A program made the position numbers and the translations under genes. A DNA stretch of 39,059 nt from Muribaculaceae bacterium. GTDB lineage: Bacteria > Bacteroidota > Bacteroidia > Bacteroidales > Muribaculaceae. The stretch spans positions 1 to 39,059 of the forward strand of contig JAFTFA010000192.1 of the NCBI GenBank assembly GCA_017449785.1. The letters run 5' to 3'. The notes beneath the pieces were generated by a model. It was not told where the DNA came from. It did not search any database and saw only the letters and a list, made by a program, of their open reading frames with translations. Positions 1-39,059 of the stretch are shown here, in pieces (position 1 is the stretch's first letter; each line of letters opens with the position of its first letter).

Positions 1-1
1 A

Positions 2-361
2 GCTTGGGCATGGCGCTACTCAAAGGCTAAATACAAGAAAGACATCCGGTCCGATTTTCTAACTTTCAGGCATCAATGGATGTTGTGGTGCGTTTGGCAG
101 AAATGTCGCCTCAATAAGAAGTTTGCGGAACTGCTGAAAAGCGTTCCCGATGATGTTGTCATTGTCGAGCATGTCAAGAAGCATGATCTCGTGTGGGCAA
201 CAAATTCGGACGAGAACGGCATTCTCCACGGCTGCAATGCCATGGGCAAGATTCTCACCATCAGCCGCCGACACCTCATCGTCGGGACTACACCCAAGAT
301 TGATACCGACCTCCTCAATGCGTCCAACATCTACATACTCGGACAACGACTCCAATTCTAA
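2..361 (+). CDS. NADAR-family protein, C-terminal part (cut by window edge)
   Basis: The frame is open from base 2 and ends at TAA 359-361, so 119 residues are visible and the N-terminus lies outside the window; the internal ATG at 80 is unlikely to be the start because coding-like sequence continues upstream of it. The closing part of the NADAR/YbiA fold can be read: a helix ending KFAELL, then IVEHVKKHDLVWAT (family pattern VE..xxD.iWg), then GCNAMGKILTISRR (family pattern G.N..GkiL...R). NADAR proteins are known as N-glycosidases on phosphorylated riboflavin intermediates and as hydrolases that remove ADP-ribose from guanine. Another NADAR gene and a NADAR remnant lie within 3 kb, together with ADP-ribosyltransferase-like and PARG-like genes, so a role in ADP-ribose metabolism is likely. 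The family call is fairly secure; the substrate is not known. Confidence 0.7.
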   Translation, partial: AWAWRYSKAKYKKDIRSDFLTFRHQWMLWCVWQKCRLNKKFAELLKSVPDDVVIVEHVKKHDLVWATNSDENGILHGCNAMGKILTISRRHLIVGTTPKIDTDLLNASNIYILGQRLQF

Positions 362-398
362 TGTGTAAATAACTAAATGACTAAATGACAAAGCAGAT

Positions 399-962
399 AT
401 GGCATTATATGAGTTTCAAACAAGCGTTTATCTAGGTTTGTCACATTCCGGGGAAATTGTAACAACCGGTGAGGGAACAATTAATCTTTCTGACAAGGAG
501 GTTGGCATTCTTGTCAGCCAGATGAAAGTACTAGGCTCAAAAGATTACAGGAAATTAAAGCTGTCAAGGAGATATCCAAAGCTATACAATAAGTTGAGAA
601 GGAATTACCGAAAAGTGGCCTATGAAACAGAGGAACTATATTGGCTGATTAATGGGTTGGAAGAAGGCTATTATGAATACGATGAGATAGAGCTCGTGAA
701 ATACTGCATAGAGAGCTGTGGGCTTGACCCTTACGAGCTCGATGAGTATTACGATGAATCCGAAGATGAAGAAGAGAGATACGAATTGGTATTAGCCAAA
801 TTTGGCCCCTGGTTAACAAATTACGTAAAAACTCTTCATTACAAAGAGGCCATTGAATTCTTCTATGGTATAATGGAAGTGCAGATGGATTTTGACGAGA
901 GCTACTTCAGCAATAGTTTCAGTACCATTCTCCCCCAAAAGATCATTGACCTCGTTTCATAG
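399..962 (+). CDS. Uncharacterised acidic protein, 187 aa
   Basis: I do not recognise a family. The protein opens with a short beta-like segment, then a basic stretch around residues 47-70 rich in K and R, followed by a strongly acidic middle (residues about 78-130) with runs of E, D and Y. No signal peptide, membrane segment or metal motif is visible. It starts 37 bp after the NADAR stop, with no clear Shine-Dalgarno sequence before the ATG, which is usual in Bacteroidales, and probably shares its transcript. It ends in a real TAG stop. Small acidic proteins of this kind are common in polymorphic-toxin immunity and accessory islands, but that is only context. Confidence 0.7.
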   Translation: MALYEFQTSVYLGLSHSGEIVTTGEGTINLSDKEVGILVSQMKVLGSKDYRKLKLSRRYPKLYNKLRRNYRKVAYETEELYWLINGLEEGYYEYDEIELVKYCIESCGLDPYELDEYYDESEDEEERYELVLAKFGPWLTNYVKTLHYKEAIEFFYGIMEVQMDFDESYFSNSFSTILPQKIIDLVS

Positions 963-1004
963 ACTCTATTAAAAAGTCCCCGTCAGGGATCGGATATATC
1001 TTCT

Positions 1005-1130
1005 TTGTTAGATTTGAGGGTGGAGATGAAGGAGAGAGCGTCGTTAACACGAAGTTTCAAGGAGTGTCAGCTAAAGAGGTCGGTGCCGACGTTGTTGTTT
1101 TCATCTGCTTTAACACCCCTAGACGCCAGG
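1005..1130 (-). pseudogene. Decayed 3' end of a NADAR gene
   Basis: Reading the minus strand from 1130 gives GVKADENNNVGTDLF, a stop, then NDALSFISTLKSN. This lines up residue by residue with the C-terminus of the intact NADAR protein encoded at 2608-3228 (GVKADRNNYVGPNLLG ... NDAFTFIAALKKA). Only the last 40 or so codons remain, with an internal TGA and a short deletion where the LLMEHR segment should be. It is therefore a third NADAR copy in the window, now a fragment. An apparent 64-codon plus-strand frame across the same bases (1005-1199) is best explained as the shadow of this remnant. Confidence 0.7.
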
Positions 1131-1159
1131 GACCATTATGATGTTTTGACCTTTTATGA

Positions 1160-1189
1160 TTTGAAGTTTGAGTATTTTTTGTACCTTTG
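1160..1189 (+). promoter_or_regulatory. Bacteroidetes-type promoter for the 188-aa gene
   Basis: TTTG at 1160-1163 and TACCTTTG at 1182-1189 are separated by 18 bp, close to the Bacteroidetes sigma-ABfr consensus (TTTG, 19-21 bp, TAnnTTTG). Transcription would start about 1195, giving a leader of roughly 35 nt before the ATG at 1233. Confidence 0.6.
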
Positions 1190-1232
1190 CTTAAAATGAA
1201 ATCATGTGTTGTTTTTATAATTTTAAAGTATT

Positions 1233-1799
1233 ATGGATTTAGAATTATCTTATGAGAATTTTCTGCAGTATTATCGCAGCCAAGAGTTTGAAAAAGGTCT
1301 TCAGAACTATTTCGGAGTAGGAGGATCAAAAAACGGCGGAGGTTGCCGTATAATCTTTAATGTTGATAGGCATATTTCAGAGCCGCATAGCAATGAACAT
1401 GAGAAATCCCTTTATTTTGCCATTATTTTCTATTACGTTTCCCTGTGCAATTATGCGATTTTTGAGGTTGCGGGCAAAGATACGATGATAAACTTTTTAA
1501 TGAGCACTAATTGGCCTATGGTCTATGGAGAGAACATGGCCTACAAGTCGCCCAATAGTGTTTTGAAAACGGCAGATCTTGTTTATGAGAAAGACTCTAC
1601 GAACTGTAAAAAGACTTACGCTTTATTCCGCGAAACTATTCCGTTAATGAAAGAGGAACTCAACAACTTCTTTAAGGGTGGTGCCGACAACTTGAACCAG
1701 GCAGCGTATAACGAATTTGTCAAAGCCATGGATGGTAAGATTGAGAAGTTCTGGGAGATTGCCGACAAAGAAATTGAGAGCTTCACCTTTCACAAGTAA
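1233..1799 (+). CDS. Uncharacterised protein, 188 aa
   Basis: I do not recognise this family. The predicted protein is soluble, with an N-terminal helix (residues 5-25), a glycine-rich turn around residues 28-40 containing GVGGSKNGGGCR, a hydrophobic aromatic segment near residues 60-80 and a helical C-terminal half. It lacks a signal peptide and any readable catalytic motif. It has its own promoter (1160-1189) and is followed after 4 bp by the 265-aa gene, so the two almost certainly form one transcriptional unit and may act together. Confidence 0.7.
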   Translation: MDLELSYENFLQYYRSQEFEKGLQNYFGVGGSKNGGGCRIIFNVDRHISEPHSNEHEKSLYFAIIFYYVSLCNYAIFEVAGKDTMINFLMSTNWPMVYGENMAYKSPNSVLKTADLVYEKDSTNCKKTYALFRETIPLMKEELNNFFKGGADNLNQAAYNEFVKAMDGKIEKFWEIADKEIESFTFHK

Positions 1800-1803
1800 G
1801 TAG

Positions 1804-2601
1804 ATGTCTAATGAAAGGGTCTTTGTTATGTTAATGACGGATTATCTTAAACAATGGGCAGAGGATATGCCGGAATGGTTGGCCAACTACCAACCTGGTG
1901 ACAATGTTGATTTCAGTGATTTCATGTCTGGCCGAATCGGTTATTATCCAGGTGCCGGTTACGATGGTTTCCTTATCGAGACGGCAAATAAAGCTCACTG
2001 CGCCCACTCATTCCTGTACGTTGATTACGATTACAGGCGAACACGTGAAAAGGTGGAATACGAACTGAGTAAGAAAGGCACCTTAAAGGGCTATCACTCG
2101 ATTGGTCGTGTGGAATGGTCTCACGAAGACTTAGTGCCACAAGGGGATTACCAATTACCAAGTAATCTATTGATTAGCAGAAAAGATCCAGAAACGTTTA
2201 TAGCAGAGAATGTCCAGCCTTTTTGCATCATGGAGATTTACGAGCGCAATCAAGATAGGGATGATTCATGGGGTTCCGAACGTCTAGCAGTCACCTATCT
2301 ATTTGCCGATGGTATAGCTACCTATTTTCAATTATTTGTGATGCAATACAAGAAAGCGCCCTGGTTGTTTTTATTACAAGATAACGGTTGGGGTATTAAC
2401 TACGATGCATTTGGAAAAGGCGGACTACTCCATCGCATCATCCGCCATTACAAAATGTTCCCCAATTTTGTTATTGAAGATAAATGCCCTTCGGGGATTT
2501 GGGATGGTTATCATCAAATTGATAATGTTGAACCTGATATTCGTGACATTAACGGTGTGGACAAAAGAATAAGGACTCTCTATCAAAAAGACGAAGAATA
2601 A
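1804..2601 (+). CDS. Uncharacterised protein, 265 aa
   Basis: The N-terminal third carries the distinctive segment GYYPGAGYDGFLIE (residues about 47-60) followed by AHSFLYVDY (about 67-76), a pattern I associate with conserved bacterial hypothetical proteins, but I cannot name a characterised family. Other readable blocks are DDSWGSERLAVTYLFADG (about 151-168) and DNGWGINYDAFGKGG (about 192-206). There is no signal peptide. It begins 4 bp after the stop of the 188-aa gene, so it is probably translated from the same mRNA. A start at one of the internal methionines (residues 9 or 11) is possible. It converges with the NADAR gene, leaving only 6 bp between the stops. Confidence 0.75.
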   Translation: MSNERVFVMLMTDYLKQWAEDMPEWLANYQPGDNVDFSDFMSGRIGYYPGAGYDGFLIETANKAHCAHSFLYVDYDYRRTREKVEYELSKKGTLKGYHSIGRVEWSHEDLVPQGDYQLPSNLLISRKDPETFIAENVQPFCIMEIYERNQDRDDSWGSERLAVTYLFADGIATYFQLFVMQYKKAPWLFLLQDNGWGINYDAFGKGGLLHRIIRHYKMFPNFVIEDKCPSGIWDGYHQIDNVEPDIRDINGVDKRIRTLYQKDEE

Positions 2602-2607
2602 AAAATT

Positions 2608-3228
2608 CTATCTTTGTCCATCAGCTTTCTTGAGGGCGGCGATGAAGGTGAATGCGTCGTTGGGGAGGTGGTAATGGAGAGTGCCGCTGTTACGATGTTC
2701 CATGAGAAGGCGTCCGAGGAGATTGGGGCCGACGTAGTTGTTTCGGTCGGCTTTCACGCCCCATGCGTCGGGATTCTTCTTGGACATTAAGGTTTGGTCC
2801 TCGACGATGTATTTGCCAGCACTCGTCTGAAGCAGGTTGCGGAATTCGGGACATTGCTCATATTTGGTTGTAAGGCAGAACTTCATGGCGTCAAGTATCA
2901 TCCGTCCCCAGTCTGGACGGCGGTATGCTTTTTCGTAACTCTTGGCGGTCATCTTGATTTGATGGCAAGCCTTGCCGCCCATGGTGATACCGGCTCTGAT
3001 TCGGCGGATGACATCTTCATCTTTGAATTTCATCAGTTGGAACAACTCCTCGCTACTCTCGAATGTCACCCCGTTAACCACAAGCGGAGTAGGTGCGAAA
3101 TTGCTGAACAGGCCCCACTCGTCTTTCACCTTGCGAATGGGGATGCACTCGGCAATGGTGTAAGTCTCGATGCCGTAGTACTCGGGATAATACTCCTTGA
3201 TGAAATCAGCTATGCTATAGAAACTCAT
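2608..3228 (-). CDS. NADAR-family N-glycosidase/ADP-ribose hydrolase
   Basis: Complete 206-aa NADAR protein. Readable landmarks are WGLFSNFAPTPLVVNG (residues 38-53), the E-rich helix ESSEELFQLMKF (57-68), a DWGRMILDAM helix and, near the C-terminus, DAWGVKADRNN followed by GPNLLGRLLMEHR, the classic end of the fold. NADAR domains can remove ADP-ribose from guanine bases and serve as antitoxins of DarT2-type toxins; YbiA-type members act on riboflavin intermediates instead. Here the ATG overlaps the TGA of the ADP-ribosyltransferase-like gene (ATGA, bases 3225-3228), so the two are translationally coupled in the way toxin-antitoxin pairs usually are. That makes the ADP-ribose role more likely than riboflavin metabolism. 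Function in this host is inferred. Confidence 0.85.
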   Translation of the reverse strand: MSFYSIADFIKEYYPEYYGIETYTIAECIPIRKVKDEWGLFSNFAPTPLVVNGVTFESSEELFQLMKFKDEDVIRRIRAGITMGGKACHQIKMTAKSYEKAYRRPDWGRMILDAMKFCLTTKYEQCPEFRNLLQTSAGKYIVEDQTLMSKKNPDAWGVKADRNNYVGPNLLGRLLMEHRNSGTLHYHLPNDAFTFIAALKKADGQR

Positions 3229-3821
3229 CGTTTTACCTCGGTAATTGAGTCCGCAATCAGTTTGTTTTTGGCATCGACTTGCACCTGATCAATTCTGACA
3301 ATCTTGATGAGCGTGCTGTCTAAGACAGCGCGATTGGTGTCCCCGTCGGGTTTGGTCTGGGCTTGCGGCCACGCCAGATAGATGATGCCCTGTTCGCGAA
3401 GGAAGACGGATGCTGCATTCTCGGCCTCAGCATCAGCCTTGCCTGTCATCTGCTTGACTGTTCCTGTCTTGCCAACTTTTAGGTTGCCCACATATTTGCG
3501 GAAGAGTTTGCCGGCCGATAAGGCATCCTCTGGAATAGATGCGCTCAAAGCCCTCTCGACACGCTTAACAATGGCTGGATTGACCGGTCTGCACGAGAAC
3601 ACATGATTGTCTTCGGTCAAATCGGGCACTTCCAGTGTATAGACGTAGAAGGTATCAACGCCATTAGCTTTGCCGGCTTTAGCTGCATACAGGGCTGCGG
3701 TGGCATAGCTTGACGTGATGTAGATGCCTTGCCCAAACTTGGATTTTCCCTCTCCTTCACCTAGGTGGGCAATATCAAAATGGTCGAAAAGGCGGTAAGT
3801 GCCATGATAAAGGGTTTCCAT
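3225..3821 (-). CDS. ADP-ribosyltransferase-like protein (ART-PolyVal/DUF3990-like)
   Basis: The 198-aa protein opens with LYHGTYRLFDHFD (residues 4-16), followed by GEGEGKSKFGQGIYIT (21-36) and an alanine-rich helix, the arrangement seen in ART domains of phage polyvalent and MuF proteins (YHG...FDxF...GEG...GxGiY). His6 and Tyr34 would be the NAD-binding residues of the fold. The C-terminal block REQGIIYLAWPQ ... LDSTLIKIV also follows that family. I cannot place the third catalytic Glu/Gln with certainty. No signal peptide is visible, so it would act in the cytoplasm. It lies 51 bp downstream of the PARG-like gene and overlaps the NADAR gene by 4 nt, which suggests a modifier sandwiched between two enzymes that remove ADP-ribose. 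The target is unknown. Confidence 0.75.
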   Translation of the reverse strand: METLYHGTYRLFDHFDIAHLGEGEGKSKFGQGIYITSSYATAALYAAKAGKANGVDTFYVYTLEVPDLTEDNHVFSCRPVNPAIVKRVERALSASIPEDALSAGKLFRKYVGNLKVGKTGTVKQMTGKADAEAENAASVFLREQGIIYLAWPQAQTKPDGDTNRAVLDSTLIKIVRIDQVQVDAKNKLIADSITEVKR

Positions 3822-3872
3822 ATTCTGTACTTATTTGAATTCTTTCAAAGACTGATTTAATGCGCTATGGCA

Positions 3873-4688
3873 TTATCTGTCATCATCATTTCTAAACTCT
3901 TGAGCAAAAATGTCTTTGTTGATATCTCCACGAGTTGCTAAGGCGAACTCGACAATTTCGAACTTGTAGTTCTTCAAGAGTGTCTTGAATGTCCTGGCCA
4001 CTACTTCGATGGGATTCTTAAAGTCTCCACAGCCCCATTTGCCAAGGATGAGGACTTCGGCTTCTGCTTTTGCAGCCACATCAAGGATCCTCGTAATGCG
4101 TCGCGCTATTAGGGTCTCGTAATCATCGGGCTTTTTGTGGACATGCTTTAATTCTGGGGCGGCACAGGTGATGATATCCACCTTGTACCACTCCTCGCGA
4201 GGCATCATTTGGGGCCAAATCGGGTCGGTGCGCTCATCGGTCTTAAAGACGATGACATCTGGTGTATAGATGATATCATCATTGCCCATGTGGTCCAGCT
4301 CGCCTGCAGTATAAAGCCGAATGTGCCTCTCATAGAAGTCCTCTTTCATTGCCTGTAAGCATGGAAATAGAGTTGAACACCGACACAGCGACTCTTCCTG
4401 TGCTCCAGCCGAGAATGGGGCGCCACCGATACTGTGGTTATTGGCGAAGTTCAATACAGCCACTTTTTTGCCGCTATAGCCTTTTGCGGCTTCAAAACTT
4501 CGTCTTCCAGACACAACATACCGCGTGTTAGAGTTCTCAACTGGAGCGACTTCAACAACATCTTCTTGTGCTACCATGTATTGGCGTGAAATTGAGTTCT
4601 CCACTGCTGAGACCAATTCCGGCACAGTCTCATACTGACGCTGTGTGTCCAGCATCACATTGTAATTGATATTTCTGTAGCTATTCAT
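3873..4688 (-). CDS. Microbial-type poly(ADP-ribose) glycohydrolase, TIGR02452-like
   Basis: A 271-aa macrodomain-like protein. The catalytic loop of bacterial PARGs is present as VLNFANNHSIGGAPFSAGAQ then EE (residues 78-99): the catalytic QEE is at 97-99, but the usual triple glycine is IGGA here. The following LCRCSTLF is typical of the family, as is ILGKWGCGDFKN near the C-terminus. Such enzymes hydrolyse ADP-ribose chains or terminal ADP-ribose from protein. The frame opens further upstream (4733), but a TATATTTG promoter box at 4711-4718 lies inside that extension, so I prefer the ATG at 4688. It appears to head a short operon with the ART-like and NADAR genes. Confidence 0.85.
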   Translation of the reverse strand: MNSYRNINYNVMLDTQRQYETVPELVSAVENSISRQYMVAQEDVVEVAPVENSNTRYVVSGRRSFEAAKGYSGKKVAVLNFANNHSIGGAPFSAGAQEESLCRCSTLFPCLQAMKEDFYERHIRLYTAGELDHMGNDDIIYTPDVIVFKTDERTDPIWPQMMPREEWYKVDIITCAAPELKHVHKKPDDYETLIARRITRILDVAAKAEAEVLILGKWGCGDFKNPIEVVARTFKTLLKNYKFEIVEFALATRGDINKDIFAQEFRNDDDR

Positions 4689-4710
4689 AAGCGAAACAAT
4701 TATTGGTTGA

Positions 4711-4718
4711 CAAATATA
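4711..4718 (-). promoter_or_regulatory. Putative -7 element for the PARG-ART-NADAR unit
   Basis: On the minus strand these bases read TATATTTG, matching TAnnTTTG. No good TTTG box is seen 19-21 bp further upstream, so this is a partial match. Transcription would start near 4706, leaving a leader of about 18 nt to the ATG at 4688. Confidence 0.4.
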
Positions 4719-4759
4719 GTAATTTTCAGTCATACATCTAACGTTCTAAGCATTTACCG

Positions 4760-5220
4760 TTAAATGATTCTTTGAATTAACCTGAATTTGACTATCGACG
4801 CGATATGGTAGCATAATATAAATGGGAGGGAAAAGATGCTCTCCCGTTTATCTATATATCCTTTTCTCATCCAACTATGCCACACTTTTACGTTATATTG
4901 GCTTTCAATACGTTTGCACTCTTTGATAAATGCTATACCATGTTTTTTGCCTTTTCTATATTTTGCGTTACTGATAAGTGTGCCATTTCATGCAATAACA
5001 CTCTTTTCAGTATTTCTTCATTGCCAACGATTCTCTTGCTTACTTTAATGGATGGATTTTTGACACGACGATTTTTGTCGATTTCAAATTCAAATATGCC
5101 AACAATAGTTTTAAAACTTTTGCTAAGAAACCCCATCTTGGCACGCTTCAGTTTTCCCTCAAAATACAATTGGTTGTATTCGTCAAACCGCAGTCGTAAA
5201 TCCTCCTTTGCTATCTCCAT
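4760..5220 (-). pseudogene. SprT-like zinc peptidase, frameshifted (copy 1)
   Basis: The first 93 codons give a SprT-like domain: RFDEYNQLYFEGKLKRAKMG, then the zinc motif LLHEMAHLS (HExxH). The frame then ends early at a stop after KNMV (4933). If one base is added in the run of six A (minus strand, bases 4942-4947), the frame continues as KKHGIAFIKECKRIESQYNV, the expected third-zinc-ligand region seen as HGPRFLKAAAEMNEKYGL in the copy at 6084-6515. The restored gene would be about 153 aa. SprT/SPRTN-like peptidases are linked to removal of DNA-protein crosslinks. The gene is either inactive or carries a sequencing error. The 95-aa product would retain HExxH but lack the third ligand. Confidence 0.75.
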
Positions 5221-5229
5221 GTATATGTC

Positions 5230-5595
5230 TTACTTATATCTTTTTGTCGGTTCGTTGTCAATCCTGTAATCTACTGTCCAGCCGTCAGTAATGATGGTTA
5301 TGCTATGACGATAGCTGTCCTTTCGGCAACGGAAATCTCCTTCAAACCTATTCCCGACTTCGTGGCCGACAGATAAGTTAGTCGCATCATATCCCTCTTT
5401 TGTAAGGATCTTGAACACAACATTCTCTAATGCGCCTAAGGTATAGGCGTGATCATAGCCGTAGTCTTGAATGAATTTATACAATAAACTACGACCACCC
5501 GTTAATCGTTGGGCAATCCAAACAATTAACAGCACTCCTATGACGATGGGAATGGAGATTATTAGTACAATTCCCAATGCTTCTAAAAAATCCAT
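5230..5595 (-). CDS. Small membrane-anchored protein of unknown function
   Basis: 121 aa. One hydrophobic membrane segment spans residues 7-28 (ALGIVLIISIPIVIGVLLIV), with a basic QRLTGGR after it, so the remainder probably faces the cytoplasm. The soluble part has an alternating pattern suggesting a small alpha/beta domain (ALENVVFKILTKEGYDATN; ITIITDGWTVDYRID). I do not recognise a family. It sits between two SprT-like genes on the same strand, 9 bp from copy 1 and 29 bp from copy 2, so it is probably co-transcribed with them. Confidence 0.65.
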   Translation of the reverse strand: MDFLEALGIVLIISIPIVIGVLLIVWIAQRLTGGRSLLYKFIQDYGYDHAYTLGALENVVFKILTKEGYDATNLSVGHEVGNRFEGDFRCRKDSYRHSITIITDGWTVDYRIDNEPTKRYK

Positions 5596-5624
5596 GATAT
5601 CTCTTTTAAATCGTTAATATTGAA

Positions 5625-6079
5625 TCAAGTCAGATTATAGTAGATTCGCCTCACGAACTCTCCCCACCTAGTGGTCGGGACTCTTTCGTTCTTGTGATAT
5701 AGATTGGAATTACCATGAATATGTATCTTCAAGCCATATTTGCGTTTAATCCTCTTAACTTGTCTGCGGAATCGTTTCCCATGGCCGAATAAACCATACC
5801 AGCTGAACCCTCAATTCCCTTGCAGCCGTCGATAGCAACTACATAGTGATGTATCATTTCATGAATGAGCACGTCCCTAAGAGTCTCCTCTGTCCAGTTA
5901 ACGTCACTAGTCAACCTGATGCGGTACTTACGTTTGCCGTTCTTTCCAGAAGAGAACATATAACGGCCAAGGCAACTCAATTTAATAACGGAGAACTCGC
6001 ACTGGGGCAGCACTGAGTTGAAATACTGATGGTTATACTCGTCAAAACGTACCTTCAAGTCTTCTTTCGTTATCTTCAT
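5625..6079 (-). pseudogene. SprT-like zinc peptidase, frameshifted (copy 2)
   Basis: The N-terminal frame gives RFDEYNHQYFNSVLPQCEFS, then WTEETLRDVLIHEMIHHYV with the HExxH zinc motif. It runs out in an unrelated tail ending at 5729. In the next frame the correct tail is found: FGHGKRFRRQVKRIKRKYGL then KIHIHGN, ending at TGA 5625-5627. One base is missing somewhere between about 5782 and 5810; adding it gives a 151-aa protein that matches copies 1 and 3 in length and layout. It starts only 4 bp after the stop of copy 3. The current 116-aa product would lack the downstream zinc ligand. Confidence 0.75.
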
Positions 6080-6083
6080 ATGG

Positions 6084-6515
6084 TTAACTTGCTGGTGCCC
6101 AGAAGAATCGGGCCAATGAACGCTTGGGTGCTGCTGCGCTGACCTTCAGTCCACGCAAATTCGGATGAACCTGGATATTCAAGCCATATTTCTCGTTCAT
6201 CTCGGCTGCCGCTTTCAGGAATCGTGGGCCGTGCATTTTCTTCTCGACATTCTTGGAACGCTCCAGCTTGTAGTGCAACATCTCGTGGACGAGGACATCG
6301 CGAAGATATTCCTCGGTCCAGTCATAGTACATCGAGATTCCGATTCTGACATTGCGCAGCCTGCTGCCAGGCGAATGCTGATTGCAGCTGAAACGGCCAA
6401 AACACCTGAATGACCTGATCAGATAGAACTCATAGGGCCACAGCAGACGACCGCCGAAGTACAACTTGTTATACTCTTCGAACTTCTCCTCTAATAGTTC
6501 AACTGTTATTACCAT
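6084..6515 (-). CDS. SprT-like zinc peptidase, intact (copy 3)
   Basis: 143 aa, the only undamaged member of a tandem triplet. It begins EEKFEEYNKLYFGGRLLWPY, the usual SprT-like opening, continues with WTEEYLRDVLVHEMLHYKL (zinc ligands in HEMLH, catalytic Glu between them) and MHGPRFLKAAAEMNEKYGL, where the His is the expected third ligand. No signal peptide. SprT-like peptidases of this length are frequent in Bacteroidales, and eukaryotic relatives (SPRTN, Wss1) digest proteins crosslinked to DNA. Whether this one does so is not known. The clustering with ADP-ribose enzymes makes a nucleic-acid or protein repair role plausible. Confidence 0.85.
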   Translation of the reverse strand: MVITVELLEEKFEEYNKLYFGGRLLWPYEFYLIRSFRCFGRFSCNQHSPGSRLRNVRIGISMYYDWTEEYLRDVLVHEMLHYKLERSKNVEKKMHGPRFLKAAAEMNEKYGLNIQVHPNLRGLKVSAAAPKRSLARFFWAPAS

Positions 6516-6527
6516 TCTGATTAACTC

Positions 6528-6932
6528 TTAAGCATTAACTTCATCTTCCTCAAAATCGCCATCGTAGTCGTCATTCATGATATCGTATTCGCTATACAGC
6601 AAATCGCCGTCTTCATACACCAAATCACCGTCCACATCGGGATCGTATAATCTGATGTCAGAGATGAAAACGTCCATCGCATAGTCTTCAACCGCCTTTT
6701 CGACTCGTTTCTGAAACTCCGGCATACGCATTCTTATCATTAACCCAATATAGTGGGCCCAAGGATTTGCATTGTACTCCTCGAATTTGCGGTACTCTTC
6801 TTCGGTCGCCCAAAAGAATATCGAATCCTCACCGTCACCAATTAATTCCAAGTCGTGAAACATAAAGGTAACCTTCACCACAACCTGTCCTTCACGCTCC
6901 TGTATGTTTATATCGTTATTCAAATCTTCCAT
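6528..6932 (-). CDS. Uncharacterised acidic protein, 134 aa
   Basis: No family recognised. The first part alternates hydrophobic and polar residues like a small beta sheet (QVVVKVTFMFHDLELIGDG), followed by a helix (ATEEEYRKFEEYN) and an extremely acidic tail from about residue 92 to the end, dominated by D, E and Y. No signal peptide or membrane segment. It lies 12 bp upstream of the intact SprT-like gene and downstream of the WG-repeat gene, on the same strand. Acidic, aspartate-rich proteins of this size can be DNA mimics or toxin immunity proteins, but nothing here proves either. Confidence 0.65.
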   Translation of the reverse strand: MEDLNNDINIQEREGQVVVKVTFMFHDLELIGDGEDSIFFWATEEEYRKFEEYNANPWAHYIGLMIRMRMPEFQKRVEKAVEDYAMDVFISDIRLYDPDVDGDLVYEDGDLLYSEYDIMNDDYDGDFEEDEVNA

Positions 6933-6981
6933 TTTGAGTTCTCCTTAATGATTTCAGTATAAGTTATTTCTCTTTCTCGGT

Positions 6982-7726
6982 TTAGTCATCTGGAGCGCAG
7001 ATGAAACCCAATTCGTACAGTTCGTCCTGCTCTTCATCGGACAAGTTGCCGTATTCTTCATCACTGATGAAGCGCTTGTCCATGGTGACGCGGCCTTTGA
7101 CGCCGTCCTTGATGAAGGTGAAATCATCCCCGATGCCATTGTCGATGATGTCGTCATATTCGGGTGAGATATAAATCAGTGAGCCCATCCCTATGATGCC
7201 GTATTTGTCGTTATCGCCTTTCAAAATGATATGATCATCACAAGGCCTGTAATAGTAGACCAACTCGTAAGGGGTGAAGACTTTGCCCAATATGATGATG
7301 GCAAAATGATGTAAGTCTTCGGACTTGAAAGCAATATTGAATGGGGGTGAACGGGATGGGTTCCACATAATGGAATTCAAAGTCTGTACGCGGTGTGCCC
7401 TTGCCGTCACGCTCCACCAGTGCGACCTTGTCGCCTTTCTTTGCCCCCACAAGCAACATGGGCAGATAATAGGGGCGCGGTATGAGGAAATCATCATAGA
7501 TGGCCGGCACCACCACTTCCCCGCGAACATTGCGCAATCCTTTCTTGCCGTTCTCTTCAAAGACCTCGTCGTACCAGTCATATCCAAACATCAGCTCATG
7601 TTGCTCCTGCAGAAGGCTCAAATAGTTGTCGGCTTCTCGTCCAACGCGTTCAATTTCGTGCTTGAGGAAATCCAGTCTATCGGCCTGTACTGCTGTAGCT
7701 CTCGGTGTTTTTTCTTTGTCGTTCAT
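6982..7726 (-). pseudogene. WG-repeat-like protein, frameshifted
   Basis: The N-terminal frame contains a WG-repeat-like unit: KKGLRNVRGEVVVPAIYDDF (residues about 58-77). After FEFHYVEPIPFTP the frame goes astray at a run of five G on the plus strand (7343-7347). Removing one base restores PFNIAFKSED and continues through DKYGIIGMGSLIYISPEYDD to a stop at 6982. The total length of 745 bases becomes an exact multiple of three after one deletion, giving 247 aa. WG-repeat (KWG Leptospira-type) proteins are frequent in Bacteroidetes accessory regions and are thought to mediate binding. The gene is either phase-variable, dead or mis-sequenced. Confidence 0.75.
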
Positions 7727-7738
7727 AATGCTATGGCT

Positions 7739-8458
7739 TTATTGTTTTATAAGTTTGTTTTCGTAAAAGTTATTATCCTCTATCACCAAATAGGAGCCGT
7801 TGTCCAGCGCGTCACACAACCAAAGGTTATTTGGAATGTCGCTTGAGTTCTTCACGTTGAAGCAATGCTCCACTGGTGTATGACCGACCACTTGGTCATA
7901 GCCCGGAATCATTACATTGACCAATGTCTCCGGTCGGATCCATGTGGGTGGCTGTTCGGGTGAGGTTCCATAAATATCCCGCGGATCGCTAGAGCAGAAT
8001 CCAAATCGCTCGCTTGGGTCGAGTGAATTGATTCTGTCTAAAGTGAGATGATTTGACTCAAGCCACTTCGTCGAAATCCCAGCATGGCTAAATATCGTGT
8101 TGCCCATGATATGAATCCATTGGGTGTTGGCAAGGAATTCCTCTTTGAGATCCGTCATTAACTCAGCAACCCATGGAAAGTACCCACTACATTCCGCCCA
8201 ATAATAGCCCAAATGTTGCATATCGTGGTTGCCGCGCAGCAAGATGGTCTCGGGATGGTGATCCTTGAAACGCAGGATTTCCAAGAGGTTTGACACCTGA
8301 TCCGACTCGGAAATACCTTCATGGGACGAAACATAATCCCCCAAGAAAATCAACTGATCGGGCTGCTCTTTATCTATGATATCCTTCCACACAGTGAGAC
8401 CATGTATGTCTCCTAATACAACTATTTTCATTCTATTATTGTCGATGTTGTTTCCCAT
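7739..8458 (-). CDS. Calcineurin-like metallophosphoesterase
   Basis: 239 aa with the five-block metal signature: GDIHG (residues 18-22), GDYVSSHE (41-48), GNHDMQH (about 76-82), a later FSHAG (about 126-130) and GHTPVEHC near the C-terminus, which together bind a dinuclear metal centre. Such enzymes hydrolyse phosphomono- or diesters, for example diadenosine tetraphosphate or protein phosphates; the specificity cannot be read here. No signal peptide. The start at 8458 is followed by a second candidate at 8431 (MKIVVLGDIHG), which places the first beta strand right at the N-terminus and is the more typical start for the family. It lies 4 bp after the stop of the 145-aa gene. Confidence 0.85.
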   Translation of the reverse strand: MGNNIDNNRMKIVVLGDIHGLTVWKDIIDKEQPDQLIFLGDYVSSHEGISESDQVSNLLEILRFKDHHPETILLRGNHDMQHLGYYWAECSGYFPWVAELMTDLKEEFLANTQWIHIMGNTIFSHAGISTKWLESNHLTLDRINSLDPSERFGFCSSDPRDIYGTSPEQPPTWIRPETLVNVMIPGYDQVVGHTPVEHCFNVKNSSDIPNNLWLCDALDNGSYLVIEDNNFYENKLIKQ

Positions 8459-8462
8459 AATG

Positions 8463-8900
8463 TTACTTTGAAGTGTTTGAATCTGTTTTCTGTGCTGTTT
8501 CTTTGAAAATGTCCTTCAAGACAGTCCAATGAGACAGCCTTTGAGGAAAACGGCTACTGTATCCGCAATCGCACTCCGGACAATAGAGATAGATTTCCCA
8601 GTAACCACCACCATTGACGTGCCCAGCAAAGTAGTAGATGTAAGCCTCATGGCCACACTCGGGACACTTACACCGGTACTCGGTGCGTTGCCAGCATTGC
8701 GTCAATTGAGAGATGCTGACATCTCGCTTGTAGGCACAAGCCCCGAGGCCACCAGCAACAAATTTTGTGACGATTCTGCCAAATCGCTCGGGATGAGCCA
8801 AGACCATTTCACGGTTCTGATACACGTCACCTATCGTCCACGCTTCCACGTCGGCAGCGCCAGTGGCTTTCATGTCATCCGTCTTTTTCACCTGAATCAT
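8463..8900 (-). CDS. Uncharacterised zinc-ribbon-like protein, 145 aa
   Basis: The protein has two paired cysteine knuckles, CKCPECG (residues about 78-84) and YCPECDCG (about 107-114), separated by an aromatic stretch, which looks like a zinc ribbon. The first half is predicted helical and contains HPERFGRIVTKF. I do not recognise a named family. Its start overlaps the end of the 125-aa gene by 26 nt, so the pair is co-transcribed and probably coupled in translation. A zinc ribbon suggests nucleic-acid or protein contact only in a general way. Confidence 0.65.
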   Translation of the reverse strand: MIQVKKTDDMKATGAADVEAWTIGDVYQNREMVLAHPERFGRIVTKFVAGGLGACAYKRDVSISQLTQCWQRTEYRCKCPECGHEAYIYYFAGHVNGGGYWEIYLYCPECDCGYSSRFPQRLSHWTVLKDIFKETAQKTDSNTSK

Positions 8901-9252
8901 ATTTATCCCTTGTCTGTAATGATTGAATAATTCTGCGTTTCTCCTTCTCCCATTCGCTTAGTGCCGTCTTCTTCACAAAGTAGTAATCAGTTGCTGTGAT
9001 TTCGAACCATTCGCCGAAGAAATAAAACTTCGTCGTGCCCGCTGAACTATCTGTCAAGATGTAGCCGTTATCTTCATACCATTGGATGACATGGTTCGCA
9101 TCTGTGCCCTCCATGACCTTCACTTGAACTAACGTCGGAGTCTTAAAAGGCATGGGCTCGTGGGTGTGAATAATGGTCTCGAACACCAAATCCTCATTGC
9201 TTTCTATATGCCTGCCGTGTTTGCCGTGAGGGCATCTGTCCTGCTCAATCAT
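8875..9252 (-). CDS. Uncharacterised protein, 125 aa
   Basis: No family recognised. It begins with a His/Cys-rich stretch (CPHGKHGRHIE) that could bind metal, has a beta-rich centre (TTKFYFFGEWFEITATDYYF) and ends in a charged helix (LSEWEKEKRRIIQSLQ). The end overlaps the following 145-aa gene. Between this start and the preceding 82-aa gene lies a 9-bp perfect hairpin (9269-9298). Confidence 0.6.
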   Translation of the reverse strand: MIEQDRCPHGKHGRHIESNEDLVFETIIHTHEPMPFKTPTLVQVKVMEGTDANHVIQWYEDNGYILTDSSAGTTKFYFFGEWFEITATDYYFVKKTALSEWEKEKRRIIQSLQTRDKYDSGEKDG

Positions 9253-9268
9253 CTTCTTGGTTTTTAAT

Positions 9269-9298
9269 GCTTGGCGGCGATAGATTTCACCGCCAAGC
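9269..9298. other. Perfect 9-bp hairpin between two minus-strand genes
   Basis: GCTTGGCGG (9269-9277) and CCGCCAAGC (9290-9298) are exact inverted repeats with a 12-nt loop. On the minus strand it follows the stop of the 82-aa gene (9332) and precedes the ATG at 9252. No T-run follows it on that strand, so it is not a classic intrinsic terminator; mRNA-stabilising or attenuating roles are possible. Confidence 0.5.
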
Positions 9299-9331
9299 GA
9301 AGCGAATAGGTTAATGCTTATAGGCCATCGC

Positions 9332-9580
9332 TCATGAGGCCATGGCGAGCGTTGTGGCCGGTTTCAAGTGGAAGTGCTTGGTGAAAGCGGCCAGCAAGAG
9401 CTCAACCTGATCGCGGTCAAGACAGAAAAGCGAGACCTCGGTGTCGCCGTTGCAGAGCATGCACTGCACGCCCTTGTTGTGGAAATAGTTGTGAATGCGG
9501 AACATCAGATACGGATTGCTGTTCTTAATGGTAATCATCATAGTTAAATCGGTTATATTTTTCAACACATTACTAATCAA
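9332..9580 (-). CDS. Uncharacterised small protein, 82 aa
   Basis: Follows the AAA ATPase gene by 18 bp on the same strand. The sequence after an MMITIKNSNPYLMFRIHNYF segment contains DTEVSLFCLDRDQVELLLAAF, resembling a small alpha/beta (ferredoxin-like) fold. Two starts are possible: 9580 gives 82 aa, while 9541 (MMITIK) gives 69 aa and places the first beta strand at the N-terminus. No family recognised. Its position suggests a partner of the AAA ATPase. Confidence 0.55.
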   Translation of the reverse strand: MISNVLKNITDLTMMITIKNSNPYLMFRIHNYFHNKGVQCMLCNGDTEVSLFCLDRDQVELLLAAFTKHFHLKPATTLAMAS

Positions 9581-9598
9581 TTCATTGTTCTCGATTCC

Positions 9599-11344
9599 TC
9601 ACGCCACGAAGCCGACACGGCGACGGTCACTCATTGTGTCGTTGATGCGCTCTTCGCGGCACAAGGTGGTCAGTTCGGTCAAGCGGTCGGTCTGCTCAAG
9701 ATCGCCCAAGATACCGTCGATGGCATATTTGCGAGCCACGTTCTCAATCTGACCGCCACTGAAGTCGAATCCTTCGGCCAGCGTCTTGCACTCGTTGTCG
9801 CCCAGTTCAGGTAGCATCGCGTGCCAGATGTGCTCTCTCACGCTCACGTCGGGACGCTCAAACTCCACCTTGTAGAGGAAGCGGCGCTCGAAGGCGCTGT
9901 CCAGATTCTCGGTCAAGTTGGTGGTGGCTATCATAATGCCGTTGAGGGTCTCCATCTCTTGCAAGATGATGTTTTGGATGGAGTTCTCCATTTTGTCGAC
10001 CGCGTTCTCAGCTCCAGTCTTGCGGACCTCGATGATGGCGTCAGCCTCGTTGAACAGCAGAATGGGTGCTACCTCGGACTTTGCCACCATTGAGCGGTAT
10101 TTCTCGAAAACAGCCTTGATGTTCTTCTCGCTTTCGCCGACCCATTTGCTCTTGATATCGGGAACTTCGATAGCCATTATGTCGCGGCCAGTCTGTCGAG
10201 CGAGCTGATAGACGGTCTAGGTCTTGCCAGTTCCCGGTCCGCCGTACATCAAGCAAGTGAGCCCGCAGCGGTTGAAACGTTCCTTCATACGCTCCACAAG
10301 CACCTTATAATTCTCATTGTCGAGAAAGCCGCGCAGCTTGTCCACTTGCTTGCCCACCTTGTCACTGTAAAACAGATTCTTGGTGGTGATGCTATCGGCT
10401 TGGATGACCCCACTCAGTTTCACTTCTTTGGTCTTGAGATCAATGGATGCGAGCAGTTCTGTGCGAGCTTTCTCGGTTAACGTGAAACTGTTAGTGTCTG
10501 CAACTCCATTATGACACGAAAACTCAATTAGCTCACACAGCATCAGCAAATGATTTCCCGAACGCAGCTCAGCCTTAATACGAGCAAAGTCACTCTTGTT
10601 GGGGAAGATATCGTCAAGCTGATAGAAACTGAGTTCAGAATCGTCTTCGTTGACGAGTTTGTCGCAGAATTCGATGAGCAAGAGGCGGTCTTTGGCCCCC
10701 AATGGATACTGATTGACCTTCTTGACGAAATCCAAGTCGGTGTTCTCGCTGAAGATCTCTTCGACTTCTTCAAGCAGCAATCCTTGCTTGATGCCTTCTT
10801 CTTCCAGTTCGTTGAAGAAGTCGTGATAATAGCCCAGCAGACTCTCGGTATCAGTGAAGTTGCGCTGTGGTGCTTCGTAATCCGCATTGGCGATGAGCGA
10901 CCTGAGGGCTCTAGCCGAGATGTTGTAGGACGAAGCCTTGTTGCCGAAACTATTCGTGAGGCCCAGCAGACGGCACCGCACCAGCTCGTTGAGTGTGTCG
11001 ACAAGCGACAGTGCTTGCGCATTGGAATAGCGCAATGCTCTAGCGAAGCTCTTGAAGTCAATGTTTGAGGGCCCGACTTCAACGCAGATACAGAAGACCG
11101 CAGCTTGCATGGGGGTGATGTGCAATCGCTTGGCCAGATAATCGACATTGTTCCCCCGCACCTCGGACAAGATGAGGTCGTCGTCACTCTCGCGGACATA
11201 GGTTGAGAGCTTGGCGTTGATGTTGTCGATTGCTTCAAGCAGTGACTTGGGCTTTTTGCGGGTCCCCAGACTGACGCCTTTCGACTTGTTCTTGACAGCC
11301 TTGCACTCTTCTTTGGAAATGATTTTGTTTTTATTCGTACTCAT
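9599..11344 (-). pseudogene. AAA-family ATPase interrupted by an in-frame amber codon
   Basis: Read through, this is one 581-codon frame. The first 375 residues are a helical N-terminal region ending exactly at Walker A (YGGPGTGKT). The next codon is TAG (10217-10219), and the same frame continues with TVYQLARQTGRDIMAIEV, KWVGESEKN (pore-loop and sensor region), the Walker B ILLFNEADAII, the sensor-1 ATTN and arginine-finger region LDSAFERRF. A single base change from GAG (Glu) or CAG (Gln) explains it. This AAA type is frequent in Bacteroidales accessory loci. As written, the first product lacks the ATPase core; a fragment restarting at 10177 would lack the P-loop. TAG acts as a normal stop for the gene ending at 962, arguing against general recoding. 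Confidence 0.8.
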
Positions 11345-11905
11345 ACTCTAGGTTTTATGACTAGTTACTGTTAGTTAATTGATCGGTTTTTGTGTTATTT
11401 CAAATAAATATTTGTAAATTAACATTATTAATACAGTACAGCCAGACGGCCAATTTCCTTGGGCACCTTCTTTGCATTCCCGGCGAAAATCGCTGAGAAG
11501 AGATGCTGAGTCCACTGCGACAGTCCGCAGACCATCACACACAAGTCAAGTCAAAAAAGTCTTAGAATTTTCTCACAATCACATAAGTCTTTATTTTTGA
11601 ATAAGTTGTATTATTCTCGCGCTGACTGTTGCATTTGTGAGGGGGCGAATGAGACAGCCGTTTAATTTGTCTCCAGATGTTTAACTTTGATTATTGGTAA
11701 CTTTTGCCATGCTAGATTCAATTTGCGAGTGCAAAGGCATATCAAATATTTTAAATATGCAAATTTTCAGCATTAACAATTGTTAATCAGTGGATAATTC
11801 GCAATATATCAGCAATTTGCGATAATCTTGCTAGGTTTGCCCCCAAAAAAGCCTGCCACCTTAATCTAAGACGGCATCCATGCATGGGCCGAGTGTGGTT
11901 TCAAC
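11345..11905. other. Intergenic stretch upstream of the AAA gene
   Basis: About 560 bp with no convincing gene. The left part (11428-11535) holds a 35-codon minus-strand frame beginning MVCGLSQWTQHLF and ending EIGRLAVLY; it is more GC-rich than its surroundings and may be the tail of a lost gene. The right part is AT-rich, with a perfect 16-bp palindrome at 11772-11787 and repeated AATTTGCGA-like words. I see no tRNA, insertion sequence or attachment site. Confidence 0.4.
11772..11787. repeat. Perfect 16-bp palindrome
   Basis: ATTAACAATTGTTAAT is its own reverse complement. It lies in a gene-free AT-rich stretch about 120 bp downstream of the small-gene stop at 11906 and 430 bp upstream of the AAA start. 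Such sites often bind dimeric repressors. No nearby regulator gene is visible. Confidence 0.45.
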
Positions 11906-12085
11906 TCACGCCCTGGTGATCTCGAGGATGATCACCGTCTTGTCTCGGCCGATGGTGCCGCGCCTTTTCAGTTCGGCAATGGCTTCGCTCTCGCTTGCCG
12001 AATAGAGCATCACCGTTGCCGAGGCATTGGTCGCCGATGCCGGTCCCTCGATCCGATACTTCACTCGATACAACTCCTTGGTCAT
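11906..12085 (-). CDS. Small protein, 59 aa, unknown function
   Basis: ATG 12083-12085 to TGA 11906-11908. The protein reads as a compact alpha/beta unit: a beta strand (LYRVKYRIEG), a second strand (ATVMLYSAS), a helix (ESEAIAELKRRG) and a last strand (KTVIILEITRA). Codon use is GC-rich and clean, unlike random sequence. It lies 21 bp downstream of the 57-aa gene on the same strand, so the two probably form an operon. No family recognised. Confidence 0.55.
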   Translation of the reverse strand: MTKELYRVKYRIEGPASATNASATVMLYSASESEAIAELKRRGTIGRDKTVIILEITRA

Positions 12086-12106
12086 AATCCCAGATCTTAT
12101 CGCGAC

Positions 12107-12280
12107 TTAATAAATGCTGCTATAGTTACTCTTATGATAAAGAATACCGACCACTACATTGTTCTTGTCGCTTCCGCCTACAGAGACTGAAGAGATAGAC
12201 TTATTTTCCCCTTCATTAAAGAATCGCTCGATGGCACGTTCTACTTGTTCGCTCGTTCCTGTAAAAAGTTTGAATTTCAT
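12107..12280 (-). CDS. Small protein, 57 aa, unknown function
   Basis: ATG 12278-12280 to TAA 12107-12109, preceded by an AGAGG 8 nt before the start, one of the few clear Shine-Dalgarno sequences in the window. The protein begins MKFKLFTGTSEQVERAI, then a helix (ERFFNEGEN) and ends with a beta hairpin (ISSVSVGG; NNVVVGILYHK). This layout resembles families of paired 55-60 aa Bacteroidales proteins found in accessory regions. It is cotranscribed with the 59-aa gene. Confidence 0.6.
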   Translation of the reverse strand: MKFKLFTGTSEQVERAIERFFNEGENKSISSVSVGGSDKNNVVVGILYHKSNYSSIY

Positions 12281-12387
12281 AATGATATCCTCTACATTTA
12301 AAAGTTTATACTATCGATTGTTATCAACACACATGCCTCTTGGCTCAACAAAACTATTAAAAATCCCTCACCCAACCATCATCCATT

Positions 12388-12498
12388 TCATCCATTTGAA
12401 ATATCCAACGGCAACTTCATCTCACAAATCACCCTCCTGACACCATTTTGCCATTGTAACTGGACTTTATCCTGATACTCTTGAACTGATTCCTCCAT
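12388..12498 (-). CDS. Possible very small protein, 36 aa (perhaps frameshifted)
   Basis: ATG 12496-12498 opens MEESVQEYQDKVQLQWQNG and stops after LDISNG. One base later, another frame gives EMDDGWVRDF and a stop, so a one-base insertion may have shortened a protein of about 46 aa. It precedes the 57-aa and 59-aa genes on the same strand, after a gap of about 100 bp. The remaining bases between 12281 and 12618 hold nothing else I can support except the plus-strand promoter box at 12588. Confidence 0.25.
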   Translation of the reverse strand: MEESVQEYQDKVQLQWQNGVRRVICEMKLPLDISNG

Positions 12499-12587
12499 TT
12501 TGTTTTTCGATTTAATTAGCCACTATTGTTTGAAGCATTTAATACGATTTCAACTATTGTTATTGATATTTTTATTATATTTTTATT

Positions 12588-12595
12588 TACTTTTG
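12588..12595 (+). promoter_or_regulatory. Putative -7 element for the GH109-kinase pair
   Basis: TACTTTTG matches TAnnTTTG. The best -33 candidate is a TTG at 12563-12565, 22 bp upstream, so the match is incomplete. Transcription would begin around 12601, close to the ATG at 12619. Confidence 0.5.
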
Positions 12596-12618
12596 CAGGG
12601 TGGAAATGACTTAAATGG

Positions 12619-14196
12619 ATGATTATGAGACAGCGATTGATGATTATGGTTATGCTGGTGGTGGCCTGCGTGCTGCTTCCTGTTGACGGGTGGGCCCAGT
12701 TCAACTGGCCCTACACTGTCCATGACGGCACCATTGTCACCGAAGTGCCGCAGCGGCCTGCGGGCCAACAATCGGCTCTGGGGCTCAGGGTGGACAAGAT
12801 ACCGGTCGTGAGGGTGGCATTTGTCGGTCTAGGTATGCGTGGGCCCGACGCGGTGGAGCGCTGGACACACATTCCCGGCATCGAGGTGAAAGCCCTGTGC
12901 GACCACGAGCGTGAACGTGCCGAAGGCTGCCAACAGATCCTGCGGCGGGCATCGATGCCTGCTGCCGACGTCTACTATTGCGAGGATGGATATAAGGAAT
13001 TGTGCCGGCGCAGCGACATCGACCTGGTGTATATCGCCACCGACTGGATTCACCACTTCCTGGTGGCGCGTGAAGCGCTCGAGAATGGCCACCACGTCGC
13101 CATCGAGGTGCCATCGGCAATGAACATGAACGAGATTTGGTCGCTTATCAACCTGAGCGAGAGCAAGCGACTGCACGTGATGATGCTCGAGAACTGCTGC
13201 TATGACTTCTTCGAGCTCAATTCGCTCCACATGGCGCAACAGGGCCTGCTGGGCGAGGTCATCTATGTGCAAGGGGCCTATCGCCATGAGTTGTCCCCCT
13301 ACTGGGACGAGTACTGGAAGCGCGGGGCCGACGACAAGCTGGGCTGGCGGCTGGACTACAACAGCAAGTTCCGCGGCGACCTCTATGCCACTCACGGGCT
13401 GGGCCCGATTGCCCAGGTGCTGAACATCCATCGTGGTGACCGCATGAAGACGCTCATCGCCATGGATACCCGTTCCTTCAACGGCAAGCAACTGGTCGAG
13501 GACCGTACCGGTGAGGAATGCCCTACCTTCAAGAACGGTGACCACACCACCACGCTCATCTCTACCGAGCAGGGCAAAGTCATCGAGGTGCACCACAACG
13601 TGATGACCCCTCAACCCTATAACCGCATGTACCAGCTCACCGGCACGCGCGGTTTTGCCAACAAATATCCTGTAGAGGGCTATGCGCTGGCCAGCGACGA
13701 GATGCAGAAGGCAGGAATCACGGCCCTGAGCAAACATTACACGGGCCATTCCTATCTGAACAAGGAGGACACCGAGGCCCTCCTGAGGGCCTACACCTCG
13801 CCGCTCGTCACTCGCTATGGCGAGGAAGCCCATGAGGTGGGCGGGCACGGTGGCATGGACTTCATCATGGACTCGCGACTCGTTTATTGCCTACAGAACG
13901 GGCTGCCGCTCGACATCGACGTGTATGACCTGGCCGAGTGGTGCTGCCTTGCCGAACTGGGCAGCATCTCGATGGACAACGGCTATCTGCCCGTCCAAGT
14001 GCCCGATTTCACGCGAGGCGAGTGGAACAAGATCGGGGGCTACCGCCACGCCATGGCGACTCCCGAAGCCGAAGCGGCCTCACGCGCTGCCGCCACCTCC
14101 TTCACCGAGCAGTTGAAGGCCCGCGGAGCCAAGTATTGGGAGAAAGTGGCCAAGCAGGAGGCCAAAGCCGCTCGCAAAGCCGCCAAAAAGAACTGA
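12619..14196 (+). CDS. GH109-like Gfo/Idh/MocA enzyme (alpha-N-acetylgalactosaminidase-like), exported
   Basis: 525 aa. A Sec signal peptide runs to about residue 26 (VVACVLLPVDGWAQ). A Rossmann NAD motif, VRVAFVGLGMRGPDAVERW, spans 64-82, followed by KALCDHERERAEG (91-103), the conserved IEVPSAMNM (162-170) and LENCCYDFFEL (190-200). These blocks are those of glycoside hydrolase family 109, which cleaves terminal alpha-GalNAc by an NAD-dependent elimination mechanism and does not consume NAD net. Some relatives are ordinary sugar oxidoreductases, so activity on GalNAc is inferred. A basic, alanine-rich tail (about 490-525) is unusual. An N-acetylhexosamine-kinase-like gene follows after 20 bp. 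The start could also be the ATG at 12625. Confidence 0.85.
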   Translation: MIMRQRLMIMVMLVVACVLLPVDGWAQFNWPYTVHDGTIVTEVPQRPAGQQSALGLRVDKIPVVRVAFVGLGMRGPDAVERWTHIPGIEVKALCDHERERAEGCQQILRRASMPAADVYYCEDGYKELCRRSDIDLVYIATDWIHHFLVAREALENGHHVAIEVPSAMNMNEIWSLINLSESKRLHVMMLENCCYDFFELNSLHMAQQGLLGEVIYVQGAYRHELSPYWDEYWKRGADDKLGWRLDYNSKFRGDLYATHGLGPIAQVLNIHRGDRMKTLIAMDTRSFNGKQLVEDRTGEECPTFKNGDHTTTLISTEQGKVIEVHHNVMTPQPYNRMYQLTGTRGFANKYPVEGYALASDEMQKAGITALSKHYTGHSYLNKEDTEALLRAYTSPLVTRYGEEAHEVGGHGGMDFIMDSRLVYCLQNGLPLDIDVYDLAEWCCLAELGSISMDNGYLPVQVPDFTRGEWNKIGGYRHAMATPEAEAASRAAATSFTEQLKARGAKYWEKVAKQEAKAARKAAKKN

Positions 14197-14216
14197 AAAC
14201 ACCTAATTATCACATC

Positions 14217-15314
14217 ATGATGAATAACATCGACACCGCCAGCATCCTGGCACAATTTGACATCATGGGCACGGTCGAGCAGGTCAAGCCGCTGGGCAAC
14301 GGGCTCATCAACGACAGCTACCACGTCATCACCACTGGCGACGATGCGCCCGACTATGTGCTGCAACGCATCAACAACGCCATCTTCACCGACGTGGACC
14401 TACTGCAACACAACATCGAGGTCGTGACGTCCCACATCCGCCGCAAGCTCCTGGCCGCCGGCACCGACGACATCGACCGCAAGGTGCTGCAATTCATCAA
14501 GGCCCGCGGCGGCAAGACCTACTACCGCGACGATGCCGGGCGATACTGGCGCATGATGGTGTTTATCCCCCACTCCATCACCCGCGAGGCCGTCACGCCA
14601 GCCAGTGCCCATGACGCCGGCAAGGCCTTCGGCCACTTTGAGCAGATGCTGGTCGATGTTCCCGAGCCGCTGGGCGATACCATCCCCGACTTCCATAACA
14701 TGGAACTGCGCATGAGGCAACTGCGCGAAGCCGTCAGCAACGACGCTGCGGGCCGTCTCGACGAGGTGCGCGACATCGTCGAGGAGCTGGAACGTGATGC
14801 CGACGAGATGTGCCAAGCCGAGCACCTATACCGCGAGGGCCGACTGCCCAAACGCATCTGCCACTGCGACACCAAGGTCAACAACATGCTCTTTGACGAG
14901 GACGGGCAAGTCCTGTGTGTCATCGACCTCGACACGGTGATGCCGTCGTTCATTTTCTCGGACTACGGCGACTTCCTGCGCACCGGTGCCAATATGACTG
15001 CCGAGGACGACCCCGACCTGTCACACGTGAGCTTCGACGAAGAGATTTTCAAGGCTTTCACGACGGGTTATCTGGAATCGGCGCGGAGTTTCCTCACGCC
15101 ACTCGAAATCGAGCTCCTGCCCTATGCCGTGGCACTGTTCCCGTTCATGCAATGCGCCCGTTTCCTGGCCGATTACCTCAATGGTGACACCTACTACAAG
15201 ATCAAGTATCCCGCCCACAACCTGGACCGTACCCGCAACCAGCTAGCGCTCTACCGCGACGTCCGTCGCCACGATGCCTCGATGACCGCCTTCATCAGCA
15301 GTCTCACTACATGA
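14217..15314 (+). CDS. Phosphotransferase (APH) family kinase, N-acetylhexosamine 1-kinase-like
   Basis: 365 aa. An APH-fold kinase: an ATP-binding strand with LGNGLINDSYHV (residues 26-37), the YVLQRIN lysine-equivalent region, the Brenner motif ICHCDTKVNNMLFD (214-227, Asp218 as base and Asn223 as metal ligand) and CVIDLDTVMPSF (234-245, Asp237/Asp239). The GDFLRTGANMTAEDDPDLS block is characteristic of NahK-type kinases, which phosphorylate GlcNAc or GalNAc at C1. The start is the ATG at 14217 or 14220; a longer upstream frame exists but overlaps the end of the GH109-like gene. Placed 20 bp after that gene, it plausibly phosphorylates the released amino sugar. It lacks a signal peptide, as expected for a cytoplasmic kinase. 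Confidence 0.8.
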   Translation: MMNNIDTASILAQFDIMGTVEQVKPLGNGLINDSYHVITTGDDAPDYVLQRINNAIFTDVDLLQHNIEVVTSHIRRKLLAAGTDDIDRKVLQFIKARGGKTYYRDDAGRYWRMMVFIPHSITREAVTPASAHDAGKAFGHFEQMLVDVPEPLGDTIPDFHNMELRMRQLREAVSNDAAGRLDEVRDIVEELERDADEMCQAEHLYREGRLPKRICHCDTKVNNMLFDEDGQVLCVIDLDTVMPSFIFSDYGDFLRTGANMTAEDDPDLSHVSFDEEIFKAFTTGYLESARSFLTPLEIELLPYAVALFPFMQCARFLADYLNGDTYYKIKYPAHNLDRTRNQLALYRDVRRHDASMTAFISSLTT

Positions 15315-15349
15315 CAACAGGTGCAAGACCAAGCAAGATAACATGATTC

Positions 15350-15385
15350 AATCAGGGCGGATGCCGCGTGGCACCCGCCCTGATT
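15350..15385. terminator. Bidirectional hairpin between the kinase gene and etfA
   Basis: AATCAGGGCGGATGCC (15350-15365) pairs with GGCACCCGCCCTGATT (15370-15385), a 16-bp stem with one G-T pair and a 4-nt loop. It lies between two converging genes and so can stop both transcripts, although no long T-run follows on either side. Confidence 0.7.
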
Positions 15386-15414
15386 AATTGATAGGCGTTG
15401 TCGCTTGGACGAGA

Positions 15415-16431
15415 TTATTTCTCGAGTTCCTTCTTGATGCGCTCGGTCAACATGGGGACAATCTTGTGAAGGTCGCCGACGATGCCCAGATCAGCCACGC
15501 TGAAGATGGGGGCGAACTTGTCCTTGTTGATAGCGATGATGAAGTCGCTCTCTTCCATACCTGCAAGGTGCTGGATAGCGCCGCTGATACCGCAAGCCAT
15601 GTAGAGACCCGGACGAACGGTCTTACCCGTCTGGCCGACCTGTACCTCGTGAGGCATCACACCGTTATCTACCATGGCACGCGACGAAGCCACCTGACCG
15701 CCGAGGACATCGGCGAGGGCCTGCAACTTGTCGAAGCCTTCCTTGTCATGCACGCCACGACCACCGCTGACGAGGATCTTGGCCTCGCTGATGTCGGCCA
15801 TCTGCTTGTCGGCCTTGATGGTCTTGACGAGTTTTACCTTGAACTTGCTGGCATCAAACTGGGGAGCAAACTCGGTGACGACACCCTGACGGCCCTCCTG
15901 GCGCTGCATCTTCTGCATCACACCGGGACGGACGGTTGACATCTGCGGACGGTTATTCGGGCAGATGATGGTTGCCATCAGGTTACCGCCAAAGGCGGGA
16001 CGAGTCATGCGGAATTCGGGCTCACCATCCTTGTCGGGCTCAATCTCGAGCTTGGTGCAGTCGGCGGTCAGACCGGTCTTGAGGCGCGAAGCGATGCGCG
16101 GAGCCAGGTCACGGCCGATGGTGGTGGCACCATAGAGGACGATGCTGGGCTTGCACTCGGTGATAATCTGGCCAACAGCCTGGGAGTACTGCTCGCTCAG
16201 GAAGTCCTTCAACTCGGGAGCATCGGCAACGATCACCTCGTCGGCACCGAACTCGATGAGCGTCTGGGCCTGATCCTTGATACCTTGACCGAGGAGCATG
16301 GCTACGACCTTCTCGCCGAGGGCATCGGCCAGGTCACGAGCCTTACCTAAAAGTTCAAATGCGACGGGCTGGATGACACCCTCACGCTGCTCGGCAAAAA
16401 CGAATACGTTCTTATAATCTTTCTTATCCAT
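15415..16431 (-). CDS. etfA: Electron transfer flavoprotein alpha subunit
   Basis: 338 aa, last gene of the lysine operon. The N-terminal half has the adenine-nucleotide alpha-hydrolase-like fold (VFVFAEQREGVIQPVAFELL). The C-terminal FAD-binding domain carries ILVSGGRGVHDKEGF, VASSRAMVDNG and LYMACGISGAIQHLAGM, all canonical. EtfA holds FAD and passes electrons between NADH-linked EtfB and butyryl-CoA dehydrogenase; in butyrate-forming anaerobes the complex bifurcates electrons to ferredoxin. Length and context fit that clade, but bifurcation cannot be proved here. I place the start at 16429-16431 (MDKKDYKNV) because the longer frame runs through the heptamer repeat element. Confidence 0.93.
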   Translation of the reverse strand: MDKKDYKNVFVFAEQREGVIQPVAFELLGKARDLADALGEKVVAMLLGQGIKDQAQTLIEFGADEVIVADAPELKDFLSEQYSQAVGQIITECKPSIVLYGATTIGRDLAPRIASRLKTGLTADCTKLEIEPDKDGEPEFRMTRPAFGGNLMATIICPNNRPQMSTVRPGVMQKMQRQEGRQGVVTEFAPQFDASKFKVKLVKTIKADKQMADISEAKILVSGGRGVHDKEGFDKLQALADVLGGQVASSRAMVDNGVMPHEVQVGQTGKTVRPGLYMACGISGAIQHLAGMEESDFIIAINKDKFAPIFSVADLGIVGDLHKIVPMLTERIKKELEK

Positions 16432-16440
16432 AATATTCAG

Positions 16441-16594
16441 TTTTAAGTCCTTAGTTTTTAGTTGCAAGTGTTTCTCTTTAGTTCTTAGTTTTTGGTTGTA
16501 AGCATAATGTGTATCTCCCGGGAAAGGTAATATCACTTGAAACTTACAACTTAAAACTTATAACTTAAGACTTACAACTTAAAACTTAAAACTC
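16441..16594. repeat. Inverted heptamer array, copy 1 (etfB-etfA spacer)
   Basis: The left arm is a row of seven-base units such as TTTTAAG, TCCTTAG, TTTTTAG and TTGTAAG. The right arm has eight units of the form CTTANAA in direct tandem. The core between them (16504-16535) includes GTATCTCCCGGGAAAGG and resembles the core of copy 2. The arms are reverse complements in consensus, so the transcript could fold into a long imperfect stem between the etfB stop and the etfA start. Confidence 0.85.
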
Positions 16595-16597
16595 ATT

Positions 16598-17380
16598 TTA
16601 GATAATGTGTTTAACTTTGAGTTGATTAACAATGAGCTCGACAGCCTCTTCGGGGGTCACCTCATGCACCTCACCGGGAGCCTTCATGGCCTTGGGGAAG
16701 GACTTGAAGACCTTGGTGGGCGAACCGGCGAGACCGAGCTTGCCCTCATCGACGTCGATCTTGTCGGCACTCCAGACCTCAACTTCCTTGTCATAGGCCT
16801 CCATGATGCCGCTGACGCTCATGTAGCGGGGCTCAAAGGCGGAGGCGAGCACGGTCAACAGGCACTTGCCCTCGACCTCGAGGACCTGTACGCCATCCTC
16901 GTTCTCCTTGTCCACCTGCAGGTTGCCATTGTCAAGCACCTTGGCATCGGCAACATAGGTGATCTGGGGCAGACCCAGGTGCTCGGCGAGCTCGGGGCCC
17001 ACCTGGGCGGTATCACCATCGATGGCCTGGCGGCCGGCAATGATCAGGTCATAGTCCAGGACACGGCACAGGCCGGACAGGGCATAGGACGTTGCCAACG
17101 TGTCGGCACCGGCAAACTTGCGGTCGCTCAACAGGATGGCACGGTCGGCACCCATGGCGAGTGCCTCGCGCAGCATGACGTCGGCTTGGGGAGGACCCAT
17201 CGAGATGACGGTGACATTGGCACCGAACTGGTCTTTCAGCCTCAATGCGAGTTCAAGGCCGCCCTTGTCATCGGGGTTCATGATGCTGGGAACGCCTTCG
17301 CGAATCAAAGTACCCTTCACGGGGTCAATCTTGACAACGGTGGTATCGGGAACTTGTTTAATGCAAACAATTATATTCAT
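16598..17380 (-). CDS. etfB: Electron transfer flavoprotein beta subunit
   Basis: 260 aa. Opens with MNIIVCIKQVPDTTVVKID, the EtfB hallmark, then NPDDKGGLELALRLKD, VTVISMGPPQADVMLREALA, DRAILLSDRKFAGADTLATS and AGRQAIDGDTAQVGPELAEH, which form the nucleotide-binding core. EtfB pairs with EtfA in the cytoplasm; in bifurcating types it holds the NADH-reacting FAD. Following directly on bcd and before etfA, it is the electron carrier for the crotonyl-CoA reduction step of the operon. Confidence 0.95.
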   Translation of the reverse strand: MNIIVCIKQVPDTTVVKIDPVKGTLIREGVPSIMNPDDKGGLELALRLKDQFGANVTVISMGPPQADVMLREALAMGADRAILLSDRKFAGADTLATSYALSGLCRVLDYDLIIAGRQAIDGDTAQVGPELAEHLGLPQITYVADAKVLDNGNLQVDKENEDGVQVLEVEGKCLLTVLASAFEPRYMSVSGIMEAYDKEVEVWSADKIDVDEGKLGLAGSPTKVFKSFPKAMKAPGEVHEVTPEEAVELIVNQLKVKHII

Positions 17381-17386
17381 ATCTTC

Positions 17387-17487
17387 TTTTAGTTTTTAGT
17401 TTTTAGTTCTCAGTTGTAAGCATGGTCTGTATCACCTGGGAAAAAGGGAATATCACTTAAAACCCACAACTTAAAACTTATAACTTA
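17387..17487. repeat. Inverted heptamer array, copy 2 (bcd-etfB spacer)
   Basis: Left arm units TTTTTAG, TTTTTAG, TTCTCAG, TTGTAAG; core GTATCACCTGGGAAA and AATATCACTT, clearly homologous to copy 1; right arm CTTAAAA, CCCACAA, CTTAAAA, CTTATAA, CTTATTT. The last unit includes the TAA stop of bcd (17485-17487). Confidence 0.85.
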
Positions 17488-18624
17488 TTTGAATAACTGA
17501 CCGGCGATAACCATGCGCTGAACCTCGGATGTACCTTCATAGATCTCGGTAATCTTGGCATCACGCATCATGCGCTCAACGGGATACTCACGAGTATAAC
17601 CATATCCACCGTGGAACTGGACGGCCTTGGTCGTCACTTCCATAGCGGTCTCGGCAGCAAAGAGCTTAGCCATAGCGGCATCGGCACTGTAGGGCAGGTG
17701 CATGTCCTTCTTCCAGGCAGCACTGCGCACGAGCAGACGGGCAGCCTCGACCTTGGTCTTGAGGTCAGCCATCTGGAACTGGGTGTTCTGGAACTTGGCG
17801 ATAGCGCGGCCAAACTGCTTGCGCTCCTTGGTGTACTTGACGGTCTCGTCCATGGCACCCTGGGCAATGCCGAGGGCCTGGGAAGCGATACCGATGCGGC
17901 CGCCATCCAGCGTCATCATGGCAATCTTGAAGCCTTTGCCAAGCTGGCCGAGGAGGTTCTCCTTGGGCACGATGCAGTTTTCAAAAATCAACTCACAGGT
18001 AGCGCTGCCGCGGATACCCATCTTCAACTCCTTCTTGCCGATGGAGAAACCAGGCATACCCTTCTCGACGATGAAGGCCGAGATGCCCTTGGTGCCCTGC
18101 GACTTGTCGGTCATGGCCATGACGATGAAGACGTGGGCGTTAGAAGCGTTGGTGATGAAGATCTTGGAGCCGTTGAGCACCCAGTGGTCACCAGCGTCGA
18201 CAGCGGTGGTCTGCTGCATGGCAGCGTCGGTACCGGCATTGGGCTCGGTCAGACCGAAGGCGCCAATCCACTCACCCGAAGCGAGCTTGGGCAAGTACTT
18301 CATCTTCTGCTCCTCGGTGCCGTGCTCCATGATGGGAGCCACGCACAGCGAGGTGTGAGCCGACAGGACAACACCCGTCGTGGCACACACGCGGGAGAGT
18401 TCCTCAACAGCCATGATATACATCTGCACGGTACCACCGGCACCGCCATACTGCTTGGGGACAGGAATACCCATCATGCCGAGCTTACCCATTTTCTCGA
18501 CCGTCTCGATGGGGAAGCGTTCCTGCTCGTCAATCTCGGCGGCAAGGGGCTTTACCTCGTTCTCTGCAAAGGAACGTACCATCTGCAGGAACAGTTGTTC
18601 AGTCTTAGAATAGCTAAAATCCAT
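17485..18624 (-). CDS. bcd: Butyryl-CoA (short-chain acyl-CoA) dehydrogenase
   Basis: 379 aa, the normal family length. Conserved blocks: EQERFPIETVEKMGKLGMMG (N-terminal helical domain), AFGLTEPNAGTDAAMQQTTA (FAD/substrate loop), WVLNGSKIFITNASNAHV, GGRIGIASQALGIAQGAMD and the C-terminal YTREYPVERMMRDAKI with the catalytic Glu363 in IYEGTSEVQRM. It reduces crotonyl-CoA to butyryl-CoA, taking electrons through EtfAB encoded just downstream. In this operon its crotonyl-CoA comes from Kal and from crotonase. Confidence 0.93.
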   Translation of the reverse strand: MDFSYSKTEQLFLQMVRSFAENEVKPLAAEIDEQERFPIETVEKMGKLGMMGIPVPKQYGGAGGTVQMYIMAVEELSRVCATTGVVLSAHTSLCVAPIMEHGTEEQKMKYLPKLASGEWIGAFGLTEPNAGTDAAMQQTTAVDAGDHWVLNGSKIFITNASNAHVFIVMAMTDKSQGTKGISAFIVEKGMPGFSIGKKELKMGIRGSATCELIFENCIVPKENLLGQLGKGFKIAMMTLDGGRIGIASQALGIAQGAMDETVKYTKERKQFGRAIAKFQNTQFQMADLKTKVEAARLLVRSAAWKKDMHLPYSADAAMAKLFAAETAMEVTTKAVQFHGGYGYTREYPVERMMRDAKITEIYEGTSEVQRMVIAGQLFK

Positions 18625-18630
18625 ATTGTC

Positions 18631-18737
18631 TTTTTAAGTTTTTAGTTTTTAGTTCTAAGTTGTAAGTATCACGTGATACACATCGCTTGAAGGAGGTAGT
18701 ATCCCTTAAAACTTACAACTTAGAACTTACAACTTAA
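18631..18737. repeat. Inverted heptamer array, copy 3 (hbd-bcd spacer)
   Basis: Left arm units TTTTTAG, TTTTTAG, TTCTAAG, TTGTAAG; right arm CTTAAAA, CTTACAA, CTTAGAA, CTTACAA. AGTTCTAAGTTGTAAGT and ACTTACAACTTAGAACT are perfect 17-bp complements. The core contains a 14-bp palindrome, GTATCACGTGATAC (18666-18679). Confidence 0.85.
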
Positions 18738-18740
18738 TGA

Positions 18741-19577
18741 TTAATACTTGTAGAAACCTTCACCGGTCTTGCGGCCCAGCAGGCCAGCGCGGACCATCTT
18801 GCGCAGCAGCGGGTGAGGACGATACTTGGGATCGCCAAACTCGTTGTAGAGCACTTCCATGATGGCGAGGTTCACGTCGTTGCCGATGAGGTCGGCCAGT
18901 GCGAGGGGACCCATGGGATGGTTGGCACCCAGCATCATGCACTTGTCGATGTCCTCGGCGCTGGCAATACCGTCGGCCAGGATGCCCACTGCCTCGTTGA
19001 TCATCGGGATGAGAATGCGGTTAACGACAAAACCGGGAGCCTCGTTCACGGGCACGGGGGTCTTGCCGATCTGGGTCGTCAGGTCGATGATGCACTGGGC
19101 AGTCTCGTCGCTGGTGAGCTGGCCCTTGATGACCTCAACCAGAGCCATGCGGTCGGCAGGATTGAAGAAGTGGCAGCCGATGAACTGAGCGGGACGGCTG
19201 GTGCATGCTGCGATCTCGGTAATCGAGAGAGACGATGAGTTGGTAGCGAAGATGGTCTCGGGCTTGCAGATCTTGTCCAGCTCCATGAAGACGTCCTTCT
19301 TCAACTGCATGTTCTCGACAGCAGCCTCGATAACGAGGTCGGCGTCCGCAAAGGTGGCATAGTCGGTCGTCGTGGTGATGTTGGCCAGGATAGCCTTCAT
19401 GGCATCCTCGGTGATCTTACCCTTCTCGACCAGCTTGTTGTAACCCTTGGAAATCGAAGCCATAGCCTTGTCCAGACTCTCCTGGGTGCGGCTCTTCATG
19501 ACAACGGGCATCTTGGCGGCAAATGCCTTGACGATACCCTTGGCCATCGTACCAGTTCCAATAACACAAATTTTCAT
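18741..19577 (-). CDS. hbd: 3-hydroxybutyryl-CoA dehydrogenase
   Basis: 278 aa. N-terminal NAD-binding motif [20 protein letters not shown]; catalytic residues visible as Ser115 (ATNSSSLSI), His136 ([11 protein letters not shown]) and Glu148 (ALVEVIKG); C-terminal dimer domain with [18 protein letters not shown]. The enzyme reduces acetoacetyl-CoA to 3-hydroxybutyryl-CoA. It is not needed for the core lysine pathway, so its place in the operon suggests that acetoacetyl-CoA from the CoA-transferase step can also be reduced to a second butyrate. The glycine motif is GTGTMA rather than GxGxxG, which is common in this subgroup. Confidence 0.93.
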
Positions 19578-19621
19578 GATTCTGTTTATTTATTGATTAT
19601 TAATGATTTAGTTCTTAATAT

Positions 19622-20398
19622 TTATTGTCCGGTAAAATCTGCCTTACGCTTGTTGAGGAAGGCATCCATACCCTCCTTCTGGTCACGGGTGGCGAAGCAC
19701 TTGCCGAAGAGTTTATTCTCGTTGGCAATGGCGCCGTCGGCATCCATGTCATAGCCCTCGTTGATGCTCTGCTTGGCCAGGCTGATGGCCACGGGAGCAT
19801 TCTTGAGCATCATCTGGGCCATTTCCATGGCCTTGTCCATCAGCTCCTCGGGCTCATAGACAGCATTGACCAGGCCGATGCGCAGGGCCTCATCGGCGCG
19901 GATCACCTTGCCCGTGTAGATCATCTCCTTGGCATAGCCCTGGCCGACGAGCTTGGGAAGGCGGCAGGTCCCTGAGAAACCGGGGATGATGCCCAGGCCG
20001 ACCTCGGGCTGGCCGAACTTGGCCTTGCTGGAGGCGATGCGCACGTCGCAGGCCATCGCCAGTTCACAACCGCCACCCAGGGCGAAGCCGTTGACAGCGG
20101 CAATGACGGGAATGGGCAACGTCTCGATGCGGCGGAACACCTGTGCACCCAGGCGGCCGAACTCAAAGCCTTCCTGCTCGTTGAGGTGGGCCATCTCGGA
20201 GATATCGGCACCGGCGACAAAGGACTTCTCGCCGTCGCCCGTGACGATGAGCACGCGCGTCGAGGCATCCAGGCTGCCGATGAAGGCATCCAGTTCCTTG
20301 AGGATAGTGGAGTTGAGTGCATTCAACGACTTGGGAGCCGAGATCTTCATCACGGTGACACCCTCGTTGTGCTCAACCTTCAAGAATTGATATTCCAT
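19622..20398 (-). CDS. crt: Enoyl-CoA hydratase/crotonase
   Basis: 258 aa, usual length. The oxyanion-hole segments are SLNALNSTILKELDAF (24-39) and GDGEKSFVAGADISEM (54-69); NGFALGGGCELAMACDVRIA carries the first catalytic Glu112 and FGQPEVGLGIIPGFSG the second, Glu132. It interconverts 3-hydroxybutyryl-CoA and crotonyl-CoA. It lies between atoA and hbd with short spacers (19 and 44 bp), and thus joins Hbd and Bcd into an acetoacetyl-CoA to butyryl-CoA branch. Confidence 0.93.
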   Translation of the reverse strand: MEYQFLKVEHNEGVTVMKISAPKSLNALNSTILKELDAFIGSLDASTRVLIVTGDGEKSFVAGADISEMAHLNEQEGFEFGRLGAQVFRRIETLPIPVIAAVNGFALGGGCELAMACDVRIASSKAKFGQPEVGLGIIPGFSGTCRLPKLVGQGYAKEMIYTGKVIRADEALRIGLVNAVYEPEELMDKAMEMAQMMLKNAPVAISLAKQSINEGYDMDADGAIANENKLFGKCFATRDQKEGMDAFLNKRKADFTGQ

Positions 20399-20417
20399 GA
20401 CTCAAAGGGGAGAAAAA

Positions 20418-21077
20418 TCAGATATCCATGGGCTTGAGATCCGGCGAGATGATGAGCTTGGCCTCGGTTGCGGCCTGCACGTCCTCGACGGTGAACTCGG
20501 GATGCAGCTCGCGCAGGACGATGCCCTCGGGGGAGATGTCCATGACGCCCATCTCGGTGATGATCATATTGACCTGTCCGGCAGCGGTCAGCGGCAGCGT
20601 GCACTCCTTCAAGATCTTGGGGTTGCCCTTCTGGGTGTGCTCCATGGTGAGGATCACGCGCTTGGCACCCACAACGAGGTCCATTGCACCGCCCATGCCG
20701 GGAGCCATCTTGCCAGGGATAATCCAGTTGGCCAGGTTACCCTTCTCGTCGACCTGCAGAGCGCCCAGGAACGACACGTTCACATGGCCGCCACGGATGA
20801 TGGCAAACGACGTTGCCGAGTCAAAGGTGCAAGCACCGGGATTCAACGTGATGGCACCGCCACCGGCATTGATCAGGTTCTTGTCCTCCTTGCCCTCTTC
20901 GGGGGTGGGGCCCATGCCCATGGCGCCGTTCTCGGTCTGGAGCGTTACTGAAACGCCCTCGGGCAGGTAGTTAGGGATTAAGGTGGGGATACCGATACCC
21001 AGGTTCACAACATCGCCGTCGTGCAGCTCTTTGGCAGCACGTTTTGCGATGACTTCTCTCATTTGATATTTATCCAT
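20418..21077 (-). CDS. atoA: Acetoacetate:butyrate-type CoA-transferase subunit B
   Basis: 219 aa. The active-site glutamate that forms the CoA thioester is Glu49 in VTLQTENGAMGMG; other family blocks are DVVNLGIGIPTLIPNYLP, LINAGGGAITLNPGA, GMGGAMDLVVGAKRVI and the closing ADV-type region. It pairs with the alpha subunit, which in this genome is encoded about 9 kb away at the head of the same operon rather than alongside. In lysine fermentation this enzyme swaps CoA between butyryl-CoA and acetoacetate. Confidence 0.93.
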   Translation of the reverse strand: MDKYQMREVIAKRAAKELHDGDVVNLGIGIPTLIPNYLPEGVSVTLQTENGAMGMGPTPEEGKEDKNLINAGGGAITLNPGACTFDSATSFAIIRGGHVNVSFLGALQVDEKGNLANWIIPGKMAPGMGGAMDLVVGAKRVILTMEHTQKGNPKILKECTLPLTAAGQVNMIITEMGVMDISPEGIVLRELHPEFTVEDVQAATEAKLIISPDLKPMDI

Positions 21078-21118
21078 AATAGTACGGTTTTTGAGATTAA
21101 TTATGTTTTTTAAAAAGA

Positions 21119-21907
21119 TTATTTCATTCCTCTCTTGACCATCTCTTGCACGACAAACGATGCAACGTCGTCGGCATAGGTGTTCATGCCGAAGCCGGCG
21201 TCAAAGCCCAGCTCCTTGGCCAGCTCATGGGTGATGCGGGCACCACCGCAGCAGCAGATCATCTTGTCACGCAGGCCCTCGGCCTCCATGAGCTCGATGA
21301 ATTCGGTCATGTTCTTGATGTGGACGTCCTTCTGGGTCACCGTCTGGGAGACGAGCAGGGCGTCGGCGTGGAGTTCGATGCCCTTGGCAATGAACTCTTC
21401 GTTAGGCACCTGGGAACCCAGGTTGTAGGCCTCAATCATGTCATAGCGTTCCAGGCCGTAGTGGCCGGCATAGCCCTTCATGTTCATGATGGCATCGATG
21501 CCCACGGTGTGGGCGTCGGTACCGGTGGATGCACCCACGATGACAATCTTGCGGCCGATGTTCTCCCTGATGTACTCGTCGGTCTCATACATGTCCATCG
21601 TGTCGGACTCGACCTTGGGAACGTAGATGGTGCTGTAGTCCACAGTGTGGGTGCAGCTGCCGTAGCAGTTGAAGAAGGTGAATCCCGGGGTCAATTCCTT
21701 GTAATAGACCACGCTGGGGTTCTCCAGACCCATCTTGCGGAGCAACTGCTTGGCGGCCTCGACCGCCTCGGCACCACAGGGCACGGGCAGGGTGAAACTG
21801 AGTTGCACCTTACCATCGTTCATGGTGTCGCCATAGGGCTTGATCTTGGTAAAGTCTAAGGTTTTGTCAAAATCCTTAGCTTCCATGCTATATAATCCTT
21901 CGCTCAT
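21119..21907 (-). CDS. kamE: Lysine 5,6-aminomutase beta subunit (B12-binding)
   Basis: 262 aa. The base-off/His-on cobalamin motif DAHTVG places His133 as cobalt ligand, and Lys144 in AIMNMKGYAG, eleven residues later, is the PLP lysine; both numbers coincide with those known for the clostridial enzyme. The N-terminal dimerisation part has VPCGAEAVEAAKQLLRKMG. With KamD it moves the terminal amino group of beta-lysine to give 3,5-diaminohexanoate, using adenosylcobalamin and PLP. It starts 51 bp after kamD ends. KamB and KamC are encoded just before kamD. Confidence 0.96.
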   Translation of the reverse strand: MSEGLYSMEAKDFDKTLDFTKIKPYGDTMNDGKVQLSFTLPVPCGAEAVEAAKQLLRKMGLENPSVVYYKELTPGFTFFNCYGSCTHTVDYSTIYVPKVESDTMDMYETDEYIRENIGRKIVIVGASTGTDAHTVGIDAIMNMKGYAGHYGLERYDMIEAYNLGSQVPNEEFIAKGIELHADALLVSQTVTQKDVHIKNMTEFIELMEAEGLRDKMICCCGGARITHELAKELGFDAGFGMNTYADDVASFVVQEMVKRGMK

Positions 21908-21958
21908 AGTCGTAATAATAAGTAACCTTAAATGTGATGTAACGTGTAACTCTCTCTA

Positions 21959-23515
21959 TTATCTCTTACCCTTCATCAGTTCCACAAACGGGTTGTAGTA
22001 GTTCTCGCCCTTCATGGTCACGCCTTGCAGGCCCTTACCGCCGTTCTTGGGACGCTTCACGTCGCCGAAGATGCCCTTCTCCAGTGCGGTGAAGAGGCCC
22101 TCCTTGGTAATCTCCTCAAGCAACTTGATCGTGTTGCCCAGGACTTCCTTGGCACGGTTGCGGCAGATGCCACCCTCGACAAACTCCATCTCCTCGCCGA
22201 TGCTCTTCATGTTGTTGAAGATGTACTTGGCGTTCTCGATCGAGAGGTAACGGTCGCTCATGAAGGGGGTGTGGATGGCCTCGGTGGGCATACCCAGCAG
22301 CTGGATGCCCTGGTGGGTCCAGATGCCGATCATGTTGAACAGCGCATCCTGGATGTGACCGCGGAAGATGTTGCCCGTCATGAACTTGGTGGGCGGCATG
22401 TACTTCAACGTGGCCTTGGGGAAGATTTCGCGGGTCATCTGTGCCTGGGCCAGCTCCAGCAGGAAGCCGTTCTCGAGCATGGGATCCATCTCGAAGGCGT
22501 GTCCCAGACCCATCTGCTCCTCGGGCAGACCGGCCATGAGCGCGAGCTGCTCATTAATCAGGTCCGACGCGAGCACCGTGTGGGCGGCCTCAACAGCGTC
22601 GGCTGTAGTCAGGTAGTTGTCCTCACCGGTGTTGATGATCACACCGGCAAAGCCGTTGATGATGCGGCTCATGTACTGGTCGATGAGGGTGCGCTGCATG
22701 TTGATGTCGCGGAACAGAATGCCATACAAGGCATCGTTCAGCATCACGTCCAGTCCCTCAAAGGCTCCCATGATGGCAATCTCGGGCATACACAAGCCAG
22801 AGCAATAGTTACACAGGCGGATGTATCGGCCCTGCTCCTCGCCCACCTCGTCGAGAGCCTTGCGCATGATGCGGAAGTTCTCCTGGGTAGCAAAGGTGCC
22901 ACCGAAGCCCTCGGTCGTCGCGCCATAGGGCACATAGTCCAACAGGCTCTGGCCAGTGGTGCGGATCACAGCGATGACGTCGGCACCCTGGCGGGCACCA
23001 GCCTGGGCCTGCACCACGTCCTCATAGATGTTGCCGGTCGCCACGATGATGTACAGGTAGGGCTTGGGACCCTCGCCGATGGTCTCCAGGTAATGCTCAC
23101 GGCGGGCGCGACGGGTGCGGATGCGCGTCATGCTCTCGTCAATGACGGGTTTCAGCACGTCGGCAATCTGCTGGGGGTCACGGGTGACCACCTTGGTGAG
23201 ATCCAGTTCATCGGCAGCCACTTTCTCGGCAATCTGCTGGGGGCTGAGCCCGGTCTGGATCATGGCATTGGCAATGAAGAACAAGGCTCCCTCATTCAGG
23301 ACTCCCTTATCCTTCAGCGCCTCGACCACCACGTTGGGCAGGGGCACGTCATTGTCATCAACTCCGTCGATGCCCATCAAGCGGCACAGGGTGCGCTCGA
23401 CAGCGACAGTGGTGTACTGCTCGACAAAGGACTGGACGTCCTCGGCAATACCCTTGGCCAGCCCTCTGGCGTACTCCACTTTTTCAAAATCTAATCCTAA
23501 CTTGCTCTTTTGCAT
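21959..23515 (-). CDS. kamD: Lysine 5,6-aminomutase alpha subunit
   Basis: 518 aa, matching the family. A TIM-barrel subunit recognisable from SFVEQYTTVAVERTLCRLMG, RARREHYLETIGEGPKPYLY, the glycine-rich VRTTGQSLLDYVPYGATTEG-like block and CNYCSGLCMPEIAIMGAFEG. It binds the PLP-lysine adduct and the adenosyl group of the cofactor delivered by KamE. It lies in the order kamB-kamC-kamD-kamE, the arrangement typical of lysine fermenters. A spacer of 54 bp before it holds a low-complexity GTGATGT-rich sequence. Confidence 0.95.
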   Translation of the reverse strand: MQKSKLGLDFEKVEYARGLAKGIAEDVQSFVEQYTTVAVERTLCRLMGIDGVDDNDVPLPNVVVEALKDKGVLNEGALFFIANAMIQTGLSPQQIAEKVAADELDLTKVVTRDPQQIADVLKPVIDESMTRIRTRRARREHYLETIGEGPKPYLYIIVATGNIYEDVVQAQAGARQGADVIAVIRTTGQSLLDYVPYGATTEGFGGTFATQENFRIMRKALDEVGEEQGRYIRLCNYCSGLCMPEIAIMGAFEGLDVMLNDALYGILFRDINMQRTLIDQYMSRIINGFAGVIINTGEDNYLTTADAVEAAHTVLASDLINEQLALMAGLPEEQMGLGHAFEMDPMLENGFLLELAQAQMTREIFPKATLKYMPPTKFMTGNIFRGHIQDALFNMIGIWTHQGIQLLGMPTEAIHTPFMSDRYLSIENAKYIFNNMKSIGEEMEFVEGGICRNRAKEVLGNTIKLLEEITKEGLFTALEKGIFGDVKRPKNGGKGLQGVTMKGENYYNPFVELMKGKR

Positions 23516-23569
23516 AGTGTATTACAGTATATAGTATGTGATGTGATGTTGTGTGATGTCGTTGTCTTG

Positions 23570-24919
23570 TCATTGTGACGAGGATTCCAGCAGGGCCCTC
23601 GCCGTGTTGATCCACTCGCTGTCGATGCCCAGGCTCTGGGCGATGTTGAGGGCCTCGTGGGGCACCTCGCCGTCCTGCACCTCGACCAACCGGTAGTCCA
23701 TTGTGCCGTTCTCCAGTCCCCTCACCCTGAGGCAACGGGCCTGTCCCGGCTCTATATCATAGTGCGTCGTCATGACCAGGCTCATGTCCTTGCCCGCCAG
23801 CACACGCAACAACGCGGTCACCAGAGCAGAGCCCTCGGTAGGATTGGTGGTGCGTGCCGGCTCGTCGATCAACGCCAGTAATTTCTTGTTCTCGCGCGAT
23901 GCCTTGATGACGGCATCGATGTTCTTCATCTCGGCGGCAAACGACGACAGGCCTTTCTCGACCGACTGCTCGTCACCGATGCAGAAGTATATCTCGTCTC
24001 TCACGGCAATCTGGGCCGTAGCCGCGGGGATGCCGAACCCGAACTGGAAGAGCCATTGACACAGGGTCAAGGTCTTCAATACCACGGTCTTGCCGCCCAT
24101 GTTGGCACCCGTGATGAGTGTGGGCTGCTGACCAAATTCCATGTCAACAGGCTGGAACTCCTTGCCCTGAGCGGCAAGGGCGGCCTTGACCTGCGGGTGG
24201 AACATGGCCGCATAGCGGCTGGTTCCGTCCTGTGAAACAACGGGAAACGCCAGTCCCAGCTGTCTCATCTGCATCGCCTTGGCCAAATTCACGTCGATGC
24301 GTGCCAGGGCGAGTTGTGCCTGCTCGATAGCGGTTGCAAAGGGGTGCAACTGCCGGCTCAGGTCTTTCCTGACGTCCTCTTCCAGCTCGCTGGCCTGCAA
24401 CAGGAGCTCATCCTGCTGCTCGGGATGCTGGCGCATCTGCACCCTGAGGTCCCTGAGCTGGTCGCAATAGGAGTCATATATATAAAATGTGGCGATTTTC
24501 ATCCCGTCGGGGTCAAGGATGGTGATGACCTCGTCAAGCACGGGAATCTCCACTACCCCGTCCATGCCGTGCTGGCCGAGCAATCGGGCGACATCGGCCG
24601 CCAGGATGGCAAGGTGCTTGACCTCAAAGAGCTCGATGTCGTCCAGGACGGCACCTTGCTTGAGGTTCTTGATGGTCGTGCGGATGTCCTTCAGGCCGCA
24701 CAACTTGTGGCAGAGGGTGTTGATGTAGGTGTTATCGACCTGATCGACAAACTCAACAAAGCGGCGCAGCACCGAGTAGCACGCGTCAATCTCCTCAGCT
24801 CGCGTCATCATGGGCGAGTCGAGGAGCCAGCGGCGGGCAAAACCCGACTGCAATTCCAGCTCATCGAGCATGAAACGCAGGCCGCAGGGCGATTCTATGA
24901 CATTCTTGAGTTGCACCAT
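23570..24919 (-). CDS. kamC: KamC, MutS-like ATPase, presumed lysine 5,6-aminomutase reactivase
   Basis: 449 aa. The C-terminal third is a MutS domain-V ATPase: Walker A LITGANMGGKTVVLKT (268-283), the LSSFAAEMKNID signature and Walker B LLALIDEPARTTNPTEG, then TTHYD. The N-terminal part is helical and lacks the mismatch-recognition domains of MutS, so this is not a repair protein. Genes of this type accompany kamB beside kamDE in lysine fermenters and are named as the ATPase of a reactivase that restores the B12 enzyme. Its ATG shares the A of the kamB stop (TAATG at 24917-24921), indicating coupled translation. Confidence 0.88.
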   Translation of the reverse strand: MVQLKNVIESPCGLRFMLDELELQSGFARRWLLDSPMMTRAEEIDACYSVLRRFVEFVDQVDNTYINTLCHKLCGLKDIRTTIKNLKQGAVLDDIELFEVKHLAILAADVARLLGQHGMDGVVEIPVLDEVITILDPDGMKIATFYIYDSYCDQLRDLRVQMRQHPEQQDELLLQASELEEDVRKDLSRQLHPFATAIEQAQLALARIDVNLAKAMQMRQLGLAFPVVSQDGTSRYAAMFHPQVKAALAAQGKEFQPVDMEFGQQPTLITGANMGGKTVVLKTLTLCQWLFQFGFGIPAATAQIAVRDEIYFCIGDEQSVEKGLSSFAAEMKNIDAVIKASRENKKLLALIDEPARTTNPTEGSALVTALLRVLAGKDMSLVMTTHYDIEPGQARCLRVRGLENGTMDYRLVEVQDGEVPHEALNIAQSLGIDSEWINTARALLESSSQ

Positions 24920-25935
24920 TACTGCTGGTTGTTCTTTAACAGGTCATAAACGGGAAGCCCGATGGCTTCGCTCAGTCGGCCGCACAGGGTGTCCGAGTCG
25001 AGGACATATCCGCTGGGCGACGTGGGATTAACGGTGACGGCCAGCAACTTGCTGCGTTGCAGCACGTGGAGGCGTCCACCGCCCTTGAGGAACAGTCTGA
25101 ACTGCTGGGGAGTGACAAATACCTTGGTGAAGTCCCTGACCACCAGTTCGGCCTGCTTGAGGCTCTTGTTCTTTCTCACCTTCTCGAGAAAGCCATCGAC
25201 CAGTGCACCGGCCACATAGAGGTTCTCGCAATCCTCCATCCCCTCGAAGTGGATGTCCCGCGAGAGCGAGGTGACGGCATCCAGGCCGTTGAGGCACCCC
25301 TGCTTGTCGATAAACCACACGCCCTTGTCCAGAGGCATGAGCTTCTTGATGTTCTCGTCACTGGTCAAGTCCAGATTGACGAGTTCGACGATATGGGCCG
25401 TCTTGCTCACCAGGGTGTTCATGTTGGCCGAGTAGGCCGCCCCGGTGGCCAGAATCATCGACTGGCTCACGGCGGGCGATGCCGAGCTCATGCGCGACAA
25501 GGCACCGTCGATGACGACTAGTTCGATACCCGAGCGGTGCATCTCGTCCATCCAGCGTTTGAGGCTGCTGGCCGACGAGGGGCCCGAGAGCAGGATCTTG
25601 CCGCCCGTCAGTGCCCTAGCTGTCACGACCCGGCCCAGCGAGGTATTCTCGTCGCTCACGTCGATGAGTTCCGACACCAAGCGCCGCTGGCGGTAGTGCA
25701 TCTCGCTAGTGCCGAAGTACATGCCCTCACGCAGGACAATTTCGGGCTTCTGGGTGCGGGTTACCTGATCGATTGTCTCGCCATCGATGCCGATCGATGT
25801 CACGGCAATGCGTTTGCTCTGGACCGGCAGGCGGTCGAGCACATACTTGAGGCACTCGGTCTTGCCGGTGTTCTTCTCCAGGCCGACGATAGACAGGCTA
25901 TCGTAACGCAATATGTCATCGATGAACGGGAGCAC
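24919..25935 (-). CDS. kamB: KamB, presumed lysine 5,6-aminomutase reactivase subunit
   Basis: 338 aa. The N-terminus has a P-loop-like sequence, SIVGLEKNTGKTECLKYVLD (residues 15-34), close to Walker A but with one extra residue before GKT. Further blocks include LLSGPSSASSLKRWMDEMHR and ELVVIDGALSRMSSA, which look like a nucleotide-binding core. It ends in TAA overlapping the kamC start by one base. Reactivases of B12 enzymes usually use ATP to expel damaged cofactor; assigning that role to KamB rests on family naming and on its position between kamA and kamC. A start further upstream is not supported because the frame is closed. Confidence 0.85.
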   Translation of the reverse strand: MLPFIDDILRYDSLSIVGLEKNTGKTECLKYVLDRLPVQSKRIAVTSIGIDGETIDQVTRTQKPEIVLREGMYFGTSEMHYRQRRLVSELIDVSDENTSLGRVVTARALTGGKILLSGPSSASSLKRWMDEMHRSGIELVVIDGALSRMSSASPAVSQSMILATGAAYSANMNTLVSKTAHIVELVNLDLTSDENIKKLMPLDKGVWFIDKQGCLNGLDAVTSLSRDIHFEGMEDCENLYVAGALVDGFLEKVRKNKSLKQAELVVRDFTKVFVTPQQFRLFLKGGGRLHVLQRSKLLAVTVNPTSPSGYVLDSDTLCGRLSEAIGLPVYDLLKNNQQ

Positions 25936-26007
25936 TGCACTGTAAAACTATCCGACGGCCTGTGAGGACACCCACCGGTGTCGCCACAGACCAACGGATG
26001 AATTCTA

Positions 26008-27291
26008 TCACTTCTTGTTGCGGACCTCGTTGCGCTCGTGACGCTTCAGGGCCTTGGGCTCAATGTTCATGCGCTCACCCTCGAGCAGCGAGATAACACC
26101 GTCCACGGCCTTGTCGGCAGCCACTTGCTCACGCTGGCGGGCAGCCTGGCACTCGGGGCAGTTGCACTCGTTGTGGTAGTCGGTGGGCTCGGTGTAGGTC
26201 GTGATCACGCCCTCAAAGTTGCGCAATACCACCCTGCCTGGCGACTGTGAGATGACATACTGGGGCATGACGGGCGTCTTGCCGCCGCCGCCGGGAGCAT
26301 CCACCACAAAGGTGGGCACGCAGTAGCCGCTGGTGTGGCCGCGCAGGGCCTCGATGATCTCGATACCCTTGCTGACGGGGGTGCGGAAGTGCTCCAGACC
26401 CATCGACAGGTCGCACTGGTAGATGTAGTAAGGACGCACGCGGATCTTGACGATCTCGTGAACGAGCTTCTTCATCACGTGGACGCAGTCGTTCACGCCG
26501 CGCAGCAGCACGCTCTGGTTGCCCAGGGGGATACCGGCGTCGGCCAGCATCTCGCAGGCACGGCTCGACTCGGGAGTCACCTCGTTGGGATGGTTGAAGT
26601 GGGTATTGATCCAGATGGGATGATACTTCTTCAACATGTTGCACAGCTCCGGCGTGATGCGCTGCGGGCAAACGACCGGCGTGCGGGTACCCAGGCGGAC
26701 GATCTCGACGTGCGGAATCTTTCTCAACTCGGAGATGATGTACTCCAGTCGCTTGTCGCTCACCATCAAGGCGTCACCACCCGAGAGCAGGACGTCACGA
26801 ACGGTCGGCGTGTTGCGGATGTACTCCAGCGCCTTCTCGATGCGGTCGATGCCACACTCGTTGTCCGTCTGGCCGGCAAAGCGGCGACGGGTGCAGTGGC
26901 GGCAATACATCGAGCACATGTCGGTGATGAGGAACAACACGCGGTCGGGATAACGATGCGTCAGGCCGGGCGTGGGCGAGTCCTCGTCCTCGTGCAGGGG
27001 GTCGAGCAGGTCGGCAGCGGCCTGATGGGTCTCGGCTCCCGTGGGGATGCACTGGCGACGGATAGGATCGTGGGGATCATCGGGATTGATGAGGCTCAGG
27101 TAGTAGGGCGTGATGGCCATACGCAGCGTCTTCAACGTCTGCTTGACACCATCTTCCTCCTCGGGAGTCAGGCTCACATATTTCTTGAGTTCCTCAAGCG
27201 TCTCGATGCGGTTTTTCACCTGCCACTTCCAGTCGTTCCACTGCTCGTCGGTGACATCAGGAAAAAGTTGTTTTCTTCTAGATTCAGCCAT
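26008..27291 (-). CDS. kamA: L-lysine 2,3-aminomutase (radical SAM)
   Basis: 427 aa from MAESRRKQLF. The radical-SAM cysteines are Cys126, Cys130 and Cys133 (MCSMYCRHCTRRR); the PLP lysine is Lys338 in DAPGGGGKTPVMPQY; the zinc-site cysteines Cys269, Cys376, Cys378 and Cys381 (NECNCPEC) are all present. These sit one residue from the known positions of the clostridial enzyme. It converts L-lysine to L-beta-lysine, the first step of the pathway. A longer frame opens at 27336, but that segment reads as an unlikely hydrophobic leader and overlaps the spacer hairpin at 27309-27351, so I use 27291. Confidence 0.96.
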   Translation of the reverse strand: MAESRRKQLFPDVTDEQWNDWKWQVKNRIETLEELKKYVSLTPEEEDGVKQTLKTLRMAITPYYLSLINPDDPHDPIRRQCIPTGAETHQAAADLLDPLHEDEDSPTPGLTHRYPDRVLFLITDMCSMYCRHCTRRRFAGQTDNECGIDRIEKALEYIRNTPTVRDVLLSGGDALMVSDKRLEYIISELRKIPHVEIVRLGTRTPVVCPQRITPELCNMLKKYHPIWINTHFNHPNEVTPESSRACEMLADAGIPLGNQSVLLRGVNDCVHVMKKLVHEIVKIRVRPYYIYQCDLSMGLEHFRTPVSKGIEIIEALRGHTSGYCVPTFVVDAPGGGGKTPVMPQYVISQSPGRVVLRNFEGVITTYTEPTDYHNECNCPECQAARQREQVAADKAVDGVISLLEGERMNIEPKALKRHERNEVRNKK

Positions 27292-27308
27292 AATTGAATA
27301 ATCAATGA

Positions 27309-27351
27309 TGATGTCGCCCGGGACACACGAGGGCATCCCGTAGCGACATCA
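27309..27351 (-). other. Long hairpin between kdd and kamA
   Basis: TGATGTCGC (27309-27317) pairs with GCGACATCA (27343-27351), and inside it CGGGA (27319-27323) pairs with TCCCG (27336-27340). It follows the kdd stop and lies 18 nt before the kamA ATG. With no T-run, it looks more like a stability or processing element than a terminator. Confidence 0.6.
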
Positions 27352-27362
27352 ATTTCTTGAAA

Positions 27363-28436
27363 TTAAGCGTAGAGTTCCTCAAAGATCTTCCTCAGCTCGG
27401 GGCACTCGCGCAGCTCCTGCAAGGTGAAGTCGGCATGGCCCTTGGTGTAGCCGTTACCGATGATCATGTTCACGTCGGCTCCGATGCCCTCGGCACCCAG
27501 GGCAGCCTTGGTGAAGCTGGTGGCCATCGAGAAGAAGTAAACCACGCCGTCATCCTTGGTGCACAGCACTGCCGTCATCTCGCAGTCGGGCACGTTCACG
27601 CAGTTGATGGTGGTGTCGGCCATCTTGCCGTCGGTCAGCTTGTAAACCAGCTCATAGACCTCAACGGGAGTCATGCCGGCAACGCTCTCGACAACGTCAC
27701 AGAAGCCGAGGTCCTTGATGCGCTGGGTCGATTTGGGGCTGTTGGCCAGGCCGATTACCTTACCGGTGATGCCTACGCGCTTCTTGGCCTCATAGCAGCA
27801 CAGCATGCCGCTCTTGCCACCGGCACCCAGGATAACCACGTTCTGGCCATACTGGCACAGCTTGGCGGTCTGGGCGGGAGCACCTGCAACGTCGAGGGCG
27901 CTCAACGCAAGCTTCTCGGGCATGTCATCGGGAATCTTGGCATAGATGCCGCTCTCGAACAGGACAGCCTTGCCCTTGATGTCCACCTGGTCCACGTCGG
28001 CGCGGATGTCCAGGATCTCGTCGATGCGCAGCGGGGTCAGCGACAGCGAAACGAGGGTTGCGATGCGGTCGCCCTCCTTGAGGTCGATCTTGCCCTTCAA
28101 GGCATCACCGATCTTCTCAACCTTGCCCAGCAGCATACCGCCCGAACCGGTGCGACGGTTGCGGTGCTTGCCCTGCAGCTCAACGTTCAGGAGCATCTCC
28201 TTCTTGATCTCCTCCATCACCTCGGCCTCGTTGTTGGGATCCTTGGCCTGCTGCTTAGCATAGTTGTGGATGTCGGTGAACGAAGCGGAGTCGATATTCA
28301 GGGTCTGCACGTCGATGAGGATCTCGTTGTCATAGATCTCGTCCATGTTGTTGTCCAGCTTGTTGGCGGGCTGGGGAAGAACGCCCTTGGGCTCGATTAC
28401 TCGGTGGGTACCGAATCTATTTCCGTGTTTCTGCAT
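27363..28436 (-). CDS. kdd: L-erythro-3,5-diaminohexanoate dehydrogenase
   Basis: 357 aa. The NAD-binding Rossmann motif is NVVILGAGGKSGMLCCYEAK (about 204-223). Flanking blocks include GSGGMLLGKVEKIGDALKGK and the N-terminal NRFGTHRVIEPKGVLPQPAN. The enzyme oxidises 3,5-diaminohexanoate to 5-amino-3-oxohexanoate with release of ammonia and NADH. It stands in the order kce-kdd-kamA on the transcript, as in other lysine fermenters. Identification rests on these motifs together with its neighbours. Confidence 0.93.
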   Translation of the reverse strand: MQKHGNRFGTHRVIEPKGVLPQPANKLDNNMDEIYDNEILIDVQTLNIDSASFTDIHNYAKQQAKDPNNEAEVMEEIKKEMLLNVELQGKHRNRRTGSGGMLLGKVEKIGDALKGKIDLKEGDRIATLVSLSLTPLRIDEILDIRADVDQVDIKGKAVLFESGIYAKIPDDMPEKLALSALDVAGAPAQTAKLCQYGQNVVILGAGGKSGMLCCYEAKKRVGITGKVIGLANSPKSTQRIKDLGFCDVVESVAGMTPVEVYELVYKLTDGKMADTTINCVNVPDCEMTAVLCTKDDGVVYFFSMATSFTKAALGAEGIGADVNMIIGNGYTKGHADFTLQELRECPELRKIFEELYA

Positions 28437-28497
28437 TGTTGTTGTTTTGTTTTAAGTGTTAAACTAATATTGTTATGAAATTTTGTTTTCATTCAGG

Positions 28498-28543
28498 ACT
28501 TCAGGGACCTTAAAGACCTTAAAGTCCCTAAAGTCATTAAAAG
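28498..28543. repeat. Nine-base tandem repeat in the kce-kdd spacer
   Basis: Two exact ACCTTAAAG units (28507-28515, 28516-28524) are followed by TCCCTAAAG and TCATTAAAAG. GGGAC and GTCCC at the ends can pair. The motif differs from the heptamer arrays elsewhere in the operon, but likewise sits directly after a stop codon. Confidence 0.65.
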
Positions 28544-28544
28544 A

Positions 28545-29378
28545 TTAATTGCGGGGTTTCAAGCCCAGGATCTCGCGGGCCTCGTCGCTGGTGGCGATGG
28601 GGCGACCCAGCTCGTTGGCCAGGCGGACGACCTTCTCCACGAGTTCGCCGTTGGACTTGGCCAGAACACCCTTGGACAGGTAGAGGTTGTCCTCAAAGCC
28701 CACACGCACGTTACCGCCCATGGCGATAGCGGCAGCAGCCATCGGGAAGGCATGGCGGCCAACGCCGGTCACGGTCCAGGTGGAGCCGGCGGGGATGCCG
28801 TTCACGAGCCAGCACAGGTTGGCTACCGTGGCAGGGGTGCAACCGGGCACGCCCAGCACAAAGTTGAACTGCATGGGATTGCCGGGAACCTCACCCTTGC
28901 GGGCCATGTTGAGGATGGTGTCAAGATGACCCATCTCGAAGCACTCATACTCGGGCTTGATGCCGCGCTCCATCATGCGCTTGCCGAAGGCTCGCATCGT
29001 GGGCATCGTGTTGTCAAAGATTTCGTCGCCAAAGTTGCACGTGCCGCAGTCGAGCGTTGCCATCTCGGGCAGCGGAGTCGTGTCTGTTGATTGCAGGCGT
29101 TCGTCGGGAGTCATGCCCACGGCACCGCCGGTCGACGGGATGAGGATGACGTTGGGGCATACCTTGAGGATCGCCTCTTCACACTCCTGGAAGCGGCCAC
29201 GGTCCTGGGTGGGCGTACCGTCGTCCCAGCGGACGTGCAGGTGGACGATGGCAGCACCAGCGTCAACAGCCGACTTGGCCTCACGCACGATTTCTTCTAC
29301 GGTATAGGGGACGTTGGGATTCTGCTCCTTGGTCACCTCGGCGCCGCAGATGGCGGCAGTGATAATCAGTTTATCCAT
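28545..29378 (-). CDS. kce: 3-keto-5-aminohexanoate cleavage enzyme
   Basis: 277 aa, BKACE (DUF849) family. Zinc ligands His46 and His48 lie in AAIVHLHVRWDDG, with Glu229 in VRVGFEDNLYL; Ser82 in ILIPSTGGAVG and Glu143 are further active-site positions of the family. It condenses 5-amino-3-oxohexanoate with acetyl-CoA and cleaves it to acetoacetate and 3-aminobutyryl-CoA. It follows kal on the transcript. Among BKACE enzymes substrate choice varies, but the surrounding kam genes make this assignment firm. Confidence 0.94.
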   Translation of the reverse strand: MDKLIITAAICGAEVTKEQNPNVPYTVEEIVREAKSAVDAGAAIVHLHVRWDDGTPTQDRGRFQECEEAILKVCPNVILIPSTGGAVGMTPDERLQSTDTTPLPEMATLDCGTCNFGDEIFDNTMPTMRAFGKRMMERGIKPEYECFEMGHLDTILNMARKGEVPGNPMQFNFVLGVPGCTPATVANLCWLVNGIPAGSTWTVTGVGRHAFPMAAAAIAMGGNVRVGFEDNLYLSKGVLAKSNGELVEKVVRLANELGRPIATSDEAREILGLKPRN

Positions 29379-29385
29379 TATTCAG

Positions 29386-29450
29386 TTTTAAGTTTTTAGT
29401 TTTAAGTCTTTAGTTGCTCGTTGCTAAAAGCATGGATTACAACTCCTAAC
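29386..29450. repeat. Heptamer array, copy 4 (kal-kce spacer), degenerate
   Basis: Left arm TTTTAAG, TTTTTAG, TTTTAAG, TCTTTAG; after a short core (TTGCTCGTTGCTAAAAGC) a worn right arm ATTACAACTCCTAACTC. Same layout as copies 1-3 but shorter. Confidence 0.7.
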
Positions 29451-29837
29451 TCACTTGCGCTGGCAATCCTTGGGGGTTACACAGGTGCCCGATGCGCGGC
29501 AGACCACGACGGGTTCTTCCAGGATGTCGGCAGCCGATGCACTGATGTCAGGACGGGCCTGAGCCACCTTGCGGGCCTCAAAAATCATGTGGCGTGAGGT
29601 ATTGCCTTCACGGTCGATCCAGCCCTCGGCCTCGATGAAGTCACCGGCATAGACAGGTGCCAGGAACTCAATGTTATCGTAGGCGCAGAACAGGCCTTCA
29701 TCACCATCGCGCATAATCAACAACTCGGTAGCAACGTCACCGAACAAGTGAACCATGTGTGCTCCGTCAACCAGGTTGCCGCCGTAGTGGGCATCCTTTG
29801 CGCTCATGCGCAGTCTGATCATTGTCTTGTATTCCAT
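29451..29837 (-). CDS. kal: 3-aminobutyryl-CoA ammonia-lyase
   Basis: 128 aa, hotdog fold. Readable blocks are [30 protein letters not shown] and [17 protein letters not shown], which are those of Kal from lysine-fermenting bacteria. It removes ammonia from 3-aminobutyryl-CoA to give crotonyl-CoA. Its length and its position between the CoA-transferase alpha gene and kce agree. General hotdog thioesterases are related, but this context leaves little doubt. Confidence 0.92.
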
Positions 29838-29840
29838 TAT

Positions 29841-29901
29841 TTAGTTTTGAGTTGTTAGTTTTAAGTTTTAAGTTGTAAGTCCTTAGTTCCTTAGTTGTGA
29901 T
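29841..29901. repeat. Heptamer array, copy 5 (atoD-kal spacer), one arm only
   Basis: Successive units TTTTGAG, TTGTTAG, TTTTAAG, TTTTAAG, TTGTAAG, TCCTTAG and two longer variants, all in one orientation; the complementary arm is absent. Confidence 0.7.
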
Positions 29902-29903
29902 AG

Positions 29904-30554
29904 TTACTGCTCGACATAGATGCCGTCAACATAGATGCCCGATGCGTGAACGTGCTCGGGAGCGATTTCACCGACGGGAACAAGCTTCTCGGCCTCAACG
30001 ACAACATAGTCGGCTGCGGTGGCCATCAGCGGGTTGAAGTTGTTGGTTGTGCCCAGGAATACCATGTTGCCGAACTCGTCAACGATGTTGGCGCGCAAGA
30101 AGGCGATGTCGGCCCTGAGAGGCTTCTCTAGCAGGTAATCCTTGCCATCGACCTTGATGATCTCCTTGCCATCGGCCATGATGGTGCCCAGACCTGTGGG
30201 GGTCAGCACGCCACCCAGTCCAGCACCTGCTGCACGGATGCGCTCGGCCAGTGTACCCTGGGGAACATACTCCACGATGAGGGTGCCCTCATTCTTCTGC
30301 AGAGCGGTCTGCTTGTTGGTACCCGTGTGGGAAACGATAGCCTTCTTCACCTGATGGTTGGTAACCAGCTTGCCGTGAGCCACCTCGTCATAGGCGGTAT
30401 CGTTGGCAATGATAGTGAGGTCCTTAACACCTTTTTCAACAATGGCGTCGATGATTTGGGTGGCACTGCCGTTACCCAGGAAACCGCCAAACATAATTGT
30501 CATGCCGTCCTGAACCTTCTCGACGGCTTGCTGCAATGTGATTTGTTTGTTCAT
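29904..30554 (-). CDS. atoD: Acetoacetate:butyrate-type CoA-transferase subunit A
   Basis: 216 aa, first gene of the lysine operon. The CoA-binding glycine segment is TIMFGGFLGNGSATQII, followed by DLTIIANDTAYDEVAHGKLV, VEYVPQGTLAERIRAAGAG and GVLTPTGLGTIMADGKE, typical of family I CoA-transferase alpha subunits. It works with AtoA (20418-21077), encoded near the other end of the operon. The product pair moves CoA from butyryl-CoA to acetoacetate, releasing butyrate and giving acetoacetyl-CoA. Confidence 0.93.
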   Translation of the reverse strand: MNKQITLQQAVEKVQDGMTIMFGGFLGNGSATQIIDAIVEKGVKDLTIIANDTAYDEVAHGKLVTNHQVKKAIVSHTGTNKQTALQKNEGTLIVEYVPQGTLAERIRAAGAGLGGVLTPTGLGTIMADGKEIIKVDGKDYLLEKPLRADIAFLRANIVDEFGNMVFLGTTNNFNPLMATAADYVVVEAEKLVPVGEIAPEHVHASGIYVDGIYVEQ

Positions 30555-30600
30555 AATGTTTATTTTTTGGAGTTTATCGGTTTATGTCTATAATTGGGTG

Positions 30601-30608
30601 CAAATATA
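30601..30608 (-). promoter_or_regulatory. Putative -7 element of the lysine operon
   Basis: The minus strand reads TATATTTG, matching TAnnTTTG. No TTTG stands at the correct distance upstream, suggesting a promoter that needs an activator. The leader to the atoD ATG would be about 40 nt. Confidence 0.5.
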
Positions 30609-30658
30609 GGAAAATTTCCCCATTTTTAGGCCGTTTCAGCGCTTTTTTTATCAACAAT

Positions 30659-30677
30659 TTATCTATTATATAGATAA
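30659..30677. promoter_or_regulatory. Candidate operator upstream of the lysine operon
   Basis: TTATCTAT and ATAGATAA are perfect 8-bp inverted repeats separated by TAT. The site lies about 50-75 bp upstream of the operon's -7 box, a position suited to an activator of a promoter that lacks a good -33 box. Confidence 0.35.
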
Positions 30678-30926
30678 CTGCACTAAATACAGCACTTTTC
30701 CCGTGAACGATGCTCGAGTCGGCCTCATTGCATCCCATGCCATAAATACGCCATGAATTGCGCATCAACATGCCATGTGCAGATCTACCCATCAAAATCC
30801 CATGAAGCAATCACGGCGAGCGCGCGCTTGATCAGTCAGATTCAACTTGCGGCACAATAGCAGCAATGATGAGAAACAACAAACCCAGACAGCGTCAGCT
30901 CAATGCTCATTCAATCCTCATTGAGT

Positions 30927-30942
30927 TGGCACAATTTTTGCA
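30927..30942 (+). promoter_or_regulatory. Sigma-54 promoter of the flotillin-like gene
   Basis: TGGCACAATTTTTGCA matches the sigma-54 consensus TGGCACRNNNNTTGCW at every fixed position, with GG (30928-30929) and GC (30940-30941) 12 bp apart. Transcription would start about 30953, giving a leader of some 76 nt. An inverted repeat lies just upstream at 30899-30925. Confidence 0.7.
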
Positions 30943-31028
30943 GAAATTAACAAACGAATGATGTAGTAAAATCGCCGCCCATCGCGTCTAAAGAGTAAAA
31001 ATAGAAACAGCTTTAAATATTTTGTATT

Positions 31029-32510
31029 ATGGGAACGTTAGAAATAGGAATTATCGCAGGCATCCTCATCCTGCTGTTACTGGTAGTATTGTTCACATGT
31101 TACGTCAAGGCTCCTCCCAGCACGGCCTATGTCATCTCGGGCATCAAGCGCGAACCGCGCATCCTGATCGGCGCCGGTGGCGTGAAAATCCCCATCTTTG
31201 AACGACTCGACAAGGTGTATCTGGGCCAGTTGACGGTCGATATCCGCACCGAGCGTAGCGTGCCCACCAACGACTTCATCAACGTCAATGTTGATGCCGT
31301 GGCCAAGGTAGCCGTCACCCCCACCCCCGATGGCGTGAGACTCGCCGCACGCAACTTCCTGAACATGGATCCGGCAACCATTTCGAGCCAATTGCAGGAC
31401 ACGTTACAGGGCAACCTGCGCGAGCTCATCGGCAGCCAGGGGCTCAAGGAACTGAACGTGGACCGCGACGGTTTCTCCAACCAGGTCATGGACAAGGCCG
31501 CTCCCGACATGGCCAAGCTGGGCATCTCGATTCTCGCCTTCAACGTGCAGAACATCACCGATGAACTGGGACTGATCGAGAACCTGGGTGCCGACAACAC
31601 CTGGACCATCCGCAAGAACGCCGCCATCACCAAGGCCCAGGCCGAAAAGGACATCGCCCAGGCCAAAGCCGAGAACGAGAAACTGGCCAACGATGCCACC
31701 GTGGCCTCGCAGACCGCCATTGCCGAACGCCAGAACGAATTGACCATCCGCCGCGCCGACCTCAAGCAGGAAGCCGACACACGCCAGGCCCAGGCCGATG
31801 CCGCCTACCGCATCCAGGAGCAGGAGCAGCAGAAGGTGCTCAACGAGAAAGAAGTTGATGCCCAGATTGCCCGCACCAAGAAAGAGCAGGACCTGACCAA
31901 CGAACAGATCAAGATCCGCGAGAACACCCTGCTGGCCGAGGTGAACAAGAGGGCTGATGCCGACCGCTACCAAAAGCAGATTGAGGCTGAGGCCGAGAAA
32001 TTCCAAGTGCAGAAGAACGCCGAGGCCGACCTGGAGAAACGCAAACGCGAGGCCGAGGCACAGCGCTATGAGGCCGAACAGGAAGCCGAGGCCATCCGTG
32101 CCAAGGCCGAAGCCCAGAAGTTTGCCATGTTGCAGGAGGCCGAGGGTATCAAGGCCCGCGGTGAAGCCGAGGCCTATGCCGTGCAGAAGAAAGGCGAGGC
32201 CGAAGCCCAGGCCATGGAGAAGAAAGCCGAGGCCTTCAAGAAATATAACGATGCTGCCGTGGCCCAGATGGTCATCGAGAAACTGCCCGAAATCACCCGC
32301 AACGTGGCCGAACAGGTAGCCACCATCCAGGGCGTGAACATCTATAGCACGGGCGGTGACAACGGAGCAGGCATCGGGACCATTACCGGCACACTGCCCA
32401 TCGTGCTCGCCCAGGTCAATGACACCGTCAAGAGTGCCGTCGGCGTGGATCTGGCCAGCATCGTCCGCAAGCACGAGGGCCCCAAGGACACCCCCGAGAG
32501 CAAGGAGTAA
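31029..32510 (+). CDS. Flotillin-like SPFH-domain membrane protein
   Basis: 493 aa. One membrane segment at residues 5-25 (IGIIAGILILLLLVVLF), then an SPFH/band-7 domain (about 30-200, with PPSTAYVISGIKREPRILIG and TDELGLIENLGA at its end), a long coiled coil of E-A-E-A and K-A-E repeats (about 200-415) and a C-terminal region. Flotillins organise membrane microdomains and oligomerise through the coiled coil. No NfeD-type partner is adjacent. The gene is monocistronic, ends at a strong hairpin (32556-32591) and is preceded by a sigma-54 promoter, which suggests control by a stress- or nutrient-responsive enhancer-binding protein. Confidence 0.92.
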   Translation: MGTLEIGIIAGILILLLLVVLFTCYVKAPPSTAYVISGIKREPRILIGAGGVKIPIFERLDKVYLGQLTVDIRTERSVPTNDFINVNVDAVAKVAVTPTPDGVRLAARNFLNMDPATISSQLQDTLQGNLRELIGSQGLKELNVDRDGFSNQVMDKAAPDMAKLGISILAFNVQNITDELGLIENLGADNTWTIRKNAAITKAQAEKDIAQAKAENEKLANDATVASQTAIAERQNELTIRRADLKQEADTRQAQADAAYRIQEQEQQKVLNEKEVDAQIARTKKEQDLTNEQIKIRENTLLAEVNKRADADRYQKQIEAEAEKFQVQKNAEADLEKRKREAEAQRYEAEQEAEAIRAKAEAQKFAMLQEAEGIKARGEAEAYAVQKKGEAEAQAMEKKAEAFKKYNDAAVAQMVIEKLPEITRNVAEQVATIQGVNIYSTGGDNGAGIGTITGTLPIVLAQVNDTVKSAVGVDLASIVRKHEGPKDTPESKE

Positions 32511-32555
32511 CCGCGGCCGCCGGCTAGACTGCCACCCTACTCCATCATCATGAAA

Positions 32556-32591
32556 CAGGCTGGAAGCACCCTCGATTGTGCTTCCAGCCTG
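32556..32591. terminator. Bidirectional terminator between flotillin-like and DPP genes
   Basis: CAGGCTGGAAGCAC (32556-32569) pairs perfectly with GTGCTTCCAGCCTG (32578-32591) across an 8-nt loop, followed on the plus strand by CTTTGTT and on the minus strand by TTTC. Both genes converge on it. Confidence 0.8.
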
Positions 32592-32616
32592 CTTTGTTGC
32601 CTCAACTGACGTATCT

Positions 32617-34794
32617 TTACTTCAGGTAATCGTCAAAGTAGCGGGTGATGCGCTCGTGCAGATGCACGCTCTGGTGGCCCATCATGTTGTGGCCCTGGCC
32701 AGGATAGACATAGAAGTCGGGCTGCGTGCCGGCAGCGATACAGGCCTTCAAGAAGCTATAGGCATGTTGCGGCACGACGGTGGGGTCGTTCAGGCCGATG
32801 ATGATCTGCAGGCGGCCCTTCAGGTCCTTGGCCTTGTGGATGAGGCTGGTCTTGGCATAACCCTCGGGATTGCTCTGCGGGGTATCCATGTAGCGCTCGC
32901 CGTACATCACCTCATACCACTTCCAGTCGATGACGGGGCCACCGGCCACGCCCACCTTGAAGACGTCGGGATAGTTGGTCATCAGGCTGATGGTCATGAA
33001 GCCGCCGAAGCTCCAGCCGTGGACGCCCAGGCGCGCAGTATCGACATAGTTGAGCGTGCGCAGGAAGTCCACACCGCACATCTGATCCTGCATCTCGACT
33101 TGGCCCAACTGGCGAAAGGTGGCCTGCTCGAAGTCACGCCCGCGGTTCTCGCTGCCACGGTTGTCGAGGATGAACAACAGGTAGCCACGCTGTGCCATGT
33201 AGGTTTCCCAGCTGCGGCTGGAATAATGCCAGCGGGCATCGACGTTATGGGCATGAGGGCCGCCATACACATAGACGACCGTGGGATACTTCTTGGCCGG
33301 GTCAAAGTCGATGGGCATCACCATGCGGTAATACAGGTCGGTGGTGCCGTCGGCGGCCTTGATGGAACCGCAACGGTACTCGGGCACAGCGTAGCCCTGC
33401 CAGGGATCGGGAGCGGTGAAGTAGCGATACCGCTTGTTGCTACGGGTGTCAACGATGGCGATATTGCGGGGCACATCGGGCTCCTGGTAACTGTCAATCA
33501 GGTAACGGCCACTGGCGCTCAAGCGGCCGCTGTGCCAGCCGCGGCCGCCCTCATCGACGCGCACCATCTCGCCGGTAGCGACATCCACGCGATAGAGGTT
33601 TTGCTGGATGGGGCTGTCGGCATTGGCACTGAAGAGAATGGACTTGCGCTCGGTATCAAAACCGATCATGTCCATCACTACCCACTCGCCGCGGGTGAGC
33701 TGTTTCACCTGCTTGCCGTTGATGTCATAGAGGTAGAGGTGGTCATAACCGTCCTTCTCGCTGCGCAGCACAAACTGCTCCTTGTTCCAGGGCAGGAAGG
33801 CGATGGGATTCTCGGGCTCGACATACTTGGGATGCTCCTCGTGGTAGATCGACTTGATGCGGTTGCCCGTGACGGCGTCATAGGCCACCAGATCGACCAC
33901 ATTCTGGTCGCGGTTGCCCTCCATCACATAGACGATGTCGCCATCGGGGTTCCAACTGATGTTGGAGAAATAGCGGTCGGTGGGATCGCCGGCCTTGAGA
34001 TAGACGGTATCACCCGTAGCCACATCCAGAACGCCGACGGTCACCAGATGGGAAGTCTGGCCCGCCATGGGGTACTTCTCGGGGGCGGGCGTGGCGATCA
34101 CTTGGGTGCTGTCATCAATCTCGGGCACCGTGATCAGGGGATAATCGCCCACCATGGTCTGGTCCATACGGTAGAAGGCCAAGCGGCTACCCTGCGGATT
34201 CCAGAACAGGCCGCCCTCGATGCCAAACTCGTTGCGGTGCACGCTCTGGCCGTAGACCAGGTCGCGCGAACCGTCACTGGTCACCTGGCGTGTATTGCCC
34301 GCGCCATCGATGACATAGAGGTTATCGTTCTTGACATAGGCAGTGCTGCGGCTTGGCAGGCACCACTCGAGAGCCTGGACATTCCTGTCCACAGGCTGGT
34401 GCCACACGATCTTGCCGTTCTTGAAGTTGACAAGCAAGCGCTCGCTCCGGCTCCATGCCATGACCACAGGCTGGTCGGCATAGGGGAAGGACTGAACGTT
34501 ATAAATCTTAGCCGTGTCAACGGTCAGGCCGGCCTTCTTGTTGAGTTTCTCGAGCGTAAACAGCACTTTCTCCTTGCCATTGGTCACGTTCACCGTCCAG
34601 CACGTGTCACTCGACAGGCGTACCAGCTGGTCGCCCCACCAGGTGAGGGAACGGTTCTTGGGAATCATGTTACGGTAATTCTTGCCGCCGAAGTTCAGGT
34701 CCTCGAGCGTGAACTGCTGTTGTTGCGCCGCCAGGGGCCATGCCAGCAGTGTCATGAGCATGAGCATCATGGCTTGTCTTCTTGCTGTTCTCAT
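32617..34794 (-). CDS. Dipeptidyl peptidase IV-type serine peptidase (family S9B), exported
   Basis: 725 aa. A signal peptide ends near LLAWPLAAQQ (about residues 14-24). The central part is the eight-bladed propeller typical of DPP-IV. The C-terminal alpha/beta hydrolase has the nucleophile Ser595 in GWSFGGFM, Asp670 in GLNDPTVVP and His702 in GQGHNMMG; YVYGGPHAHN is the oxyanion segment. The enzyme removes X-Pro or X-Ala dipeptides from peptides in the periplasm or outside. In this region it probably feeds amino acids, including lysine, to the cell. The start at 34794 is followed by several further Met codons; the one at 34770 (MMLMLM) is also possible. Confidence 0.93.
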   Translation of the reverse strand: MRTARRQAMMLMLMTLLAWPLAAQQQQFTLEDLNFGGKNYRNMIPKNRSLTWWGDQLVRLSSDTCWTVNVTNGKEKVLFTLEKLNKKAGLTVDTAKIYNVQSFPYADQPVVMAWSRSERLLVNFKNGKIVWHQPVDRNVQALEWCLPSRSTAYVKNDNLYVIDGAGNTRQVTSDGSRDLVYGQSVHRNEFGIEGGLFWNPQGSRLAFYRMDQTMVGDYPLITVPEIDDSTQVIATPAPEKYPMAGQTSHLVTVGVLDVATGDTVYLKAGDPTDRYFSNISWNPDGDIVYVMEGNRDQNVVDLVAYDAVTGNRIKSIYHEEHPKYVEPENPIAFLPWNKEQFVLRSEKDGYDHLYLYDINGKQVKQLTRGEWVVMDMIGFDTERKSILFSANADSPIQQNLYRVDVATGEMVRVDEGGRGWHSGRLSASGRYLIDSYQEPDVPRNIAIVDTRSNKRYRYFTAPDPWQGYAVPEYRCGSIKAADGTTDLYYRMVMPIDFDPAKKYPTVVYVYGGPHAHNVDARWHYSSRSWETYMAQRGYLLFILDNRGSENRGRDFEQATFRQLGQVEMQDQMCGVDFLRTLNYVDTARLGVHGWSFGGFMTISLMTNYPDVFKVGVAGGPVIDWKWYEVMYGERYMDTPQSNPEGYAKTSLIHKAKDLKGRLQIIIGLNDPTVVPQHAYSFLKACIAAGTQPDFYVYPGQGHNMMGHQSVHLHERITRYFDDYLK

Positions 34795-34826
34795 TGTTGT
34801 CAGGTTTATTAGTTGATATTTTGATG

Positions 34827-34860
34827 CAAATTTACGTCATTATTCTGAATTCTGAACAAA
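34827..34860 (-). promoter_or_regulatory. Promoter of the dipeptidyl peptidase gene
   Basis: The minus strand has TAAATTTG at 34834-34827 with TTTG at 34860-34857, 22 bp apart (optimum 19-21). It faces the promoter of the lipoprotein gene, whose -33 region overlaps the -33 box here. Confidence 0.55.
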
Positions 34861-34875
34861 AGTTTTGTAACTTTG
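34844..34875 (+). promoter_or_regulatory. Promoter of the DUF4369-type lipoprotein gene
   Basis: TAACTTTG at 34868-34875 is a full match to the -7 box, and TCTG at 34844-34847 a near match to the -33 box, 20 bp apart. The predicted transcription start (about 34881) coincides with the ATG, implying a leaderless or nearly leaderless mRNA. Confidence 0.6.
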
Positions 34876-34880
34876 CGACC

Positions 34881-35516
34881 ATGATGAGGAAGATGATACC
34901 GACACTGATGCTGCTGGCAGGCCTGTGCCTCGCCATGTTGACAGGCTGCGACAACCACCGCGACGGGGGACCGACGGACTATACCGTGACTTGCACCCTC
35001 GACGAGAAAGTGCAACACGACAGCGCCACGCTGCTCGTGCTGGAAGATGAATATGGCAAACTGCGGGTGTGTGGCTCGGCTCGTGCCCAGGACGGGACAT
35101 TCACCTTCAAGGGACAGACGTCGGGCAGCAAGGTAGCCCTCCTACGCTGGGACAACGACACGATACATCCGTTCCACTTTGTACTCGAGCCCGGAAACAT
35201 CCGCTTGACCATCCAGGCCGGCACATGGAGCGTCGCCGGCAGCGACATCAATGCCGATTACCTGCACTTCATCAACGAGCGCAACCGCATCCTCAACAAG
35301 CGCGTCTCCACCTGGCAGGAATACCTCAAAGCCGCAGCCGCCTCGTCGCTGACCCGCGAGAAGGAACTGCGCATGGTGCAACAGGACAGCCTGCTCCACG
35401 ACTCGTTGCAACGCATCACGGTGGACCGCATCAACCGCGGCGATGCTGTCAGCCGCATCATCCGTGAACGTTTTGCCGGTCAGCTCGACCAGGAGCACAT
35501 GCGCAAGCTCAAGTAA
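34881..35516 (+). CDS. Lipoprotein with DUF4369-like domain
   Basis: 211 aa. Signal peptide with lipobox LTGC (Cys23), so the protein should be lipid-anchored in the envelope. The mature part resembles the DUF4369 domain that precedes thioredoxin-like domains in Bacteroidetes: TCTLDEKVQHDSATLLVLED, DGTFTFKGQTSG and FVLEPGNIRLTI. The thioredoxin domain is missing; a helical, basic tail (about 135-211) replaces it. The start at 34881 or 34893 is uncertain, because the promoter runs up to the ATG. Confidence 0.8.
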   Translation: MMRKMIPTLMLLAGLCLAMLTGCDNHRDGGPTDYTVTCTLDEKVQHDSATLLVLEDEYGKLRVCGSARAQDGTFTFKGQTSGSKVALLRWDNDTIHPFHFVLEPGNIRLTIQAGTWSVAGSDINADYLHFINERNRILNKRVSTWQEYLKAAAASSLTREKELRMVQQDSLLHDSLQRITVDRINRGDAVSRIIRERFAGQLDQEHMRKLK

Positions 35517-35527
35517 ACATGTCGTTG

Positions 35528-36346
35528 TCAGAAGATACGGCCTGCAAGCCGGACCGATAACACTGGATAACACTTCACCCTATCAATCGACCTCAAGAGG
35601 CCGCCGTCCTCACCCCTGGCGCCATCGGCCGTTATTTCCTCGCCATTCACCCCATTATAGACTCGTGGCTTGCCCGATAGCTGCACTCCCACATCAATCT
35701 GGCAATTCAGCCGGGAGTGCGGCACAGCACGACCATAGCCGATGCCCAGATAAGGCCTCACTTTCCTCACCTTGACTTGAGCGCGGGCATTACCGTTATC
35801 GTCGGGCATGATATTGTAATCGCCCATTTTGGCAGCCACTTGGCCATAGCTGAGCGGAATCATGGCAAACATGCCACGACGGGCATTCAGGTCGGCGACT
35901 TTTTTCAACATTTCGTTTTCACCACTGACGACGTCAACCACATCATCATCGCCCGCAATATAGGCACCGACGGTCACATGGAAGGCAAGCCTGGGCAGGG
36001 GGTATATATCCAGCAAGGCATGGCCCGTGGTGTTGTGCAATGTCCCTTCCACCTCGACCTTGCGCTCCCGTAGCGGCGAGAGATCGATGCCGATTTCCTG
36101 CGTCTGGTTGATCAGATTCAATGAGAGTTCAGTAGAATACTTGAAGTGGGGCATCAGGTCAATACCGCCCCGGATGCCGACATAGTCGGTGACCATCGTT
36201 CCGGCATCAATGGTGACGCCGGTTGTGCCAACGCCTGCAGACAAACTATAGTGGCGCAAGATGTTGCTTTCCTGCCCCCATAGTGTCGCAGCGCCGAGTG
36301 CCAACGCCACGATATACAATATCATCCTTGCCATCATATCCTTCAT
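35528..36346 (-). CDS. Outer-membrane beta-barrel-like protein, exported
   Basis: 272 aa from MKDMMARMILYIV. A signal peptide ends near AATLWGQ (residue about 25). The mature chain shows alternating hydrophobic strands (HYSLSAGVGTTGVTIDAG, LAFHVTVGAYIAG, VRPYLGIGYGRAV) and ends with an aromatic residue in VRLAGRIF, as barrels recognised by the BAM machinery do. A longer frame exists from 36376, but the -7 box at 36362-36369 lies inside it, so 36346 is the start. The gene is preceded by the OmpA terminator and converges with the lipoprotein gene. No specific substrate can be inferred. Confidence 0.8.
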   Translation of the reverse strand: MKDMMARMILYIVALALGAATLWGQESNILRHYSLSAGVGTTGVTIDAGTMVTDYVGIRGGIDLMPHFKYSTELSLNLINQTQEIGIDLSPLRERKVEVEGTLHNTTGHALLDIYPLPRLAFHVTVGAYIAGDDDVVDVVSGENEMLKKVADLNARRGMFAMIPLSYGQVAAKMGDYNIMPDDNGNARAQVKVRKVRPYLGIGYGRAVPHSRLNCQIDVGVQLSGKPRVYNGVNGEEITADGARGEDGGLLRSIDRVKCYPVLSVRLAGRIF

Positions 36347-36361
36347 CCAGTAAAGATGTCG

Positions 36362-36393
36362 CAAAGATAGAACCAAAAAACGACATAGGCAAA
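36362..36393 (-). promoter_or_regulatory. Promoter of the beta-barrel gene
   Basis: On the minus strand TATCTTTG (36369-36362) and TTTG (36393-36390) are 20 bp apart, a consensus pair. The TTTG is formed by the last three bases of the OmpA terminator T-tract and the following G. Confidence 0.75.
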
Positions 36394-36428
36394 AAAATCT
36401 CCCCGCCGACCCATGGTCAACGAGGAGA
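36391..36428 (-). terminator. Intrinsic terminator of the OmpA gene
   Basis: On the minus strand TCTCC pairs with GGAGA (36424-36428 and 36398-36402) and inner GACC pairs with GGTC (36415-36418 and 36409-36412), followed by seven T (36391-36397). It overlaps the promoter of the next gene. Confidence 0.75.
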
Positions 36429-36478
36429 AATTTAGGTTTTAATAACCGTTGATTCGATTAAAACTAATCTCTCAAGAA

Positions 36479-37726
36479 TTACTTCTTAACGATGAGTTCG
36501 CAGATCGAAACGCGGTTCCAGCTGAGCTCCTGGAACATGTCGGTGGTGCCACAGCCCTTAGCAGTGATGCGGTTAGCATCAATCTTGTACTTGTTGATGA
36601 GCATGTTCTTAACAGCCTCGGCACGGCCATTAGCCAGACGTACGTTGTTGTCGGCGGGACCCTCTACAGAAGCATAACCCTTGATGTCAACAGTAGCGGT
36701 GGGGTTGTTCTTCAGGTACATGGCAACGCGCTCAACATTGGGCTGCTGGTCAGCGGTGATGTTGGTCTTGTTAACCTTGAAGTGAACGAGAACGTTCATC
36801 ATAGCACTCTCCCTGTCGATGTACTTGGTCTTGTCAACCTCAGCGGGCTTAGCCTTGCGGGCAGCATCCAGGTCGCGCTGGAGCTGAGCGTTGCGAGCGT
36901 TAGCGGCGTCGAGGTCACCCTGCAGACCATTGAGCTGGTTGCGCAGGCCGTTGATCTGACCGTTCAGAGCGTCGATGTCATCCTGGCTGTACTTGTAGGG
37001 GCAGAAAGTGATGTAACGCTCGCCGTTGCTACCCTTGAAGTGGTAGGTGATACCAGCCTCAAGCTCTACAGCAGCGTGGTTAGCGTTCATCTTGCTCAGG
37101 TCAGCGTGCGGGCCGTCGATGGTGCGAGCAGGCAGGTTGTTGCGGAAGGCCTGCATGATGTCACCGTTCATGTCCCAAACCACTGCGGGCTTCAGACTGA
37201 AGGTCCAAGCACGGTTCTCACCGAAGTTGAAGTTCAGGTTAGCACCAGCCTTGGTGTACCAGCTGTCATAGTCGTTGCCATAAACGTTGGCCGACTCAGT
37301 AGCGCGGTGGAAGGCGTGCAACCAACCGGCACCGAATACGCCCTCGAGCTCAAATACGCGAGGTTTGCCCTTGTAACCACCGAAGAGGTTGCTCAGGTTT
37401 ACGGTACCAAACATACCAGCCATCGTGTGGTCGATGATGTTCGGGCTCTTAGGTCCCCAGTAGTTGGGCTCCTTGGTCCAGCTGGTGGTGTTGATGGTAG
37501 CCTCACCCTCAACGCCCAGACCGAAGACCGGAGTCAGCTGCTTCTTGATCTCCAAACCGAAGATGCCACGAGCGCTGGGCCAGAAAGCATAACCCTGGAA
37601 GGGCATGATAGCACCACCCTTCAAGGTTACAGACATGTTGTCAAAGAACTTGTTCGGCTCCAGAGACTGTGCCTGTGAAGCGAATACGCCCGTCAGAAGG
37701 GCTAAAGTCAAGATAATCTTTTTCAT
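36479..37726 (-). CDS. OmpA-family porin
   Basis: 415 aa. Signal peptide to about residue 20 (LLTGVFASQAQ); a beta-barrel region of about 215 residues with repeated aromatic strands (GIFGLEIKKQLTPVFGLGVE, AWTFSLKPAVVWDM); a short heptad coiled coil at about 248-300 (LNGQINGLRNQLNGLQGDL); and a C-terminal peptidoglycan-binding OmpA domain (about 310-415) with ATVDIKGYASVEGPADNN and LANGRAEAVKNML. The domain ties the outer membrane to the cell wall. The gene has an excellent promoter and its own terminator, consistent with high expression of the major OMP of Bacteroidales. Confidence 0.95.
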   Translation of the reverse strand: MKKIILTLALLTGVFASQAQSLEPNKFFDNMSVTLKGGAIMPFQGYAFWPSARGIFGLEIKKQLTPVFGLGVEGEATINTTSWTKEPNYWGPKSPNIIDHTMAGMFGTVNLSNLFGGYKGKPRVFELEGVFGAGWLHAFHRATESANVYGNDYDSWYTKAGANLNFNFGENRAWTFSLKPAVVWDMNGDIMQAFRNNLPARTIDGPHADLSKMNANHAAVELEAGITYHFKGSNGERYITFCPYKYSQDDIDALNGQINGLRNQLNGLQGDLDAANARNAQLQRDLDAARKAKPAEVDKTKYIDRESAMMNVLVHFKVNKTNITADQQPNVERVAMYLKNNPTATVDIKGYASVEGPADNNVRLANGRAEAVKNMLINKYKIDANRITAKGCGTTDMFQELSWNRVSICELIVKK

Positions 37727-37791
37727 AATAAAAAACTATTTAAACACTATTTATTAATTAATTGTTCGTTATCTTAGCTGATATCATTCGG

Positions 37792-37823
37792 CAAAAGTAA
37801 TATAATTTTCTCACACAGCCAAA
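37792..37823 (-). promoter_or_regulatory. Promoter of the OmpA gene
   Basis: Minus strand TACTTTTG (37799-37792) and TTTG (37823-37820) are 20 bp apart, a perfect Bacteroidetes promoter. The leader to the ATG at 37726 would be about 60 nt and AT-rich. Confidence 0.85.
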
Positions 37824-37854
37824 ATTTAACATTCATTAAGAACAAAAATTGAGT

Positions 37855-37879
37855 AAAAACGGCACTTCTGAGCGTTTTT
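37855..37879. terminator. Possible terminator after the dockerin-repeat gene
   Basis: AAAAACG (37855-37861) pairs with CGTTTTT (37873-37879) around an 11-nt loop. It lies 145 bp past the stop of the 38025 gene. The stem is AT-rich, so it is a weak candidate. Confidence 0.35.
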
Positions 37880-38024
37880 TCAATGTTTTCGTTATCAATT
37901 AATGCCATTTTCTGGCGAATTGGCAAGAAATCAAGCAAAGATATTTCAAATAATTGAAATCTGCAAAATTTTCACCGATTTTTATCGACTGGCATGGCTT
38001 TTTTCGTCAATGGGCCATTTGGAG

Positions 38025-38705
38025 CTAGCCGACAATCACGTCTATCACCTCATTGATATCGGCAAGACTCACCTCGCCGTCACGATTGACATCGGCCCGC
38101 TGCATGATAGCGTCATCACTTGTACCGGCAGCCAGAATAATGTCGATGATGGCATTGACATCGGCCACGCTCACCTCGTTGTCAAGGTTCACGTCACCGT
38201 ACATGCTGCTGACCATGTCGATCTGGCGCACGGCACCACAACTGTTGACATCGGCCCGCCACGAGGCAAAACGCAATCGCGCACCATTGATCACGCGAGG
38301 CACCCTGATGGACAGCAGCACATGGTTGATGCTCTTGGTCACGCTGGTGGGTGTGAACGTCACCGAATCGACCGCTGTCCCGGCCTCATCGAGCAAGGCA
38401 GCAGTGAGTGCCACTTTGCTGGCGACAAACTGCTCGCTCTTCCACTGGTCGAGAATCCAGGTCACATCCATCTCCAGCGTCTGCCCCTTCTTGCAGTCAA
38501 ACTGTGGCGAGGTCAGCAAGAAGTCCTGGCCGGTCGATGTCTTGTAGAGCACAATCTTGTTGCCCAAGATGTTGCCCTGATTGAGCAGATAGAAGGGGTT
38601 ATTATAAATCCACCCCTCGAAGTTACGGGACGAGAACTGGGGCACCTGGGCTACTGCCATGGCGGCCATCCAGCCGAACAGGAATACCAAAACGCATTTT
38701 TTCAT
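38025..38705 (-). CDS. Secreted protein with C-terminal dockerin type I repeats
   Basis: 226 aa from MKKCVLVFLFGWMAAMA; signal peptide ends near AMAVAQ. A beta-rich central domain of unknown function (about 25-165) is followed by two dockerin repeats, GDVNLDNEVSVADVNAIID and ADVNRDGEVSLADINEVID, each with the calcium-binding D-x-N/D-x-D-G pattern followed by a helix. The protein ends directly after the second repeat. In clostridia, dockerins attach to cohesins, but Bacteroidales often carry them without cellulosomes, and their role there is unclear. A start at 38717 would add four residues (MIIV); the typical signal peptide favours 38705. Confidence 0.85.
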   Translation of the reverse strand: MKKCVLVFLFGWMAAMAVAQVPQFSSRNFEGWIYNNPFYLLNQGNILGNKIVLYKTSTGQDFLLTSPQFDCKKGQTLEMDVTWILDQWKSEQFVASKVALTAALLDEAGTAVDSVTFTPTSVTKSINHVLLSIRVPRVINGARLRFASWRADVNSCGAVRQIDMVSSMYGDVNLDNEVSVADVNAIIDIILAAGTSDDAIMQRADVNRDGEVSLADINEVIDVIVG

Positions 38706-38737
38706 GACGATGATCATTGAGGTTGATTCAGTGTCTG

Positions 38738-38768
38738 CAAAGGTAATATATACTTTCCAGTCAACAAA
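38738..38768 (-). promoter_or_regulatory. Promoter of the dockerin-repeat gene
   Basis: On the minus strand TACCTTTG (38745-38738) and TTTG (38768-38765) are 19 bp apart, a consensus pair. The TTTG overlaps the T-tract of the terminator of the preceding gene. Confidence 0.8.
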
Positions 38769-38801
38769 AAGTAGAGGCGCAAAATCTCATGCGCCTCCAC
38801 A
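38766..38801 (-). terminator. Intrinsic terminator of the gene at the window end
   Basis: On the minus strand GTGGAGGCGCA pairs with TGCGCCTCTAC (one G-T pair), followed by TTTTT (38770-38766). Confidence 0.75.
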
Positions 38802-38836
38802 ATTCCTTCTGTTATCAGCCGATAGCTGAATACCAA

Positions 38837-39059
38837 TTACTTCACAACCTTAACGGCGCTGGTGGTGCCGTCGGTGTAGGTGGTAACGACGATGGTCAGA
38901 CCCTCGGCCTGCTGCATCTCCTGACCAGCCAGGTTGAAGTAGCGAACGCCAGCCACCTGCTTGTCGGCATTCATCTCCTCGATGCCGGTCAGCGGAGCAA
39001 CGACGAACTCATAGGCGATGTCCTCGCTCTGGAGCTTGCCATCGGCTACTGCATAGGCC
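38837..39059 (-). CDS. C-terminal end of a secreted protein with sorting-domain-like tail (partial)
   Basis: The frame is open from the window edge to TAA 38837-38839, giving 73 visible residues. The last part, VRYFNLAGQEMQQAEGLTI followed by VVTTYTDGTTSAVKVVK, follows the pattern of Bacteroidetes C-terminal domains (Y-N-L-x-G-Q ... G-l-y-I-v ... dG ... K-v-v-K) that direct type IX secretion or surface display. The rest of the protein lies beyond the window, so its function is unknown. The gene ends at a strong terminator. Confidence 0.8.
   Translation of the reverse strand, partial: AYAVADGKLQSEDIAYEFVVAPLTGIEEMNADKQVAGVRYFNLAGQEMQQAEGLTIVVTTYTDGTTSAVKVVK

What the first reader, a model, noticed from the sequence alone, without database searches (positions are those of the whole stretch)
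2608..4688. Possible compact ADP-ribosylation system: PARG + ART-like + NADAR
Three consecutive minus-strand genes encode a microbial-type PARG, an ADP-ribosyltransferase-like protein and a NADAR protein. The ART-like stop and the NADAR start overlap by 4 nt (ATGA), as in toxin-antitoxin pairs. Known systems pair DarT2 with NADAR or with a macrodomain; a non-DarT ART with both kinds of eraser in one unit is not an arrangement I recognise. A module that modifies a nucleic acid or protein with ADP-ribose, guarded by two different hydrolases, would fit an anti-phage or self-regulating role.
Basis: partly seen in the sequence, partly recalled or inferred. Interest (0 to 1): 0.82.

Follow-up and report, generated by a model that had tools for sequence, protein, structure and literature searches.

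The report
ADP-ribosyltransferase–NADAR gene pair with PARG
A bacterium related to Prevotella carries a small enzyme that probably attaches ADP-ribose to something in its own cell, paired with a second enzyme that probably removes it, which looks like a new branch of known toxin-antitoxin pairs, sometimes with extra clean-up enzymes beside it.

Summary
The three minus-strand genes are real: NADAR 2608-3228, ART-like 3225-3821 (ATGA overlap) and microbial-type PARG 3873-4733. AlphaFold2 gives the middle protein a confident ART fold (pLDDT 87.8, pTM 0.81). Its triad reads H6-Y34-N163, with Asn in 19 of 19 homologues where PARP1 has Glu.

The conserved unit is ART-NADAR. NADAR is downstream, fused, or one PfkB-type gene away in 20 of 20 loci whose ART I judged intact. 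Four genomes with a decayed ART have no PF08719 match. That asymmetry, purifying selection and similar trees fit a toxin-antitoxin pair.

PARG is an accessory: it is in or beside the cluster in 4 of 18 loci with enough upstream sequence, and a same-genus genome keeps the island and PARG without ART-NADAR. Still, PARG is enriched in ART genomes, and locus L006 is a predicted HD-PARG-ARH-ART-NADAR operon.

DarT1-NADAR and YarT-YbiA are published, so the kind is known. This Bacteroidales subfamily, its H-Y-N motif and its changing partners look new. Toxicity, target and phage defence are untested.

The parts
2608..3228 (-). NADAR (YbiA-type) ADP-ribosylhydrolase, proposed antitoxin
   Evidence: PF08719 58.5 bits; closest PDB sequence E. 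coli YbiA 2b3w, 4.8e-14; E60 and E143 in 21 of 21 aligned NADARs
3225..3821 (-). ART with H6-Y34-N163 motif, proposed toxin
   Evidence: AlphaFold2 pLDDT 87.8, pTM 0.81; matches to PARP, diphtheria-type and Arr structures; sub-threshold PF18760/PF13151
3225..3228 (-). ATGA overlap of ART stop and NADAR start
   Evidence: sequence; -4 or -1 nt overlaps in 6 of the 19 loci listed (the fused L043 is not in that list)
3873..4733 (-). Microbial-type PARG macrodomain protein (accessory eraser)
   Evidence: PF10021 86.2 bits, TIGR02452 122.2 bits; solved PARGs 1.2e-18 and 1.2e-15
1804..2601 (+). Island gene of unknown function, convergent with NADAR; not specific to the module
   Evidence: matches in 5 of 200 relatives; 2 of the 5 (G401, G024) have it among SprT genes without ART-NADAR
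1233..1799 (+). Unknown gene beside 1804-2601 in this genome and in G016

Best explanation
ART-NADAR is a two-gene toxin-antitoxin module found here in Bacteroidales. The ART (PARP/diphtheria-like fold, H-Y-N motif) transfers ADP-ribose from NAD+ onto a cellular target, most likely guanine bases of DNA or RNA. NADAR, translated from the overlapping downstream gene, hydrolyses that mark and keeps the cell alive. When NADAR is lost or overwhelmed the mark accumulates and growth stops, which would suit phage defence or island maintenance. PARG is an optional second eraser carried by the same island type; in this genome it probably covers other linkages (2'-OH or phosphate-end ADP-ribose). Shown by computation: the genes, the ART fold, the conserved pairing, purifying selection, and decay of ART in the four genomes where NADAR is missing. 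Inferred: catalysis, guanine target, toxicity, defence role, division of labour between NADAR and PARG.
For: ART fold. NADAR directly downstream of ART, fused to it, or beyond one PfkB-type gene, same strand, in 20 of 20 loci. 16 of 16 family genomes with an ART judged intact have NADAR at the locus; 4 of 4 with a decayed ART have no PF08719 match at E 0.001 (Fisher p 2e-4; decay). NADAR can outlive ART: G149 keeps NADAR plus a PfkB fragment. ART and NADAR trees agree (Mantel r 0.50, 0 of 5000 permutations, 19 loci). dN/dS 0.035-0.077 by NG86. NADARs reverse guanine ADP-ribosylation; PARGs reverse 2'-OH and phosphate-end RNA ADP-ribosylation (PMC11543638 passages; PMC11125620 parts 1-3 of 6; PMC11833690 abstract and Discussion).
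Against: No activity or toxicity data. The third catalytic residue is Asn, so activity could be weak or different. 16-of-16 against 0-of-4 partly reflects decay of a whole locus, and the genomes are mostly draft assemblies, the four with decayed ART being 82-99% complete. The window's genome holds a second NADAR on another contig (180.7 bits), which might also act. A toxin-first gene order is unusual for many toxin-antitoxin pairs, although DarTG shares it (recalled). Of 10 proteins tested against PADLOC, 5 had a hit at E 0.001, and none of these shows a complete defence system.
Confidence: 0.68

Rival explanations
1. PARG-ART-NADAR is one functional unit: one ART makes two kinds of adduct, and two different hydrolases are both needed.
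For: Three separate arrangements put PARG in or beside the ART-NADAR cluster (window/G016; G033; L006). PARG in 4 of 16 ART genomes against 8 of 381 others. PARG, ART and NADAR have similar dS between window and G016 (1.16, 0.98, 1.17), unlike the flanking genes 1804 and 1233 (0.48, 0.32) (NG86).
Against: 14 of 18 loci have no PARG found in the held flank. In G235 the PARG is on another contig than the ART. G279 keeps PARG without ART-NADAR in the same island, and homology stops 23 bp past the PARG stop. The PARGs are very different from one another (about 29% identity).
Confidence: 0.15
2. The module makes or clears a small ADP-ribose-type molecule (signal or metabolite), with PfkB kinase, SIS-like, HD, ARH and PARG as processing enzymes; the ART is not a toxin.
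For: A PfkB-family gene lies between ART and NADAR in 5 of 20 loci (broken in one), overlapping the ART by 4 nt in all 5, and within the held flank of 2 more. A protein with weak similarity to phosphosugar isomerases follows NADAR in L040 and is fused to ARH in the L006 operon. Soluble ADP-ribose derivatives are proposed NADAR substrates (PMC9503650 passages).
Against: 13 of 20 loci show no PfkB gene in the held flank (some flanks are short). Decay of ART in the absence of NADAR fits toxicity better.
Confidence: 0.12
3. The ART is catalytically dead or is a sensor, because Asn replaces the catalytic Glu; NADAR and PARG guard against foreign ARTs.
For: N163 in 19 of 19, no Glu/Asp/Gln at that column. 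PARGs can protect against a foreign RNA-targeting ART (PMC11833690).
Against: H6, Y34, N163 and seven other checked residues are invariant in 19 of 19, and dN/dS is 0.035. Dead enzymes usually lose such residues.
Confidence: 0.05

Closest known systems
YarT-YbiA toxin-antitoxin pair (myxobacteria; PMC11125620, parts 1-3 of 6 read)
   Same: DarT-unrelated ART with a YbiA-type NADAR antitoxin in one operon; toxicity and rescue shown there
   Different: YarT is 114 aa with an H-Y-E motif and lies downstream of YbiA; here 198 aa, H-Y-N, upstream of NADAR, in Bacteroidales, at times with PARG, ARH or PfkB neighbours. The two ARTs were not compared directly.
DarT1-NADAR (DarTG1; PMC11543638, passages read)
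   Same: ART toxin in an operon with a NADAR antitoxin; guanine ADP-ribosylation shown there
   Different: No DarT family match in this ART; its NADAR has Ile where, by inference, the DarT1-linked NADAR has its catalytic Asp
DS-32 (NCBIfam NF053875/NF053876)
   Same: Two-gene unit whose second protein is a NADAR; window NADAR scores 102.9 bits with that model
   Different: First protein is PRTase-CE, not an ART; window NADAR is far under the cut-off of 240
PADLOC candidate PDC-M42
   Same: Weak hits of ART to M42A (13.7 bits) and of NADAR to M42C (23.8 bits)
   Different: Composition and function of PDC-M42 could not be checked; a search for the name found no paper. The ART scores better with a PDC-M13 model (19.3 bits).

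Membership tests
NADAR superfamily, YbiA family | PF08719 match over cut-off | tested here: met
   58.5 against 35.1 bits
NADAR superfamily, YbiA family | Glu in the last strand (Asp in BC4488, His in phage type, per PMC11125620) | tested here: met
   E143 aligned with a YbiA Glu; 21 of 21. That this is the catalytic Glu is inferred from the papers.
Microbial-type PARG | PF10021 over cut-off and QEE motif (motif recalled) | tested here: met
   86.2 against 23.5 bits; QEE aligned with a solved PARG, 5zdf
ART superfamily, H-Y-[E/D/Q] clade | ART fold | tested here: met
ART superfamily, H-Y-[E/D/Q] clade | H and Y of the triad | tested here: met
   H6 and Y34 in 19 of 19
ART superfamily, H-Y-[E/D/Q] clade | Third residue E, D or Q | tested here: not met
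   N163 in 19 of 19; placed by end-range arithmetic against PARP1 and tankyrase 2, whose residue numbers are recalled
DarT1-NADAR (DarTG1) | ART of the DarT family | tested here: not met
   No DarT-type family among Pfam hits at E<=1 or NCBIfam hits
YarT-YbiA | DarT-unrelated ART paired with YbiA-type NADAR | tested here: met
YarT-YbiA | ART homologous to YarT, H-Y-E motif | tested here: inconclusive
   Motif differs (Asn); YarT sequence not compared
Toxin-antitoxin system | ART toxic, NADAR relieves | not testable with these tools
   Needs expression in cells
Toxin-antitoxin system | Toxin not kept intact without antitoxin | tested here: met
   0 of 20 loci with an ART judged intact lack NADAR; 4 of 4 genomes with decayed ART have no PF08719 match
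DS-32 | PRTase-CE partner; NADAR over NF053876 cut-off | tested here: not met
   ART partner; 102.9 against 240 bits
PDC-M42 | Component models A, B, C | tested here: inconclusive
   Weak A and C hits only

The most novel reading that the evidence does not exclude
A Bacteroidales ADP-ribosylation cassette whose H-Y-N transferase makes an unusual nucleic-acid adduct, or more than one kind, removed by NADAR with changing help from PARG or ARH, the released ADP-ribose then being handled by PfkB-type kinase, SIS-like and HD proteins in the same gene clusters: a writer, several erasers and a recycler in one exchangeable module.
Probability: 0.15. Interest if true: 0.8.

Novelty: new variant of a known kind. 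Interest (0 to 1): 0.55.

Why it matters
It would add a further ART family to those paired with a NADAR, in a major group of gut bacteria, with a motif (H-Y-N) outside the set described for the clade. It gives natural material to test whether NADAR alone controls such an ART, and why some lineages add PARG or ARH. A fused ART-NADAR protein and the decayed copies make the toxin-antitoxin prediction directly testable.

Tried and rejected
Three-gene unit as the conserved module: rejected as a general rule (14 of 18 loci show no PARG; G279). Gene 1804-2601 as a fourth component: rejected, because it also sits in SprT islands without ART, although it lies directly upstream of ART in L004. DS-32 membership: rejected. 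Phage or plasmid cargo: no tblastn match of ART at E 0.01 in 72,556 plasmid or 50,697 phage records; in IMG/VR the one contig found with ART and NADAR is L040/L130, and none of 10 of its ORFs scanned matched a structural phage family. More distant ART hits in L067 and L068 had no NADAR of this clade in their held stretch. A viral scan with the PARG found nothing. PDB sequence search with ART profiles gave no convincing ART: PARP12 at E 0.88, and an acireductone dioxygenase at 2.7e-4 that I take for chance. A first tree comparison (Mantel r 0.15) used a wrongly framed L043 NADAR row and was redone with the frame corrected. Phylum sample: 1 of 395 genomes, the window's own. Literature: searches for NADAR+ART+phage, NADAR with PARG/ART/operon/defense, YarT+YbiA, PDC-M42, NADAR+PfkB, NADAR+ART+Bacteroid, ART+NADAR+toxin-antitoxin+macrodomain since 2024 and PADLOC candidates listed no title on this module; I saw listings only, except the papers named in the full report. 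The main text of the DefensePredictor paper does not name DS-32 (find).

Full report
Observation. NADAR and PARG score over the curated Pfam cut-offs, and PARG also over its NCBIfam cut-off; the ART-like protein only approaches two ART families (ART-PolyVal, DUF3990) and has no DarT hit.

ART-NADAR is the conserved unit. In a sample of 397 genomes of the window's family, 30 had some match to the ART profile. Of these I full or nearly full (G431 is cut by a contig start; G033 is fused and short at the ART's end; G230 holds ambiguous bases) and 4 decayed (G191, G324, G385, G248); the other 10 were weak matches, several in much longer ORFs, and were dropped before the counts. Second weak or broken pieces in genomes already counted (as in G132, G406, G431) were not counted either; one, G132 contig 44, joins an ART start to a NADAR end in one frame. 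Adding L004, L005 and L006 and viral contig L040 gives 20 loci (L003 and L059 are one locus, counted once; the contig is 94,127 bases in both). In 20 of 20, NADAR lies downstream on the same strand: directly in 15, one of them (G033) as a single fused ORF, and after a PfkB-family gene (broken in G178) in 5. A PF08719 search of 20 of those genomes found NADAR at the ART locus in 16 of 16 with an ART judged intact, and no match at E 0.001 in 4 of 4 with a decayed ART (decay seen; Fisher p 2e-4). Several of the 16, the window's genome among them, hold further NADARs elsewhere. The reverse is looser: of 20 genomes with a high-scoring NADAR of this clade (224 bits or more), 16 have ART and 4 do not. 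Two of the 4 (G352, G334) are cut by contig ends; of the other two, G349 has an in-frame stop and G149 keeps NADAR beside a truncated PfkB. ART and NADAR trees agree (r 0.50, 0 of 5000). The module was seen in 1 of 395 genomes of a phylum-wide sample, the window's own.

NADAR type. The closest solved sequence is E. coli YbiA (2b3w). E60 and E143 are invariant in 21 of 21 aligned NADARs, 17 of them ART-linked (three of the 20 ART loci were left out of that alignment); K92 and K96 are in 17 of 21, and in all 17 ART-linked ones. By PMC11125620 (parts 1-3 of 6 read) a Glu in the last strand marks the YbiA family; PMC11543638 (passages read) reports NADARs to reverse guanine ADP-ribosylation.

PARG is an accessory. 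PF10021 occurs in 12 of 397 family genomes. Three of those 12 genes are directly upstream of ART (G000, G016, G033). PARG is in 4 of 16 ART genomes against 8 of 381 others (p 7e-4; genomes are related, so this p value is optimistic; in the fourth, G235, PARG is on another contig). Of 18 ART loci with at least 1500 bases upstream, 4 have PARG: window, G016, G033 and L006 (in L006 one gene lies between). L006 is a tight predicted operon HD (match just under cut-off) - PARG - 770-aa protein with an ARH end - ART - NADAR, with gaps of -14, 16, 12 and 12 nt. Against a three-gene unit: G279 has the same SprT island and PARG but no ART and no NADAR of this clade; homology with the window ends 23 bp past the PARG stop, and identity inside PARG falls from 94-98% to 82-88% towards ART, so a recombination joint probably lies inside PARG. 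In favour: dS between window and G016 is 0.98-1.17 for ART, NADAR and PARG but 0.32-0.48 for the two genes beyond NADAR, as if the three were exchanged as a block.

Other partners. ARH lies about 1.6 kb beyond NADAR in G016 and 2.7 kb upstream of ART in G417, and in the L006 operon. PfkB is at 7 of 20 loci in the held flanks. A protein with weak similarity to phosphosugar isomerases (SIS, name recalled) follows NADAR in L040 and is related to the first part of the 770-aa L006 protein. In L049 the ORF that holds NADAR runs on into a metallophosphatase (named by eye) related to window gene 7739-8458. Of 10 proteins tested against PADLOC, 5 had a hit at E 0.001: a DNA methyltransferase (L048), a type I specificity-like protein (L004), HerA/SspH-like (L005) and IetA-like (L059) ATPases, and a weak PDC-S10 hit of window gene 7739-8458; five had none. 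The first 12 kb of the window has GC 0.39-0.51 against 0.49-0.61 beyond, as for an acquired island.

Comparison with the known. DarT1-NADAR and YarT-YbiA already establish ART-NADAR toxin-antitoxin pairs (PMC11543638, PMC11125620). PMC11833690 (abstract and Discussion read) shows that NADARs act on guanine in RNA, and PARGs on 2'-OH and phosphate-end RNA ADP-ribosylation; in PMC13036486 (passages read) the NADARs and bacterial PARG-like proteins tested were inactive on uracil-ADP-ribose. PMC9503650 (passages read) and PMC7824862 (passages read) propose soluble ADP-ribose derivatives as substrates of phage NADARs, the basis of the signalling rival. NADAR-containing DS-32 is a different pair, PRTase-CE plus NADAR.

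Verdict. A real, well-conserved ART-NADAR pair, most likely a toxin-antitoxin module, with PARG as an optional neighbour. New variant of a known kind; interest 0.55.

Noticed in passing
window 9599-11344: AAA ATPase (IetA-like in a relative) lies in two ORFs here but in one 582-aa ORF in G016 (L059:14065-15813): frame break or assembly error.
   Followed up: partly
window 6982-7726: One gene, a 247-aa ORF in L003 (1830-2573), is split over two overlapping frames in the window.
   Followed up: no
window 2-358 (+); L059:9627-10019: Weak trace (E 0.004 in the window, 1e-5 in G016) of a decayed second NADAR; in G016 it lies just upstream of PARG.
   Followed up: partly
window 4933-6515: Three SprT-like genes upstream of PARG; the same set recurs in G279, and SprT genes in the G401 and G024 islands.
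   Followed up: partly
L046, L050, L051, L052, L047: PfkB-family kinase gene between ART and NADAR, overlapping the ART stop by 4 nt in all five; broken in L047.
   Followed up: partly
L043:8223-9323: ART and NADAR fused in one 366-aa ORF (draft genome contig).
   Followed up: yes
L049:1002-2390: NADAR ORF runs on into a protein related to window gene 7739-8458.
   Followed up: partly
L085:5864-10339: PARG, a possible WYL-type regulator (by eye) and a 454-aa NADAR-like protein together without this ART.
   Followed up: no
L062, L063, L064: DS-32 pairs (PRTase-CE plus NADAR) in plasmid-collection records of Vibrio, Methylobacterium and Klebsiella.
   Followed up: partly
window 15415-30554: Read by eye from translations: electron-transfer flavoprotein, acyl-CoA dehydrogenase, CoA-transferase and lysine aminomutase type genes, perhaps lysine fermentation to butyrate; not searched.
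   Followed up: no
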